DNA from: Hemileia vastatrix
Lineage: Eukaryota > Basidiomycota > Pucciniomycetes > Pucciniales > Zaghouaniaceae
Direction: 5' to 3'
Assembly: GCA_030280995.1 (NCBI GenBank)
Contig: JASXTE010000011.1
Span: 124,001 to 188,000 of the forward strand
Length of the DNA stretch: 64,000 nt
Program-made: the position numbers and the translations under genes
The notes under the pieces: model-generated
Databases searched by the model: none
What the model was told of the DNA's origin: nothing
The model's input: only the letters and a program-made list of their open reading frames with translations
Part shown: positions 1 through 64,000 of the stretch, piece after piece
Numbering within the stretch: position 1 is the first letter of the stretch
Layout: the number at the start of each line of letters is the position of its first letter

Positions 1-1402
1 TGAATCTGTTCTCTTAGATAAAAATGAATACTCCTGGGAAGATTAGAAAAAATTAATTAAAGCACAGTTTGGTGGTTCCAAGATTAGGTTAGATCAACAA
101 AGGCAGTATGAGGAAGCTAGATATAGCTCTTCTTCTGCTGAAAAATCTATTGGGTTTCTGATGAAACTTGTGAAGATCCTGAGGGCAATGGACCCAGATA
201 TGGATTTTGAATTATGGAAGGACAGGATCCTCTATAAATTGCTTATGTCTCTGAGAGACTTAATTGTTGCTAGGACTGAGCTCTCAAGAGAACCTTCTTC
301 TTTTATTAATACTTGTAATGAGACTCTTTTAAATAACAAGTATAATTATAGAAGATTCATTCCTAGAAATTCATTGGAGAAAACCTCCAATTATCAACAG
401 AAACCTCCTGAAAAGGTTAGTAAACCTTCTGCACCTGTTGCACCAAAAAAGTGTGCAACAAAAATTTGCTTCAAGTGCAACAAGCCTTGGAAGAAAGGCC
501 ATGTTTGTGACAAGAGGATAAATCTTGTTGAACAAACTGAGGAGAAGGCTGATGGCACAATAGAACTGGATGATTCTTCAAGTGATTGTGCCAGCAATAT
601 TTCATATGAATCTCACCAGAAAATTTTAATTCTGGAAGAATATATTCATTATTTGAATAATATTGTCATTGGGAATAATAATATATCTACAGTAGAAGAT
701 TCTGAGATCATAAGAAATCTTGAGGACAGCTCAATTATTATTGCCCCTCTCAAGGCACCAGTCTTGATTAGTGGAAATAACATTGAGGTTGTTTTAGATT
801 CTGGAGCTGGGGGAAGTTTAGTATCTGAAAAAGCACTTGCTTCAGTGGACGAGGATTATGAATCAAAACTTATGCCTATAATTTCTGAGAATTGGAGAGG
901 TAATGGCTCGGTTTTGTCCCCCATTGGTAAATACAAAGCTACAGTATTTTTCAAATATAACCATGGCTTTGTAAGAGCCATGCATGATTTTGTAGTTATG
1001 AAAAATGATAAGTTAAGTAGTTTATGTATTGTGGGAAATGATATTTTAACCAAATATGGCATTAAATTGGATCCCTCAAACCAATGCTTCACAATGGGGT
1101 TGATTGGGAAGGGAAAATTTAAAATTTCCTCCCCCAAAAAATTATTAACACCAGGATTGAACACATGTCATTCTGTAATTCAATATAAAGGGAGATCTAC
1201 AAAAGAAATTCCTGCCCTTCTGTCTGAAATTTACACTGCTTCTTTTGGAGAACAACTTTCTGGTGATGAAAAATATTCTATCATTCAATTGATAAAATCT
1301 TTTCCTATGGCCTTTGCTCATGGTTCACATGAATTAGGCTTGGTAAAAGAGGAAATGAAGCTCTCACTATCTTTCCCATTAACTGAAATACCACCTATTT
1401 AA
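1..1402 (+). pseudogene. gypsy A gag-protease region
   Basis: The frame opens before the window; a stop lies near base 45, and the longest open stretch is 161-1402. It holds the C-terminal part of a retrotransposon Gag, then a CCHC zinc knuckle (CFKCNKPWKKGHVC, around 469-510) that would bind RNA. An aspartic protease follows with the active-site motif VVLDSGAGGS (around 790-820), which is intact here, unlike the same site in copies B and C. The region ends at a TAA that appears to come from loss of one T, because the reverse transcriptase continues in another frame directly after it. Confidence 0.85.
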
Positions 1403-3144
1403 AAAAGAAGCCTTATCATGCTTCTCCCACAAAGAGAAAAGATATTGAAGACAATATATCTACCCTTTTAAAAATGAATATTATTGAAAAGGTAGTTGAA
1501 ACACATAAACATTGTGTTATCTCACCTGTATTATTTATTATAAGATAAAGCCAGGTTATGTGGTGATTATAGAGAATTAAACACTTATACTGTTGATGAT
1601 ATCTCTCCTTTACCCAGAATTAGCTCTATACATGCTACCTTACAAGGTGCTAAATATATCAGCTTTTTAGATGGTAATAAAGAATATCACCAAGTACCTG
1701 TTTAGAAGAATTCCAGGAATTTTCTGATGATTGCTACTCATATGGGTATTTATAAGTATGTTGAGATGCCATTTGGCTCTAAAGATGCCCCTTCAGTTTT
1801 TCAAAAGGTTATGGATAACACATTCCATCAAGAAATAATTGAAGGATGGCTAATGGTTTACATTGATGATATCATAATATTCTCTAAAAAATTTGAGGAC
1901 TTCTTAACCACTTGCGTAAAGTGTTCCAAAAGATGGATGAGATAAATGACATTTGCCTTGAAAAAATGCAAATTTGGTTTTTATTCTTTAAAAGTGCTTG
2001 GTCATGTTGTCGCAGGTTTACAGATATGTGTTGACCTGAAAAAAGTGGCAGCCATACAACAGGTAAAAGCTCCTACTACAGTTAGAGAGCTCCAGAGTTT
2101 TTTGGAAATTTGTGGATACTATAGACCATATATTAAAAATTACCAGGTCATAGCATTACCCCTTACCCTATTAACTAGGAAAGATGTTGCTTTTGTCTGG
2201 AACAGTGAAAAACAAAGAGCTTTTGACAATATGAAACATTTTTTGATGTCAGCACCAATTCCTTCTTTGCCTGACTTTAATCACCCATTTGTTTTATACA
2301 CTGATGCCATTTTTATTGGTCTTGGTGCTTCTCTCTATCAAAAACAAGTTATGAACGATAAAGTATCAGAAGTAGTAATTTTTTATATTTCAGAGCCTTG
2401 AGAAATAGTGAATTGAAATATGGTGCCATTCAACTTGAGTGTTTAGCAGTAGTGTGGGCTCTAGAGAAGCTACATTATTACCTGGATGACCAGAAATTTG
2501 AACTTTTCACTGACTGCAGTGAAGGTAAATCCCTCTTAAACTTGAAAACACCTAACAAACATATGTTCAGATGGCAGCTAGCTGTTCAAGAATACAGAGG
2601 GAGGATGACAATAATTCATAGGGCTGGTATTGTTCACTCAAATGTGGATATGTTATCAAGGTTACCTTTGCCAAATGATGACTCAAATCCTGCATATGTT
2701 CCTGAAGATGAAAAAGTTTACATTCATGGGATATATGTGGTTGATATGGAGGAGGGGCTATTACAGCTTATCCTGGATTCATATGATAAGGACAATGACT
2801 TAAAAAAGTTATGCACCATATTAAATTATCCAAAGAATACTTCAATACAAGCATTAATTAAAACACTCCCACCAAAGTACCAGAAGGCTTTGGAAAAAGG
2901 TAAATTTTCAATTGATGATGGCCACCTCTATTATAGAAGAAAGTTGAGTAATGTTATTTTTATTCCTCCTTCTATGAAAGAGATCATCTTGAAGATTTTT
3001 CATGATGACATATTGGCTGGACATTTTGATCTTAAAAAAACAATGATCAGAATTAAGAACACTTCTTGGTGGGCTAATATGTCTGAAGACACAAAAAATT
3101 ATATGTTGAATCTTGTGATTATTTTCAGAAATCAAAGAGATTAA
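1403..3144 (+). pseudogene. gypsy A reverse transcriptase-RNase H and start of integrase (broken)
   Basis: Reverse transcriptase is recognisable in pieces. A GDYRELN-like motif lies near 1560, and the catalytic YIDDIIIFS motif falls at about 1859-1885. RNase H follows, with VLYTDA near 2295 and FTDCSEGKSLLN near 2510. The start of integrase (HDDILAGHFD, first half of the HHCC zinc site) lies near 3001-3030. Stops near 1400, 1545 and 1705 and frame changes near 1945 and 2400 break the frame. The second half of the integrase zinc site is lost by a frameshift near 3100-3140, where copy C has ETCDSCQKSKR. This is a decayed polyprotein. Confidence 0.85.
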
Positions 3145-4294
3145 CTGGAAAAAGAGCTGGATTATTCCAACATATTGAAGCTCCTGATGCACCATGGCAA
3201 ATAATAAACATGGAAATTGTAACAGGATTTCCCATTGCTGGGAAAGAGAGTTATAAATCTTGTTGAGTTATTGTGGAAAGATTCACGAAAATGTGTAAAT
3301 TAGTCCCTACTCACAAGGATATTTCCACTAAAGAATTAGCTTTCTTGTGGTGGTCTCATATGTTTAATACTTCTGGTTTTTATAAGGCCATAATCTCTGA
3401 TAGAGACCCTAAATTTACTTCTGAGTTTTGGATGTCTCTGATGGATGTTTTTGGTTTTGATCTGAAGTTTTCTACTGCACATCACCCCCAGAATGATAGA
3501 TTAGCTGATAGAATGATTCAGACTTTAAGGAAATTATAAGAAGGTATTGTGCTTTTGGCCTTGAGTACAAATACAATGACAGGTTCACTCATGATTGGGT
3601 CACCTTACTTCCTGGGTTGGAATTTGCTTATTTTAGCACTGTTCATTCTGTTACTCAAAGAAAGACTTTTGAGATCTGGCTTGGATATGTTCCAAATACT
3701 CCTGCCCAAATTATCAATAATAAAATACCTCAATCAGATTTACATTCTGGTGTAAAATTGTTTCTTCAAATGCAACAACTTTGCAGAAGTCATGCTCAAA
3801 AATGTATTAAAAAATCTTTTGAATATGAGAAGAAGAGATGGGACAAATACCATAAAGAATACACTTTTAAAAATGTGATGAAGTACTGATTTCTACAGTC
3901 CACTTCAATTTACAAGGTGATAAAAAATTAAAAGACCCATTTGTAGGTCCATTTTTTGTCAGAAGAATGGTTGGTGAGAATACAGTTGAGGTTATCCTGT
4001 ACTCTCCATATGACAGGAAGCATCCTGTTTTTCCAATATCTCTTATGAAACCTTAAACATCCAATAGTGATTTATTTCCCAAAAGGAGGGGAAGACCAAA
4101 GAAGACCCGTAATGAAATCAATGAAACAGCAGAAATTGATAAGATTCTAAATGACAGAATAATCACTGCTGAAAAAGGTTCTGAATACTTATTGAGATTC
4201 AAAAATAAATCTTCTGAATATTATTCTTCGATACCTGGGAAAGAGATATCTAACCTTCCCACTCTACTAAAGAAATACAAAAAGAAAAAATTAT
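3145..4294 (+). pseudogene. gypsy A integrase core and chromodomain-like C-terminus (broken)
   Basis: Integrase core motifs are visible: IISDRDPKFTSEFW around 3391-3430 and LADRMIQTL around 3501-3530, where the catalytic Glu position reads Asp. A later block (about 3892-4294) carries the strand-transfer C-terminal region, a basic RRGRPKK AT-hook-like stretch near 4085, and a divergent chromodomain (KILNDRIITAEKGSEYLLRF) near 4141-4200. Chromodomains of chromoviruses bind modified histones and guide integration. The frame is interrupted several times. Copies A and C share the C-terminal domain. Confidence 0.75.
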
Positions 4295-4325
4295 AACATT
4301 TTTTTATTTTTTTAGAGTAAGGGAG

Positions 4326-4523
4326 TGTCAGCCAGGCTACTAGACTTACCCAGTAAATAATCAATTATTTACTAGGATGGAGCCATGTCTTTATTCTTAT
4401 TTTATTAATTATATTTTCTTTATAGCTTACTTAAAATAATTTAACCAATGGGAATAAGTAAATTAAGTAAATATTTAAATTTGATGTCTCTCATATTTTT
4501 ATTCCCTAACAACGCTCTCATGA
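4326..4523 (+). repeat. 3' LTR of gypsy A, first 198 bp, interrupted by CACTA-1
   Basis: Starts TGTCAGCCAGGCTA directly after the purine-rich tract AGAGTAAGGGAG. The first bases match the solo LTR at 22362 (same first 13 bases, then an AGTAAAT block), so these are related LTR families. The LTR is cut at 4523 by the TGA target site of CACTA-1. The distal part should continue at 12949, but I could not confirm where it ends; a CTGACA at 14011-14016 is one candidate. Confidence 0.7.
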
Positions 4524-4846
4524 AACCACGTGCAAACAGCCGACGTATCCACTGCTACGTCAGCACAACGTAGAAGAAAGGTATTTCAAAATCTAGTCTG
4601 CTAAGTCGGCTGATTTTTTCTCACAGTTACCAAGTAAGTTTTTTTCATCTTGTATCTTATGTTCCAAGGCTTAACAATTTTTCGTTATGCTCCTTTCACA
4701 CTACTTAATAAGCAGGGGCATAAATTCAACATAACTAATAGAACAATATGCAGGAATAAACAACACATAACAATTGAATATTATTTTATGTAACTAGCTA
4801 CTATTATATCTTTAATTAAAAAAATATGGGATCCTGATTTACATTT
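4524..4846 (+). repeat. CACTA-1 left terminal inverted repeat
   Basis: About 323 bp, matching the reverse complement of roughly 12622-12945 with scattered differences. It includes the outer ACCACGTGCAAACAGCCG, a TCTCACAGTTACCAAGTAAG block and a TATGTAACTAGCTAC block near 4790. The length is unusually large for a CACTA TIR. Confidence 0.85.
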
Positions 4847-5184
4847 GTTGAGAAATGGACTCGTGATTTAAATAAGAAATTATCATATAAATTCATTTAA
4901 AAGAAACAATATATGCAGCTAATATTTCCTTTCATAATGTAAGAAAAAGAATTTATACCTTGAGTTATTTAACTGTCAATTGATTTTTTTTGAGATTAGA
5001 ATCTGAGTTTGTACCACATATAGAGGTATATATACACTATCTTGTCTTGATCTAACAAAATACCTCCCTTGAGTTTTGTTTATCTGCCACTTCTCCAAAT
5101 TACTACAAAAAAATTGTTTAACACCATATACTATATTATATTATTGTATATATCTATATATCTATATATCAATTTTCATTTAAG
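4847..5184. other. Upstream region of the CACTA-1 companion gene
   Basis: AT-rich, no open reading frame of note. A run TATATAGAGGTATATATACACTAT near 5019-5042 and a TATATCTATATATC stretch before the ATG at 5185 could hold a promoter, but nothing specific can be assigned. Confidence 0.35.
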
Positions 5185-7198
5185 ATGGGAGACTCCTATG
5201 GCAATAACAACTGGAACGGGAACTACCCTGGCCAATTTTTTAATTCAGAACTTCACTCGCTTCAAGCCAGCTTAGCAGAACGTGATCTAATTATTCAGCA
5301 GCTTTTAGAAAAGGTTCATAACCTTGAGCTTAAACAAGCAGAATCATTTCAAGAGAGTTCAAATGACAAAGAGATGGATACCAGCTCACCCTCAAATACT
5401 CGAGCAACAAATGATAAAGAGACGAATACCAGCTCACCTTCAAATACTCGAGAGAGTGGAAAAAGTAAAAACAAAAATGCTGCCTCTAGCTCGCATCAAG
5501 TTTCTAGTCCTCCAAAACCATCAAAAAAATCTAAAAAAGTTTCAAACACTCCTGTCGAAACAGACCGATTGACAAAAGCAGAATCACCAGCCTCAACTTC
5601 AAGGAAGCATCCATTCCAAATGATTACCCAAGATATACCTGCTGGTTTTGAAAAGACAAAAGTAAGTTATTATTATAAATACCCTACTTCTCCAGCTCAC
5701 TAACTCACCTTCATACTTTTAAGGACACGTTTTACTATCATATTAGGCTTTTGTGGGGCCTTTTGGAAGCCCACCCTGTACCACTTGCCCCAAACCCAGC
5801 CGAGCAAAGAGAGTTTATGCAAAGATTTTCTTCAGTAAAACAGATCGAAAATACAATTGAAGACAACAATGCAGCTGAGATCATTAGCCAGGAAGAAGTC
5901 CAAATCCTACAAGGCTTGAAAGAGGGTCGTAAGAAGATGGGTGCTGGTGTTGTTAATGCTTCTGAGTTCTTTCTCCTGTACATTCGCACAACTCTTGCCA
6001 AGCTTAGACTTTGTCGTTGGGCACCCAATTTTAGTGAACAACATGATTCTCTGTATAATGAAGCATGTAGAATCAGTGCAATCATGACTTTTCAACAAGC
6101 CGTAGTTGGAAATGCTTACAAGTTTATGAATGTAAATCAAACTTACGTCAATAATCTTGGCATTATGCGACAAGCCTACGATCATTATGTTCACTATGTA
6201 ATGGTTCAACAATATGAAGGTGAACGAAAACTTCAAGGAAAATTTCTTCAAGATGAGAAAAAAAAATTAATACAAAAGGCTTGTCAAAGAGTTAGCTATT
6301 TTATTTAAAGTGATAAAAATAATTACTTACATTCTACTTGATTAAGCTCCGCGATGCACGATTTAAGTTTGCTGTAAACAATAACTTTCCTGTACGCTAC
6401 AAAGAAATAATTTCCTGCCTCCAGGCCCATAGTGACGACGAGTATAATGCAAAAAGAGATGCATACATTGTGAAGGACCTGCCTTTCCGTTCAGAATCTG
6501 CCAACACCTTTTTTCGCCGTCTGGATGCTGAAATGAAACTTGCTGGCCAGAATGAAGGAAAACGTCAACAACGTCACACTTGTATCCGTGTAAAAAATCC
6601 AAGAACAACTGCCTTACCAAAGGCACCAAATAATTTGCCACTTGACTTTTACGATGCAAATTGGTTCAATAAATTGCTCCCTGGTCAAAAAATCAATTTA
6701 GCTGCTGGTGATAAAGTAGCATTTTTGCATAACCCACTAAAATCAACTCAAGGGAAGCAACACCCAGATGAAAAGTTAAACGATAAAAAATTTACTCAGA
6801 AGTACTGGGACACGGCAACTGAGCCATATGATTTAGATCATTTAGAAATTAACGAGAAGGACTTTGAAGAGGATGTTTCTAGTGGAAGTGATGTGGTTAG
6901 TGGTGGTAGGGATAGTGAGAGTATACATACCTTTTCAGAGAGGAGCAATGACGATGATGCTTTGTATAGTGAACTTGAGGATGATGATGGCCAAGAAGTC
7001 AGTTCAAGAAAAAATGAAAGGAATGTGAGTCAAACTAAAGGTAAGGGTAAAATGAAAGACAATACCTATGAATCTAACAGTGCGGACGAAATTCAAGATG
7101 AGGAAATGCAAGATGCTGTTATGATAAAGAGGGACGATGATGGGGATCAGGTCAACTTTGGAATATCTTCATATAGCGGGTTTCCCAAGTGGTCATGA
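5185..7198 (+). CDS. CACTA-1 companion protein, three exons (about 631 aa)
   Basis: Three phase-0 exons fit well: 5185-5661, 5724-6290, 6347-7198. The introns are 62 and 56 nt, with donors GTAAGT and GTTAGC and acceptors TTTTAAG and GATTAAG. Exon 1 encodes a short predicted coiled coil (LHSLQASLAERDLIIQQLLE) and Ser/Thr/Lys-rich sequence with a repeated SSPSNTR unit. Exon 2 is helical (HIRLLWGLLEAHPV at its start). Exon 3 begins LRDARFKF and contains AHSDDEY, PFRSESA and LPLDFYDANWFNKLLPGQ, and ends in an acidic tail. From memory, similar proteins accompany Tnp2 transposons in rust genomes; the function is unknown, and a TnpA-like DNA-binding or accessory role is only a guess. The frame is intact, unlike its partner transposase. 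Two related genes lie in CACTA-2. Confidence 0.8.
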
Positions 7199-7591
7199 TT
7201 TTGAGATGTGATGATACAATTAAAATTTAGTAACTTCAAAGGTAAGGTAAATTTGATATCTTAAAAAAATATTTTATGTTATTTTGGATTAAAACAAGAG
7301 AAATAAATGCTTTTAAGTTAGATTTTTCATATTGATGTTCAAATATTCATTGGTTTGAGAAGAAAAATAGCAATAAGAATCAGTGAGAGAGAAATTGAAT
7401 TACGCTACAAAAATTGAATGTTTTTTATAATTAAAAAATTAATGAAATGAATTATTTAAAGTTTTAGATGTTGGAACTCAAGTGTAGTAACAGTAATAAT
7501 AAGATACGATTAATGGATATTAAAGTATTGAAAAATCTCAAAAAAATATTTTATTATTGTGGTAATATCTTAAATGTGAGAGAGTTCTGAA

Positions 7592-8293
7592 GCTCGAGCA
7601 GTAGAATATATATGCAACTCAGAGAATATGGCGAACAGAAATTTAAGTAGATATTTCACAGAGAGAAAAAATAGTCAAATCAAGTAATATAATGCACAAA
7701 TAATAATAGTTATCCACTAAACATGAAAGGATTAAAACTAATGTGGAAATCGCTAAAAAAATGGCTCGAGTAAATTAATAGACAAAGACAATTTTGAAGC
7801 AAAAAAAAGGAGGCAAAACAATGAGATTGAAATAAAGAAACGGCTCAAAAAATAGATAGATTAACAGAATATCAAAGTAAAAAACAAATAAAAAAATGAA
7901 ACATAAAAAAATCGCTCAGTTCATTAGCCTGAATAACAAACAGCTCAAGCAGTAGAATATATATGCAACTCAGAGAATATGGTGAACAGCAATTTAAGTA
8001 GATATTTCACGGAGAGAAAAAATAGTCAAATCAAGTAATATAATGTGCAAATAATAATAGTTATCCACTAAACATGAAAGGATTAAAACTAATGTGGAAA
8101 TCGCTAAAAAAATGGCTCAAGTAAATTAATAGACAAAGACAATTTTGAAGCAAAAAAAGGAGGCAAACCAATGAGATTGAAATAAAGAAACGGCTCAAAA
8201 AATAGATAGACTAATTGAATATCAAAGTAAAACACAAATAAAAAAATGAAAGATAAAAAAATGGCTCAGTTCATTAGCCTGAATAACAAACAG
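7592..8293 (+). repeat. Tandem duplication, two units of about 351 bp
   Basis: The segment beginning CTCGAGCAGTAGAATATATA near 7593 recurs as CTCAAGCAGTAGAATATATA near 7944, and both units end CTGAATAACAAACAG. Units differ at scattered positions. No coding potential; AT-rich with repeated GGCTCAAAAAATAG motifs. Confidence 0.85.
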
Positions 8294-8347
8294 TGACTTC
8301 ATATCTCACACTATGTAGTGGAAATTCAGCCAAGATTGAGAACAAGA

Positions 8348-8608
8348 CACCACACAATATGGGGGGCGGACTTGCTAGCAAGTCCGCAACCTTGGACCCA
8401 AACTCACCATAGATTGAACACACATTGAGCTATTGATAAAGGAACCATACAATCAGGGATTAACACCACTCAGCAGAACAGTTTTAGGTGGGTGTTCAAG
8501 TAGAGTTCAGTATGGGTTCAGTCTGAGTTCAGTCTGAGTTCCATCTGAGTTCCATCTGAGTTCAGGTTGAGGACTTGCTAGCAAGTCCACCCCCTATATT
8601 GCGTAGTG
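8348..8608 (+). mobile_element. MITE copy 1 (261 bp, CACCA-type termini)
   Basis: Left end CACCACACAATATGGGGGG, right end (inverted) CACTACGCAATATAGGGGGT. Both terminal repeats enclose the perfect 18-bp palindrome GGACTTGCTAGCAAGTCC. A 3-bp duplication AGA flanks it (8345-8347, 8609-8611). There is no coding capacity. The interior has repeated TGAGTTCAGTC/TGAGTTCCATC motifs. About 90% identical by eye to the copy at 13120-13379. The 3-bp duplication and CAC-type ends point to mobilisation by a CACTA transposase. Confidence 0.88.
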
Positions 8609-9559
8609 AGAAATAGATGTAAAAGAAAGCAGAAAATAGTTAGTTCTTAATGCAAAGTAAAGAAAATACTTACCGCATTTTAATTCACACTTTACTTAAC
8701 AAACTTTCCCCAAGATCTACTAAAAATGACAAGTGTTTCTCGGGTAAATAATTTTTTTATCTTTTTGAAATATGTAATTCCACCATAGAATGATTTATAT
8801 TGCTTAAGTGTGTATCTCATTGCACTCGGATAAAAAATACCAAGGAATTTTCAAATTTCAATAAAATTTGTAATTAATTTCCCTTACTTTTTTCTTAGCT
8901 TCAAATGTTACTTCAACAATAAAACTTTAGTTAACTTACTTGTTTATTCCTCTGTCTTGCAATAGATTAATTCTAAAACGTCAAACTTCCTCCTATCTTT
9001 ACATCATTTTTTCATCTTCCCCACAACATTCATTTGGTGTCGCTTACTTATGTAGCAAGTCTAAATAGTTCCGTCTACATTTTTTCTATTTTCTAGTGTC
9101 AGAACCTCCTTTAGTGGAGCATATCAACATTTTGTACTTATATAGTTTCTTGTGTCTTTCAATTTTAGCTCAACATCAATGTTTTTAAACTTATCTTTTC
9201 ATTTTAATGGCCGCTAGAACCCTTTCACACTAATTTTTTTTGTATTTTTATCCTTCATGATATTTATTTAGTGATACACCGCTTGATTTCCTCCTGTTTT
9301 ACATTTTTACAGATTTTTTATGTTTTTTAAAATTTACAAGCATGTTAAAATTATTTATTTCTAATTTTCCAATGACAAATACTTATATTTTATTATATAC
9401 TTTGTATTTTCTTTACAAAATATATTCCATATTATTTTTCATCTTCATTAACTGAATCACACCTTCTCAAAAACCGCCAAAATACTTTACATTTTAATAT
9501 TTTTTTCAAATATTATAACTATTTATTTCATATCTTTACTAATTTTTATGTAATTAAAT

Positions 9560-12478
9560 TTAATCATCTAAATCCATTCCCATTTCATCTTCCTTCATAA
9601 TATCTGAACTAACTGACATAAAGTTTACTAATGGGTGCAACAGGATTGATCGATTTTTAACTCCTAAAATGTATGGATCAAGAGTGCGATAGGCAACCGG
9701 ACCTGAAATCGACTTGTTGCTTACAGCTTCTTCTAAACAATTATTTTCATAAGACCTTCGAAATACTCCCAGTGACAGAAATATTTTCTTGGCTCTTTCA
9801 TTTTCTATCACTTGATTCAACCTTTTGATGCAAACCACAATACTTTCTTCATTGTTAAACACCTTCAACACACTGACCACCTTTGCAAATTCACATCTAC
9901 CATTAACATGTACTTCACAAAAGTTATTTGGATTATTCTTGGAAATATAGCTACCATTGCTGAACCTCAAATAGGGAAGTTCTTGCCCCCACTGACTCAG
10001 AATCTGAGATCCTTCAGGATGTGGCCAATCACTATAATGACGAAGGTAAGGCTCTTCTAATTTAAAAAAGGTTATTAGTTTATTGTAAAGATCATCCTCA
10101 AATCCTATTTTTTCTGCGATTCTTTCCTTTTGAACTTTTAGATCCATTAATTCATTTAATAATTTCTGTTCTCTAAGCCTTTGTAGCTGACAAAATTGGG
10201 TCATTATTGTCTTTGCCATTTCACCTTTTCAAAATGTGAAGAAATAGTAAGTAAATTTAATAACTTAATAATGAATAAAATGATCATTACTTTTTTTTAT
10301 TTGTGTTTATTTTCTGAAGAACACCCACCAGCCATTCCCCATAAAACTCCGACATTCTAATAAGAGGGCCCCACCAGCTAAGCTGTTCAGGTAAGTTCCA
10401 AGTGTAATGAAGATTTGGATGAATATTTAATCCCTTCCACAATACTTCAGATGTTTTCTTGTATCTGCCATATTTTTCTGCAAATTTTTTAGGCATATCT
10501 GAGGATACCTCCTTTGAAGCAATCATTTTTGTGCATTGAGAAATGGCAACAAAATTTTGAATGTGAAGCTTCTCTTCAAGTATCTGACCGTCTATGTCAA
10601 TTTTATCTAATATAGTATCAACCCATGATAAAGGTAAATAAACAGAAAACAAAGACATCCATTCACTTCCTTTCAACTTTCCATTTTTTGCTGTTCCAAC
10701 TCCTTTGGGCAAAGAGACTATACCAGTTGGCACAACAACTTGACCAATTGCTTTCAGAAGTTTCTCCTGTTTTTGTTTACTGTAAGCTCCACTATGTATT
10801 CTGCATGAAATATTTGTGTCACTTTCACTGGACTCTTCTACACTAGCTGACCCAAACACTGCATTAAGTTTCTATTTTGTGATTCTAGATTTGAAATCCC
10901 AACGATCTCAAAAGTGATGACAGAGTACTCCTTCATACCAGTTGTGGAGTACTCCAAGAACAATATGGTTTACAGGATCCCAGTAGCAAAGACAATTAAG
11001 TTCTGACCACCTCACTCCATTTTCTTGAACCAATTTCAACTGTCCTGCCAAGGTGCGTGCTCCTTTCCACTGATGCAAAACATTAAGGGTCTTTTCTCTT
11101 TCCCGCTTTTCACCAAAATGCATTTTACTTATTTCTGACTTATTTATGTGGCACCAGGAGCAAAGTTTTAAGGAAGAATGGGAAGCAAACCCTCCGATTT
11201 TGTGAGTAGCAACTATATCCCCAACCAGAGCAGCCAATCTAGCAGTAACTGTCCATCCATGAGGAGACTTGAAAGTTTTTATTTTGATTCCTTGATCAAT
11301 TTCAATCAGTTTGTCAACCAAAGGTTGAAGAATGTTGCTAATTTTTACAATTTCTGGTTGAAAAGGTGCTGGAATTATCCCAGCGAGAAACGTATACTGA
11401 CTCTTATAGTGCAATGAAGGTGGAAGTTTGAGGCACTGCAATGACATGACACCAACTGATACTTGTTTTCCTGAAATTTTATTTCCGTAAGGGTTGTACC
11501 AATCCACAAATAGTGAAAAAACTAAGTGAAGAGCTCTTTTTTTATTGAGTATATTAATTGTTAGATTTTCATATGCTTTTGATTGCAGATAATCTTGAAC
11601 ATTTCCATCCTTTGATTCAGACATGGAGTTGGCCCATTTATCAATTTCTTTTTTGAAATTGGATAAACCAAGTAGCCATTTTAGCCAATTGTCAAAATCT
11701 TGAATTACAAAGGAACTTTTTGGCCTCGGAGTAAGCAAATTTTTGTTTTTCAGAGAAATTGTTGGCTCATTGTTAATAAAGGTTGTAGATCTGGTAGCAT
11801 GAGTGGCACATTGAAAGAAGTTCTCATTACAAACAGCAGATCGTTGGGTTAGTTGGAAGCCACAATTATTGGGAGCAGTATTAGGATGATACAAGGAATA
11901 ACATCTTGCACAGCAGATAAATTCTTGTAGCTTAATATTAAGTTTTAGCCTGGCCGTAATGGTGCGGATGTCTTTTGGAAGTCGAGACTTGAAGTCTATT
12001 TCAGGTGGCAATTGGCAACATCTATTGATAATGTAAGTAAGACATAGAATAATATGGTTCATGGTCTTATTACTGATGCCACATGAAAGATGTAGCCATG
12101 CAATAAATCCCAGGATGAAACCTAAGAAAAAAATAATTGGTTTGAGTCACCCCAAAAATTTAATTAGAAATGATTACTTAGTGGGAATGATGAATCATAG
12201 TTTATTTTGGAATTGTTGGCAGACTCAGAGATACTCTCCAAACCAAAAGATGTTGAACAATTTGAGATATTGACTGCTGTTTTGGATGATGACAAGGTGA
12301 GTTCTTGAAAAGTATGTATAAGATTGGATTCCCTTTTTTGGTGACTTCTCCAAGTTGTGCGACTAACATAGCATCCCTTGACTTCCTCTCCAGTTGGGCC
12401 ACATATTTTACACTTAGTGCAGATTGAGCATTCACAAATTAACAAAGAGTTTTTTGGATTGGATTTGGTGTTATCCAT
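9560..12478 (-). pseudogene. CACTA-1 Tnp2-type transposase, three exons, two in-frame stops
   Basis: Exon 1 (12478-12178) encodes a Cys-rich N-terminus (ICECSICTKCKICG). A 56-nt intron (12177-12122) restores phase to exon 2 (12121 to about 10287). Exon 2 has the Tnp2 hallmarks: a CCARCYSLYHP zinc-like motif, VDWYNPYGN (first catalytic Asp), LVGDIVATHK (second Asp), CSWCHI, GVRWSELNCLCYWDPVNH, LKGSEWMSLFSVYLPLSW and EFYGEWLVGVLQKINTN (probable catalytic Glu). Exon 3 (about 10224-9560) is the C-terminal extension. A TGA at 10908-10910 and a TAG near 10870 lie in frame; the TGA falls where Arg is likely. The second intron leaves a one-base phase mismatch next to an A8 run. The gene is probably inactive as read. 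Confidence 0.85.
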
Positions 12479-12621
12479 TGCACTGCTGGAAGGAATGGAT
12501 CGGTATATGAAAGGAAGATGTATTGCTTAGGAAATAAGGTGATAGTTAAAATTGCTTTGTCAGAAAATATTGACATATGTATGTCTTAGTTGTGATATCA
12601 AAAATATACCACCGTCTAATT

Positions 12622-12945
12622 AAATATAAATTGAGATCTCATATTTTTTTGAATTAAAGATATAATTGTAGCTAGTTACATAAAATAATATTCAATTGTT
12701 ATGTGTTGTTTCTTCCTGCATATTGTTCTATTAGTTATGTTGAATTTATGCCCCTGCTTATTAAGTATGGTGAAAGGAGCATAACGACAAATTGTTAAGC
12801 CTTGGAACATAAGATACAAGATGAAAAAAACTTACTTGGTAACTGTGAGAAAAAATAAGTCGACGTAGCAGACTAGAATTTGAAATACCTTTCTGCTACG
12901 TTGCGCTGAAGTAGCGGTGGATATATCGGCTGTTTGCACGTGGTG
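12622..12945 (-). repeat. CACTA-1 right terminal inverted repeat
   Basis: Inverted partner of 4524-4846. Its outer end reads CACCACGTGCAAACAGCCG on the minus strand and is followed on the plus strand by the TGA target duplication (12946-12948). Confidence 0.85.
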
Positions 12946-12948
12946 TGA

Positions 12949-13119
12949 CAGGTGAGAGGTGAAATAAAAATTAATACTAAAATAAAATAAAAAAATTCAA
13001 ATTGTTCATTTAAAAGTGACATTTACAGAAACTTTGAAATAAATCAAATAATTTGACATATACAGTAAATACATTATATTAATACACTCTTTATAGAACA
13101 ACCTTAATATTTTCAATAT
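12949..13119. other. AT-rich spacer, possibly remainder of the gypsy A LTR
   Basis: Lies immediately after the right TGA duplication of CACTA-1, so it should be the continuation of the LTR interrupted at 4523. No feature is visible beyond AT richness. Confidence 0.35.
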
Positions 13120-13379
13120 CACCACACAATATGGGGGCAGACTTGCTAGAAAGTCCGCAACCTTGGACCCAAACTCACCACAGATTGAATACACATTGAG
13201 CTATTGATAAAGGAACCATACAATCAGGGATGAACACCACTTAGCAGAACAGTTTTAGATGGGTGTTCAAGTAGATTTCAGTATGGGTTCAGTATGAGTT
13301 CAGTCTGAGTTCCATCTAAGTTCCATCTGAGTTCAGGTTGAGGAATTTCTAGCAAATCCACCCCCTATATTGTGTAGTG
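13120..13379 (+). mobile_element. MITE copy 2 (260 bp, CACCA-type termini)
   Basis: Starts CACCACACAATATGGGGGCA and ends TATATTGTGTAGTG, with target duplication TAT on both sides (13117-13119, 13380-13382). It is the same family as 8348-8608. The inner right palindrome is degraded (GGAATTTCTAGCAAATCC). Non-coding. Confidence 0.88.
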
Positions 13380-15262
13380 TATTTCATTCTGGAATTTTCT
13401 TTTCTCTCATACTCCTGTTGTAAACAATCCTATAGTACTAGCTATAGGCCTTGACCAAGGGAGTTGGAGAAACCCCAGAGAAAATCTCCTGTCCCTTTAG
13501 AAAAATAAAGTGAGATTTACCTGCTACAGTAAATTGGTTCCTGTTTGCCAAAGCCCCCTTTCCAACACACTTGACTGCCTGTTCAGCCAAGAAAGTAGTC
13601 TCCAGACAGACTACCAAACCAAAAAACTGAAATGTAGACCAATGTCCACACCAGAGAAAGCAATGATACTTGATTTAGGTTTCAAATCCACACCAGAGAC
13701 AGCAATAATACTTGATATAGCTTGCAAGACTTTACCAGAGAAACCAGTTGCCAAGTTAAGTTAAATGAGGAACTCACCTTGCAACAAACATAGCCAATTG
13801 TGGCCGAAAAAAAGTGAACACTGAGTGAGGAACAAGGATATCACCTCCGGATGGTTGTATGACAATTAAAGTTGCCCCAAACTGTCTTATTCACTATGTA
13901 CACACAGACCACTATCTAAAAGTTCATGCACACCAACAAATTCGGCGTTCTTGAGTGCCAAATTGCATAAAACTCCTCTAGAAATGCTTCCCAGCCTTCT
14001 AGTACCAAGGCTGACAGTCCGCCTGAGGCAGCCGGACCACCCTGAAGCCAGAAAACCACCAAAAATACTCAAAATACTTAGAAAAATATACTACAACTAC
14101 TAAAACCTTTAAAGCACATAATTAGGCTATAACAACATTGTGACATAAAATGAAGAGAAAAATTAGCTCATTCTAATGGTACTAAGCACTTAACCCTAAG
14201 ACTTAAGGTTAGCCCGTAAAACAGAAACAAAATTAAACAGCTATCTTTTTAAATGAAAAAAGAGAAATAATCCCTTTAATACTTAAAATCTGAAAAATGT
14301 CATCAAGACATAAAATATAGAGAGAAACTGGGGCTATCCAATGGCAGTACCCACATCCCTGAAGTCCTAATATTTGCTGAACAAATACATATAAAAAACC
14401 AATTATTAAACAATGCCTTTTTAGAAATATCAAAACAACGCCAAATAGACCAACAAAGGGCCCCTCTAATGTTGGAAGACCACACTGTATATAGGATTTT
14501 TTAGCTCTGTGTTTTCTCTCCTTTTTCCCTATATAAGGCCTCCCATTTTTTTTGTTTTCAATCATCTTTTATTTAATTACATTTTTATTAAATACAACCA
14601 ATAAATTTTTTTATTGCTACCATTTTTGCTTTAGTATTTACAATTTTGTAATTCTAACCCATCTAAATAATAATAATAATATATTTATACCTTTTGTTTG
14701 AGTGATAAATCATAAAGGTAAAAATATACATAACTTTACTTTGAAATCCTTGATAATCCACCTCTCACTGCCATTGGATCTCCGTTAAACTCTTCTAGAC
14801 CACTAGGATCCAATAACAGTTTCATTATTAGTAGGGACTCATGTGGTGAATGTAGGTTATACAATAGGTATGAAGGTAGTACAGTACCTATTATTAAGTC
14901 AGGAATCTTGAGAAACTTAGGGTGTGTACAGGAAATTGGAGCATCAGAAACTAATTGTTGTTCTTGTCTAGATGTTTCAGGAGCTATTAGAACCAAGACT
15001 TATGCTAAAAAATTTACATAGCTTATTGAGAAACATAGTTACCGTTTGATATTTTGTATTAGCGCTAAACTTGTGTGAGAAAGCTAGTAGGGGAAGGAAA
15101 CATAAGAAAGGGGTGCTGAACATACAAAGGTATATAAGATCACTCACTATAAAAATTGAAGATAAGAAGAAAAAATAGAGTAGATATTTTTGATATATAT
15201 AAAAGAAAAATAGATATATTTTATTTTTTTGTAAATAACAGGTGTGCATACCAGAAGTAGTG
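13380..15262. other. Unclassified region without a supported gene
   Basis: About 1.9 kb. A short plus-strand frame (13510-13764) consists partly of two to three repeats of a 15-residue unit (TPEKAMILDLGFKS, TPETAIILDIACK), reflecting a 45-bp tandem repeat near 13640-13750. A minus-strand frame at 14736-14996 gives 86 residues with no recognisable domain. A CTATATAAGG box lies near 14530 on the plus strand. A GTCCGCC...GGCAGCCGGAC hairpin lies near 14017-14037. It may be an old LTR or the remains of a gene; I cannot assign it. Confidence 0.4.
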
Positions 15263-15912
15263 CTGTAGAGTTATTTTATTGCTACAGTAAGGATAGTATT
15301 AGATAGAGAAATTTAAGAGGGAGTGAATGAGAATACTAGCGCTTACTGAGAGTAAATCTAGCCAAAAGATTGATTACTTATATTAAAATTATTTCCCTTT
15401 TTTATTTTAAAGATCTATAAAAATTTATCCTACTTATTCCCCAATAAATTAAGATAACCAAACATATAATACATTCTTTCACTATCTTTAAATTTAGAAT
15501 GGTGGGTGCTTCTTTTTTTATTCTTTAAAAGAGAAGAACCAACCCATCTGGGATTGTGTCTATAGCTTAGTATTATAGAACAGTTTTTTTCTACAGACTG
15601 TAGAGTTACTTTATTGCTACAGCAAGGATAGTATTAGATAGAGTGCTTCAAGAGGGAGTGACTGAGAATAGATCTAGCCAAAAGATAGATTACTTATATT
15701 AAAATATATTATTTCTTTTGTTGAGTAAAGTCCTCTATTAAACCATTCTAATTTCTTCCCCAAAATATATAACCACACTTATAATACATGCTTTCACTGT
15801 TTTTAGATATTATAGTGGCAGGCACTACTTTTTAAATGAGTTTTAGAAAGGAGAACCAACCCATACAGGATTGTGTCTATAACTTAGTATTATAGAACTT
15901 TCTTTCTACAGA
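15263..15912 (+). repeat. Tandem duplication, two units of about 335 and 315 bp
   Basis: The unit starting CTGTAGAGTTATTTTATTGC (15263) recurs at 15598 (CTGTAGAGTTACTTTATTGC). Both units contain AGGATAGTATTAGATAGAG, a CCAAAAGAT.GATTACTTATA block and ATTGTGTCTATA.CTTAGTA near the end. Units are separated by substitutions and small indels, suggesting an old duplication. Non-coding. Confidence 0.85.
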
Positions 15913-15997
15913 AGCTTGGTTGATGCAAGTGGCCCCTATCTTTCATTGAACATGTAAATCATAAATTCAGCAAAAAAGCTTTTGGTTTCTCAATTTG

Positions 15998-16561
15998 CTA
16001 TAACAAACCAGCTCTTTTGTCTGTCAATCTTTTAGATTTTTGACAAGAATCACATGTCTCAAAAAATTTTTGAACATCATCAGACATGTTAATCCACCAA
16101 GCTGTATTTTTTACTCTAGCTAATGTTTTATGGAAGTCAAAATGACCTGCTAATATATCATCATGACATATATTTAACATTAACTCAATCATTGAAGGGG
16201 TAATCACAATTAAATTACTTAATTTCTTCCTGTAATATATAAAACCATCCTCAATGGAAAATTTTCCTTTTTCTAATGCTTCCCTATATTTTTGTGGTAA
16301 TGTTTTTATTAAAACACTCATTGAAGCATTAGATGTATCATTTAATATTTTAGTAAGTTTACTCAAGTCAGGATCAGAAGAAAAATTATCAAGAATTGAC
16401 TGGATAAATTCATCCTCAAGATCTACAATATAAATGCCATAAATGTTAATAATCTCTGTTTCATGAACATAAGCATGATTATCATCATTACTAGTTAGCC
16501 GTACTCTAGATAACAAACTCACATTAGAGTGTAAAGTTCCTGATCTATGTGTAATATTCAT
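15998..16561 (-). pseudogene. gypsy B integrase N-terminal region (truncated)
   Basis: Encodes the linker after RNase H and the complete HHCC zinc domain: HDDILAGHFDFHKTL then FFETCDSCQKSKR. The catalytic core is missing because homology to the family ends just downstream near 15975. A stop follows RAGLL at 15998, where copy C continues QQIEQPKAPWE. Confidence 0.85.
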
Positions 16562-16564
16562 CTG

Positions 16565-17821
16565 TCATCTATATTCTTGTACAGCCAATTGCCATCTAAA
16601 CATATTTCTATTAGGATTTTTCATGTTTAAGAGTGACTTAACTTCACTACAGTCAGTTATTAGCTCAAATTTTTGGTCTTCAAGGTAATAATGTAGCTTC
16701 TCAAGAGCCCATACTACTTCCAAGCATTTAAGTTGAGTAGCACCATATTTCAATTCACTACTTCTTAGAGTACGTGAAATATAGAAAATAACTACTTCTG
16801 ACATGTTTCCTTAAATAAGTTGTTTTTGATGCAGAGAAGCACCCAAAACAATAAAACTTGCATCAGTATACAATACTAAAGGTAATTTAAAATCTGGCAA
16901 TCCCAAGATAGGAGCTGTCATAAAACATTCTTTCAAATTATCAAAAGCCTGTTTTCTTTCTTTATTCCAAATGAAAGCTTCTGATTTCTTTATCAGTGTG
17001 GTCAATGGTGCAGCAATTAATAGATAGTTCTTTATATATTGTCTATAATAACCACAAATACCAAGAAAAGATTGTACATCCTTTACATTTTGAAGAATCC
17101 CAATATTCTTGATTGTAGCCACCTTATTTTGGTCTACAAATATTTTTAAGCCAGATACAATATGACCAAGAAATTTTAAAGACTCAAACCCAAATTTACA
17201 TTTTTTCAGTGCAAGGGTCATTTTTATTTCATCCATCTTCTGAAATACCTTCTTTAAATGGATTAAGTGCTCATCATATGTCTTAGAGAACACTATGATG
17301 TCATCAATGTATACCATTAACCATCCTTCTATCATTTCATTATGGAATGTTGTATCCATTAACTTCTGAAATACTGAAGGAGCATTTTTTGGTCTAAGTG
17401 GCATCCTAACATATTTATATATTCCCATATGTGTTATTATCAACAAAAAGTTCTGTAAATTCTTTTCAACAGGAATTTGATGGTACCCTACATTTCCATC
17501 TAGGCAACTTATGTATTTAGCACCTTTAAGGGTAGCATGTATAGAGGAAATCCTTGGCAAGGGGTAAATATCATCTACTTTAAATGAATTTAATGCTCTA
17601 TAATCACCACACAGTCTTACTTTATCTTGTACATAAGAAATTAGCACTGGTGATATCACACAATAGTTTGGTGTAGTTTCAACCTTTTCAATAATTTTCA
17701 TGTTTAATAAAATTCTAATATTATCCTCTATGTCTTTTCTCTTCATTGGTGAAGCAGGGTATGGTTTCATTTTAAGACTAGCAGGAATATTGTCCATTTC
17801 ACAGGTTAAACTAATCTTCAT
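16565..17821 (-). pseudogene. gypsy B reverse transcriptase and RNase H
   Basis: The long open segment 17821-16811 contains KVRLCGDYRALNSF, YISCLDGNVGYHQIPV, MPLRPKNAPSVFQ and the catalytic YIDDIIVFS, so the reverse transcriptase core is nearly intact. RNase H begins with VLYTDASFIVLGASL and, after a stop near 16809, continues through KFELITDCSEVKSLLN (16804-16565). This is the best preserved reverse transcriptase of the three gypsy copies. Confidence 0.88.
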
Positions 17822-17844
17822 CTCATTATCTTTTACAAGGCAAG

Positions 17845-18640
17845 TTAATTGTTCCCATGTGAAAAATCCATTGGAAATGCTATAATTAAGTCCATAATAT
17901 TTGTCTTCTCAGCTTCAATTATCTGAGTGCCAAATGATACTTTAGAAATTTCTGTTTCCAGAAGTTCCATCTCATTGGATTCTCTTCCTTTGCAAGGAAT
18001 ATCTATAACTGACTCAATGTGTAAGACTTTGTTAAAAGAATTTATTTTAAAGTTTCTTTTACCATTCATTCCAATTGTAAAATTATTATTAGAAGCATCT
18101 AATTTCACACCAAACCTTGTCAAAATGTCATTTACAATAATAAAACAGCTACTAAAATATGTATTATCCATTACTACAAATTCACAAGTTACTCTAAAAT
18201 AAACATATTGATGTTTAAAGAAAACAGCAGCTTTTTATCTACCAATGGGGTGTAGTACTGATCCAAAAACACTCCAATTTTTACTTTGTAGGGGTTCAAG
18301 ATTTGACTCATAATCACTATCAATTTTTTGTAATGTATTTGCAGAAACACCAGAATCAGAAGCTCCTATGTCCAATACTAAATTTAAATTTTCTCCAGAA
18401 AGCATTTCTGGAACTGAGATAGGTGTCATTTTTAAGTTATCAGCTTGTATATCCTTAATTATTTCAGCATCTTAAAAATTCATTGATGATATATTTGAGT
18501 CAATATTTAATGTTGGATTTTCAAAGATGGAAAAATCATCTTCCAGCATACAGACTTCATTTTCATCACTATATGAGATATTACTGTCATAATCACTTGA
18601 ATATTTACTTTTTTCTGTTTCATTTTCAGATTCTTGCTTA
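17845..18640 (-). pseudogene. gypsy B protease region
   Basis: The retroviral-type aspartic protease is visible as LVLDIGASDSGVSANT (18429-18235). The DSG active-site triad reads DIG, so the enzyme would be inactive. It continues after a stop into the conserved GNDILTRFGVKLD-type segment (18171-17845). The zinc knuckle lies upstream near 18640-18700, in fragmented frames. Confidence 0.75.
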
Positions 18641-20742
18641 TTTTAAACAATATTTATATTTTTCTCACATTTGTGACCTTTAACCCAAGGCTTATTACAC
18701 TTATACAAAGTATTTGTCTCATACTTTTTAGGTACTACAGGTGCAGTAGGTTTTTTCTGCTTTTCCTGCAGTGTTTTTGAATTCTGATTTTTTACAGGTT
18801 CATTATTCTGTTTATAAGTTGTGTACCTTGCTTCATACTTATGGTTTAATAATATTTAATTACAAATATTAATGAATTCAGAGTATTCATTAACCATTAT
18901 TGTTCTAGCTACAACAATGTCTCTGAAAGATATATGTAATTTATATATTATTTTTTTCTTTCTATAAGTTAAAATCCATATTCGGCTCAATGGCTTTTAA
19001 TATTTTATTTAAATTCATTGAAAATACCATAGGTTTTTCACCATTCAACAGATTATACCTTGTTTTCAAATATAATCTTTGTTGAGTTAGTCTGAATTTA
19101 GAACCTCCATATTGTTTTTCAATCAGATGTTTTCATTCAGCCCAAGAGTAATCTTTACCCCCACTTAATACAGCCTCAAACCATAATAAATCAACATCCT
19201 TAAATAATGAAATTAGTTTTGATGTTATTTCCTCATCTGGTAACTTATATGAGAATTTTAAATTGTCAATTATTTGAATAAAATGCTGCTAATCAGAGCT
19301 GGATTCCCCATCATAAGTTGGGTACCGATCAATCATTGGCCAGTTCTTCTGATTGGGTTTAATCTCACAAATCTTAGGCAAATTCAATAACTCACTTACT
19401 TTGAATAAATGGTCTTTATTTCCTTTCGAACGGATTTGTGACTTAAATTTGTTTTCTCAGACTTGACACTTCCACTAGATGGCTTTACTTGTGGTGGCAT
19501 CTGGAATGATTGAGATTCATTTTTGCAAATGAAAGGATTATTATTATACTGTGTATACTTATGATTATCCTGATTCATTAGTAGATTAGCAGTTTTAATC
19601 TCAACCTTACTTAATCTTTGTAACAGATAAGAGACACTTTGATTTGTTTGTTCAAAAGTTAACTTTGTTCTTGATTCATATTTCAATAAATGTGCTTCAT
19701 ACTATTTTTCTAACTCACAGAATTTGTTTGAAAGGTCACTATATTTATTACTTAAGGAATCATATTTAAGAGTTAAAGCCAAGTGTTCTTTCTTTAATTA
19801 TTTATTTCTTGTTGCTAGTTGAGAAATATTCAATTTCAAGGACAAAAATGTTTCACTTGTGAGCTTAATTGTTTGTTACTCACACTCAGTCATTCTATTC
19901 CATAATGCTGAAAAAATTCTATGGACAGTTGGATTATTATTAAAATACTCCACATCTTCCTTCTCTCATTCTTCACTATTCTGAGATGCTCTCAACTCAC
20001 TAATAAGTGTTAGCATTTGATATTTAACTGTATTATTATTGTAAATAGTACTATTGTTATTAACAAAAGATAAATAAGGTTTATCTACATCAAAACCTAA
20101 TTTTCTCAAGTCCTCCTCAATTTTCTGAACAGATTTCACATAAATTATATTACCTGCAATGTAATCATCAGTATTGTGTGAAATCTGAGAGGGTAATCTA
20201 CTTAACAAGGGATAGGAGCAAGCCCTGACTTTTGGTGCTTTTGATTTGCCTTGTAAGGGTGAGATGAGGTTTTCTGATGAGGGGGTGGATCCCTGTTGCA
20301 ATTGTGGCTTTCCCACTGCTGATGGAACCAATCTCACCTCCATTTCTCCACCAATAGCTTGTCCTGGGACTGACCTTATCCTCCTTGGATAGGGGGTTGC
20401 TGGTTTTGCTGTACTCCCTTAAGCTCTGCCAAATTTTAGTTTAGTTTCTGGAATCCTATCCTGCAGTTGTTTTCCACCTTTTCTACTTCCTTTATTATAG
20501 AAGATTTGGACTCCTCTAGTTTCAGAACCTATTTTTCCAGATGGGACATTTGATCCTGAAGAGGAGGTGAAGCCTTTTTTATAGTCATCTTTTTTAATAA
20601 GGTGTTCTTTTTCTCTATGCTCATTGCTTCTGGCTGTGGGTAGGTCTTTCCTTCCATAGTGATGTCCTGGCACAGTGTCATTAGCTTTAGACCTGGTGTT
20701 AAAAGCAGGTTAATCACTTACATTGTCCTGTGGAGAACTCAT
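18641..20742 (-). pseudogene. gypsy B gag
   Basis: The start is placed at the ATG 20742-20740 (MSSPQDN...), aligned with MSALQDN in copy C. Recognisable blocks are a low-complexity N-terminus, VQKIEEDLRKLGFDVDKP (20343-19966), a coiled-coil stretch and the NQSVSYLLQRLSKVEIKTANL segment (19686-19396). A CX2CX4HX4C zinc knuckle follows near 18680. Stops near 20715, 20417, 19966 and 19396 break the frame. Role in the live element: capsid formation and RNA packaging. Confidence 0.8.
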
Positions 20743-21249
20743 TATGATTTAAATAACTATTCTTCACATCTACAAAAGAGAAAACCTGTATGGTAATTAT
20801 TAGACAAAAAATATTAGCAATATAAATACTAATAAAAGTGCTGGAGATTACCGTGAATTTATATTTTTATTTATTAAAATAAAATATAATAAAAATTTGA
20901 AAATATCTGTTAAAAAATAATAAGTTTAGCTAGACCTTTATAAGGGTGAAAAATTAGCTTACCAAGCTTTAATAAAATACCAATTTAATTGGCTGTTATA
21001 TTGGTGACCAAATAACAAGTGAAATTGGGTTTATATTGGGTACAGTTTTACTAATGTATATACCTAATTTTTATTGTAAAAAATTAGTACAATTATTATA
21101 AGGGTTCTTTTCCACAATCACTGAGCTATGATAACCCACTAATGTGCTTCAGACCCAACTATTTTTTTTGTATGAGATATACTAGAGTAATAAACATTTC
21201 CTAAGGCTTATACTAAATAATAAGTAATAATTAAGGAAAGACCCCCAAT
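20743..21249 (-). other. gypsy B leader between 5' LTR and gag
   Basis: Minus strand begins ATTGGGGGTCTTTCCTTAA directly after the LTR end (ACACTGACA), the same as in copy C at 47914. This is the expected place of the primer binding site. The rest is AT-rich and non-coding, similar to 47914-48422. Confidence 0.7.
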
Positions 21250-22115
21250 TGTCAGTGTATGCTAGTTTCTAAGTATTATTTAATAGTAAATATTAATATT
21301 CCTACTACTTATTGATAAATTATTTAGTGATTAAACCTCGGCAGATGACTAATAAAATAGTTATTCTCAATATAAACTCACAATATTTGGATTTTGTGCA
21401 TGCTAGTAGTGGAAAATAGGTTAATAAAATATATTTATAGCTAATATAAAGATAATATCAATTTATAAACTCTTTAAAATATATTTATGTATGATGATAA
21501 TTTTTTTATAATATTTATTTGAATTGTAGTAAGTGAGTGATGTCTAATAACCTTTCAAATCCTCCTTTACTTATACCAAAATCCACTGGAGTGCACAGAC
21601 CTTCAATCCAGATGATGTCACTGCTCTCCCCTGCAATTAAAGCACTCTGAGGGCCCATCACTTCCTCATAGTGTTCACTTCAATCATTTTCAACACCCAG
21701 ACCTCCAGTAAGGAACCTATATCACAATAAATGATATCATAAACCCATACCATAAATAGAGAAAACAGATAAAAGCGGATACCATAAAGAAATAGGTAAA
21801 ATAACTCATCCAAATAGTATATAGTGAAACCCAAAGCATATAAAGGAGCCAAATCAACTTTCCAAGCATCCATATTAACCCAGTAGTCATATACCAACCC
21901 ATAAATCCATGAAAATCCATAAAAAGAAGCAGATTAAGTTGTCCAAACTGGATATATGCACCTGAAAAAGGTTTATATACTTGTATAGGTGCTGTGAGTA
22001 CACTGAATATGTCAATATGACCTAAAATAAGCATAAAAATAAAGCTTATAGGCTATTTAGAGGTTAAAACCTGCTTATAGACCTATATATACATAATATA
22101 ACTACATATTTCATT
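21250..22115 (-). repeat. gypsy B 5' LTR, distal piece
   Basis: Reverse complement matches the gypsy C LTR from its TACACTGACA end (21250) inward to a CATATTTCATT break at 22115. The remaining about 290 bp of the same LTR lies at 58182-58471. The break is flanked by a direct ATT duplication (22113-22115, 58179-58181), showing insertion of a CACCA-ended element. Lengths of the pieces (866 + 290) sum to about the 1176 bp of the gypsy C LTR. Confidence 0.88.
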
Positions 22116-22247
22116 CACCATGCAATATGTTGGGCAGAATTGCTAGCAAGTCCACAAACTTGAAACCTAATTCATATCTTTTTGAGCCCACATTGAATTA
22201 GTGATGAAACCACCAAGAAAAAATATTGACATTCTGGTGAACTCAAT

Positions 22248-22361
22248 AGGGGGTATCAATGTTGACCAATCCACAATTAAATTAATTGCGGAAAATAATC
22301 TGCATACCCTAATAATCTTCCCCATTTATTTTTGCTAATAATTGGGTTATTAGACACTTTA
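22248..22361 (+). repeat. Harbinger-1 left terminal region
   Basis: Reverse complement is closely related to 59040-59149 (Harbinger-2 terminus): shared GTATCAATGTTGACCAATCC, a CACAATTAAATTAATTG block and GCTAATAATT.GGTTATTAGAC. The first 17 bases also pair with the Harbinger-1 right end at 56423. Interrupted at 22362 by a solo LTR. Confidence 0.8.
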
Positions 22362-23498
22362 TGTCAGCCAGGCTATTCCAGGAGTCCAGTAAATGATATG
22401 TTAACTTAAAAGACCTGAAAGAGGGCGTAAGAATTTTATTTAATGTATATAAATTAATATTTTATTTCATAATAAAATTATATAAGTATCTTATTACATA
22501 TAAGTGTTATATTAATTTTATTGTTTATATAAATTTTTATACATCTAAATTAAACATGATATATTTTATATTCTACAAATAATGGCGCATTTTTATGTAT
22601 TTAATAATTATAAATTTATATTTAATTAATTAAAAACATATATTATAATTATAAGTGTAAAATTGACTTATAATATAATTAAATTAATTATTTAAATTTA
22701 TATATTAAATAACACCTTTCATATAATATTAAAAAATAATTAATGACGCTTCTTTTGACCCTTAATTGTGTCAGGAAAAACAATTAATTAATTTATACTA
22801 AATTGAGATTAATTACATATTTTGTTGCGTAAAAATATTCTCTGTTTCACTTAAAAATCCTTAAATCAGACTGTACAATCTGTTTTGAATTATTTTTCTC
22901 ATAGTCCCTATGTCACAGGCTTGTTTAGTTATTCACTATTTTTACTTACTGATTTGGAATTAATGGTGGGAAAATTGGATTCTTAATTGGGGTTTTTAAT
23001 TATTTGTTTCATATTTTTCTCTACATTGTTATGTTTCACTTACTCTTTGATATACTTGTTTTATCCTATTATAATTCTTGTATTTACAAATATAGTGGCG
23101 CTTCAGAGGACCCATTGCCTATAAAAGGGCCTTGGATAATCCCCTGTAGCATCATCACTTACTATACACTCAACAACTTAAAGATAATTTTATCACGTTT
23201 ATTATTATTTTTATTAGTATTACAATCTAATTTAAAATTCTATATAACAATTAAAAGGTTGCCTTAAGTCTGATAGTAATTAAAGTGTTTGCCGCACAGA
23301 ACCCTTACTTAAAATAATATTAATATTAATAAAACCCAATTCTGTGTCACCTCTCAAATCACTCATTGTTGCTTTCTCTTCAATAAATTAAATAATTTCA
23401 TTAGACTTTATTTCTTTTATTTCTCAAATCACCATTACCTTCTTGTCCTCCTCTCTTTCTTCCCTCTTTTCTTCTCTCTTCTAGATGACTGACCGACA
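22362..23498 (+). mobile_element. Solo LTR (1137 bp)
   Basis: Begins TGTCAGCCAGGCTATTCCAG and ends GACCGACA. A 5-bp duplication CTTTA flanks it (22357-22361, 23499-23503). Removing it joins the Harbinger-1 sequence as in Harbinger-2 (TTATTAGAC..TTTA followed by TGTCA.TGT.CACCTCT). A TATAAAAG box near 23121 and an AATAAATTAAATAA stretch near 23380 fit promoter and polyadenylation sites of an LTR. Its start resembles the gypsy A LTR. Confidence 0.85.
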
Positions 23499-23701
23499 CT
23501 TTACGTGTCAGTGTACACCTCTTATCCAACATTTTTTTACTCAATTTTTCATAACCACATCTTAGACTACTCTCTGGATATGCCTTCTACCTAGCTGCAC
23601 ACTCACATTCTCATCCCATCCTGTCCATTCTATCCGCTCAGAACCCCTCACCATCTCATATGCTTGTTTCTGCTCCTTTTCATCTTCATTTATATTTTAA
23701 C

Positions 23702-25204
23702 ATGCCTCATTGTCCTAGATCTTCTCAAAGGCAGCCCTCACCCAGTTGTTCTTCAAATCCCACTACTCCCTCTTTCCCCCGCTCAGCCGAGAAATCTAAG
23801 ACCGTTCAATTAAAAAAAGATGATCATCTCATTCTTATCAACTGGCTGAAAACCAAATCTAACTATGATTCTTGTTTTGGTACTGAGTATGCAACTAAAG
23901 TAGGATGGACCCCAGCATCAAAATCTAATGGCTATCTTCTAATGGCAAATGAATTACCAAATAAGACCAAGGGAAGGATTGATCTTTTGCCTAAACAGAT
24001 GTCTTAATGCTTCAAGCATTACCAAGCCAAATACAAGAAGGAAAAGTCTCTTTCATCTTCCACTGGTTTCGGGGTTACCGACATTGATATAACTAAGGGT
24101 ATCAAATCCATAGATGATAAACTTGAATCTTTATGTCCTTACTTTAAAGAGATAGATGCAATTTTTGGAGAGTGAGCCAATGTTAATCCTGTAAACATGT
24201 TGGATGGAGAAGATCCTATCTCCAAACATGATGTTGAAGCAAATTTTTTCCCATCCTCTTCCTCCACTCAAGCCTCCCCTCATTTGAATGAGACCAATCT
24301 AGATAGCTTTTCTGTAGATCTTATTTGTGATTTAACCCAACCAAATCTAACTCAGGTCTGTTTCTTTTTTCTTTTATCTTATCAGTTCTATTTTTTATTT
24401 ACTTATCTTTTTCTTATTTCTTAAAAGGCTGATGAACAAACCCAGGATCCTCAATCAATTGAGTCTGAAGGTAGTGAGAATGATGAGGAGGAAAATATGA
24501 CCTTGAACAAGAAGAGTAGGGCTTCATGTACTATAAATTTCCACTCCCAAATAAGATGAAAAAGTGATACTTCATCACAAACCCCTTTTTTGTCTATGGA
24601 ACAATTTTTAGAGAAACGTGATGCTGGTAAGTGATACCATACCTCTTATTACTTTACTCTAATTTTCTTCTACTTTATATTAATTTTTATTATCACTCTA
24701 GAACAATTAGAAATTGCTAAAGAGACTCCAAGCTTTGAAAAGAAGAAATACGAGCTCTCTTTAAAGAGGGATGATAGGCTACAATATTTGGAAGAGAGGA
24801 AGTAAGAGCTCTCTTTACGGAAGGATGATTGGGCGCAAGATTTGGAGGAGAGGAAGTACGAGCTCTCTTTACAGATGGATGGTTGTGCCCAAGATTTGAA
24901 GGAGAATAAGTTTGAGTTAACTCTAAGTATTGAAAAATCAAAAAAAGAGGAGAAAACACTCAAACATCAAAACCTATTAGAGCAGATGACATATAAGTTT
25001 GATTATGAAGAAAATTCCAAAAAAAAAGATTTCTTGATAGAATGTGTTAAAGCTAATAAATCTGTTGAGAAAATTGAACATTTAAAGAAATTGTTGGATG
25101 ACTGGTTTGGTTTATTTCTCTCACATTTCAACTGTTCATATTTATTTGTACATAAAATTTACAATAATTTCCTGTGTTTCATTACTCTATTAATCATTAC
25201 TTGA
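23702..25204 (+). pseudogene. Harbinger-1 Myb/SANT-like DNA-binding protein
   Basis: ATG at 23702 (MPHCPRSSQ). The N-terminal block KKDDHLILINWLKTKSNYD...GYLLMANELPNK has the spaced aromatic/leucine pattern of the Myb/SANT-like ORF1 of PIF/Harbinger elements, which in known families helps the transposase bind DNA and enter the nucleus. Introns at 24356-24427 (GTCTGT...AAAAG) and 24627-24701 (GTAAGT...TCTAG) keep frame. The C-terminus is a coiled coil built from three copies of a 60-66 bp unit (EERKYELSL, ENKFELTLS). In-frame stops at 24005 (TAA), 24174, 24556 and 24802 make this copy a pseudogene. The last exon boundary is uncertain. Confidence 0.72.
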
Positions 25205-25270
25205 ATTTTCGTATTTTAATGTTAAATATTCTTTTTTTAAATAAATTTTTCATGTCTCCTTTGAAAATTT

Positions 25271-25690
25271 GACGATCCCCCACCCCTGGATTTTTTTGAA
25301 GTAAGGGATGGGTATCACCAAAATTCTTTCATGTCATGAATCTTGAAAGTCTTATATGAAACTTTGGCTTTACTACCCCCTTGCATTTTACCGGTATCCC
25401 CAAAATTCTTACATGTCAAAAATTTCACAAGTCTTATAAGAAATTTTGGCAAAACTCCCCATGGATTTTATTGAAGTAAGGGACAGGTATCACCAAAATA
25501 TTTACAAGTCAAAAAAATTCTATATCTGTTTTAAAAAATTGTCAATACTCTTCCCTGCATTTTGTTGAAGCAAGGGGTGGGTATCACCAAACTTTTTTCT
25601 AAGTCATCGATTTCACATGTCAGATTTGAAAATTTGGCAATATCCCCCCCCCCTGCATTTTATTGAAGTAAGGGGTGGAAGTCATCTAAA
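25271..25690 (+). repeat. Minisatellite, four to five units of about 95-100 bp
   Basis: Units share CCCTGCATTTTATTGAAGTA, AGGGGTGGGTATCACCAAAA, TTACATGTCAAAAATTTCA and a TTTTGGCAATACTCCCC end, with many substitutions and indels between units. It lies between the Myb-like gene and the Tet-like pseudogene of Harbinger-1. Confidence 0.8.
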
Positions 25691-26030
25691 TTTAATATAA
25701 TTACATAAATTATTAAATAAATATCTAATATGTATCAATTTCCCTAGTTTAAAGTAATGACAATTCCTCAAGCCAAAATGCAGATCAAATCTAGAAACAA
25801 AAGTTTGGGACTTTCCACAGGTATAGGCTAGAGGAACCCCATGAAACAAATAAATGTTATCATGATTACCTGCTATACAACCAAAGGTCGTTGGCTCATC
25901 ACTTTACTTGAGCAAATTGATATATAAAAAATATTTATTAAAAATTTATGAAAAAATATAAAATTTTTGATGACAACTCTAATCCCCATACTTTTTGGAT
26001 CTAGATAAAGTTTTTTTAAATCGATTAACT
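25691..26030. other. Spacer between minisatellite and Tet-like pseudogene
   Basis: AT-rich, no coding sequence or recognisable repeat seen. Confidence 0.4.
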
Positions 26031-26039
26031 TTACCTTCT

Positions 26040-27345
26040 TTCTTTACCTTGTTGATTCTTTGAATCAACTTATGACTGATTTGAAATTAGCAACCAAAAT
26101 GTGTTAAATCTTGACAGGATTCCAAAACAGGAGGAGCTTTGGTCGTGTGATGATTATCCTTAGAAAAATTCCAAATAGTTTCAATGATACAATTTCCCAA
26201 ACCAAAATCAATGATGAACCGGTGGTTTGGAAAATATAAACCATGTCCTTTGATTTTAGCTGGAGATGGTATTGGTTTGCCAGGTATCGGATTGATATAT
26301 GAGAATATACCAAAAGTAAGAAAATTGGTGTCATTCCTATCAATATGAATCCTATTGTGGAATCCAGAATGAATGATAATAACATAAGAAAATAAAAGAT
26401 ATTTTTGGGTGATATCTTCCCATTTGGAGTCACACCAATTTGGTATTCCAACTTTGGTTGCAAGTTCATTATTTTTTTCAAATGCTTTATTACAGAGCTT
26501 TTTGAGTTGAAGAGCAAGAAGAGAGTTAAAGGAAGGTAGAGTGTCCCATAAGCAAAAATCTTCATCTTTTTGAGCTTTAGTGATATTCTTGAGCAATGAA
26601 TATATGCCTATATAAATGAAATAAGTGAAATGATATTAAGAATGGAAAAAAAATTATTAGACATACCAAGAGAATATACTTCAACAAAACCTGGTCTCCA
26701 ACCAAATCCAATCATGATATCACCCAACAAATTCGTATTCTTTATAGGTAATCAAACCAAAGCCATTTGATAAAGAGTTATGATAAGATCTGATAGTTGA
26801 TTAAAAGATTCATCTTTTACACCATCAAATGAATGAACTTCCAAAATGAATTGAGCCTTATAAGTATTACTGATAACTGCAACAACTCAATCATCTCCAA
26901 ATTTGGTTAGATATTTGATATCTTCATGTAATTTTTTTGGATATTGATTTTTTTATCTACTTTAGTTTAATGAAAAAAAATGTTTGGGATATGACAAAAA
27001 TAAATTTCACAGAGAATTTTTTTTTCAGATATCTTTTCTTCTGATGAGACTGATTATCTTTAATTTTTTTTGATGATTTAGATGATGAATTTTATTTTCA
27101 GATATCATTTCTTCTGATGAGACTGATTATCTTTAATTTTTTTGGATGATTTAGAAGAAGAATTTTTTTCAGATATATTTTATTCTGATGAGACTGATTA
27201 TCATTAATTTTTTTGATGATTTAGAAGAAGAATGTATTGAAGTTGATTTTGAAGAAGATGATAGAGATGATAAAGATGAAGAGGATAAAGAGGATAAAGT
27301 TGAAGATGATAGAGAAGTAAGGTGTGAATCTGAAGAAGAAGACAT
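26040..27345 (-). pseudogene. Tet/JBP-like 2-oxoglutarate Fe(II) dioxygenase (fungal type), broken
   Basis: Start placed at ATG 27345-27343. The N-terminus is Ser-rich (SSSTLSSLSSSSLSSL), then a tripled SSSKSSKKIKDNQSHQKK unit. The catalytic part has GFGWRPGFVEVYSLG (to about 26670), an intron of about 70 nt, then the double-stranded beta-helix: GFHNRIHIDRNDTNFLTFG with the H-x-D iron ligands, GHGLYFPNHRFIIDFG, IIETIWN, NHHTTKAP (third ligand His) and a terminal DLTHFGC..QI.HKLIQR. This matches the Tet-like 2OG-Fe(II) oxygenases numerous in rusts, related to enzymes that oxidise 5-methylcytosine; the substrate here is unknown. Stops at 26887-26889, 26752-26754 and 26104 plus N-terminal frameshifts mark it as a pseudogene. 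Confidence 0.68.
27030..27250 (-). repeat. Three tandem units of about 72 bp in the Tet-like N-terminus
   Basis: Plus-strand unit contains TTCTTCTGATGAGACTGATT, ATCTTTAATTTTTTTGATGA and TTTAGAAGAAGAATTTTT. On the minus strand each unit encodes SSKSSKKIKDNQSHQKK when in frame. It is followed at 27236-27320 by a GATGAAGAGGATAA-rich stretch encoding the poly-Ser region. Confidence 0.82.
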
Positions 27346-27815
27346 TTTTTTGATCTGAAAAAAATTTAAATTTAAAAAAAAAAATTCAACACATATTTAA
27401 AAAAAAAACTCATGTAATAATATCTTTTAAAATAGAATTTAAAGCAATATCCTTTTAAAAAAAATATTAAAAAACTTTTAAAACAAAAAAAAAATTAAAA
27501 ATTTTCAGTAAAAATTATTTCAAAAAAAAAAATACAAAAGAAAACCTGAAGTTTGGCTATCAAAAACCTTCACAGAGAATCCTGTCAAAATAATTTAAAA
27601 AAAATTTTTTTTTAAATCAGTAAAAGAAAAATCAGAACAAATAAATTAAAAAAAAATTAATTCAGTAAAATTATTTGTAAGAAAAATTAAAAATTAAAAT
27701 CTAAACCTTTTTTGTTTTGTAATTTACAGGGAAAGACCTTAACAGAATGTAATAGTTTTTTTTTCTAAAATTCTTCCAAAAAAAAATTACATTTTAGTAT
27801 GTTTTTTAAAAAATA
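27346..27815. other. A-rich non-coding stretch
   Basis: Long runs of A on the plus strand with no recognisable feature; on the minus strand it would be the T-rich upstream region of the Tet-like gene. Confidence 0.4.
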
Positions 27816-27819
27816 GGTA

Positions 27820-28440
27820 ACCCCTCTTTAACCCCCATAACAGTCCCCTTTCCCCCCCTTTATTTCTCTGAAATCACCTCTAAAATCCCTCCCTCCTTGC
27901 CTCAAAACCACCCTCAAATCCCCCTGAAACCCCTTCCTTAATTGCCACAAATCCCCCCAAAATCCCCCTCTTAGTTACCTTAAACCCCCCCCCCCTCACC
28001 GCTCTTTAAATGTTCCAACCCCCCCCTTTCCCCCCCTCTTTAGCTGCTTCAAACCCCCCCCTTCCACTCCCCTTAAGCCTCCTCTAGCCCCTACTCCTCC
28101 TTAATAAACAATAACTAACGATTGTTGGTTAAGGAGGAGGGGGGGGTAGAGGTGGCTAAAGGGGAGGGGACCTAAAAGGGGGGAAGGGGGTTTTGAGACA
28201 GGTAAAGAGAGGAAAAGGGGGGAGAGTTAAGGCATCTAAAGGGAGGGGAAGGGGGGTGATGAGGCGCCTAAAGAGAGGGGAAGGGGGGGTCATGAGACAC
28301 CTAAAGAGGGGGGAAAGGGGGGATTTGGGACAGGCAAGGAGGGTGAAATAAGGGGGACATGAGGAAGGTAAAGAGAGGGGAGAAGGAGTGACTTGAGGCA
28401 GGTAAAGAGAGAGGAAAAGGGGTTAAATGAGGCAGCTAAA
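27820..28440. repeat. Inverted minisatellite: C-rich block then G-rich block
   Basis: 27820-28105 is pyrimidine-rich on the plus strand with many runs of C5 or longer; 28120-28440 is purine-rich with runs of G4-G9. The two halves are diverged inverted copies built from about 38-bp units (G-rich form: CTAAAGAGAGGGGAAGGGGG then TGAGGCA). The centre is a hairpin: CTCCTCCTTAA (28094-28104) pairs with TTAAGGAGGAG (28129-28139). The G runs could form G-quadruplexes. Confidence 0.82.
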
Positions 28441-28700
28441 GAGGGTGAAGGAGACAAAAAAAAAGAGAAAAAAAAGCGAAAAAAGAGAAAAAAAAAGTTA
28501 TTCTAACCTTTAAAATAAAAAAAAGGACTTACAAAAAAAAAAAAAAAAAAAACAAGAAACAAGAAACAAGAAACAAAAAACAAAAAACAAGAAACAAGAA
28601 ACAAGAAACAAGAAACAAAAAAAAGCAAAATAAAAAAATTCATGATTAGCAAATAAAAAACAAGAAAAAAGAAAAAAAAGACTTACCTGGTGAGATGAGT
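28441..28700 (+). repeat. A-rich simple-sequence tract with (ACAAGAA)n
   Basis: Runs of A interrupted by AAGAA and, at 28550-28615, about nine repeats of the 7-mer ACAAGAA or ACAAAAA. No coding sequence. Confidence 0.85.
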
Positions 28701-28956
28701 TGAGAAAATAAAAGTAACAAAAATATTTGAGTGATGTTTGAAGAGAGGATGAAAAGGATATGAGTGATGAATGAAAAAAAAATCACTGACAAAATATGTT
28801 ATTTCATGTTGAGCTGGTGAAAGAAAACCAATGAGCCATCCAAAAAAAGGTTATTCACTGTAAATTCCAAAAAAAAATGAATATGCAACAAACCAAAATA
28901 CCAAACCAAGTGAATAAAGTACACAAAGAGGACATTTGGAGAGTAAAAAAAATAAT

Positions 28957-29740
28957 TTAAAAGGGTGGTGAAGAGAAATGTTGGAGAGTAATAGGCATAA
29001 TGACAGAGCGTATGCCGGTTGAATGAATGTTTTGTGATTCAAGGGAGGGGGGAGCCGGTGCTGGTTCAGGATCCTCTTCTTCATAAAGATCATTCCACTC
29101 ATCCTTTAAATCAGCTAGGATATTGTGGAGTATAATGCAAGTCATGATCCAATGATTTGAAGTTTTGATCTCCATTTTTTTTGAAATTGTATTCTGAGCT
29201 CCCAAAGACTAGAAAATTGTTTCTTTAAAATACCTATAGCATGTTCAACTTGTACTCTTGATTGGGCAAGGTGATAATTAAATTTAGTTTTGGGTTCATT
29301 TTCTAAGGTTGCACCATGGAAAGCAGGTATAATGTACTTCCCACTTGCATATGCTGAGTCTGAAAGGAGGTACTGAGATTCATCAAAGTATGAGTCAGGG
29401 GTTTGAGAAATCCTCATTCTTTGGAAGACAGAAGAGTCATGACATGAGCCAGGGAAGCCACTATGAAAAGCAATAAATTTTTTATTGACATCACATACAA
29501 GTTGAACAGCAATAGAGTATCTAGAAAGAAGATAAAAAGTTAGTTTATAAAGGATGAGAAATTGGAGAAGATTTTGAAGAAACCTTTTTTTGTGATCAAA
29601 ATAATGGTTGCCATCATGAGCAGGCTTTTGACTCAAAGGTATAGTTGTGCATTCAACAAATCCTACACAGCCAGGGAAACCTTCAGCTTGCATTACTTGA
29701 GAGGATTCAAGTCACTTTTCTGGAGTTGGCCAAGCAAGTC
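28957..29740 (-). pseudogene. Harbinger-1 transposase, C-terminal half
   Basis: Reads from the insertion point of gypsy C (29740) as LAWPTPEK*LESSQVMQAEG, then GFVECTTIPLSQKP, an intron of about 60 nt (GTTTCTTC...TTTCTAG, ending near 29522), YSIAVQLVCDVNKKF, FPGSCHDSSVF, YLLSDSAYASGKYIIP and RVQVEHAIGILKKQF. This is the DDE_Tnp_4 nuclease of PIF/Harbinger elements: the second Asp (SDSAY) and the Glu (VEHAIG) are present, but the first catalytic Asp (usually VDGT) reads VECT. A stop lies at the EK* junction and a frameshift near 29190. The tail SNHWIMTCIILHNIL is in another frame. Confidence 0.87.
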
Positions 29741-30212
29741 TGTCAGCCTAGATATCCCTAGTACTGAGTAATTCTTCTACTTAAAATAAGATAACCTTAA
29801 GTACATTAAGCTTATATCTTAAAAATAAGGTTAAAACAATAATATATATGATTATATTACATATATATATAATTATTACTCTATTATATAAGCTATAGTA
29901 GTTTAAATAGCTTATCCATAGCCTAATAATATTTATTAAGGTGTTAATGGAGTCATAATATACTTATCTTAAGTAATATTAAGTAATTATTGACATACAT
30001 AAGCTTATATGTATACATTAATCTCATATTCAGTGAAATATGCAGTATATTATGTATATTTAGGTATATAAGTGGGTTTTAGCCTCTTAATAGCCTATAA
30101 ACTTTGTCTTTCTGCTTATTTTAGGTCATATGGACATATCCAGTGGACTCACAACGCCTAAAGAAGCATAAACATCTATTTCAAGTGCATACACTCAGTC
30201 TGGACAACTTAA
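29741..30212 (+). repeat. gypsy C 5' LTR, first piece
   Basis: Matches 54385-54856 of the 3' LTR. It ends TGGACAACTTAA, where TAA (30210-30212) is the target duplication of CACTA-2. Confidence 0.93.
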
Positions 30213-30251
30213 CACCAGGTCAAAAGTTAGACGACTTGCAGTCAAGTGGTT
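30213..30251 (+). repeat. CACTA-2 left terminal inverted repeat
   Basis: Pairs with 47168-47206. Next to it inside are AAGTAAC-type short repeats (30265-30310: AAAGTAACATC, GAAGTAACC, GAAGTAACTTC), which could be subterminal binding motifs. Confidence 0.9.
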
Positions 30252-31240
30252 TTTCAGGTATCTTAAAGTAACATCAGAAGTAACCTTTGAAGTAACTTCA
30301 GTGCTTAAATAACTTACAAGCCAGACCAAAACTCTTAGTGTCTCTGTACCAAAAAGAATTTTAGTGAAAGTATATTGCACTGCTTATTGTTAAAACTTTC
30401 TATCTTATTTGATCTTGAGTGACTTCTGGAAATTGTGCCTCAGTGCTCTATTAGCTTTTTTTCCTGGTAAGAAGTCCTCCATTTTAGCTATGCTTACACC
30501 ATTTATTCAAGGCCAATTAAATAACTTTTCATAATTTTCTTTCTGTAGGTTGGCATCATAGACTTTACCAGGACAAAAATCAATGGAGCCACATAGAAAA
30601 GTCCCATACCCTGTTATTGTTAAGCAAAGGTAATTATGATTCAGTCATGAAAATTTATCCTACAGGGACTATTATAATATTCTTAATATTACTGTATTTC
30701 AAAGATGAATAATGGCCAACAATGTCAATTTTTTAGAATGATTTAGTGACTTTTTGACGGTAGAAGAGGTATAATATCAATTTGAAAATAGACTTATACT
30801 TATAAAGTTTTTAAAAACAAATATATACAATAAAAAGAACATACTCAGATTATACTCAAACCTGTAATTTATAAAATTGCATCATAGTTTCAGGGATATA
30901 GTTCACCATGTTCAAAAAAAACTTATATGATTTGTTCAAGTGAGGTTTCACCTATAGCAATAAACAAAAGGAGTTGTAAAAAAATATTACACTGTAGTTA
31001 GAGTTATAAAAAGGTGAAAAAATTAAATATTTTCACTAATCATCAATAGTCAATCAAACCCCTTCTAATACTCATTCTAATTTTAGTTCTGTTTTTAAAT
31101 ATTTTTTAGCTTATAGGAAACTTTATAAACTTAGGGAAAGGAAATTAAGAGTATGTAAAAGGAATTACATGTATCCTCCAAGCTATGATGAAAAATAAGG
31201 TTAATATTTAGAAAGGTTTTTTACCAAATATAGTATAGCT
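30252..31240. other. CACTA-2 left subterminal region
   Basis: About 1 kb of AT-rich DNA with no coding sequence. Short AAGTAAC repeats lie in its first 60 bases. It probably contains the 3' end of the leftmost gene. Confidence 0.4.
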
Positions 31241-33431
31241 TCAATAAGTTTGAACAAGTAATGCATTCATTTTTTTTAACAATTTAAGTTGTTCTGCATT
31301 CAAAGTAGCTTGACTTTTGCAACAGTAAAATTCTATAACAGTTGCTAAATCTTCCGAATTGACTTTTGTCTCAGTATCAACAAGGGACTGCTCTACCACA
31401 GACAAATTATTGTAGTATGTTTCATCTAAAAAGGCTTTTGGAAGATCCCCAGGAAAAGCTTCTTCACCAATATCATCCATAGGGAAACTGCTGGGACCTG
31501 CAAAAGGTTGACCACCTTCTGTTCCTGGGGGTTGAGGGACATTCAATTTTCGATCAAACTTTTATTTGATAGCTGCCTTGGCTGTTTGAGATTTAGAATT
31601 TGCAAGTGATTTGGACATTGACCCCCTGTCAAGTCCATTTAAACATTGAACCAAACCTGCACTTCTCCAATGAATTGGAAGTTTTAATCTACTCCCATCT
31701 TGGCCTTCCTCAGTATCAGAGTGAATACAGATATCTTTGAATAATCCAGACATATCAGGGACCAAAAAAGATGAAGCCATGTTTATTCGTCCATCACGCA
31801 ACTATAAAAATATTATATTTAGTCTCAAAAACATTTGAAAAGCTATAAAATGAACATGCTTACCTCTCTTCTTCTTTTAGAAATTTGAACCTTCATTTTT
31901 TTCAACTTCACCTTTTCAATCTTTTGAGTTTCAGATGATTTATCTTTTGACATATCAGCAAATTTTTTAGACTGCCCAGAGATCCACCTCTCTAGGATGC
32001 TAAAAAATGCTTCATCTGTAACAGACTCATCTGAAACTGAAAAGTTTATCAAACCCTTCCCGTGATAGCAGGCCTTCCATCCAAGAACAATGTGAGTGAT
32101 TATGATAGAGTTCCACTCTCCATCCATACTAGATCCCCAAAGATAGCAAAAACAGCTTATACCAGTTTGGTCCAATTGTGCTTCAGCTTGACATTTCCAC
32201 TTTGTATTAATCATCTGGCCAGGAGGTAAAGCATAGTCAGTAGTTGGGACAAATTTTGGATTTTTGAAGGTTGAAACGAGTTTTTGGGTTTCGGCTTTAA
32301 TGACTAACTGTTGCTGAGCTGGGGCTAATTTTGTACGTGGCTTATCCTGAATTGCTTTAATCACCTTCTCCATCTCAGTTTGGGAAGTGCGCCATTGATT
32401 GACTATCTCATTGGAAGGAGGATCAGGAATTTTATGAGTAGCTGGGTCAATTCCTAGGAGGAGTCTAGCAAAAGAAATAATGGAGCAACCCAATGGAGCA
32501 GAGGCAGAAGGAATAGGTGATTTAAAAGCCAAATTGGCAGTTTTCTTTTTTGTAGCATTTTAAGTTTTTCTCTTCTTGGAGGTGTGTTCATGATGCTTGT
32601 GAAATTTGATATATGACTTAGGATCCAAGCCAGCTGTACCTGAAATGGGCCCCATAGAGATTAGAAATTATATACAAAATAATGAATCTTTCAAACATAC
32701 CACACTCTGAAAAATCATCATCACTAGCAAAAAATTCTGAAATTTCTCTATCATCAGGATGTTGTGCTGTTTCTGAAAAAGATAAAATGTGATTATCTGT
32801 CATTGTTCCATATGAAAAAACCAATCATTTAAAAATACTAACCTGTTACCAAAAAAAAAAGATTTAATAAGTTATAAGTTTATATTATTTGCAATAAAAA
32901 AATCAAACATTAATTTTATTTACCATTTGGATTTTCACCAGTTTCCCCACCACTGGGACCCGGTGGATTGGATGGTACATCGGGAGGATTTGGTGGGGGT
33001 GGAGGTGGTGGAGGTGGAGGTGGTGGAGGTGGTGGAGGTGGTGGACCTTGTGTTGGTGGTGGTGGGCCTTGTGGACCTGGTGGACCTGGTGGACCAGGTG
33101 GTGGTAAAGGTGATTGATGATATGGGGATGGAGGAGGAGGAGGTTGAGGGGTGAATGAGAATTGTGGGAGTTGTATAGGTGGTGGTGGATATGGGGAAGC
33201 AGTATGTGATGGGCCAGGGGAGTCTTGGGTAAAAGGGATAGAATCAGATCTAGTACTAGGTGAACCAATATACGGATCAAAATAGTAGCGTAATTGAGAA
33301 TCATGTTCAGAAGGATTTGGGTGTTGAAAAAGGCTTCTTTGATGACTGTGTTGGTGCCGCAGGCTTTCTCTAATTACAGATTCAGATGATTGAGAGTGTG
33401 GTGACTCAGGGTCTTCCTGAGGTTCAGTCAT
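31241..33431 (-). pseudogene. CACTA-2 companion protein paralogue 1 (Pro-rich N-terminus)
   Basis: ATG at 33431-33429. Exon 1 encodes a His/Gln-rich start and a Pro-rich region ending in a run of about 17 Pro. Small exons follow (around 32824-32700, 32532-31864). The core has SFARLLLGIDP, ILERWISGQSKKF and a basic ISKRRRE. A 62-nt phase-0 intron (31863-31802) precedes LRDGRINMASSF, IHSDTEEGQDG and PIHWRSAGL. This aligns with exon 3 of the CACTA-1 companion (LRDARFKFAV, AHSDDEY, PFRSESA), with an intron at the same place. A TAA at 31562 lies in frame before LNVPQPPGT, so the gene is probably broken. Upstream exon borders are provisional. Confidence 0.65.
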
Positions 33432-34038
33432 AACAACTTTTTTTCTTGTAAATATTTGAAAATTAGAAATATAAAAATAAAATTGACATACCTTCCCTAA
33501 TAGGTTCCATCTTAAATGTATTGGCTTGTTATAAAATTAAATTAAATTTGAACCAAAGACTGTAAATGGTGGATGTTTAAAATAAGATTTAAGGAAGGTG
33601 TAAAAATTCCAACATTTTATTTAGAGCAAAAAAAATTTTCATGCATTATGCATTGTAAGTTTGGCTTCACCAAAATGATCCAAAAAATTTATGAACAGAA
33701 ATGTGAGAAAAGAGAAAGACACAATTACTGTTATCATTTGTGAGCTATCAAATCCAATAATCAACATACAAAAAAATAAGTTTCATATACATTCATACAC
33801 TTCATAATTACATTTCATATTATTAGATTTTGGAAAATTTCATTGCAACACCATCATATGTAAAAATAATCAAAAGAAAATTCATTAAATATCAACAAGT
33901 GAATAAAAAAGTGATAAATGTTAAAAAAATTTAAAAAAAGTGTATTTTATGCAGCCAACTGAATCTCATATTTTTGAACTATGGTTTCAACAACACAATT
34001 AACATAAATGAATTTCAAGAAAAAATCAATAAATCTAA

Positions 34039-36610
34039 TTACAAAGTAAGTTGTGGTTGTCTAGATCTTTTAGCAGATGTTCTTATCCATGGTATTTCCC
34101 CTTCACTTGTATCAATAGTCCATTGCTCTATAAAGTCATGTAAAATAGATTTGGAGACCTGCTCCAGAGAAAGAGAAACAGGAATGTAAAATTGTTTTTG
34201 ACATAGTGAGTTAACTATGGTATCAACAATGAGAGCATGGGTCCTGGGCCATGCAACATCATGCTGATGTGAACTACTTCCAATCAAAAGGTTAGTTACC
34301 TCAATCAACTCCCCACAAGTGGATTGAGTTTTCCTTCTAGCATCATTTGAGCTCAGGAAGAGTCCCCTAACACCAGCAGCAAAAAAGTAAGCAAGGTGGG
34401 AAAAAATTAACTTTGACCTTGAAGTAGCAAGGATAGGTCCTGCTCCTGCCCTAGCTGAGCTCTCTTGCACTGATGAGCCTGATGCTACTCTATCTTGCAG
34501 GAAATCATCACATTTTGAATATCCTTTTAAGAGTGCAAGACATTGAACCATGTAAAGAATCTTGTTGTATAGATTAGCCAGATGCTTGACGGAAATAGTG
34601 AGAGATGATTCATCAGAAGCTGAGCCAATTTTCGCAACATCAACTTTTTGCTTGTACATCATCTTCTCAATGTCCTGGATAATATTAAAAACACTTTCTT
34701 CATTTGCATTTTAATTGGAAACATCTCTTATGGATGAGTCAAGTGTATTTCCTGATAGCTGGATTGATTCCATGATTAAGCTGGCCCAATCACGCTTACT
34801 TGATTCGGATGGAAGTGCAAGAGAAGAAAGTTTGATGAATAAACTAGTAACATTAGCAGACCTCTGCTTCAAAATCTTCATTTCAAAAACATACTTTCTG
34901 TTCCAAAGTTCAAAGATAGATGGTTGGAGGAACGAAGGGGCTATGGAACTTGTAAGCCAGATAAAAAAAAATAAAAGTGAAAAATAAGAAAAAATATTTA
35001 CCAAGTGTAGTGACCTCACTGAGCCACTCTCCAACAGTAGAAGATGATGACTTGAATTTAAGGTTAATGTTTCTTAAATCCATCGGCAACTGAGCTTTAA
35101 GAGCAGAATGTAGATTGTGGATTTCATAGGAGCGGAATGCCAAGTTTCTCCAGGACTTGTCGGGTAATCTTGTTTCATATATTTTACAAATTTCAGTGAT
35201 TTTGTCTCTGAATTCTGGAAAGATAAACTGGTAGGATCTCTCAAAGGGGGGAATGTAGTTGTCACTTTCTTTGCTAGAAGTTGAGGCTGATTCAGGGAGA
35301 GGGGGAGCTGGAGAGGGTCCTAACTGAGTCTGTGAAGCTGAGGTGGGTGTGAGGGCGGGGGCAGGCTGTGAAGGTGGGATAGAAGTAGGACCAGTGGCTA
35401 AAGGTGGAGAAGCAGCTGGGACAGAAGTAGTGACAGAGGGGAGAGGTCTAGTGGTAACAGCTGGGGTATTGGATTTAGAGAGTATAACGGTGGTATCTTT
35501 GGCACTTGGAGACTGGATTGATTTTGGTGGTGGAGGTCTGGAAGCAACATTTATAGGAGCTGAGGTTGATGAAGTTGGGGCTGGTAAAGTGGGATGAGGG
35601 GAAGCAGTTGTAAGGGTGGAAACTACAGGTTGAGAAAGAGCAGGAGCAGCAGAGATAGGGATGAGAGGAGCAGTTGGAGAAGCAGTATTAGGGATGGCTT
35701 TATCAGACACAATTTTGAATGTTGAAGGAGCTGAAGATTGGGTGGCAGGGTTGGTGGTTGTCATGGTGAGTGATTTTTTTGTAAGTTTCTTCTTCTTTGA
35801 AGCAGGGTTGAAGGTTTCATCCTCAGAATCAGTAGGTATATTATAGTTAGGGGCTGCTGCAGCTGATTTTCTCTTTGGACGCCTAGAGGGTTGATCATCA
35901 GTGGTGAGCTCAATGATAACCATTTTTTCCTCTGGAGGAAGCTGAGACCCAGAAGAAACAGCTGAAAGAAAAAATTACTACTAAATACTTATAATGAAAA
36001 CAGTGAAAAAAACTGACCATTTTTCTGCTCTTAGACAAGATCCAAAAGATCCTGCACATTCTTCATAGCTGAATCCGCAAGTAAAGTTCCATTTAAGAGT
36101 GATTCAACACCAGTTTGAAATTTGGTGTACTGCAAGATAAACTCCTCAGTAGAAATTTTATACACCTCATTTTTAAATACACAGCTTGAAGAAGATGGTT
36201 TTCTTTCTTTGGCTTCTTGAGCAAGAGGTATGTCATCTATGAAAAAACAATCAGCTTCTGTAGAAAGAACAATGTTACTAGTTCTGACCTGATGTGTCAG
36301 ATTCACTGTTCACTGCATCACCGGACTCCACAGTGTTGGAGGGTTGTTGAGGGGCAACAGTTAAAGCTTCTACATCAATAAAAACAATGTATAAAATGAA
36401 ATTTTAATAAAAGTTTTAACTAATATATATATAAAATTACTCAACAGATGTCACATTCACCTGAGGATCCACATCTTGAGCTGACAACAGGGAATGGTAT
36501 GAATCATTAGAACTGGATTTTTGTTGAGGCAGCTCCACATCTGGACAGGAGGGTGAGCTGGGAGGTGCCTGACTGGGGGTTGAGGCTGAGGATTGAGCTT
36601 GTTGAGACAT
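34039..36610 (-). CDS. CACTA-2 unidentified Ser/Pro-rich multi-exon gene
   Basis: ATG at 36610-36608 (MSQQAQSSASTPSQAPP). Later coding blocks are 36306-36031 (CFFIDDIPLAQEAKERK), about 35970-34990 and 34662-34039. The third block starts VSSGSQLPPEEKMVIIELTT and holds a basic KRKSAAAAPNYN/KKKKLTKK nuclear-signal-like region. It continues with a long Pro/Ser/Ala/Thr-rich linker and a conserved-looking helical part (PPFERSYQFIFPEFRDKITE). The last block (MMYKQKVDVAKIGSASDESS...) continues that helical region and ends RSRQPQLTL. GT-AG introns of 50-120 nt are visible, but two junctions do not keep phase in my reading. No known domain is recognised. It lies between companion paralogue 1 and the palindrome array and is transcribed leftward, away from that array. 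Confidence 0.5.
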
Positions 36611-36952
36611 CTGTGTTCCGCGTTGATAGTTTTTGAAAAGAGGTGGTTAAGAGTAGAGAAGTTTGTGGATGAGACAGGTAGACTTCTCAGCTTATATTAA
36701 GAAATTCTATGCAAAATATGGTTGCATAGGTTTCAGGCATGACTAAGGAAGGTTGCATTACATTTGTGCAACTAATGTAAAAAAGTAAAGCATAACTCAT
36801 ACTATAATGCGCCAAATACAAATAAATTAAAAATATTGCATCTTTTTGCAATGTTATGAGACTATATACATAACTTTTAGCACCATGTATAGCTTTTTGC
36901 CTCATGTATGCAATATCTCTACATGTATAATTTTATATTTTACTTACAAGTT

Positions 36953-37950
36953 GCATATATGAGGCGACATGTCGCCTTATATATGCGAAATTGATCAAAA
37001 TGTATTAAATTGAATACATGAGGCAACATGTTGCCTCATGTATGCAAAATAGTAAGCAGGGTTATTAATAGCTGCTACAAAAACTTGAACTTTGCATACA
37101 TGAGGCGACATCTCGCCTCATATATGCATGCTTGTAATTGATTAATATTTTATATTTATTACCTTGTATTCCACATGCATACATGAGGCGACATGTTGCC
37201 TCATGTATGCATGTGTGTTAGCCCATTTTAATATACAAAATAACTATGTAATATATACAATTAAACATGTATGAAATATCTCTACGTCGCCTCATGTATG
37301 CAAAATAGTAAGCAGGGTTATTAATAGCCGCTACAAAAACATTTACTTTGCATACATGAGGCGACATGTTGCCTCATGTATTCAATTTAATACATTTTGA
37401 TCAATTTTGCATACATGAGGCGACATGTCGCCTCATGTATGCAACTTGTAAGTTAGATTTTAAATTACAAATTTAGAGATATTGCATACATGAGGCAACA
37501 TGTCGCCTCATGTATGCAACTTGTAATTTAAATTTTCAATTATATATGTAGAGATATTGCATACATGAGGCAACATGTCGCCTCATGTATGCAGTTAAGT
37601 AAAGGCATCGCCAGGCTACTAATAAAGTTCTAAGGCAAGGATAGTGTTTTATTGCATACATGTTTAATTGTATATGTTAAACAGTCATTTTGTATATTTA
37701 CATGGGCTAACACACATGCATACATGAGGCGACATGTCGCCTCATATACGCATGCAGGGCCTCTGCTAGGGCCAAAAAACATAGGTAAAAATGACCAAAT
37801 TAATTCTATTACACATGCATGCAAACATGAGGCGACATGTCTCCTCATGTATGCATGTTTCAACAGACAAATGTATAAGTGCTGTTATGTTTCTTCTATA
37901 TAGGAGAACCCATTATGCATACATGAGGCGACATGTCGCCTCATGTATGC
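36953..37950. repeat. Array of eleven 34-bp palindromes plus one half-copy
   Basis: Each unit is a near-perfect palindrome GCATACATGAGG-CGACATGTCG-CCTCATGTATGC. Starts are at 36953, 37012, 37094, 37177, 37350, 37409, 37484, 37559, 37718, 37821 and 37917; a half unit is at 37285-37301. The copies at 37409 and 37917 are perfect. Spacers are 24-139 bp and some are themselves repeated: AGTAAGCAGGGTTATTAATA occurs twice direct, while ATCAAAATGTATTAAATTGA and the GGGCTAACACACATG flank occur inverted. The array sits in the gap between the leftward and rightward gene blocks of CACTA-2. Confidence 0.95.
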
Positions 37951-39442
37951 AATTTCAAACTTAGTTTACTTCTTAGGTTTAAAGTAGCCCTGCAATATTG
38001 GTGTCCCAAAAAAAGAAAAGACACAACAGCATGTATACATATTATTTCTATGTATTAAATGTATAAAAATTTTTTTTTTTAATTTTGATTCTCATTTTGA
38101 TGATGGTGTATGAAAAAAAAACTATGTTTCTCAAATGCTGATTGAAAAGAGAAATGCATGAGGGAAAATGTGTTACCCTGTATGTATGCTTCTTATTTCA
38201 TCTCCACTAGCCTTTTTCTTGATTAATATTTAGTTTCAATTATTGTGATTACATAATGCATTGTCCTTGCCATCTGCGTGTTTTTACTGTATATATATAT
38301 AGCTATTATTTCTTGAATATGTGATTGGTTATATCAACAGAAGTTTCTTTTTGAAAAAGCTCAAAAGATTTATTAATAAGAAAATTTTTAAGTAAAACAT
38401 GATAGTCCATTTTAATAAAGAAATTTGTCATAATATTTAACTTAAAAGAAGTGAGTGACATTTTGAAATTCTTGATTAGGGCTTAGCACCTGCCTGCAAG
38501 GGGCTGGGTGGTGCACCCCTGGACACTAGTGTACCCCCCCTCCAGTTGTGCAAGTGTTGTGTTAATATTATAAGTTTAATTTTTATTTTTACTCATATGT
38601 ATGTACTGGATGATAAATATATTGAATTAAAATGTAGTTTCAATTTTTGGAATGTTTTGTGAAAAATAAAGGGGAGGAGTATATATTTTATATTTTATAT
38701 AAACAATTCATTATATTAATGAAAATAAATGATTTTGTGAACTTTCCAGCACCTTTTTGACTCTATTAAGTGTAATCTGTGGTTTGTATTTACAAGATCC
38801 CATAAGTTAAATTATAAGCTCTGTACAATATCAGATTTTCAATACTCATTGGCTGTTATCTACAGATAATTTAACCAAGTGAAGTGAACAGTGTAAGAAC
38901 AGAAGTTTTGTAAATGAAGTAATATTTCTAATATTCATGATCCTTCCTTCTCATTGCCATTCTGTGTAATGGAAACATAAAAATTATTGGATGTAGTTCT
39001 GTGTCCACAGAAACTTTTATTCAGTCCAAAAATTGTTTTCTCCACTTGAAAAGGTGGAACATTCAATATATTCTTGTTTTTTAAGGTTTCCAAATATATG
39101 CTTTTATTTGGGAGATAAACTAAATTCATAAATCCTACAAGTGCTGTTTAGATTATTGATGAATAAAAAAATATTTAATTTTAAAAATATCTTATGACTT
39201 ATGTGTACCTCCTGAGATTTAAATCTATGTAAAAAGTTTAACACAGTTAATATCACTTGCTGATCTTTTTTGTCATATTTTATCTGGACCTACAGAGTTT
39301 GGCACAAGTTTAATCAACATGGATAAATTTAGTTTTTATTTAGATCATGTGACTGCTTGGCAATGAAATTTTTGTATCTTGCGTAAATACCCACTTCTTC
39401 CTGAATTATCTTCTTTTCTCTCAAAGTTTATTTCTATTTAAG
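37951..39442. other. CACTA-2 region upstream of the SNF2 gene
   Basis: About 1.5 kb with no supported gene. GC-rich segment near 38488-38550 (CACCTGCCTGCAAGGGGCTG...). A TATATATATAG run lies near 38291. The region probably holds the SNF2 promoter. Confidence 0.4.
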
Positions 39443-41834
39443 ATGGAATCATCTTCTTCTACCTCTCCTGTCTGCATTGGCTTGCTTCAATCTCAAATAT
39501 CTGACTCTTTTAGCTTCCCAGGTTTGGTGGAGCAACCTGTATCACTTTATCTCTCTCATAAAAAACATACTATAAGGGTCAGGGCACAATCACCTCATAT
39601 AAACATTGGTAAACTGTGCCCTACTCATTCTCAAATCCTATATGACCTACTTGGCCAAACAGGTTATCAAACTTTAGTTGCTCCTGTTAGGGGTTGGCTT
39701 CCTGGGCAGGATTCACCCCCTTTATGGGTTGAAGCTACATTGCTACCCCAAACGGGTGCTGACTGTCCCTTAAAAATTAATATTTTGATTTTCTGTATTT
39801 CTACTTTCTTAGTCACCATCCCCCATGCACTTGCATCCATCTCCAACATAATTATTCTTCCACCTGGCTATATCCCATCAATTCACTTGTACTGTCCCAT
39901 ACAAGATTTATTCAATCAAAGCAATCAACTACCATCTATCTCCACCGATTCCTTACTTCCCTCTGCACCTTATCATCCTATACACAAAATCAATGTTCAA
40001 AATTTAAATACAACACTACTACCCCACCAAAAGAATGCGCTTTCTTTTATGCTCTCTCAAGAATCCCGCACCCAAACTTACCTTTGGCGACAGACAGGGG
40101 AGGATAGCTGGGAAAATTATTTGAGCCGAGAACTCCTCCAGAATCCTCCTTCCAAATCAATTCTTCTAGCAGATGAAATGGGTCTAGGAAAGACAGTTAC
40201 CACTATTGCATTAATTTTCAACACCTTAGACAAAGATTCTCAATTTTACCACCTTTTTGAAGCACAGTCAAGCACTCCAAGACTAAAGGCAACCTTTATA
40301 ATTGTTCCTAGAAGCTTGCTTCAGCAATGGAAAGATGAAATCATCCGGCATGTATCAGCTGATATCAATCTCAAAATCACTATCTACCATGGCAGAGGAC
40401 GACACAAAACTTTCAACAGCTGGCCTGATTCACATGTAGTTCTGACTAGCTACAATCTGGTGATAAATGACTTGGAGGATATCAACACAAGCAAGGGGTT
40501 ATATCATGTTCGCTGGTTTTGTGTTATTCTAGATGAAGCTCAGTTAGTTGAAAATTTTCCTACTCTTAGTTTTTCACTTCTAAGTCCAATTTTTTTTTGA
40601 AGCCACATTCGTGAATCAAGAAGCAAGGCCTCAACATCAGTCCTTGGCTTGAAGACCTCTCAACGGCTGTGCATTACTGGAACACCAATTCAAAATAGCT
40701 GTCAAGATTTGTATGCCATCTTCAGGTTCCTTTGACTTTCACCATTCACTACTCCTGCTGGGTGGAATCAGCATGCCCAGCATGCAAAAGAAGGAAATTA
40801 CACAAAGGTCAAAAATGTTATCCAGGATATCTTGGGTGATGTAATGATCAGACGATCCCGACAATCAGTTGGCCTAGACACAATTTATGATCAGCTCACT
40901 CCCTCTATACATGAAAATACAATATTCATCAAGCTTACTGAGGAACTTGCTTGTCTTTACTCTGAAAGGCATTCAAAAACTTTTCAATCTCTTGGAATTG
41001 GCAGTAGTGACAATCTCCATTCAAAAGATCAATCAACTTTAGCAAAATTGACCGGTTTGCGCAGATTTTGTACTCATCCCAAAATGCCATATGACTCAGA
41101 GATCAAATCTGTTGAGCATATGGATTGGAGGGATAGTCCAAAATTGGTTCACCTTATTAAAACACTTCACAACTTAACTTCACAGGATTCAAATGTGAAG
41201 TGCATTATTTTCTCAGAGTGGACTACTACCCTGAAGTTGTAGGTTTTTTGGAAATTAATACTGGATCCCTAAATCCATTTCATTTCTGTTAAAACTGATA
41301 TCTTTTCAAAAAAAATAGGATTTCATTTGCACTTGATGATTATGAAATACGTCACATTCTATTTGATGGCACAACCAATGAAAGTACACGCAAGAATGTT
41401 CTCAAGTCATTTTCACTTATCAAGACTGGTGTACTCCTGATGAATCTCAAGGCAGGTGGAGAAGGATTGAATCTCACTATGGCATCTCATGTGTTTTTAA
41501 TGGTAAGTATTTATAATTTTATTAAGAACCTTTATTTATAAGATTTTTTTCTTTAGGAGCCAACTTGGAACCCAGCTTCTGAGAAGCAGGCAATTGGTCG
41601 TGTTAATCGCATTGGCCAAGAAAAAGAAGTTTATGTATACAAGTATATTGTTGAATCTTCTATTGAGGAAAATATTTCACGTGTCAGCACCATTTCTTTC
41701 ACATTCATTTAAAAATTCTCTCTTATTAATTATTGTTGATCTAGGTAAAAACCATTAAGTTAGATGTTGCTAAGTATGTTTCATTAACTCTACCATCTCA
41801 TCACCATCAAACTAAAATTTATTTTTTTTATTAG
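39443..41834 (+). pseudogene. SNF2/Rad5-type helicase carried by CACTA-2, one in-frame stop
   Basis: Exons fit as 39443-40542, 40603-41238, 41319-41502, 41557-41682 and 41745-41834, with GT-AG introns of 54-80 nt. Motif I is LLADEMGLGKTVTTIALIF (about residue 240), then FIIVPRSLLQQWKDEI. The DEAH box is completed by splicing at 40543/40602. Later motifs are RLCITGTPIQNSCQDLYAIF, VKCIIFSEWTTTL, MNLKAGGEGLNL and EPTWNPASEKQAIGRVNRIG. These are both RecA-like lobes of a Snf2 translocase, closest in style to Rad5/HLTF members but with no RING domain. A TGA at 40733-40735 falls where Arg is expected (FRFL*LSPF). The N-terminal 170 residues are unassigned. Known Snf2 proteins remodel chromatin or DNA-protein complexes; a role in transposition is inference. 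Confidence 0.85.
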
Positions 41835-42141
41835 TCTTTCCCTTCCTAAATGAAACATTAAATTTTAAACTTTCTTTTTTTTATTATTTTCCGTAAGAAA
41901 ATTTTGAAGTCTTCAGTGTACTTGACCACTATCAATTAAGTAGCTTAGCCATGTATTTTTTTTATAAATTTTCTACTGTGTCACAAATACAAAGGAAATT
42001 TTTTTATGTTATATTCCTTTGTTAATTTTACACAAAGGGGCATATTTTTAAAATAATATATATGGAGGTGATTATACCCTTACATTTTAATAATCTAGAA
42101 ACATTTCACATTTATAGATTATAGAAAAAATACCTTCAAAA
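41835..42141. other. Spacer between SNF2 and companion paralogue 2
   Basis: About 300 bp of T-rich DNA; no gene. Probably contains the 3' end of the SNF2 transcript. Confidence 0.4.
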
Positions 42142-43291
42142 ATGCTTTCAACATGTAAGGCTTTCATTCTTTTTTTAAAAGTAATTTGTTCACCTCTTGT
42201 ATTAGCTTCTACTTTGATTCCTACCACAGGCTTCAAGAGCACACGTGATTTTAACAAAATTCTTTCCCAAATTGGTGTTCCAAGTTCTAAGGCTGCTTCC
42301 ACCATTTCAGTTATTGACTTCATGAAACTTGTCTTGGGAAAATGTCAAAAGCTGGACGATTTCCCACCTCCACCAACCACTTCTGAATTATCATCTCTTT
42401 CAAATGAACTAGTTACTACTAATTTATCTCCACCACCTGAAAATACGTACACCCTTGAAGAAATTTCTTTATCACCATCTGGACGCCAAAAAACTATTCC
42501 CCTGGTTTTTTACCATACTTGCCATCAAGATGCCATTAATGTTGGGGTTCCCCGCTTATGCCTCTCATTCAACATGGAGCACAGATATTGGAATCAAAGA
42601 ATCATTCAACACTTAAAAAAGCACTATTTCTATGCCCATAAGTACCAGGAATTTGATCAGTATCACATAGATCATTCTGAAGAAATAATAAAGTTTGTGC
42701 CTCTAATTCTGGAACAATGGCTTCGAGGAAAAATTTCAACCAGTAAATCTTTAGATGTTTCTAAGCTAAATAGAAGAAGAATGATGGATACTAGGCGGAA
42801 GGTGAGCGAGAATTTATTTTTTTGTAAATTTCTATTAATAATTGTCTTCTCAGTTGCATGCTTCTTGTAGGAAAACAGCTGTAGCGTTTCTTGATTCCAA
42901 ACATCTCTTTTTGTTTGATAATCCTTGCTTCCACTCTGACACTGAAGAAGATCAAGAAGGAAATCTTTGGAAAAGGAAACCATCTTGGCGCTCTGAGGAA
43001 TTGTCAAATTTTTACTCACAAGTTGATCAAATTACTCTTAACTTGATAAGAGGATCTAAAAATCATGGACATATTTCTAAAAATATTGTATCTATTAGAA
43101 AAGACTCAAGTATTGCTTCACATACACTTGTGTGTCCTAGTAATTTTCCCACCAATTGTTACAACATTGATAATCTCAGCCTTTCTCAGTTTTTACTTAT
43201 ATGCCATAATCCTTCTTTTACAATCCCTTCTCTCTCCCATCTGCTTAAGTGTTTCACCTGTAAATTTTGTTTAGAATTTTCCTCCTGGTGA
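42142..43291 (+). CDS. CACTA-2 companion protein paralogue 2
   Basis: ATG at 42142 (MLST), with a likely short intron (GTAAGG...TATTAG) before STLIPTTGFKSTRDFNKILS. The core has VIDFMKLVLGKCQKLDDFPP and LILEQWLRGKI, then a basic LNRRRMMDTRRK. A phase-0 intron (42802-42853) is followed by LHASCRKTAVAF, CFHSDTEEDQEG and KPSWRSEEL, and ends at TGG TGA 43291. The order F-x-K/R-L-L/V-LG, ILE-x-W, basic stretch, intron, HSDTEE, WRSE is the same as in paralogue 1 at 33431-31241 and resembles the CACTA-1 companion. It lies between the SNF2 and Tnp2 genes in the same direction. No stop interrupts the frame as read; function unknown. Confidence 0.65.
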
Positions 43292-43431
43292 AGTTGTATT
43301 GAATAGCCATTTTGAATAGTAAAGTTATTTTAGAATTTGAATACATTATTTTCTCTTTTTCATGCCATCTTGTCCAAATACCACCACTTAAAAATTGTTT
43401 TCTTATTATTTTAACATACTCTCTGCTGAAC

Positions 43432-46400
43432 ATGCCTACTAGATATGTTGTTTGCACTTGCTCTGAGCTTGGTTGCAATAAAAAATCTTTCACCAATAGT
43501 GAACGTGAGATAGTTCAGGGGATTTCAATGTCTACAACTGCATATTACAAGCATCAAGATAAAATTCAGCTTTTTAGGAAAGGAAGTCAATTGATCAACC
43601 AATCCACAGCTCCTGAGCACCAACCTCTGGCCGAAAGTAGCTCTCACCAAGAATCTTCTTCTTCTTTTTTTCCTGTGGCAAGCTCTTCAAATGAAGTATT
43701 CTTACCCACTACTAAGGAGGTAAGCACCTAAAGTTTACTTAAATTTATAATTATTTTAATTTCTTGCTTTTTTTAACATATTTATCTCATCAGTTTGGCC
43801 AAAAACACTCATTAAGTCTTGATGCTGATGATGCTGAGTCAATCACCTCAATTGTCAAAAAATTGAAAAGTTTCAAAAATTCTTCTTCTTCCTTTTTAAA
43901 TTTATTACGAATTGAAACCTCCGCCTTTGCTCCTCCTGCTCTTGCACATCTATCACCATTGATTTTCTTTATACTTATTGATCTGGCACATGGCCTTCTG
44001 GTTCAAAACTTATCACATAGGCAAATTAAAATACGGATTCAAGCCAAATTTTTCAAGATCAATTTAATATCTAAAACTTATAAAGATGCCAAAAAACTCC
44101 TGCATGAGTCTAAACAGCTTCCTCATAGCATTTACACTGTTCTCAACCGACTCAACCTACATGCGCCGCTTACAACTATTCTATGTTGTCCAAATTGCTT
44201 TCATCAACCTTGCAAAACAGCTAACAAATACAGCTTTGAACATGCCCATTGTAGTCAAATTTTGCTCAATGCCATAACTTGTAAAAAGAATGTTGTGTTG
44301 AAATGCAATCATCCATTGTTTCAGCAAAAAAATAATCGAAAATTGGATTTAGTTCCAGTCCAAAAGTTTACAACTCAATCTCTTATATCTTGGCTAGCCC
44401 GCCTTCTTCTTCTTCCAGGGTTTGAGGACGATCTGGATTACTCATTAAGGAGGCCACATAGTACACGAGGAAAAATGTGTGATGTTTGGGATGGTTCAGT
44501 CTGGAAGGAATTTAAAGATATAAAAGGAGATTATTTTACAAATAAAAGTGGTAATCTTGTTTTCAGCCTGTATATTGATTGGTTTAATCCTTTTGGGAAT
44601 AAAATTGGTGGTCATAGTCAGGTGTCATTTGGATCTATTATTTTGATTTGTCTAAATCTTCCACCTCATTTACGATATAAAAAGCAACACGTTTTCTTGG
44701 CAGGTATCACACCTGGGCCACATGAACCTGGTTTGGACCAGTGTAATCATGTTATTTCACCTCTTTTAGAAGAACTTCAAAAGCTGTGGAAAGGATGCTT
44801 TTTTCAAAGACATTTCGTTATCCTGAAGGAAGACCAATACATGCTGCAATATTTCCTTTAATTGGTGACCTACCAGCTATCCAGAAGCTCTCTGGTTTTT
44901 CCAGCTATAGCTCAAATAATCCATGCTCATTTCACTTTATTTCTAAAGAAGATTTGAAATCTGGTAAACTTCCTGTTGAGTTCCTATCACGCACTGATTC
45001 CAACCCCCGAACTAAAGCTATTAAATGGAAAAATGCTTCCAGTGCCCAAGCAAGAAAGAAGATCTTTGATAACAAAGGTGTTTGATATTCGTCTCTTCTT
45101 GAACTTCCATATTGGCAATCAGTCTCTTTTGTTGGAATAGAACTTATGCACTGCTTACTTCTTGGTATTGCCAAAGACTTCAGTAAAAATTACCTTCTTA
45201 TTACAGCAGCTGGTGATTACATTCAAAAAGAAAAGAAAAAATCTTCAAAAAAAGGCTTTCAGGATGACCATTCATTCTCTTCAAAATCCAGTCACCATTC
45301 ATTTTCCAGATCCTCCTCTAATCCATCTTTATTTAACATATTAACAAAAAAAAAGATTTCAAAACTACCATCATTCCCCTCAAATTCTACTTCTCATGAT
45401 TCAAGTAAAAGTAGAAAGACAAAAAGTACAGTTTGTGTAGTGATACCGCCATTGAGAAAAAACCTCAAACAAAAACTATCTTATGATGAAATTGGTCAGG
45501 AGAAGGCACGAAATGCTCTAAAAATGGTTGGGCCATCAAGAAGTACTAATCCACAGGGTGTTGAAGCCAGCTCAGAGAAAGAAGAATCAAGCTCTGATGT
45601 AGATATTTCAAGTAAGTTATACTGAATTACTTTTAATTAAACATTTTCCTAATAAATATTTTCTTTAGAGTCCACATTTCAGGAATTTTCTGCCCGTTTT
45701 AGACCTAAAATCAATTTGGTATCAGCTGCAGCACCAAATGATTTAACTTCTGATTTAAATCTAAGGCCTAGCAAATTGATGATTGTTCAAAATTGTATTC
45801 GGCATACACTCATTCCCTCATGGTTAACCCGTGTTCCACACCATGTAGGGGAGACTGGAACAAATCTCAAGGCAGCTGAATGGCTTTTATTAAACAAAAT
45901 TTATTACGTGGTTTCTTTGTTCCCAGTTTGGAATATAGAAAATTCTGAATCTCAAGAGAAGAAGTTGATAAAGTGTCTTTCCCTGTTGGTATCTATTATC
46001 AACCTTTTAACTTCCCTTGAATTAAATGAAGAACAAATTGTATCTCTTCAGGATCATCTAAAAGAGTATATGAAATGTCTTAAAGAATTTTGGCCACATA
46101 TTTACATCAAACCTAATGTCCACTTAGCCCAACATTTTCCTGAAGTTCTGCGATGATTTGGGCCAGCACCATCATCAGCAGCTTGGGCTCATGAGCGTAT
46201 AAATGGAATGTTGGGATCTATCTCACACAATAATAAAAAAGTATGTGCTCCTATAATCTTTTTGTTCCTCATAATTATTTACTTTAATATTTTTTATTTT
46301 AGATGAAATGGACAAAACATTTATGAAAATGTTTATCTTGACTGGGCAGCTTCAATATCTTCTTGAGAGGAATGACAATCGATTTGAAAACAAAATGAAA

Positions 46401-46957
46401 GATGTTTTTGATATAGAAAAAAAAAGACTTCAAAATCAACTGTTAAACTACTCCATGAAGAATATGTTTTATGGCTGGATTATTTAAACAAGATTGATGG
46501 TAAAAAGTGTTTTTCAAATATTTTTGAAAAAGATAAATTGACTTGTGCTTTAGAATTTCTTTCATCTAAAATTACTGATCTCCAATACTTTAACCTTGGT
46601 GATAAATACTTCTCACTATACTCAAAACATCAAGGGAATGGGAATATTGAGATCAAATTATCAAAAGGCAACAAGGTTGGAGTGGTTTTAAGAATGTGGG
46701 AGTCAAAGAAGTTCCCAGATCAAATCTTTATTCTAGTTGGATTGTATGATGCTGTTGAAAAAAAAATAGAAAATCCTTTCTCCAAAGCAGGATTCAAAAC
46801 ATTTTGGTGCTACAATAGATGGTCTAAAAATGTTATTATTACTCATAAGGATATTATTGGACATGCTTCAAGAACTCTCAATCCTAGTGGCTTTGGTGGT
46901 GTTTTATCTGATACTGTCTGTATAATGTCATTAAGTAGTATAGCTGGCGCCTATTAA
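43432..46957 (+). pseudogene. CACTA-2 Tnp2-type transposase, frameshifted
   Basis: Exon 1 is 43432-43719 (MPTRYVVCTCSELGCNKK). After an intron (GTAAGC...CATCAG), exon 2 runs 43794-45611, followed by an intron 45612-45668 and more exons to 46957. Motifs: TTILCCPNCFHQPCK zinc-like site, YIDWFNPFGNKIGG (first catalytic Asp), LAGITPGPHEPGLDQ, FPLIGDLPAIQKLSG (second Asp), LLELPYW...ELMHCLLLGI, PSWLTRVPHHVG, LKAAEWLLLNKIYYVV and AWAHERINGMLGSI (likely catalytic Glu). A one-base deletion near 44785-44790 shifts frame (LWKG|MLFSKT), a TGA at 45083-45085 replaces an expected Arg, and a TGA lies at 46154. The C-terminus includes DIIGHASRTLNPSGF. Same family as the CACTA-1 transposase but clearly diverged. 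Confidence 0.87.
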
Positions 46958-47167
46958 TCACCATTGTAATATCCATTATGAATTCAATATATGCCTTTTA
47001 GACACCAAAGTATGATCTATTGCCTGTTGGAAATTATGCAAACAGCACTATATGAAGAATTCAAATTGGTCCTAATGATTCAGCTATGAGCTATGTGTCA
47101 TGATGAAAAATTGTCCCACCAAAGTTCCAAGACAGGTTTGACTCAGGTTAGACCACAGGTACTAAAC
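46958..47167. other. CACTA-2 right subterminal region
   Basis: About 210 bp between the transposase stop and the terminal repeat. No feature seen apart from the probable polyadenylation region. Confidence 0.4.
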
Positions 47168-47206
47168 AACCACTTGACTGCAAGTTGTCTAACTTTTGAC
47201 CTGGTG
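47168..47206 (-). repeat. CACTA-2 right terminal inverted repeat
   Basis: Minus strand reads CACCAGGTCAAAAGTTAGAC then AACTTGCAGTCAAGTGGTT. Followed by the TAA duplication and the LTR sequence of gypsy C. Confidence 0.9.
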
Positions 47207-47913
47207 TAATCTGCTTCCTTGGATGGATATTCACGGATTTATGGGTTGAGAGGTCATTTCTGGGTTAATATGGATACTTGGGGATGTTATTGGGGGATTG
47301 GACATTTCATTTGGTTCCTTTATATGCTTTGGGATTTATTATATTCTCTTTGGATGAGTTATTTTACCTGTTTCTTTATGGTATCTGCTTTTATCTGGAT
47401 TTTCTATTTATGGTATGGGTCTGTGTTATCATTAATTGTGATGGAAGGTCCTTACTGGAGGTCTGGGTGTTGAATCTGCTTGAAGTGGACGCCATGGGGA
47501 GGTGATGGGCCCTCACAGTGCTGTAATTTCTGGGGATAGCAGTGACATCATCTGGATTGAAGGTCTGTGCACTCCAGTAGATTTTGGTATAAGTAAGGGA
47601 GGATTTTGATGGTTATTAGACATCATTCACTTACTACAATTCAAAAAAACATTATAACAAAATTATTATTATTTAAAGATATATTATAAAGCTATTATAA
47701 ATTGAAATTATCTTTATATAAGCTATAACTATATTATATTCATCTATTTTCCACCACTAGCACGCATTTAAATCCAAGTATTGTGAGTTTTATTTGAGAA
47801 TAACTATTTTGTTAGTCTTCCCCTGAGATTTAATCACTAAATCATTTATTAATAAGTTGTAGGACCATTAATAAATACTATTAAATCATACTTTAATGCT
47901 AGATACACTGACA
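47207..47913 (+). repeat. gypsy C 5' LTR, second piece
   Basis: Begins with the duplicated TAA and continues TCTGCTTCCTTGGATGG as in the 3' LTR at 54860. Ends at ACACTGACA (47913), followed by ATTGGGGGTC, the presumed primer binding site. Confidence 0.93.
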
Positions 47914-48422
47914 ATTGGGGGTCTTTCCTTAGTTTTTACTTATTATTTAGTATAAGCCTTGGGATATGATTTTTACTTTAGTATAGCTCAAAACAAACCA
48001 AATATTTGGGTCTTCTGAGTATTAGTGGGTCATCATAACTCAGTGAATGCGGAAAAGAACCCTTATAATAATTGTACTAATTTTTTATAATAAAAATTAG
48101 GTATTTACAGTAGTAACTGTACCCAATATAAACCAAATTTCACTTGGTATTTGGTCACCAATATAACACCCAATTAAATTGGTATTTGGTTAAAGCTTTG
48201 TAAGCTAGTTATTCACCCTTATGAAGGTCTAGTTAAACTTATTATTTTATTTTTAACAGATTTTTTCGAATTTTTATTACATTTTATTTAAATAAATAAA
48301 GATTTAAATTCAGGGTAAGCTCCAGTTCTTTTTATTAGTAATATCATTGCTAATACTTTTAATCTACTAATTCCAATAGGTTTTCCTTTCTGTAGATGTT
48401 ATATATTGTTACTTTTATCAAT
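47914..48422 (+). other. gypsy C leader with presumed primer binding site
   Basis: ATTGGGGGTCTTTCCTTAG directly follows the 5' LTR. The remainder is AT-rich and similar to the gypsy B leader, ending just before the gag ATG at 48423. Confidence 0.65.
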
Positions 48423-50515
48423 ATGAGTGCTCTCCAGGACAATTTAAGTGAAAATACTGCTTATAATACCAGGTCTAAAGCTAACAAAAACATTGCTCCA
48501 GGACATAACCATGGAGGGTCAGTCATACCCCCAGGCAGAGCAAATGAGCATAGAGGAAAAAGATGCCCTCTTAAAAAAGATTACTATAAAAAAGACGTCT
48601 CCTCCTCTTCAGGATCAACTATCCCATCTGGAAAAACAGGTATTGAAGTTGGAGGAATCAAAGTCCCTCATGCTCAAGGAGGTAGAGCAATTACAGAACA
48701 ATTGCAAGGTAGGATTTCAGCAGATGAACCAATCATTGGCAGAGCTAAAGGGAGGCCAGCCAAGTCAGCAACCCCCTACCCAAGGAGGGTCACATCACTC
48801 CCAGGAGAGAATATTTGTAGACAAATGGAAGTGGGATTGGTTCCATCAACAATGGGCCAGTCACAATTGCAACAAGGATCCTCCTCCTCATCAGACTTCC
48901 TCAGTTCACCCCTACAAGGGAAAACAAAGGCGCCAAAAATCAGGGCTCATACAAATCCTGTGGTAAGTAGATTACCCTCTCAGACTGAACACAATACTGA
49001 TAATTAAAATGTAGGTAATATTATTGATGTCAAATCTGTGCAGAAAATAGAGGAGGACTTAAGAAAATTAGGTTTTAATGTAGATACACCTGACTTGTCT
49101 TTTGTCAAAAACAACAGTAGTACTTATAATAAAGTTTATCCTCAGTTGCCACCACTTACTAGTAAGATGAGAAGTTCACAAGAGAGTGAAAGAATTGAGA
49201 AGGAGGACATGGAGTATTTTAACAATAATCCAACTGTCCATAGAATTGTTTCAGAATTGTGGAATAGAATGACTGATTGTGAGGAACAGACAGTTAAGCT
49301 CACTAGTGATATAATTTCATCCTTGACATTAAACATTTCTCAATTATCAACACGTAACAAAGAATTGGAGAATGAACATTTGTCTCTAACTCTTAAATAT
49401 GATTCATTGAGTAGTAAATATAATGAACTTTCAAACAAATTCTGTGTGTTGGAAAAATTGTATGAAACACATTTATTGAAAACTGAATCAAGAACTAAGT
49501 TATCCTTTGCCCAGACAAATCAAAGTGTCTCTGAGCTGCTACAAATATTAACTAAAGTTGAGATTGAAACTGCCAATTTACTAATGAGCCAGGATAATAA
49601 TAAGCATACTCAATATAATAATAATCCTTTCATTGGCAAAAGTGAATCTCATTCCTTCCCTATACCACCACAACTAAAACCATCTGGTGGTAGTGTCAAA
49701 TCTGAAAATTTAAGTCACAAATCTGTACAGGAGGAAATACAAGACCATTTATCAAGAGTAAATGAGTTGTTGAATTTACCTAAGATTAGTGAAATAAAAT
49801 CCGATCAGAAGAACTGGCCTAAGATAGATCAGTACCCAACTTATGATGGGGAATCCAGCTCTGATTGGCAACATTTTATCCAAAGAATTGACAATTTAAA
49901 ATTCCCATATAAGTTACCAGATGAAGAAATAACATCAAAATTGATCTCTTTATTTAAGGATGCTGCTTTATTATGGTTTGAAGCTATTTTGAATGAGGGT
50001 AAAGATTACTCTTGGGCTGAATCGAAACAACTAATTGAAAAACAATTTGGAGGTTCTAAATTCAGAATAACTCAGCAGAGACTTTATGAGAAAACTAGGT
50101 ACAATCCATTGAATGGTGACAAACCTATGGTATTTTTAATTAATTTAAATAAAATATTAAAAGCCATTGAGCCTAAAATGGATTTTAACTTATGAAAAGA
50201 TAAGATAATATATAAATTAACTATATCTGTCAGAGACATTGTTGTAGCTAGAACAATTAATGTTACTGAATATTCTGACTTTATTAATATTTGCAATGAA
50301 ATATTACTGAACCATAAGTATGAAGCAAGGTATTCCACTTATAAGCAAAATATTGAACCTGTGAAAAATCAGAATTCAAAAACACTTCAGGAAAAGCAGA
50401 AAAAACCTACTGCACCTGTAGTACCAAAAAATTATGAGACAAATACTTGTTATAAGTGTAACAAACCTTGGTTTAAAGGTCACAAATGTGAGAAGAATAT
50501 AAATATTGTTTAAAA
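48423..50515 (+). pseudogene. gypsy C gag
   Basis: ATG 48423 (MSALQDNLSEN). One frame runs to 50515 with stops only at 49005 (TAA, where copy B reads DD), 50193 (TGA, where copy A has Trp) and the end. Segments are a Gly/Ser-rich N-terminus, VQKIEEDLRKLGFNV, a coiled coil (ISQLSTRNKELENEHLSLT), and the capsid-like YPTYDGESSSDWQHFIQRI to LWFEAILNEG. The CCHC knuckle CYKCNKPWFKGHKC lies near 50448-50489. Gag would form the virus-like particle and package RNA. Confidence 0.85.
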
Positions 50516-51833
50516 TCAACATTAATCTGGAATTGAAACAGAGAAAAGTAAAGATTCAAGTGATTATGACAGTAATATCTCATATAGTGATGAAAATGAA
50601 GTCTGTATGTTGAAAGATGATTTGTCCATCTTTGAAAATCCAATATTAAATATGGACTCAAATGAATCTTTAATGAATTTTGAGGATGCTGAAATCATTA
50701 AAGATATACAAGCTGATAACTTTAGAATGACACCTATCATGGTTCCAGCTATCATTTCTGGTGAAAATGTTAATATATTATTGGAAAAAGGAGCTGCTGG
50801 TTCTGTTGTTTCTACTAATACATTGCAGAAAATTGATAGTGAATATAAGTCTAAGCTTGAACCCCTTCAAATTAAAAATTGGAGAGGTTTTGGATCAGTA
50901 CTACATCACATTGGTAAATACAAAGCTGCTGTATTCCTTAAACATCAACATGGTTATGTAAGAGTAACTTGTGACTTTGTAGTAATGGATAATACTAACT
51001 GTAGTAACTGTTTTGTCATTGGAAATGATATTCTGACTAAGTTTGGTGTGAAATTAGACCCTTCTAATAAAAATTTTACAATTGTCATGAATGGTAAAAG
51101 GAAATTTAAAATAAATTCTTTTAACACAGTCTTACACATTGAGTCAGTAACAAATATTCCATGAAAAGGAAGAGAATCCAATGAGATGGAACTTCTGGAA
51201 ACAGAAATTTCAAAAGCACCATTTGGCACACAGATAAGTAAAGCTGAGAAAAATAATATTTTGGACTTAATTAAAGCATTTCCAATGGCTTTTGCACATG
51301 GTACAAATGAACTTGGCCTTGTAAAAAATCATGAAATGAAGATTAGTTTAACCTGTGATATGGATAATATTCCTGCTAGTCTTAAAAGGAAACCATACCC
51401 TATTTCACCAATGAAGAGGAAAGACATAGAGGATAATATTAAGATGTTATTAAAAATAAACATTCTTGAAAAGGTTGAAACTACACCAAAATATTGTGTA
51501 ATATCACCAGTGCTAATTTCTTATGAACAAGATAAAGCAAGACTGTGCGGTGATTATAGAGCATTAAATACATTTACAGTAGATGATATTTATCCCTTGC
51601 CAAGGATTGCCTCTATACATGCTACCCTTAAAGGTGCTAAGTATATAAGTTGCTTAGATGGAAATAAAGGGTACCATCAAATTCCTGTTGAAAAGAATTC
51701 ACAGAACTTTTTGTTGATAACAACACACATGGGAATTTTTAAATATGTCAGGATGCCATTTGGACCAAAAAATGCTCCATCAGTATTTCAGAAGTTAATG
51801 TATATAACATTCCATAATGAAATGATTGAGTGA
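50516..51833 (+). pseudogene. gypsy C protease and reverse transcriptase N-terminal part
   Basis: The protease segment is IISGENVNILLEKGAAGSVV; the DSG active site has become EKG, so the enzyme is dead. It continues as IGNDILTKFGVKLDPSNK. After a TGA at 51162, the segment 51186-51833 holds the reverse transcriptase fingers and palm: KARLCGDYRALNTFTVDDIY, YISCLDGNKGYHQIPVEK and RMPFGPKNAPSVFQ. A TGA at 51831 interrupts IE-WLMVYIDD, where the other copies have Gly. Confidence 0.85.
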
Positions 51834-52640
51834 TGGTTAATGGTATACATTGATGACATCATAGTGTTCTCTAAGAATTATGATGAACACCTAATCTATT
51901 TAAAGAAGGTATTTCAAAAAATGGATGAAATAAAAATGACCCTTGCATTGAAAAAATGTAAATTTGGGTTTGAATCTTTAAAAGTGCTTGGTCATATTGT
52001 ATCTGGCTTACAAATATGTGTAGACCAAAATAAAGTGGCTGCAATAAAGAATATTGGGATTCCTCAAAATGTAAAGGATGTACAATCTTTTCTTGGTATG
52101 TGTGGTTATTATAGACAATATATAAAAATCTACCAATGAATTGCTGCACCATTGACCACACTGATAAAGAAATCAGAAGCTTTCATTTGGAATAATGAAA
52201 GAAAACAGGCTTTTGATAAGTTGAAAGAATGTTCAATGACAGCTCCTATCTTGGGATTACCAGATTTCCAATTGCCTTTTGTATTATATACAGATGCAAG
52301 TTTTATTGATCTGGGTGCTGCTTTGCATCAAAAACAACTTATTGAAGGAAAAATGTCAGAAGTAGTAATTTGCTATATTTCATGTACTCTAAGAAGTAGT
52401 GAATTGAAATATGGTTCTGCTCAACTTGAATGTTTGGCGGTAGTATAGGCTCTTGAGAAGCTACATTATTACCTTGAAGACCAAAAATTTGAGTTAATAA
52501 CTGACTGTAGTTCAGTTAAGTCACTCTTAAACATGAAAACTCCCAATAGACACATGTTTAGATGGCAATTAGCTGTACAAGAATACAGAGGACAGATGAC
52601 TATTACACATAGAGCAGGACCTTACACTCTAATGTAAATC
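51834..52640 (+). pseudogene. gypsy C reverse transcriptase palm and RNase H
   Basis: Starts WLMVYIDDIIVFSKNYDEH, with the YIDD catalytic loop. RNase H motifs are VLYTDASFIDLGAALHQ and FELITDCSSVKSLLN. Stops lie at 52137 (TGA) and 52446 (TAG for Trp), and a small deletion near 52617 shifts the frame before the integrase. Confidence 0.85.
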
Positions 52641-52750
52641 TGTTATCTAGAGTACCTCTGCCTAATAATGATTATAATCCTGCTTATGTTCCTGAAACAG
52701 AGATTATTAACATTTATGGCATTTATATTGTAGATCTTGAGGATGAATTT

Positions 52751-54253
52751 ATGCAATCAATTCTTGATATGTATGCTTCAGATCCTGAGTTGATTAAACT
52801 CACTACAATATTAAATGATCCATCTAATGCTTCAATGAATGTTTTAATAAAAATATTACCAAATAAGTATAAAGAGGCATTAGAAAAAGGAAAATTTTCC
52901 ATTGAGGATGGTTTTATATACTACAGGAAAAAATTAGGTAATGTAATTTTAATTTCCCCTTCAATGAAGGAGTTAAGTATATGTCATGATGATATATTAG
53001 CAGGTCATTTTGACTACCATAAAACATTAACCAGAGTAAAAAACACGGCTTGGTGGATTAACATGTCTGAGGATGTTCAAAAATATGTTGAGACATGTGA
53101 TTCTTGTCAAAAATCTAAAAGATTAACAGGCAAAAGAGCTGGTTTATTACAACAAATTGAGCAACCAAAAGCTCCATGGGAAATAATTAACATGGACTTT
53201 GTAACAGGTTTGCCAATAGCAGGGCATAAGAGTTATAACTCCTGCTGGGTAATTGTAGATAGATTTACAAAGATATGTAAATTTATTCCTACCCACAAAG
53301 AGGTTTCTGAAAAGGACTTAGCTTATTTATGGTGGACAAAAATGCTAAATATAGCAGGTTTCCCCAAAGCAATAGTTTCTGACAGAGATCCTAAATTTAC
53401 TTCTGAGTTCTGGACATCACTTATGGATGTTTCAGGGTGTCAATTAAAACTTTCTACAGCACACCATCCACAAACTGATGGGCTAGCAGAAATAATGATA
53501 CAAACTTTAGAAGATATGATAAGAAGATATTGTGCTTTTGGTCTTAACTTTAAAGACAATGACAAATTCACACATGATTGGGTAACCCTTATCCCAGGTT
53601 TAGAATTTGCATACAATAGTACAGTACATTCTGTCACTGGCAAAAAGCCATTTGAGTTATTGTTGGGTTATGTACCTAATACCCCTGCTAAAACTCTTAA
53701 TAAATTACCTAGATTGGATATCCATCCAGGTACTAAATCTTTTCTTCAGATTCAAGAATTATGCAGAAAACACGCTCAAGAATGTATAAATAAGGCATTT
53801 GAGTATGAAAAGAAAAGATGGGATGAAGCCCATAAAGAACAAATGTTCAAAGAGGGTGATGAAGCCATTATTTCTACATTACATTTCAATTTAAATGGTA
53901 ATGTTAAATTGAAAGATCCATTCATTGGACCATTTGTAGTTAAAAAGATGGTTGGTAACAATGCTGTTGAGGTTATTCTATATGCTCCATATGATAGAAA
54001 ACATCCATTATTTCCTATTTCTCTTATAAAACCATACCATTCTAATGATGCTGCTCTATTTATAAGAAGATCGGGAAGGCATAAACAGCAACCTGAAGAA
54101 ATAGTTGAAAAGGCAGAAATTGAAAAGATACTTAAAAAGAGACACCTTACTAAAGAAAAGGGAGTTGAGTATCTATTAAGATTTAAAAAAAAACAAGTGA
54201 ATATGACCAGTGGATTCCAGAAAATGAAATCTCTGATCTTAAAAATCTCTTGA
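52751..54253 (+). pseudogene. gypsy C integrase with chromodomain-like tail (500 aa open)
   Basis: Longest intact piece of any gypsy pol here. The HHCC zinc domain is HDDILAGHFDYHKTL...ETCDSCQKSKR. The catalytic triad is in INMDFVTGLP (Asp), AIVSDRDPKFTSEFW (Asp) and DGLAEIMIQTLEDM (Glu). A C-terminal GPFVVKKMVGNNAVEVIL module follows, then EKILKKRHLTKEKGVEYLLR, a chromodomain-like fold lacking clear aromatic-cage residues. The start is inside the pol frame, not a true initiation site; the upstream frame is shifted near 52617. Confidence 0.88.
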
Positions 54254-54384
54254 AAAAATTTAAATCAAAATAATACTGTTTATTCAGTATATGTATTATA
54301 GAAAATTTAAAAAAATTTCTATTCACTCCTTACTTTTAATTAAAATGTCTTAACATTTTTTATTGTTTTTTTTGGGTGAGGTAG

Positions 54385-55560
54385 TGTCAGCCTAGATATC
54401 CCTAGGACTGAGTATTTCTTATACTTAAAATAAGATAACCTTAAGTACATTAACCTTATATCTTAAAAATAAGTTTAAAACAATAATATATATGATTATA
54501 TTACATATATATATGATTATTACTCTATTATATAAATTATAGTAGTTTAAATAGCTTATCCATATCCCAATAATACTTATTAAGGTGTTAATGGAGTCAT
54601 AATATACTTATCTTAAGTGATATTAAGTAATTATTGACATACATAAGCTTATATGTATACATTAATCTCATATTCAGTGAAATATGCAGTATATTATGTA
54701 TATTTAGGTATATAAGTGGGTTTCAGCCTCTTAATAGCTTATAACCTTTGTTTTTCTGCTTATTATATGTCATATGGACATATCCAGTGGACTCACAATG
54801 CCTACAGAAGCATAAACATCTATTTCAAGAGCATACACTCAGTCTGGACAACTTAATCTGCTTCCTTGGATGGATATTCACGGATTTATGGGTTGGGAGG
54901 TCATTGCTGGGTTAATATGGATGCTTGGGGATGTTATTGGGGGCTTGGAAATTTCATTTGGTTCCTTTATATACTTTGGGTTTCATTATATTCTCTTTGG
55001 ATGAGTTATTTTACCTGTTTCTTTATGGTATCCGCTTTTATCTGGATTTTCTATTTATGGTATGGGTCTATGTTATCATCAATTGTGATGGAGGGTCCTT
55101 AATGGAGGTCTGGGTGTTGAATCTTCTTGAAGTGGAAGCCATGGGGAGGTGATGGGCCCTCAAAGTGCTGTAATTTCTGGGTATAGCAGTGACATCATCT
55201 GGATTGAAGGTCTGTGCACTCCAGTGGATTTTGGTATAAGTAAGGGAGGATTTTGATGGTTATTAGACATCATTCACTTACTACAATTCAAACAAACATT
55301 ATAACACAATTATTATTATTTAAAGATATATTATAAAGCCATTATTAATTGATATTATCTTTATATAAGCTATAACTATATTATATTCATCTATTTTCCA
55401 CCACTAGTACACATTTAAATCCAAGTATTGTGAGTTTTATTTGAGAATAACTATTTTATTAGTCTTCCCCTGAGGTTTAATCACTAAATAATTTATTAAT
55501 AAGTAGTAGTACTATTAATAAATACTATTAAATCATACTTAAATACTAGATACACTGACA
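54385..55560 (+). repeat. gypsy C 3' LTR
   Basis: Directly follows a purine tract (GGGTGAGGTAG). Intact 1176 bp, with TGTCAG and CTGACA as inverted ends. Confidence 0.93.
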
Positions 55561-56043
55561 AAGTGTTTGATACTTGAGGAAAAGGATAGCAATCATACAG
55601 CGCTTGGTGTATAATATCACAGTACCATATCCTATGTTAAAGAGATTATCCAAATGTCTTACAGCAGCACCGTTTCAATTTGAGCCAAAGCGACATAGTG
55701 CAACAGCAAGTTGGATGGCAGGATTATTCTTTTTGCTATGGGAATTGTTATGAAAGATAGGATGATTGGAGATGAGTTGATAAAGTTTGAAGAAAGAATC
55801 GGGAGAAGTTCTAAAATTTTGGGTGAAGTTTAAATGAGGAATGTTGAGAATGGAGGCCAGATCATATCGGGGATCATGATAAAGATTTGGCCCCCTGGTG
55901 ATGATGTAACGCTTTTTGGAAAGAAAACACATATATGCTAAAGCATCTTCCAAATCAGAGTCAGATTTATAGTAAAGAACTAAAAGAAAAGTAATAGCAT
56001 TCATTGTTGAGTGAAGTAGCTTCCTAGTAGAGAGGTGTTTCAT
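55561..56043 (-). pseudogene. Harbinger-1 transposase, N-terminal half
   Basis: Start chosen at ATG 56043-56041 (MKHLSTRKLL). It encodes the helical N-terminal region of Harbinger transposases: FRTSPDSFFKLYQLISNHPI, IQLAVALCRFGSN, a TGA at 55675 where Gly is expected, then NGAAVRHLDNLFNIGYGTVI and ILFLKYQTL up to the gypsy C insertion. Joining the flanks across the 5-bp duplication (AAGTC at 29736-29740, AAGTG at 55561-55565) gives an uninterrupted frame KYQTLAWPTPEK, which confirms the two halves were one gene. Confidence 0.87.
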
Positions 56044-56307
56044 TGTTGCCGGTGGAAGGGTTATGTGATGAGGGAAGTGGGAACTCACCACCAAATGTGC
56101 AGTTGGGGTGTGTAGATAGAAAAAAAACTTAAGTGTTTGCCACCAAAATTAAGTAGCATAGAGTGAGGAAAGAGTTAAGGATGGCATCAGCAATTATGAG
56201 TCATGTGACTTTCTTGCAAATCCATCATGGATGAGATGAGTTTGGGATCAGGAATTAGGAATGAAAATTGGGTTATAAGAGGCAAGATAATGCATTATTG
56301 TGGATTC

Positions 56308-56339
56308 CTTATCCACTAGCCCCGGGGCTAGTGGATAAG
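56308..56339. repeat. Perfect 32-bp palindrome near the Harbinger-1 right end
   Basis: Arms CTTATCCACTAGCCCC and GGGGCTAGTGGATAAG meet without a spacer. It lies 85 bp inside the Harbinger-1 right terminus. Partial symmetry extends further (GATAATGCATTATTGTGGAT on the left). Confidence 0.9.
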
Positions 56340-56426
56340 AATCTTCTGCAATTAATAATGTCTGATCCCAGAAAAAAAAATTCCTGATCCCTAATTGTGG
56401 ATCCCTGAACATTGATACCCACTAAT

Positions 56427-58178
56427 ATGAATACAACTTGAACATTTAATGAAGCATAGGTAATAATACTTTGAACAAATCTTGAGATATGAAGAATGAG
56501 ATTTTTTTATAGAAATTTTAATACAGTGCAGACCACACTCAAATTAATCTGAAAAATACATATTTTAAACTATTTAAGCAGTTTCTTTGCAATTTTTTAA
56601 AAAAAGAACACCAATGTATAGTTCTGGAAAGATACCATCTGACATTATTATATAAGTTTATTTGACCAGAAATACATGGAGAAACTACAATTTGAAATAT
56701 GTCAATTTGTTCATGAAAGTTTATTTTGTGCATTTCTTTATTTATTGTATTATTTTCAAGAATTGAAAAAATTATATACTTATTTTATGACTAGATAATA
56801 TTGAATATTATAAATCATTAAAATATCTAAAGAAGGTGCAAAAATCTTAAAAATGATGTTACAAAGAATTTACTTAGACATATAATTTTCAAATTCAATT
56901 GAAATACTATATTTCACTATTAAATAAAAAAATTCATACTAATATTTATTAAAATTAATTTCACCTCTTCTTCAAAATTTTCAAAATATTAAAATGTAGA
57001 TTTTTATTTGATTTAAGTATATGAAGAGAATAACAGTATAGGAGTTGTGGATTTTTAGGATTCAAGGAATTTCTGTGCCCACTCTTTGTAACATATTTTA
57101 TATATTTTATATTTTTTGTAAATTTATTTTGTATTAATATCTTCTTTTATTCTCTTTTTTACTCCCTCTCAAGAATACCCCACTCTTTTCCCTTTGAAAT
57201 ATTTCTTTATCATCACCTCATCTTTCTCCCCAGCCTTTTCACTCCCTTCATCATCATTTTAAACCCCCATCCACATTTTCCTCTCCCTCTCCACGCTTCT
57301 CTACCCCTCTCCACTCAACTCCTTCCAGTTCACTTACCTTCCCATTTCTCCCTAGCACTTTATTTTTATATACAGAAATAGGGACTGAGTTGAAAGGGAG
57401 GAAATAGGGGTTCAAGGATTGTGGAGGTAAGGTAAAGGGGAGTAATTGGGCTACAAGGGTTGGGGAGGCTGGAGAGAGGGGTGAGGAAGGGTATATGGGG
57501 TAGCCAAAAGGTTGGGAAAGAGTTGGAAGGGAAGATTAAGGGTTCCAAGGCGTTTTGAACAAAGAAAAGGGTCAGGGAGAGATTGGGAGGGGTGAAATGG
57601 GGATCAAAAGAGGATGGCATACAATGGGTCTGGGAGGATAGTGAAAGGGGTGGGGAGGGAAGACAAGCATGTGTTGATATAATTGACAGGGATGGGGATT
57701 GGTGCAAACAGAGTGTGAAAATCGGAGGATGAACTCTCTTCTTTGGGCAAAGAACAGAGTTCACTTCCATAAATTATTAGCTGAAACATAGTTTTCAATT
57801 CTGTAAAAACAGTTGTAGGTAATAGAAAAAGTCACTGATTTTTTTTATATGTAATCTGAAAGTTTTTAATAAAATTATTGTATTTAAGAATTGTGATATT
57901 GTCAATTGATTTTTATTGATCAACTTAATTTAATAAAGTATTATTTAAATAAGTTGCTTCAAAAAATACTGTGCATTGAGTAGACTCATGGAACAATTTT
58001 TTCTGGCTTCCATTCAGTTATCCTCACACTTTCACTATGTTTTCAATATAGATCCATTATTATTTGTGTGATACTTCAAGTAAAAGTTCAGTATTACTTC
58101 AGTCTGAGTTCCATCTGATTTCCATCTGACTTCAAGTTGAGAACTTGCTAGCAAGTCCCCCCCAAATATTGTTTGGTG
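56427..58178. other. Own sequence of the CACCA-ended element, right part
   Basis: No supported gene. A pyrimidine-rich block (57130-57360) switches to a purine-rich block (57365-57770) on the plus strand, giving diverged inverted symmetry around 57365. The last 120 bp (58060-58178) match the MITE right half (AAGTTCAGTATTACTTCAGT, GAGTTCCATCTGA). Confidence 0.6.
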
Positions 58179-58181
58179 ATT

Positions 58182-58471
58182 GAATATGAGGTTTATGCAT
58201 ACATATAAGCTTATGTATTTCTATAATTACTTAATATCACTTAAGATAAGTATATTATGACTCCATCAACACCTTAATAAGTATTATAGGGCTATGGATA
58301 GGCTATTTAGACTACTATAAGTCATATAATAGTGTAATAATTATATATATAAGCATTATAACCATATATATAAGTATTATAACCTTTATTTTAACTTATA
58401 GGCTCAATGTAATTAAGTTTATCTTATTTTAAACATAAGAATTACTCAGTCCTGTGATACCTAGGCTGACA
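58182..58471 (-). repeat. gypsy B 5' LTR, proximal piece
   Basis: Minus strand begins TGTCAGCCTAGGTATCACAG at 58471 and runs to 58182, matching the first part of the gypsy C LTR. It continues at 22115 on the far side of the 36-kb insertion. To the right, 58472 onward is the Harbinger-2 gene in which gypsy B inserted. Confidence 0.88.
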
Positions 58472-59149
58472 AAAACCAGTGGAAGATGAAAGAGTCTTAG
58501 CCTTCTTGTATCTGGCTCAATAGTGCTTGAATCATTCAGACATCTGTTTAGGCAAAAGATCAATTCTTCCCTTTGTCTTATTTTGTAATTCATTGGCCAT
58601 TAGAAGATATCTATTGACTTTTGATGCAGGGGTCCATTCTACTTTAGTTGCATTCTCAGTACCAAAACAAGAATCATAATTAGTTTTAGTTTTCAGCCAG
58701 TTGATAAGTATGAGATGATCATCTTTTTTTAGTTGAATGGTCTTTGATTTCTCAGCTGAGCAGGGGAAAAAGGGAGCAATGGGATTTGAAGAGCAACTAG
58801 GGGAAGGCTGCCTTTGAGAAGATCTATGATGACAAGGCATGTCAAGATATTTGAAGATGAAAAGGAGAAGAAACAAACAGATGAGATGGGAAGGGGTTCT
58901 GAGCACATAGAATGAATAGACAGGATGGGAGTGCACAGCAAGGCAGGAAGCCTGAGATATCCAGAAAGTTGTCCAAGATGTGGTTATGAAAAATTGAGGA
59001 TATAAATGTCAGATAGAGGTGAACATTGACATGTTAAAGGTCTAATAACCAAATTATTAGCAAAAATAATTGCAGAAGATAATTGGGGTATAATGATTTT
59101 TACCCACAATTAATTTAATTGTGGATTGGTCAACATTGATATACCCTAC
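58472..59149 (-). mobile_element. Harbinger-2, terminal fragment with Myb-like pseudogene
   Basis: Terminus at 59149 reads (minus) AGTAGGGTATATCAATGTTG, matching Harbinger-1; AAT (59150-59152) may be its target duplication. The Myb-like gene starts at ATG 58840-58838 (MPCHHRSSQRQPSPSCSS) and encodes KKDDHLILINWLKTKTNYDS to LLPKQMSE. A TGA at 58532-58534 sits where FKHYQ should follow an Arg. The gene is interrupted after SSTGF by gypsy B at 58471. The rest of the element should lie left of gypsy B but is not seen, since gypsy B is truncated near 15975. Confidence 0.82.
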
Positions 59150-59152
59150 TAA

Positions 59153-59716
59153 TTGAATTTTTAGTCAATGAGTTGATTATCTGGCACCCACTGTATCTTT
59201 TTTCAAAATAAATAAAGAACAGACCCTACAGGTGAGGTCATCACCTGAAGAAACACATTGAGTTACTTTTTTATCATCATAAAACAGTTTGATACCCGCT
59301 GAGTCGATATGACTGTTTAAGATGAATGGATTTTATTTCATAATTCATACATTCAAAAAATTATCTAACAATTACAAATTTATGAAGACTATATTCTATT
59401 TATTCTTTTAAATCCAGTGCCAAGTAAAAGTATAATGCCTCTACCCATCTAGAAAGCAATGAAATTGGTAAATAAGAGTTAATCAGATAATCCCTTATTA
59501 TTATTTTTATTAATTTATTTTAAATATCCATACAAGGTGATGATGAAGATATTTCATGAAAAAGGGTTTTTGAGCGAAACCAATTGTGGAGAGCACTCGA
59601 GAGAAATGTACAGTTAAATGAGAGGCAATAGAACAAAATATAAGGAATGGGCAGGGCTTCATGAAAATAATAGCGAATTAGATATATATATATATGAAAG
59701 ATAACAAGGAACATAG
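59153..59716. other. Spacer, no gene seen
   Basis: AT-rich DNA between Harbinger-2 and the gene at 59717. A (TA)n run lies near 59679-59692. No feature supported. Confidence 0.45.
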
Positions 59717-60677
59717 CTAAGTGATTACATCGAACAAGAGCTGTATTGCCTTATTGATTTCTTGCTGAGTCCCTTCACACCAAAAATAGTATGGGAATTC
59801 CTTCGGGTCTATATTCTTGAGTATCTGGCAATGAGAACGACTATTTGCAACAATATAGATCATTTTAGTATAGTTTTCGGCTTTTAAAATCTGAGAATAA
59901 GCAGAGATCATCAGATATAAAATTATGAAAATTGATCGATATGTAGATATATATGGGCACTCTTCTCCTCTTAGATATACAAATAGTGAAAGTATAGTAT
60001 CTTACATTTACGACTGATGGTTTAAGATTGATTTTAACGTCAAATTTATTTTCTTTTCCAACAAGTGGAGGTTGAGAAGCTTTGGGTGATTGATCTTTGG
60101 TGTTGGGATTATTCAGAATATTAACAGGTTGAGAACAGCTGGGTATAACATTTGAATTTGGGCTGGATGAATTGGGCTGTTGAGCAATGCTAGACGGTTG
60201 GACGGCTGGAGATTGCACCTTTTTGTTTTGGGAAATTGATTGAAGTGATGGATCAAGATGGTGAGTATAAGAATGAGCTGTCAAAGGTGATAGAGTTGAT
60301 GGAAGAGGGGCATGAGAAATTAAGAGTTGTTCAGTTTGAGAGATGGGGTTGCTGATAGGAACTGAATTAGGAGAAGATTGAGAAGAAGAGGATATAACAG
60401 GAACAGCAGGAGGAATATCGGGTAGATATCTGACTCTACGTGGGAAGCGGACAGCTAGTTCAGGATGAACAAAATCAAGAGTGTAGTCCAGCGAGAAGGA
60501 GAAGCCCACTTCATAAAAGGGAGATAACGAAGAAATGCAAGCGAGCTGAGAAAGGGAAGAAGTAGAAGGAGAATTAGTATGACTAATCGAAGATGTAATT
60601 GATTTTGGGCGTGATTTGGGAGTTATGTTGAGAATTGATTTGGAAGCTGACTGCCTTGACTTATGAGTTGTTGGCAT
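59717..60677 (-). CDS. Hypothetical Ser/Pro-rich protein, two exons (about 281 aa)
   Basis: Start chosen at the first in-frame ATG, 60677-60675 (MPTTHKSRQSASK). The frame stays open upstream to a TAG at 60731-60729, so an upstream exon is possible. Exon 1 ends at 60006; the intron is 60005-59891 (GTAAGA...TTCTCAG, 115 nt, phase 0); exon 2 is 59890-59717. The N-terminal half has FYEVGFSFSLDYTLDFVHPE and VRFPRRVRYLPDIPP, then a Ser/Pro/Gln-rich linker. Exon 2 is compact: YTKMIYIVANSRSHCQIL...YYFWCEGTQQEINKAIQLLF, whose final helix pattern faintly recalls a KH-type fold (weak). No stops and clean splicing suggest an ordinary host gene rather than a transposon gene. Function unknown. Confidence 0.6.
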
Positions 60678-61096
60678 GACTTTCTCGTTGGGGGTGGGTG
60701 GTGGCCACAAAGATTTGAGGGATGAAGTCTATATCATATCGCATACGCCGGTTTCGTCCCAATTAATAATGAATACTCCTTTTCTCATCCTAACTAGTGG
60801 CTCGTCTGATTTTACAATAAATTTCTCAATGGAGCTGGCGATTGAGACATGGTAAGCTCTTTAGATTCAAAATATTATCCATACAAATTGACAATTTCAT
60901 GAGTCCCAAACAAATATACATACATGCATACATACATACACTCTGACAAAACTTGAATTTTCACCATCTAACAGCTCCTTTGAGATGAAAAGAATGTGAA
61001 ACAAAAGGAAAAAAAAAATGCAAAAATTATTTGACAAGAGAAACTCTGTTTTCCTAAAATTGTTTCAAGAAAAAACATTCTTGCACAAGGCGGCAG
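60678..61096. other. Region between the hypothetical gene and the copia LTR
   Basis: Contains a CATA microsatellite (ACATACATGCATACATACAT, around 60918-60940) and an A-rich stretch near 61000. On the minus strand a short Ser/Glu/Lys frame (60732-60830) could be an exon or 5' UTR of the hypothetical gene, but no splice solution keeps phase. Confidence 0.4.
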
Positions 61097-61332
61097 GGGC
61101 CTGTTCTTAAATTTGAGTAAAATTAGTCGCAGCATAGCGATAATGCTTCCGTGAAGCTTGCATTAGGGATTTGTCTTTGACTGAGTTGGGCGCAGAACTT
61201 TCACTACGCACCAAGTAATTGTTATGTGCTTAGGCACCTTATGTACATAGTCATTTGAGATATAGACTGTAGTCGCGGCGTCCCCTGTTCTCCGGTTCTT
61301 TCCGGAGTTCTACAGGCTGACACCGTGCTACA
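61097..61332 (+). repeat. Probable 5' LTR of a Ty1/copia element
   Basis: The right boundary is well supported: it ends GTGCTACA, followed directly by a copia-type primer site. The left boundary (TGTTCTTAAATT at 61097) is a guess based on TG and the start of a GC-richer segment. The LTR partner is outside the window. Confidence 0.5.
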
Positions 61333-61342
61333 GGTTATGGGC
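61333..61342 (+). other. Copia primer binding site (internal initiator-tRNA type)
   Basis: GGTTATGGGC is complementary to the anticodon stem-loop of initiator tRNA-Met (GCCCAUAACC), the priming mode known from Drosophila copia. It lies immediately 3' of the LTR and about 90 bp before gag. Confidence 0.7.
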
Positions 61343-61432
61343 TGTACTCGCGGGCACTGAAACGTTAGCCGTAAAAAACTCCACAACGTTAGCAACACTA
61401 GGAACGTTTAGTAGCCGAAAGACCCCCAGCAA

Positions 61433-63046
61433 ATGTCAGAAAAAGACGCACCTACCCCTTCTGCTGGTAAAATTAAATCTACCCAAATATCTTGCTCCAT
61501 CTCCAATCGCGAATTAAGGAGCATTGGCATTGATCCATTGAACACCCCAGACTTATCATCCTCTACATCACGGAATACACACGCCAAAAAATCTATCTTA
61601 CCCCCACCTCCATCATCCTCACTACCCGAGCCTATTCCCTACCCCCCTACCTCACCCTTGCTACCCCACAAGTGTAGCGAGGACCTCCCCCTGCCCTCCC
61701 CATCCTCTCACTCAACCTCGCTACCCCTAAAGTGTAGCGAGGCCTCTCCCCTTACCTCACCTCCCAATCCCAATAGCACCTTTCCCCCTACCTCCCCTCC
61801 CTCACCCTCGCAACCCCTAGACCATACTCCTAAGGTCTATCTCCCACCTACTCCCCCTACCTCTTCCTTGCTACCCCTAGAGCCTAGCAAGGCTGTTCCC
61901 CTAAACCCCTCCCCCTCTCATTCAAAGGAATTAAAGCCTAGCGAGGCTTCTGCCACTGCCAATAAAACCACCCCCTCCCCTAAATTTGCTACAACCAATA
62001 AAGCCACCACCTCCCCTAAATTAAATACCCCTATTGACGAAATAACCCGTGCAATAGGGGAACTAAATTTAGGGAACTTGCCAACTCCCTCTGCCAAAAA
62101 AATGGCATCTACTAATTCACAATTGTTGCCTGCACAGGGCCGTTCCGTTTCCCCTTTCCGCCGCCCTGTTCCTCCTCATCTTGCACAACCCATAGGAATG
62201 ATTGAGCGACAAAGGACATTAAAAAATGTAATTGATTTCACCAAGTCCATTCCCTGCCTTGAAACATCAGGTAGCAACTTCTCTGAGTGGCACAGCAATG
62301 TCATGGCACTTATCAAAGATTTTGTTGGCACGAGAGCTTACGCAATGAATGATGAACCTGGTCCTGATGATTTTGAAGACAGAGTTACACATCTTATTCT
62401 TGTTCACTCAATCTCTAGTAATCTACACCATGTAATTCCAACAGATTGGAAAGCACATCAGACCTATCTCCACATTTCCAACAAATTCACTAGATCCAAT
62501 CATACATTAATCATGATGGCTATCAGTAATTTCATCAATTTAAAACAAACTCAGTTTACGTCACATGCTGAATATTTAGAGGCTTTCAACAAATACTTTG
62601 ATACCATTGAACAGAAAGTCTTCAAAGCTCTTATGTCCCATGCCTTACTACCTTCATCACTCAAAGATCTATACGTTGACCTATGTGTTGCCCTCAATAA
62701 TTGCCCTGATTTGAAATCCGTTACTTTTGAAGATTTTTGCCAACTCATGCCAACTCTCTCCCAAAACAGAGTTGATCTAGAAGGAATTTTATCACCTGCT
62801 GCTACCCTTACTGTTGAACCATCTTTTCATGCCGCCACTCAACCTCAGAGGAGGACTGACTCTTACAGGCCTCCTGGTGCACATCCTAATTGTCATGAAT
62901 GCCACTCCACCACTCATGTTGTAGCACACTGCCCATATAATCCTCATTCCTCAAATTTCTCAGTCAAACTATACATTATGCGGGAACGTGCTACTGCTTT
63001 TGCTTCTGATCCTAATGCAAGGAGCAAGAAAGTCTCCATTCCATAA
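61433..63046 (+). CDS. Ty1/copia gag (537 aa)
   Basis: ATG 61433 (MSEKDAPTPSAGK). The first about 200 residues are Pro/Ser-rich with repeated KCSE/SPPSPS units, from a low-complexity DNA repeat. A Gag polyprotein domain (UBN2-like) follows: FSEWHSNVMALIKDFVG, HLILVHSISSNLHHVIP, FINLKQTQFTSHAEYLEAF. The zinc knuckle CHECHSTTHVVAHC is at about residues 485-498. A TAA at 63044-63046 ends it, but the same frame continues without a gap into the protease, so this stop may be a mutation (CAA to TAA) or a regulated gag-pol stop. Confidence 0.85.
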   Translation: MSEKDAPTPSAGKIKSTQISCSISNRELRSIGIDPLNTPDLSSSTSRNTHAKKSILPPPPSSSLPEPIPYPPTSPLLPHKCSEDLPLPSPSSHSTSLPLKCSEASPLTSPPNPNSTFPPTSPPSPSQPLDHTPKVYLPPTPPTSSLLPLEPSKAVPLNPSPSHSKELKPSEASATANKTTPSPKFATTNKATTSPKLNTPIDEITRAIGELNLGNLPTPSAKKMASTNSQLLPAQGRSVSPFRRPVPPHLAQPIGMIERQRTLKNVIDFTKSIPCLETSGSNFSEWHSNVMALIKDFVGTRAYAMNDEPGPDDFEDRVTHLILVHSISSNLHHVIPTDWKAHQTYLHISNKFTRSNHTLIMMAISNFINLKQTQFTSHAEYLEAFNKYFDTIEQKVFKALMSHALLPSSLKDLYVDLCVALNNCPDLKSVTFEDFCQLMPTLSQNRVDLEGILSPAATLTVEPSFHAATQPQRRTDSYRPPGAHPNCHECHSTTHVVAHCPYNPHSSNFSVKLYIMRERATAFASDPNARSKKVSIP

Positions 63047-64000
63047 AAACGCCCTCAACGTGGTCCTATTTGTGCCAGAGATGTTCAAATTGAAGCTAAT
63101 GAAATCACTATCTTTGAACAAAACATTGAGGCACTATATGAAATGGTTGAACAAATTTATCTCAATAGTGCTGAATGGCCTCCTGATGCAGTTGCTGATA
63201 AGTATGCTATCTTGGACAGTGGAGCAACTCACCATGTCACTGGCAATGTGAGCCTTCTAAGCAATTTCAAACTTCTTGAGAAGCAGATTCCAGTCAAAGT
63301 GGCCACTAACTGTCCTTCTTCCTTCATAACTGGCATAGGAGATTTAAAAATTAAAGGGGATGGTAAAATAGTCACTATTACCAATGTCTTCTATTGTCCA
63401 GATGTTAGGACTACTCTTGTTTCTTTATTTGATTTAGTGAACTGTGGTTTCTGTTTTGGTTTGTGTTCTGAAAATAAAAATTTGGGGATTTATATGAAAG
63501 AGGACTTGATTATGACTGGACAGGTAGAGAATACCAGAAGAAGATGGGTCTTGGATGTAATTAGTGTTAGTACTTGCAATCCAAATGATGCTCCTTCTTA
63601 TTGATATTCCTTGCACCCTTTGTTATTGTGCACTGTTAAGAAGAATCATCATATCAATCATCCACCTGCCGCCAAAGGTTCCCTCATGGATTGGCATAGA
63701 AGGCTAGGACATGTCAGCGTTGAAACCATCAGAAAAATAATCAATGCTGGTATGGGCACTGGATTACCATTATCTATGCCTGCAGGTAAGATTGACTGTG
63801 AAGATTGTTTAATTGCGAAGAGAACCAGGAAACCATCATCCACTCGTGAATCAAAACCAGAATCCTTAATGAGTTTAATTATTGGAGATCTTGTAGGTCC
63901 TATGGATCCCACTATTCATGGTGCCAGATGGGCAGCAATGTTCAGAGAAAACTCAACTTCATATGGTGAGGTATTTTTACTGAATGCCAAATCTGAGGCA
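63047..64000 (+). pseudogene. Ty1/copia pol: protease and start of integrase, cut by the window end
   Basis: Same frame as gag. The protease active site is YAILDSGATHHVTG (about 63203-63244), with FITGIGDLKIKGDG downstream. After a TGA at 63602-63604 the frame continues HPLLLCTVKKNHHINH, then the GAG-pre-integrase zinc domain (DWHRRLGHVSVETIRKII...CEDCLIAK) and the first integrase residues (IIGDLVGPMDPTIHG). Domain order (protease before integrase) places it in Ty1/copia. Reverse transcriptase and the 3' LTR lie beyond the window. Confidence 0.85.

What the first reader, a model, noticed from the sequence alone, without database searches (positions are those of the whole stretch)
30213..47206. 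A 17-kb CACTA-like transposon that carries a SNF2/Rad5-type helicase and companion genes
Boundaries are exact: 20-base identical inverted ends, TAA duplication, and perfect restoration of the host LTR on excision. Inside are a Tnp2 transposase, two related companion proteins, a Ser/Pro-rich unknown and a multi-exon SNF2 helicase with both lobes. Snf2-type cargo in a CACTA element is unusual as far as I know. The helicase lies between the palindrome array and the transposase, facing the same way as the transposase, so it could act in transposition, in opening chromatin at the element, or be captured cargo.
Basis: partly seen in the sequence, partly recalled or inferred. Interest (0 to 1): 0.87.

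Follow-up and report, generated by a model that had tools for sequence, protein, structure and literature searches.

The report
Fungal jumping gene with chromatin-motor gene
A 17-kb cut-and-paste transposon, probably from a rust fungus, carries a gene for an SNF2-type DNA motor protein that two related transposon families, each with scores of copies, have kept in the same place, so it looks like a working part rather than accidental cargo.

Summary
Window 30213-47206 is a complete CACTA/EnSpm-type element: identical 20-nt ends, a 3-bp duplication, and an uninterrupted copy of the interrupted repeat in the window (95.6%). It encodes a tnp2 transposase and a five-exon SNF2 helicase; both frames of this copy carry stops. 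The helicase is not a one-off capture: 73 of 76 listed family-A transposase matches have it within 30 kb upstream on the same strand, 64 at 4.2-4.9 kb. Family B, with other ends, keeps the gene order; 78 of 85 transposase matches there have it. Between A and B, nonsynonymous change lies far below synonymous change in helicase, transposase and companion; within A, change is neutral. Of 21 exact-end pairs on three contigs, the two 17-kb ones hold both genes, the 19 shorter ones neither catalytic core. An array of 11 palindromes is kept in 19 of 19 shorter elements. 'Rad5-type' is partly right: Rad5/16-like ATPase, no RING or HIRAN detected. Best reading: an element-encoded remodeller serving the element's mobility or expression; its action is inferred. 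My searches of a limited library showed no SNF2-encoding CACTA element.

The parts
30213..30232 (+). left terminal inverted repeat, 20 nt exact
   Evidence: 344 + / 340 - exact copies in the genome, 0 in the reversed control
47187..47206 (-). right terminal inverted repeat, 20 nt exact
30210..30212 (.). target-site duplication TAA (left copy)
47207..47209 (.). target-site duplication TAA (right copy)
31613..32559 (-). companion C1 reading frames (31843-32559, and a stretch 31613-31777 matching the second half of C2)
32916..33536 (-). proline-rich reading frame, probably part of a minus-strand gene
34039..35974 (-). Ser/Pro-rich gene (frames 34039-34710 and 34910-35974); the 34039-34710 part has family-B matches at 36-41% identity
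36897..37955 (.). array of CpG-containing palindromes; CpG observed/expected 0.65 (36890-37960) against 0.15 and 0.23 to its left and right in the element
39443..41834 (+). SNF2-family helicase, five-exon model 39443-40542, 40603-41235, 41319-41502, 41557-41682, 41745-41834 (710 codons before the final stop); in-frame stop at codon 411 in this copy
   Evidence: splice borders largely conserved across 30 copies; model and stops; domains; no transcript data
42118..43291 (+). companion C2 (frames 42118-42870 and 42842-43291), 59-60% identical in family B, no Pfam family above cut-off
43303..46957 (+). tnp2 (Transposase_21) transposase, several exons not modelled in detail; an in-frame stop ends the 45656-46156 frame in this copy

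Best explanation
This is one copy of a CACTA/EnSpm-like element whose lineage carries a Rad5/16-like SNF2 ATPase as a core gene beside the tnp2 transposase and the C2 companion; gene order and tree suggest that it was acquired once, before families A and B split (inferred). Shown: exact ends, 3-bp duplications, two families with the same gene order, nonsynonymous change far below synonymous change in the helicase between families, joint loss of the helicase and transposase cores in the 19 shorter elements held, retention of the palindrome array in all 19. Inferred: the helicase acts in trans for the element's own mobility or expression, most likely as a DNA-translocating remodeller that strips nucleosomes or silencing factors (or clears transposition intermediates) at element DNA; targeting through an element protein that binds the palindromes is a further, weaker inference.
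For: Co-occurrence: 73 of 76 listed family-A transposase matches have an A helicase within 30 kb upstream on the same strand, 64 of 76 at 4.2-4.9 kb; family B 78 of 85 within 30 kb, against about 0.002 per match expected by chance for B. On contigs C2, C19 and C26, 21 adjacent exact-end pairs under 25 kb: both 17-kb pairs hold helicase and transposase matches, the 19 shorter pairs hold none, and their DNA lacks the ATPase and tnp2 parts. One complete B copy of about 19.0 kb, C26:42570793-42589780, holds B helicase, C2 and transposase. A against B: helicase ATPase part pN 0.31, pS 0.78 (saturated); transposase pN 0.20, pS 0.61, dN/dS about 0.19; C2 about 0.17. Walker A-type, GTPIQN and QAI..V.RIGQ motifs are present in both; DEAH was read in A only, because the B junction there was set by me. 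A and B helicases form one clade, support 100/100, on a long stem. The array is found in 19 of 19 shorter elements with up to 6 mismatches (2 to 18 sites), and its exact 28-mer at 728 places genome-wide, reversed control 0. C-to-T and G-to-A at CpG are about 15 times as frequent as at other C or G in 30 A copies, so the copies look targeted by cytosine methylation or a RIP-like process, while the array of this copy keeps CpG.
Against: Within family A there is no sign of selection: N/S is neutral for single-copy changes (relative 1.00) and for shared changes (1.02), and only 3 of 30 copies have an open spliced frame; shared changes are inflated by recurrent CpG loss. No expression, binding or mobility data. 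Apart from P0001, a short-contig protein 96-97% identical to B copies of this genome, protein searches found no close relative of the helicase elsewhere, so its presence in other species is not shown. Some transposase matches lack a listed helicase and some helicase matches lack a listed transposase. Synonymous divergence is higher in the helicase than in the transposase (pS 0.76 against 0.61 and 0.56), which may mean exchange between families rather than simple co-descent. The B copy compared is itself broken. Palindrome binding is untested, and the companions match no Pfam family above cut-off.
Confidence: 0.7

Rival explanations
1. Captured host cargo: the helicase was picked up and hitch-hikes without serving the element.
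For: Captured genes are common in transposons (general knowledge); changes within family A look neutral.
Against: Same position in two families whose helicases differ at about half of their residues or more, with pN far below pS; among the 21 end pairs examined none has the transposase without the helicase.
Confidence: 0.1
2. The helicase acts directly in transposition or repair (unwinding, gap repair, replication-fork handling), as its Rad5/16-like ATPase might suggest, not in chromatin opening.
For: Best match among solved structures is a chain named DNA repair protein RAD5, E 1.7e-52; named relatives include RAD5, RAD5A and TTF2 proteins; it is kept with the transposase.
Against: No RING and no HIRAN detected, the parts that tie Rad5/HLTF to fork repair (recalled; a fungal RAD5 used as a control shows both). 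Nothing here separates repair from remodelling.
Confidence: 0.3
3. The helicase works against the host's silencing of the element, in the way VANC proteins act in Arabidopsis VANDAL elements, with the palindromes as family-specific target sites.
For: Strong, TCG-biased CpG decay of A copies; the array of the window copy keeps CpG and is retained in gene-poor derivatives; the one B copy held has different palindromes in the same interval upstream of its helicase. VANC targets are likewise non-coding repeats that diverge between related families (PMC10398659, passages seen).
Against: No binding, methylation or expression data; the derivatives may keep the array simply as a transposition site or by descent from few progenitors; only one B copy was read.
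Confidence: 0.3
4. The palindrome array is only a cis site for transposase binding, an internal counterpart of CACTA subterminal repeats, and has nothing to do with the helicase.
For: Kept in 19 of 19 shorter elements, in the 2-kb ones as most of what lies between the ends; derivatives need only cis sites.
Against: In the window copy it lies 6.7 kb from the nearer end, between the divergent genes, which fits promoter or chromatin control at least as well.
Confidence: 0.35

Closest known systems
CACTA/EnSpm elements of rust fungi, including the TET/JBP-carrying EnSpm families of Puccinia and Austropuccinia (Kojima 2025, PMC12730594; outline, passages and section 4.2 seen)
   Same: 5'-CAC..GTG-3' ends, 3-bp duplications, related transposase type, an extra chromatin-related enzyme carried by the element; the transposase relatives with a named species are Puccinia striiformis proteins at 36-44%
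   Different: The extra enzyme here is an SNF2 ATPase; no TET/JBP match in the 13 of 15 listed frames scanned; the word SNF2 does not occur in that paper's main text
Plant CACTA elements such as En/Spm with TnpA and subterminal repeats (recalled; one search gave a listing only)
   Same: tnp2 transposase plus a second protein, repeated cis motifs
   Different: SNF2 gene; the repeats are palindromes inside the element, not subterminal
Rad5/HLTF, Rad16 and TTF2/Lodestar group of SNF2 ATPases
   Same: ATPase core
   Different: No RING or HIRAN detected, own N-terminal region of about 190 aa without a Pfam match
VANDAL elements with VANC anti-silencing proteins (PMC10398659, passages seen)
   Same: element-encoded extra protein, non-coding repeats that differ between related families
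   Different: VANDAL are MULE-type and VANC is not an SNF2 ATPase (recalled); action not shown here
AcademH and KolobokH DNA transposons that encode a helicase (Kojima 2020, not held; known from passages and citations)
   Same: DNA transposon that encodes a helicase
   Different: Different transposase superfamily (recalled); here a separate gene beside a tnp2 transposase with 3-bp duplications

Membership tests
CACTA/EnSpm DNA transposon | terminal inverted repeats beginning CAC | tested here: met
   CACCAGG... both ends; family B CACAGGG...
CACTA/EnSpm DNA transposon | 3-bp target-site duplication | tested here: met
   3 of 3 complete 17-kb copies tested (TAA, AAA, ATT) and 18 of 19 shorter elements; L056 does not match
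CACTA/EnSpm DNA transposon | tnp2 (Transposase_21) transposase | tested here: met
   55 bits against cut-off 28.6
CACTA/EnSpm DNA transposon | catalytic DDE residues and C(2)C/H(3-4)H motifs located one by one | not tested
   family match only
CACTA/EnSpm DNA transposon | TnpA-like DNA-binding second protein with subterminal repeats | tested here: inconclusive
   companions match no Pfam family above cut-off; repeats are internal palindromes
SNF2 ATPase superfamily | both RecA-like lobes with the helicase motifs | tested here: met
   SNF2-rel_dom 195.8 bits and Helicase_C 61.6 bits in the spliced protein of copy L018; motifs
Rad5/HLTF proper | RING finger between the lobes | tested here: not met
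   no match up to E 10; the fungal RAD5 control P0119 matches RING models
Rad5/HLTF proper | N-terminal HIRAN domain | tested here: not met
   no Pfam match, hhalign to a RAD5 profile 0.1% probability; control P0119 scores 59.9 bits. The query profile is shallow (3 rows), and the insignificant best alignments fall on the HIRAN part, so a degenerate HIRAN cannot be excluded
Rad5/HLTF proper | branches with Rad5 in a tree | tested here: not met
   placed, support 83/94, next to ten fungal SNF2 proteins that are not named RAD5 in the listing; several long branches
TET/JBP-carrying EnSpm of rusts | TET/JBP dioxygenase gene in the element | tested here: not met
   no match in the 13 of 15 listed frames scanned; the whole-genome search found nothing, but its controls rang nowhere either, so it shows nothing
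VANC-like anti-silencing system | element protein removes DNA methylation at repeat targets | not testable with these tools
   needs methylation and binding data

The most novel reading that the evidence does not exclude
The element carries its own targeted chromatin-opening system: a companion protein recognises family-specific CpG palindromes in the divergent promoter interval and recruits the element's SNF2 motor to clear silencing there, letting autonomous and non-autonomous copies escape host methylation. Palindromes and ends would diverge together between families, a DNA-transposon analogue of VANC anti-silencing built on an ATP-driven remodeller.
Probability: 0.25. Interest if true: 0.86.

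Novelty: new variant of a known kind. Interest (0 to 1): 0.66.

Why it matters
CACTA elements are usually described with a transposase and one small DNA-binding protein (recalled). A lineage that has kept an SNF2 motor through deep divergence, in two large families, suggests that transposition or expression of these elements needs element-encoded remodelling. It adds to TET/JBP as a second kind of chromatin enzyme carried by transposons in what is probably a rust fungus, and makes a prediction that ordinary methylation and chromatin data could test: the state of the palindrome array. It also warns that SNF2 gene counts in transposon-rich fungal genomes may partly count transposon genes.

Tried and rejected
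One-off capture: rejected by copy number and position. Separate helicase block with its own ends: among the repeats listed (20 of 57 direct families, 25 of 150 inverted pairs) none closely brackets the helicase, and the block sits between the same neighbours in family B. Helicase-minus autonomous copies: the 8-kb and 2-kb elements looked like candidates, but they lack the ATPase and tnp2 parts, and 12 of 14 records of the larger class (13 elements) show no ATG frame of 140 aa or more. Truncated helicase as a regulator in the 8-kb elements: rejected; the kept 5' part has 2 to 10 stops in 12 of 13 elements, and in the other (L042) it changes frame. HIRAN in the N-terminal region: not supported; the predicted structure of the 415-residue frame had pLDDT under 50 over most of residues 1-204, so no fold search was run. 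dN/dS inside family A: neutral. TET/JBP in the genome: one search found none, but its controls rang nowhere, so it shows nothing. DNA methylase: 8 of 8 matches lie on contigs C74, C228, C350 and C561, below position 130,000; whether these belong to the host is unknown. Literature: (no paper). I saw listings with titles and starts of abstracts, plus passages of PMC10799480, PMC12210899, PMC10398659 and PMC12730594; none of what I saw describes a CACTA element with an SNF2 gene. Most subscription papers and Repbase are outside this library, so absence from print is not shown.
Full report
Observation. The two 20-nt ends are exact and inverted, with no other match in the window up to 3 mismatches, sit in a 46-nt inverted repeat at 93% and are flanked by TAA. 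An uninterrupted copy of the interrupted repeat lies at 54457-55256 and matches the joined flanks over 800 nt without gaps at 95.6%. The element is 16,994 nt long.

Gene content. Pfam finds tnp2 (Transposase_21, 55 bits) and SNF2-rel_dom (98 bits, and 23 bits just under the cut-off for the second frame) in the expected frames. Across 30 helicase loci of the same genome, the window included, intron borders are largely conserved, and a five-exon model of 710 codons results. In the window copy this model has an in-frame stop at codon 411; 3 of the 30 copies have no stop and no frameshift. The spliced protein of an open copy matches SNF2-rel_dom (195.8 bits) and Helicase_C (61.6 bits), with no RING and no HIRAN match; a fungal RAD5 run as a control shows both. 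The best sequence match among solved structures is a chain named DNA repair protein RAD5 (6l8n, E 1.7e-52). In a tree of 42 proteins the element helicases A and B form one clade (100/100) on a long stem, next to ten fungal SNF2 proteins (83/94), apart from the RAD5 branch and from the TTF2 branch. Several rows have long branches, so the sister group is uncertain.

Relatives elsewhere. The first helicase search listed 81 proteins; apart from P0001 (45% identity to the window, 96-97% to many family-B copies of this genome) the rest are 40% identical or less over part of the query. The search with an alignment listed the best 120 of 4,370 and again only P0001 stands out. So no copy of this helicase was seen in another named species. 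The transposase search gave 7 proteins; the three with a named species are from Puccinia striiformis.

Copies in the genome. The window lies in a 747.6-Mb assembly without a name. The exact 20-mer occurs 344 times forward and 340 times reverse, none in the reversed control. The helicase query gave 102 listed matches: 87 at 67-100% identity (family A, some being pieces of one copy) and 15 at 43-45% (family B). The transposase query gave 113 rows; without three short fragments these are 76 of family A and 34 of family B. The lists are capped and are lower bounds. Of the 76 A transposase rows, 73 have an A helicase within 30 kb upstream on the same strand and 64 at 4.2-4.9 kb; counted against all listed helicases within 25 kb the figure is 74. 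Of 87 A helicase rows, 69 have a transposase within 12 kb downstream and 18 do not. With B queries, 78 of 85 B transposase rows have a B helicase within 30 kb upstream; of 107 B helicase rows, 78 have a transposase within 30 kb downstream and 44 at 4.7-5.1 kb. Chance for B is about 0.002 per row.

Ends and structure classes. On contigs C2, C19 and C26, whose exact ends all precede the cut of the list, there are 21 adjacent end pairs under 25 kb: two of 17.05 and 17.17 kb with helicase and transposase matches, and 19 of 1.9-11.7 kb with none. The two 17-kb pairs have AAA and ATT duplications; 18 of the 19 shorter elements have matching 3-bp flanks, and L056 does not. Among the 15 family-A helicase rows on those contigs, six lie 9.17-9.31 kb from the nearest left end (window: 9.14 kb), two are closer (8.36 and 8.81 kb), and the other seven are further away or have no listed left end within 40 kb.

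Shorter elements. The DNA of all 19 was read. Thirteen (7.2-8.1 kb, and one of 11.7 kb) share 0.4 to 1.9 kb at the left end, 0.7 to 1 kb around the helicase start, and about 1.85 kb at the right end with the window copy at roughly 72-91%; six (1.9-2.9 kb, and L051 of 9.1 kb) share about 480 nt at the left and 122 nt at the right. None shows the helicase ATPase part or the tnp2 part in that comparison. Of 14 records of the larger class only L050 and L052 show any ATG frame of 140 aa or more. So they look non-autonomous.

Family B. L059, the core of one B copy, has helicase (43-65% identity by piece), C2 (59-60%) and transposase (50-66%) in the same order and strand. The Ser/Pro-rich gene has B-like matches: 56 listed, 50 with a divergent B helicase within 40 kb, 37 at 3.5-5.5 kb. 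I picked the B end by eye from L064 (printed); its 22-mer occurs 78 times forward and 75 reverse with up to 2 mismatches, control 0. A complete B copy of about 19.0 kb spans C26:42570793-42589780, one end with one mismatch, and holds B helicase, C2 and transposase matches.

Selection. Inside family A, changes seen in one copy have N/S 3.07 against 3.06 expected from the non-coding spectrum, and shared changes 3.12: neutral. This fits a recent burst followed by decay; median pairwise divergence of the 30 loci is 3.4%. Between A and B (one copy each) the helicase ATPase part has pN 0.31 and pS 0.78, the N-terminal part 0.46 and 0.72, the transposase 0.20 and 0.61, C2 0.27 and 0.69. The synonymous values of the helicase are saturated, so a ratio cannot be given, but nonsynonymous change is well below synonymous change in each gene compared. 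The B copy is itself broken. The decline of pS from helicase to transposase is unexplained.

Palindrome array. Eleven sites match a perfect 24-nt palindrome with up to 5 mismatches at 36958-37945; none appear in 20 shuffles. The exact 28-mer occurs at 728 places in the genome, control 0. All 19 shorter elements carry 2 to 18 sites with up to 6 mismatches (L053 is the right part of the element split over L052 and L053 and has none itself; L045 has only 2). L059 has no such site, but upstream of the B helicase it has two 46-nt palindromic repeats and other inverted arms of different sequence. In the window copy the array has a CpG observed/expected of 0.65 against 0.15 and 0.23 in the rest of the element.

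Silencing marks. In the 30 A loci, C-to-T and G-to-A at CpG occur at 0.155 and 0.165 per site and copy against 0.009-0.016 elsewhere, and TCG is hit harder (0.27) than ACG, CCG or GCG (0.09-0.11). PMC12730594 section 4.2 reports TCG hypermutation of repeats in Pucciniomycotina. With the Puccinia striiformis transposase relatives this makes a rust host probable; it was not tested with a marker gene. DNA methylase matches were found only on four contigs of unknown belonging.

Mechanism. The best-supported statement is that the helicase is a core gene of this CACTA lineage and acts for the element. Whether it remodels chromatin for expression, counters silencing at the array, or handles transposition intermediates is open. 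The array's retention in the shorter elements suggests a cis site for mobility or activation; its place between divergent genes in full copies and the different palindromes of the one B copy read resemble the fast-changing target repeats of VANC proteins (PMC10398659, passages). No experiment links helicase and array.

Relation to the known. As an element it meets the CACTA/EnSpm features tested except that a TnpA-like partner is undecided and catalytic residues were not located. As an enzyme it is a Rad5/16-like SNF2 ATPase but not Rad5 proper by the features tested. The nearest printed relatives found are TET/JBP-carrying EnSpm elements of rust fungi (PMC12730594). The searches showed no CACTA element with an SNF2 gene in the listings and passages seen; the library is limited.

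Noticed in passing
window 10908-12146 (-): A second tnp2-type transposase fragment (Transposase_21 33 bits, weak Plavaka match), 33% identical to the element's transposase over 236 aa; the element's helicase finds no other match in the window.
   Followed up: partly
window 16811-17908 (-) and 52613-54253 (+): Reverse transcriptase and integrase frames of LTR-type elements; the repeat interrupted by the transposon has another copy at 54457-55256.
   Followed up: partly
window 56310 and 8363: A perfect and a near-perfect 28-nt palindrome outside the element, unlike the array in sequence.
   Followed up: no
L059:949-1256: The family-B copy has two 46-nt palindromic repeats with CACGTG or CACATG near their ends, and other inverted arms, upstream of its helicase.
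   Followed up: partly
L039-L050, L052: The larger non-autonomous elements all keep 0.7 to 1 kb around the helicase start although it no longer codes; identity to the window differs by subgroup.
   Followed up: partly
G000 contigs C74, C228, C350, C561: All 8 DNA methylase family matches of the assembly lie on these four contigs, none on the large ones, despite strong CpG decay of the element.
   Followed up: no
window 39443-46156 against L059: Synonymous divergence between A and B falls from helicase (0.76) through C2 (0.69) to transposase (0.61, 0.56), perhaps a sign of exchange between families.
   Followed up: no
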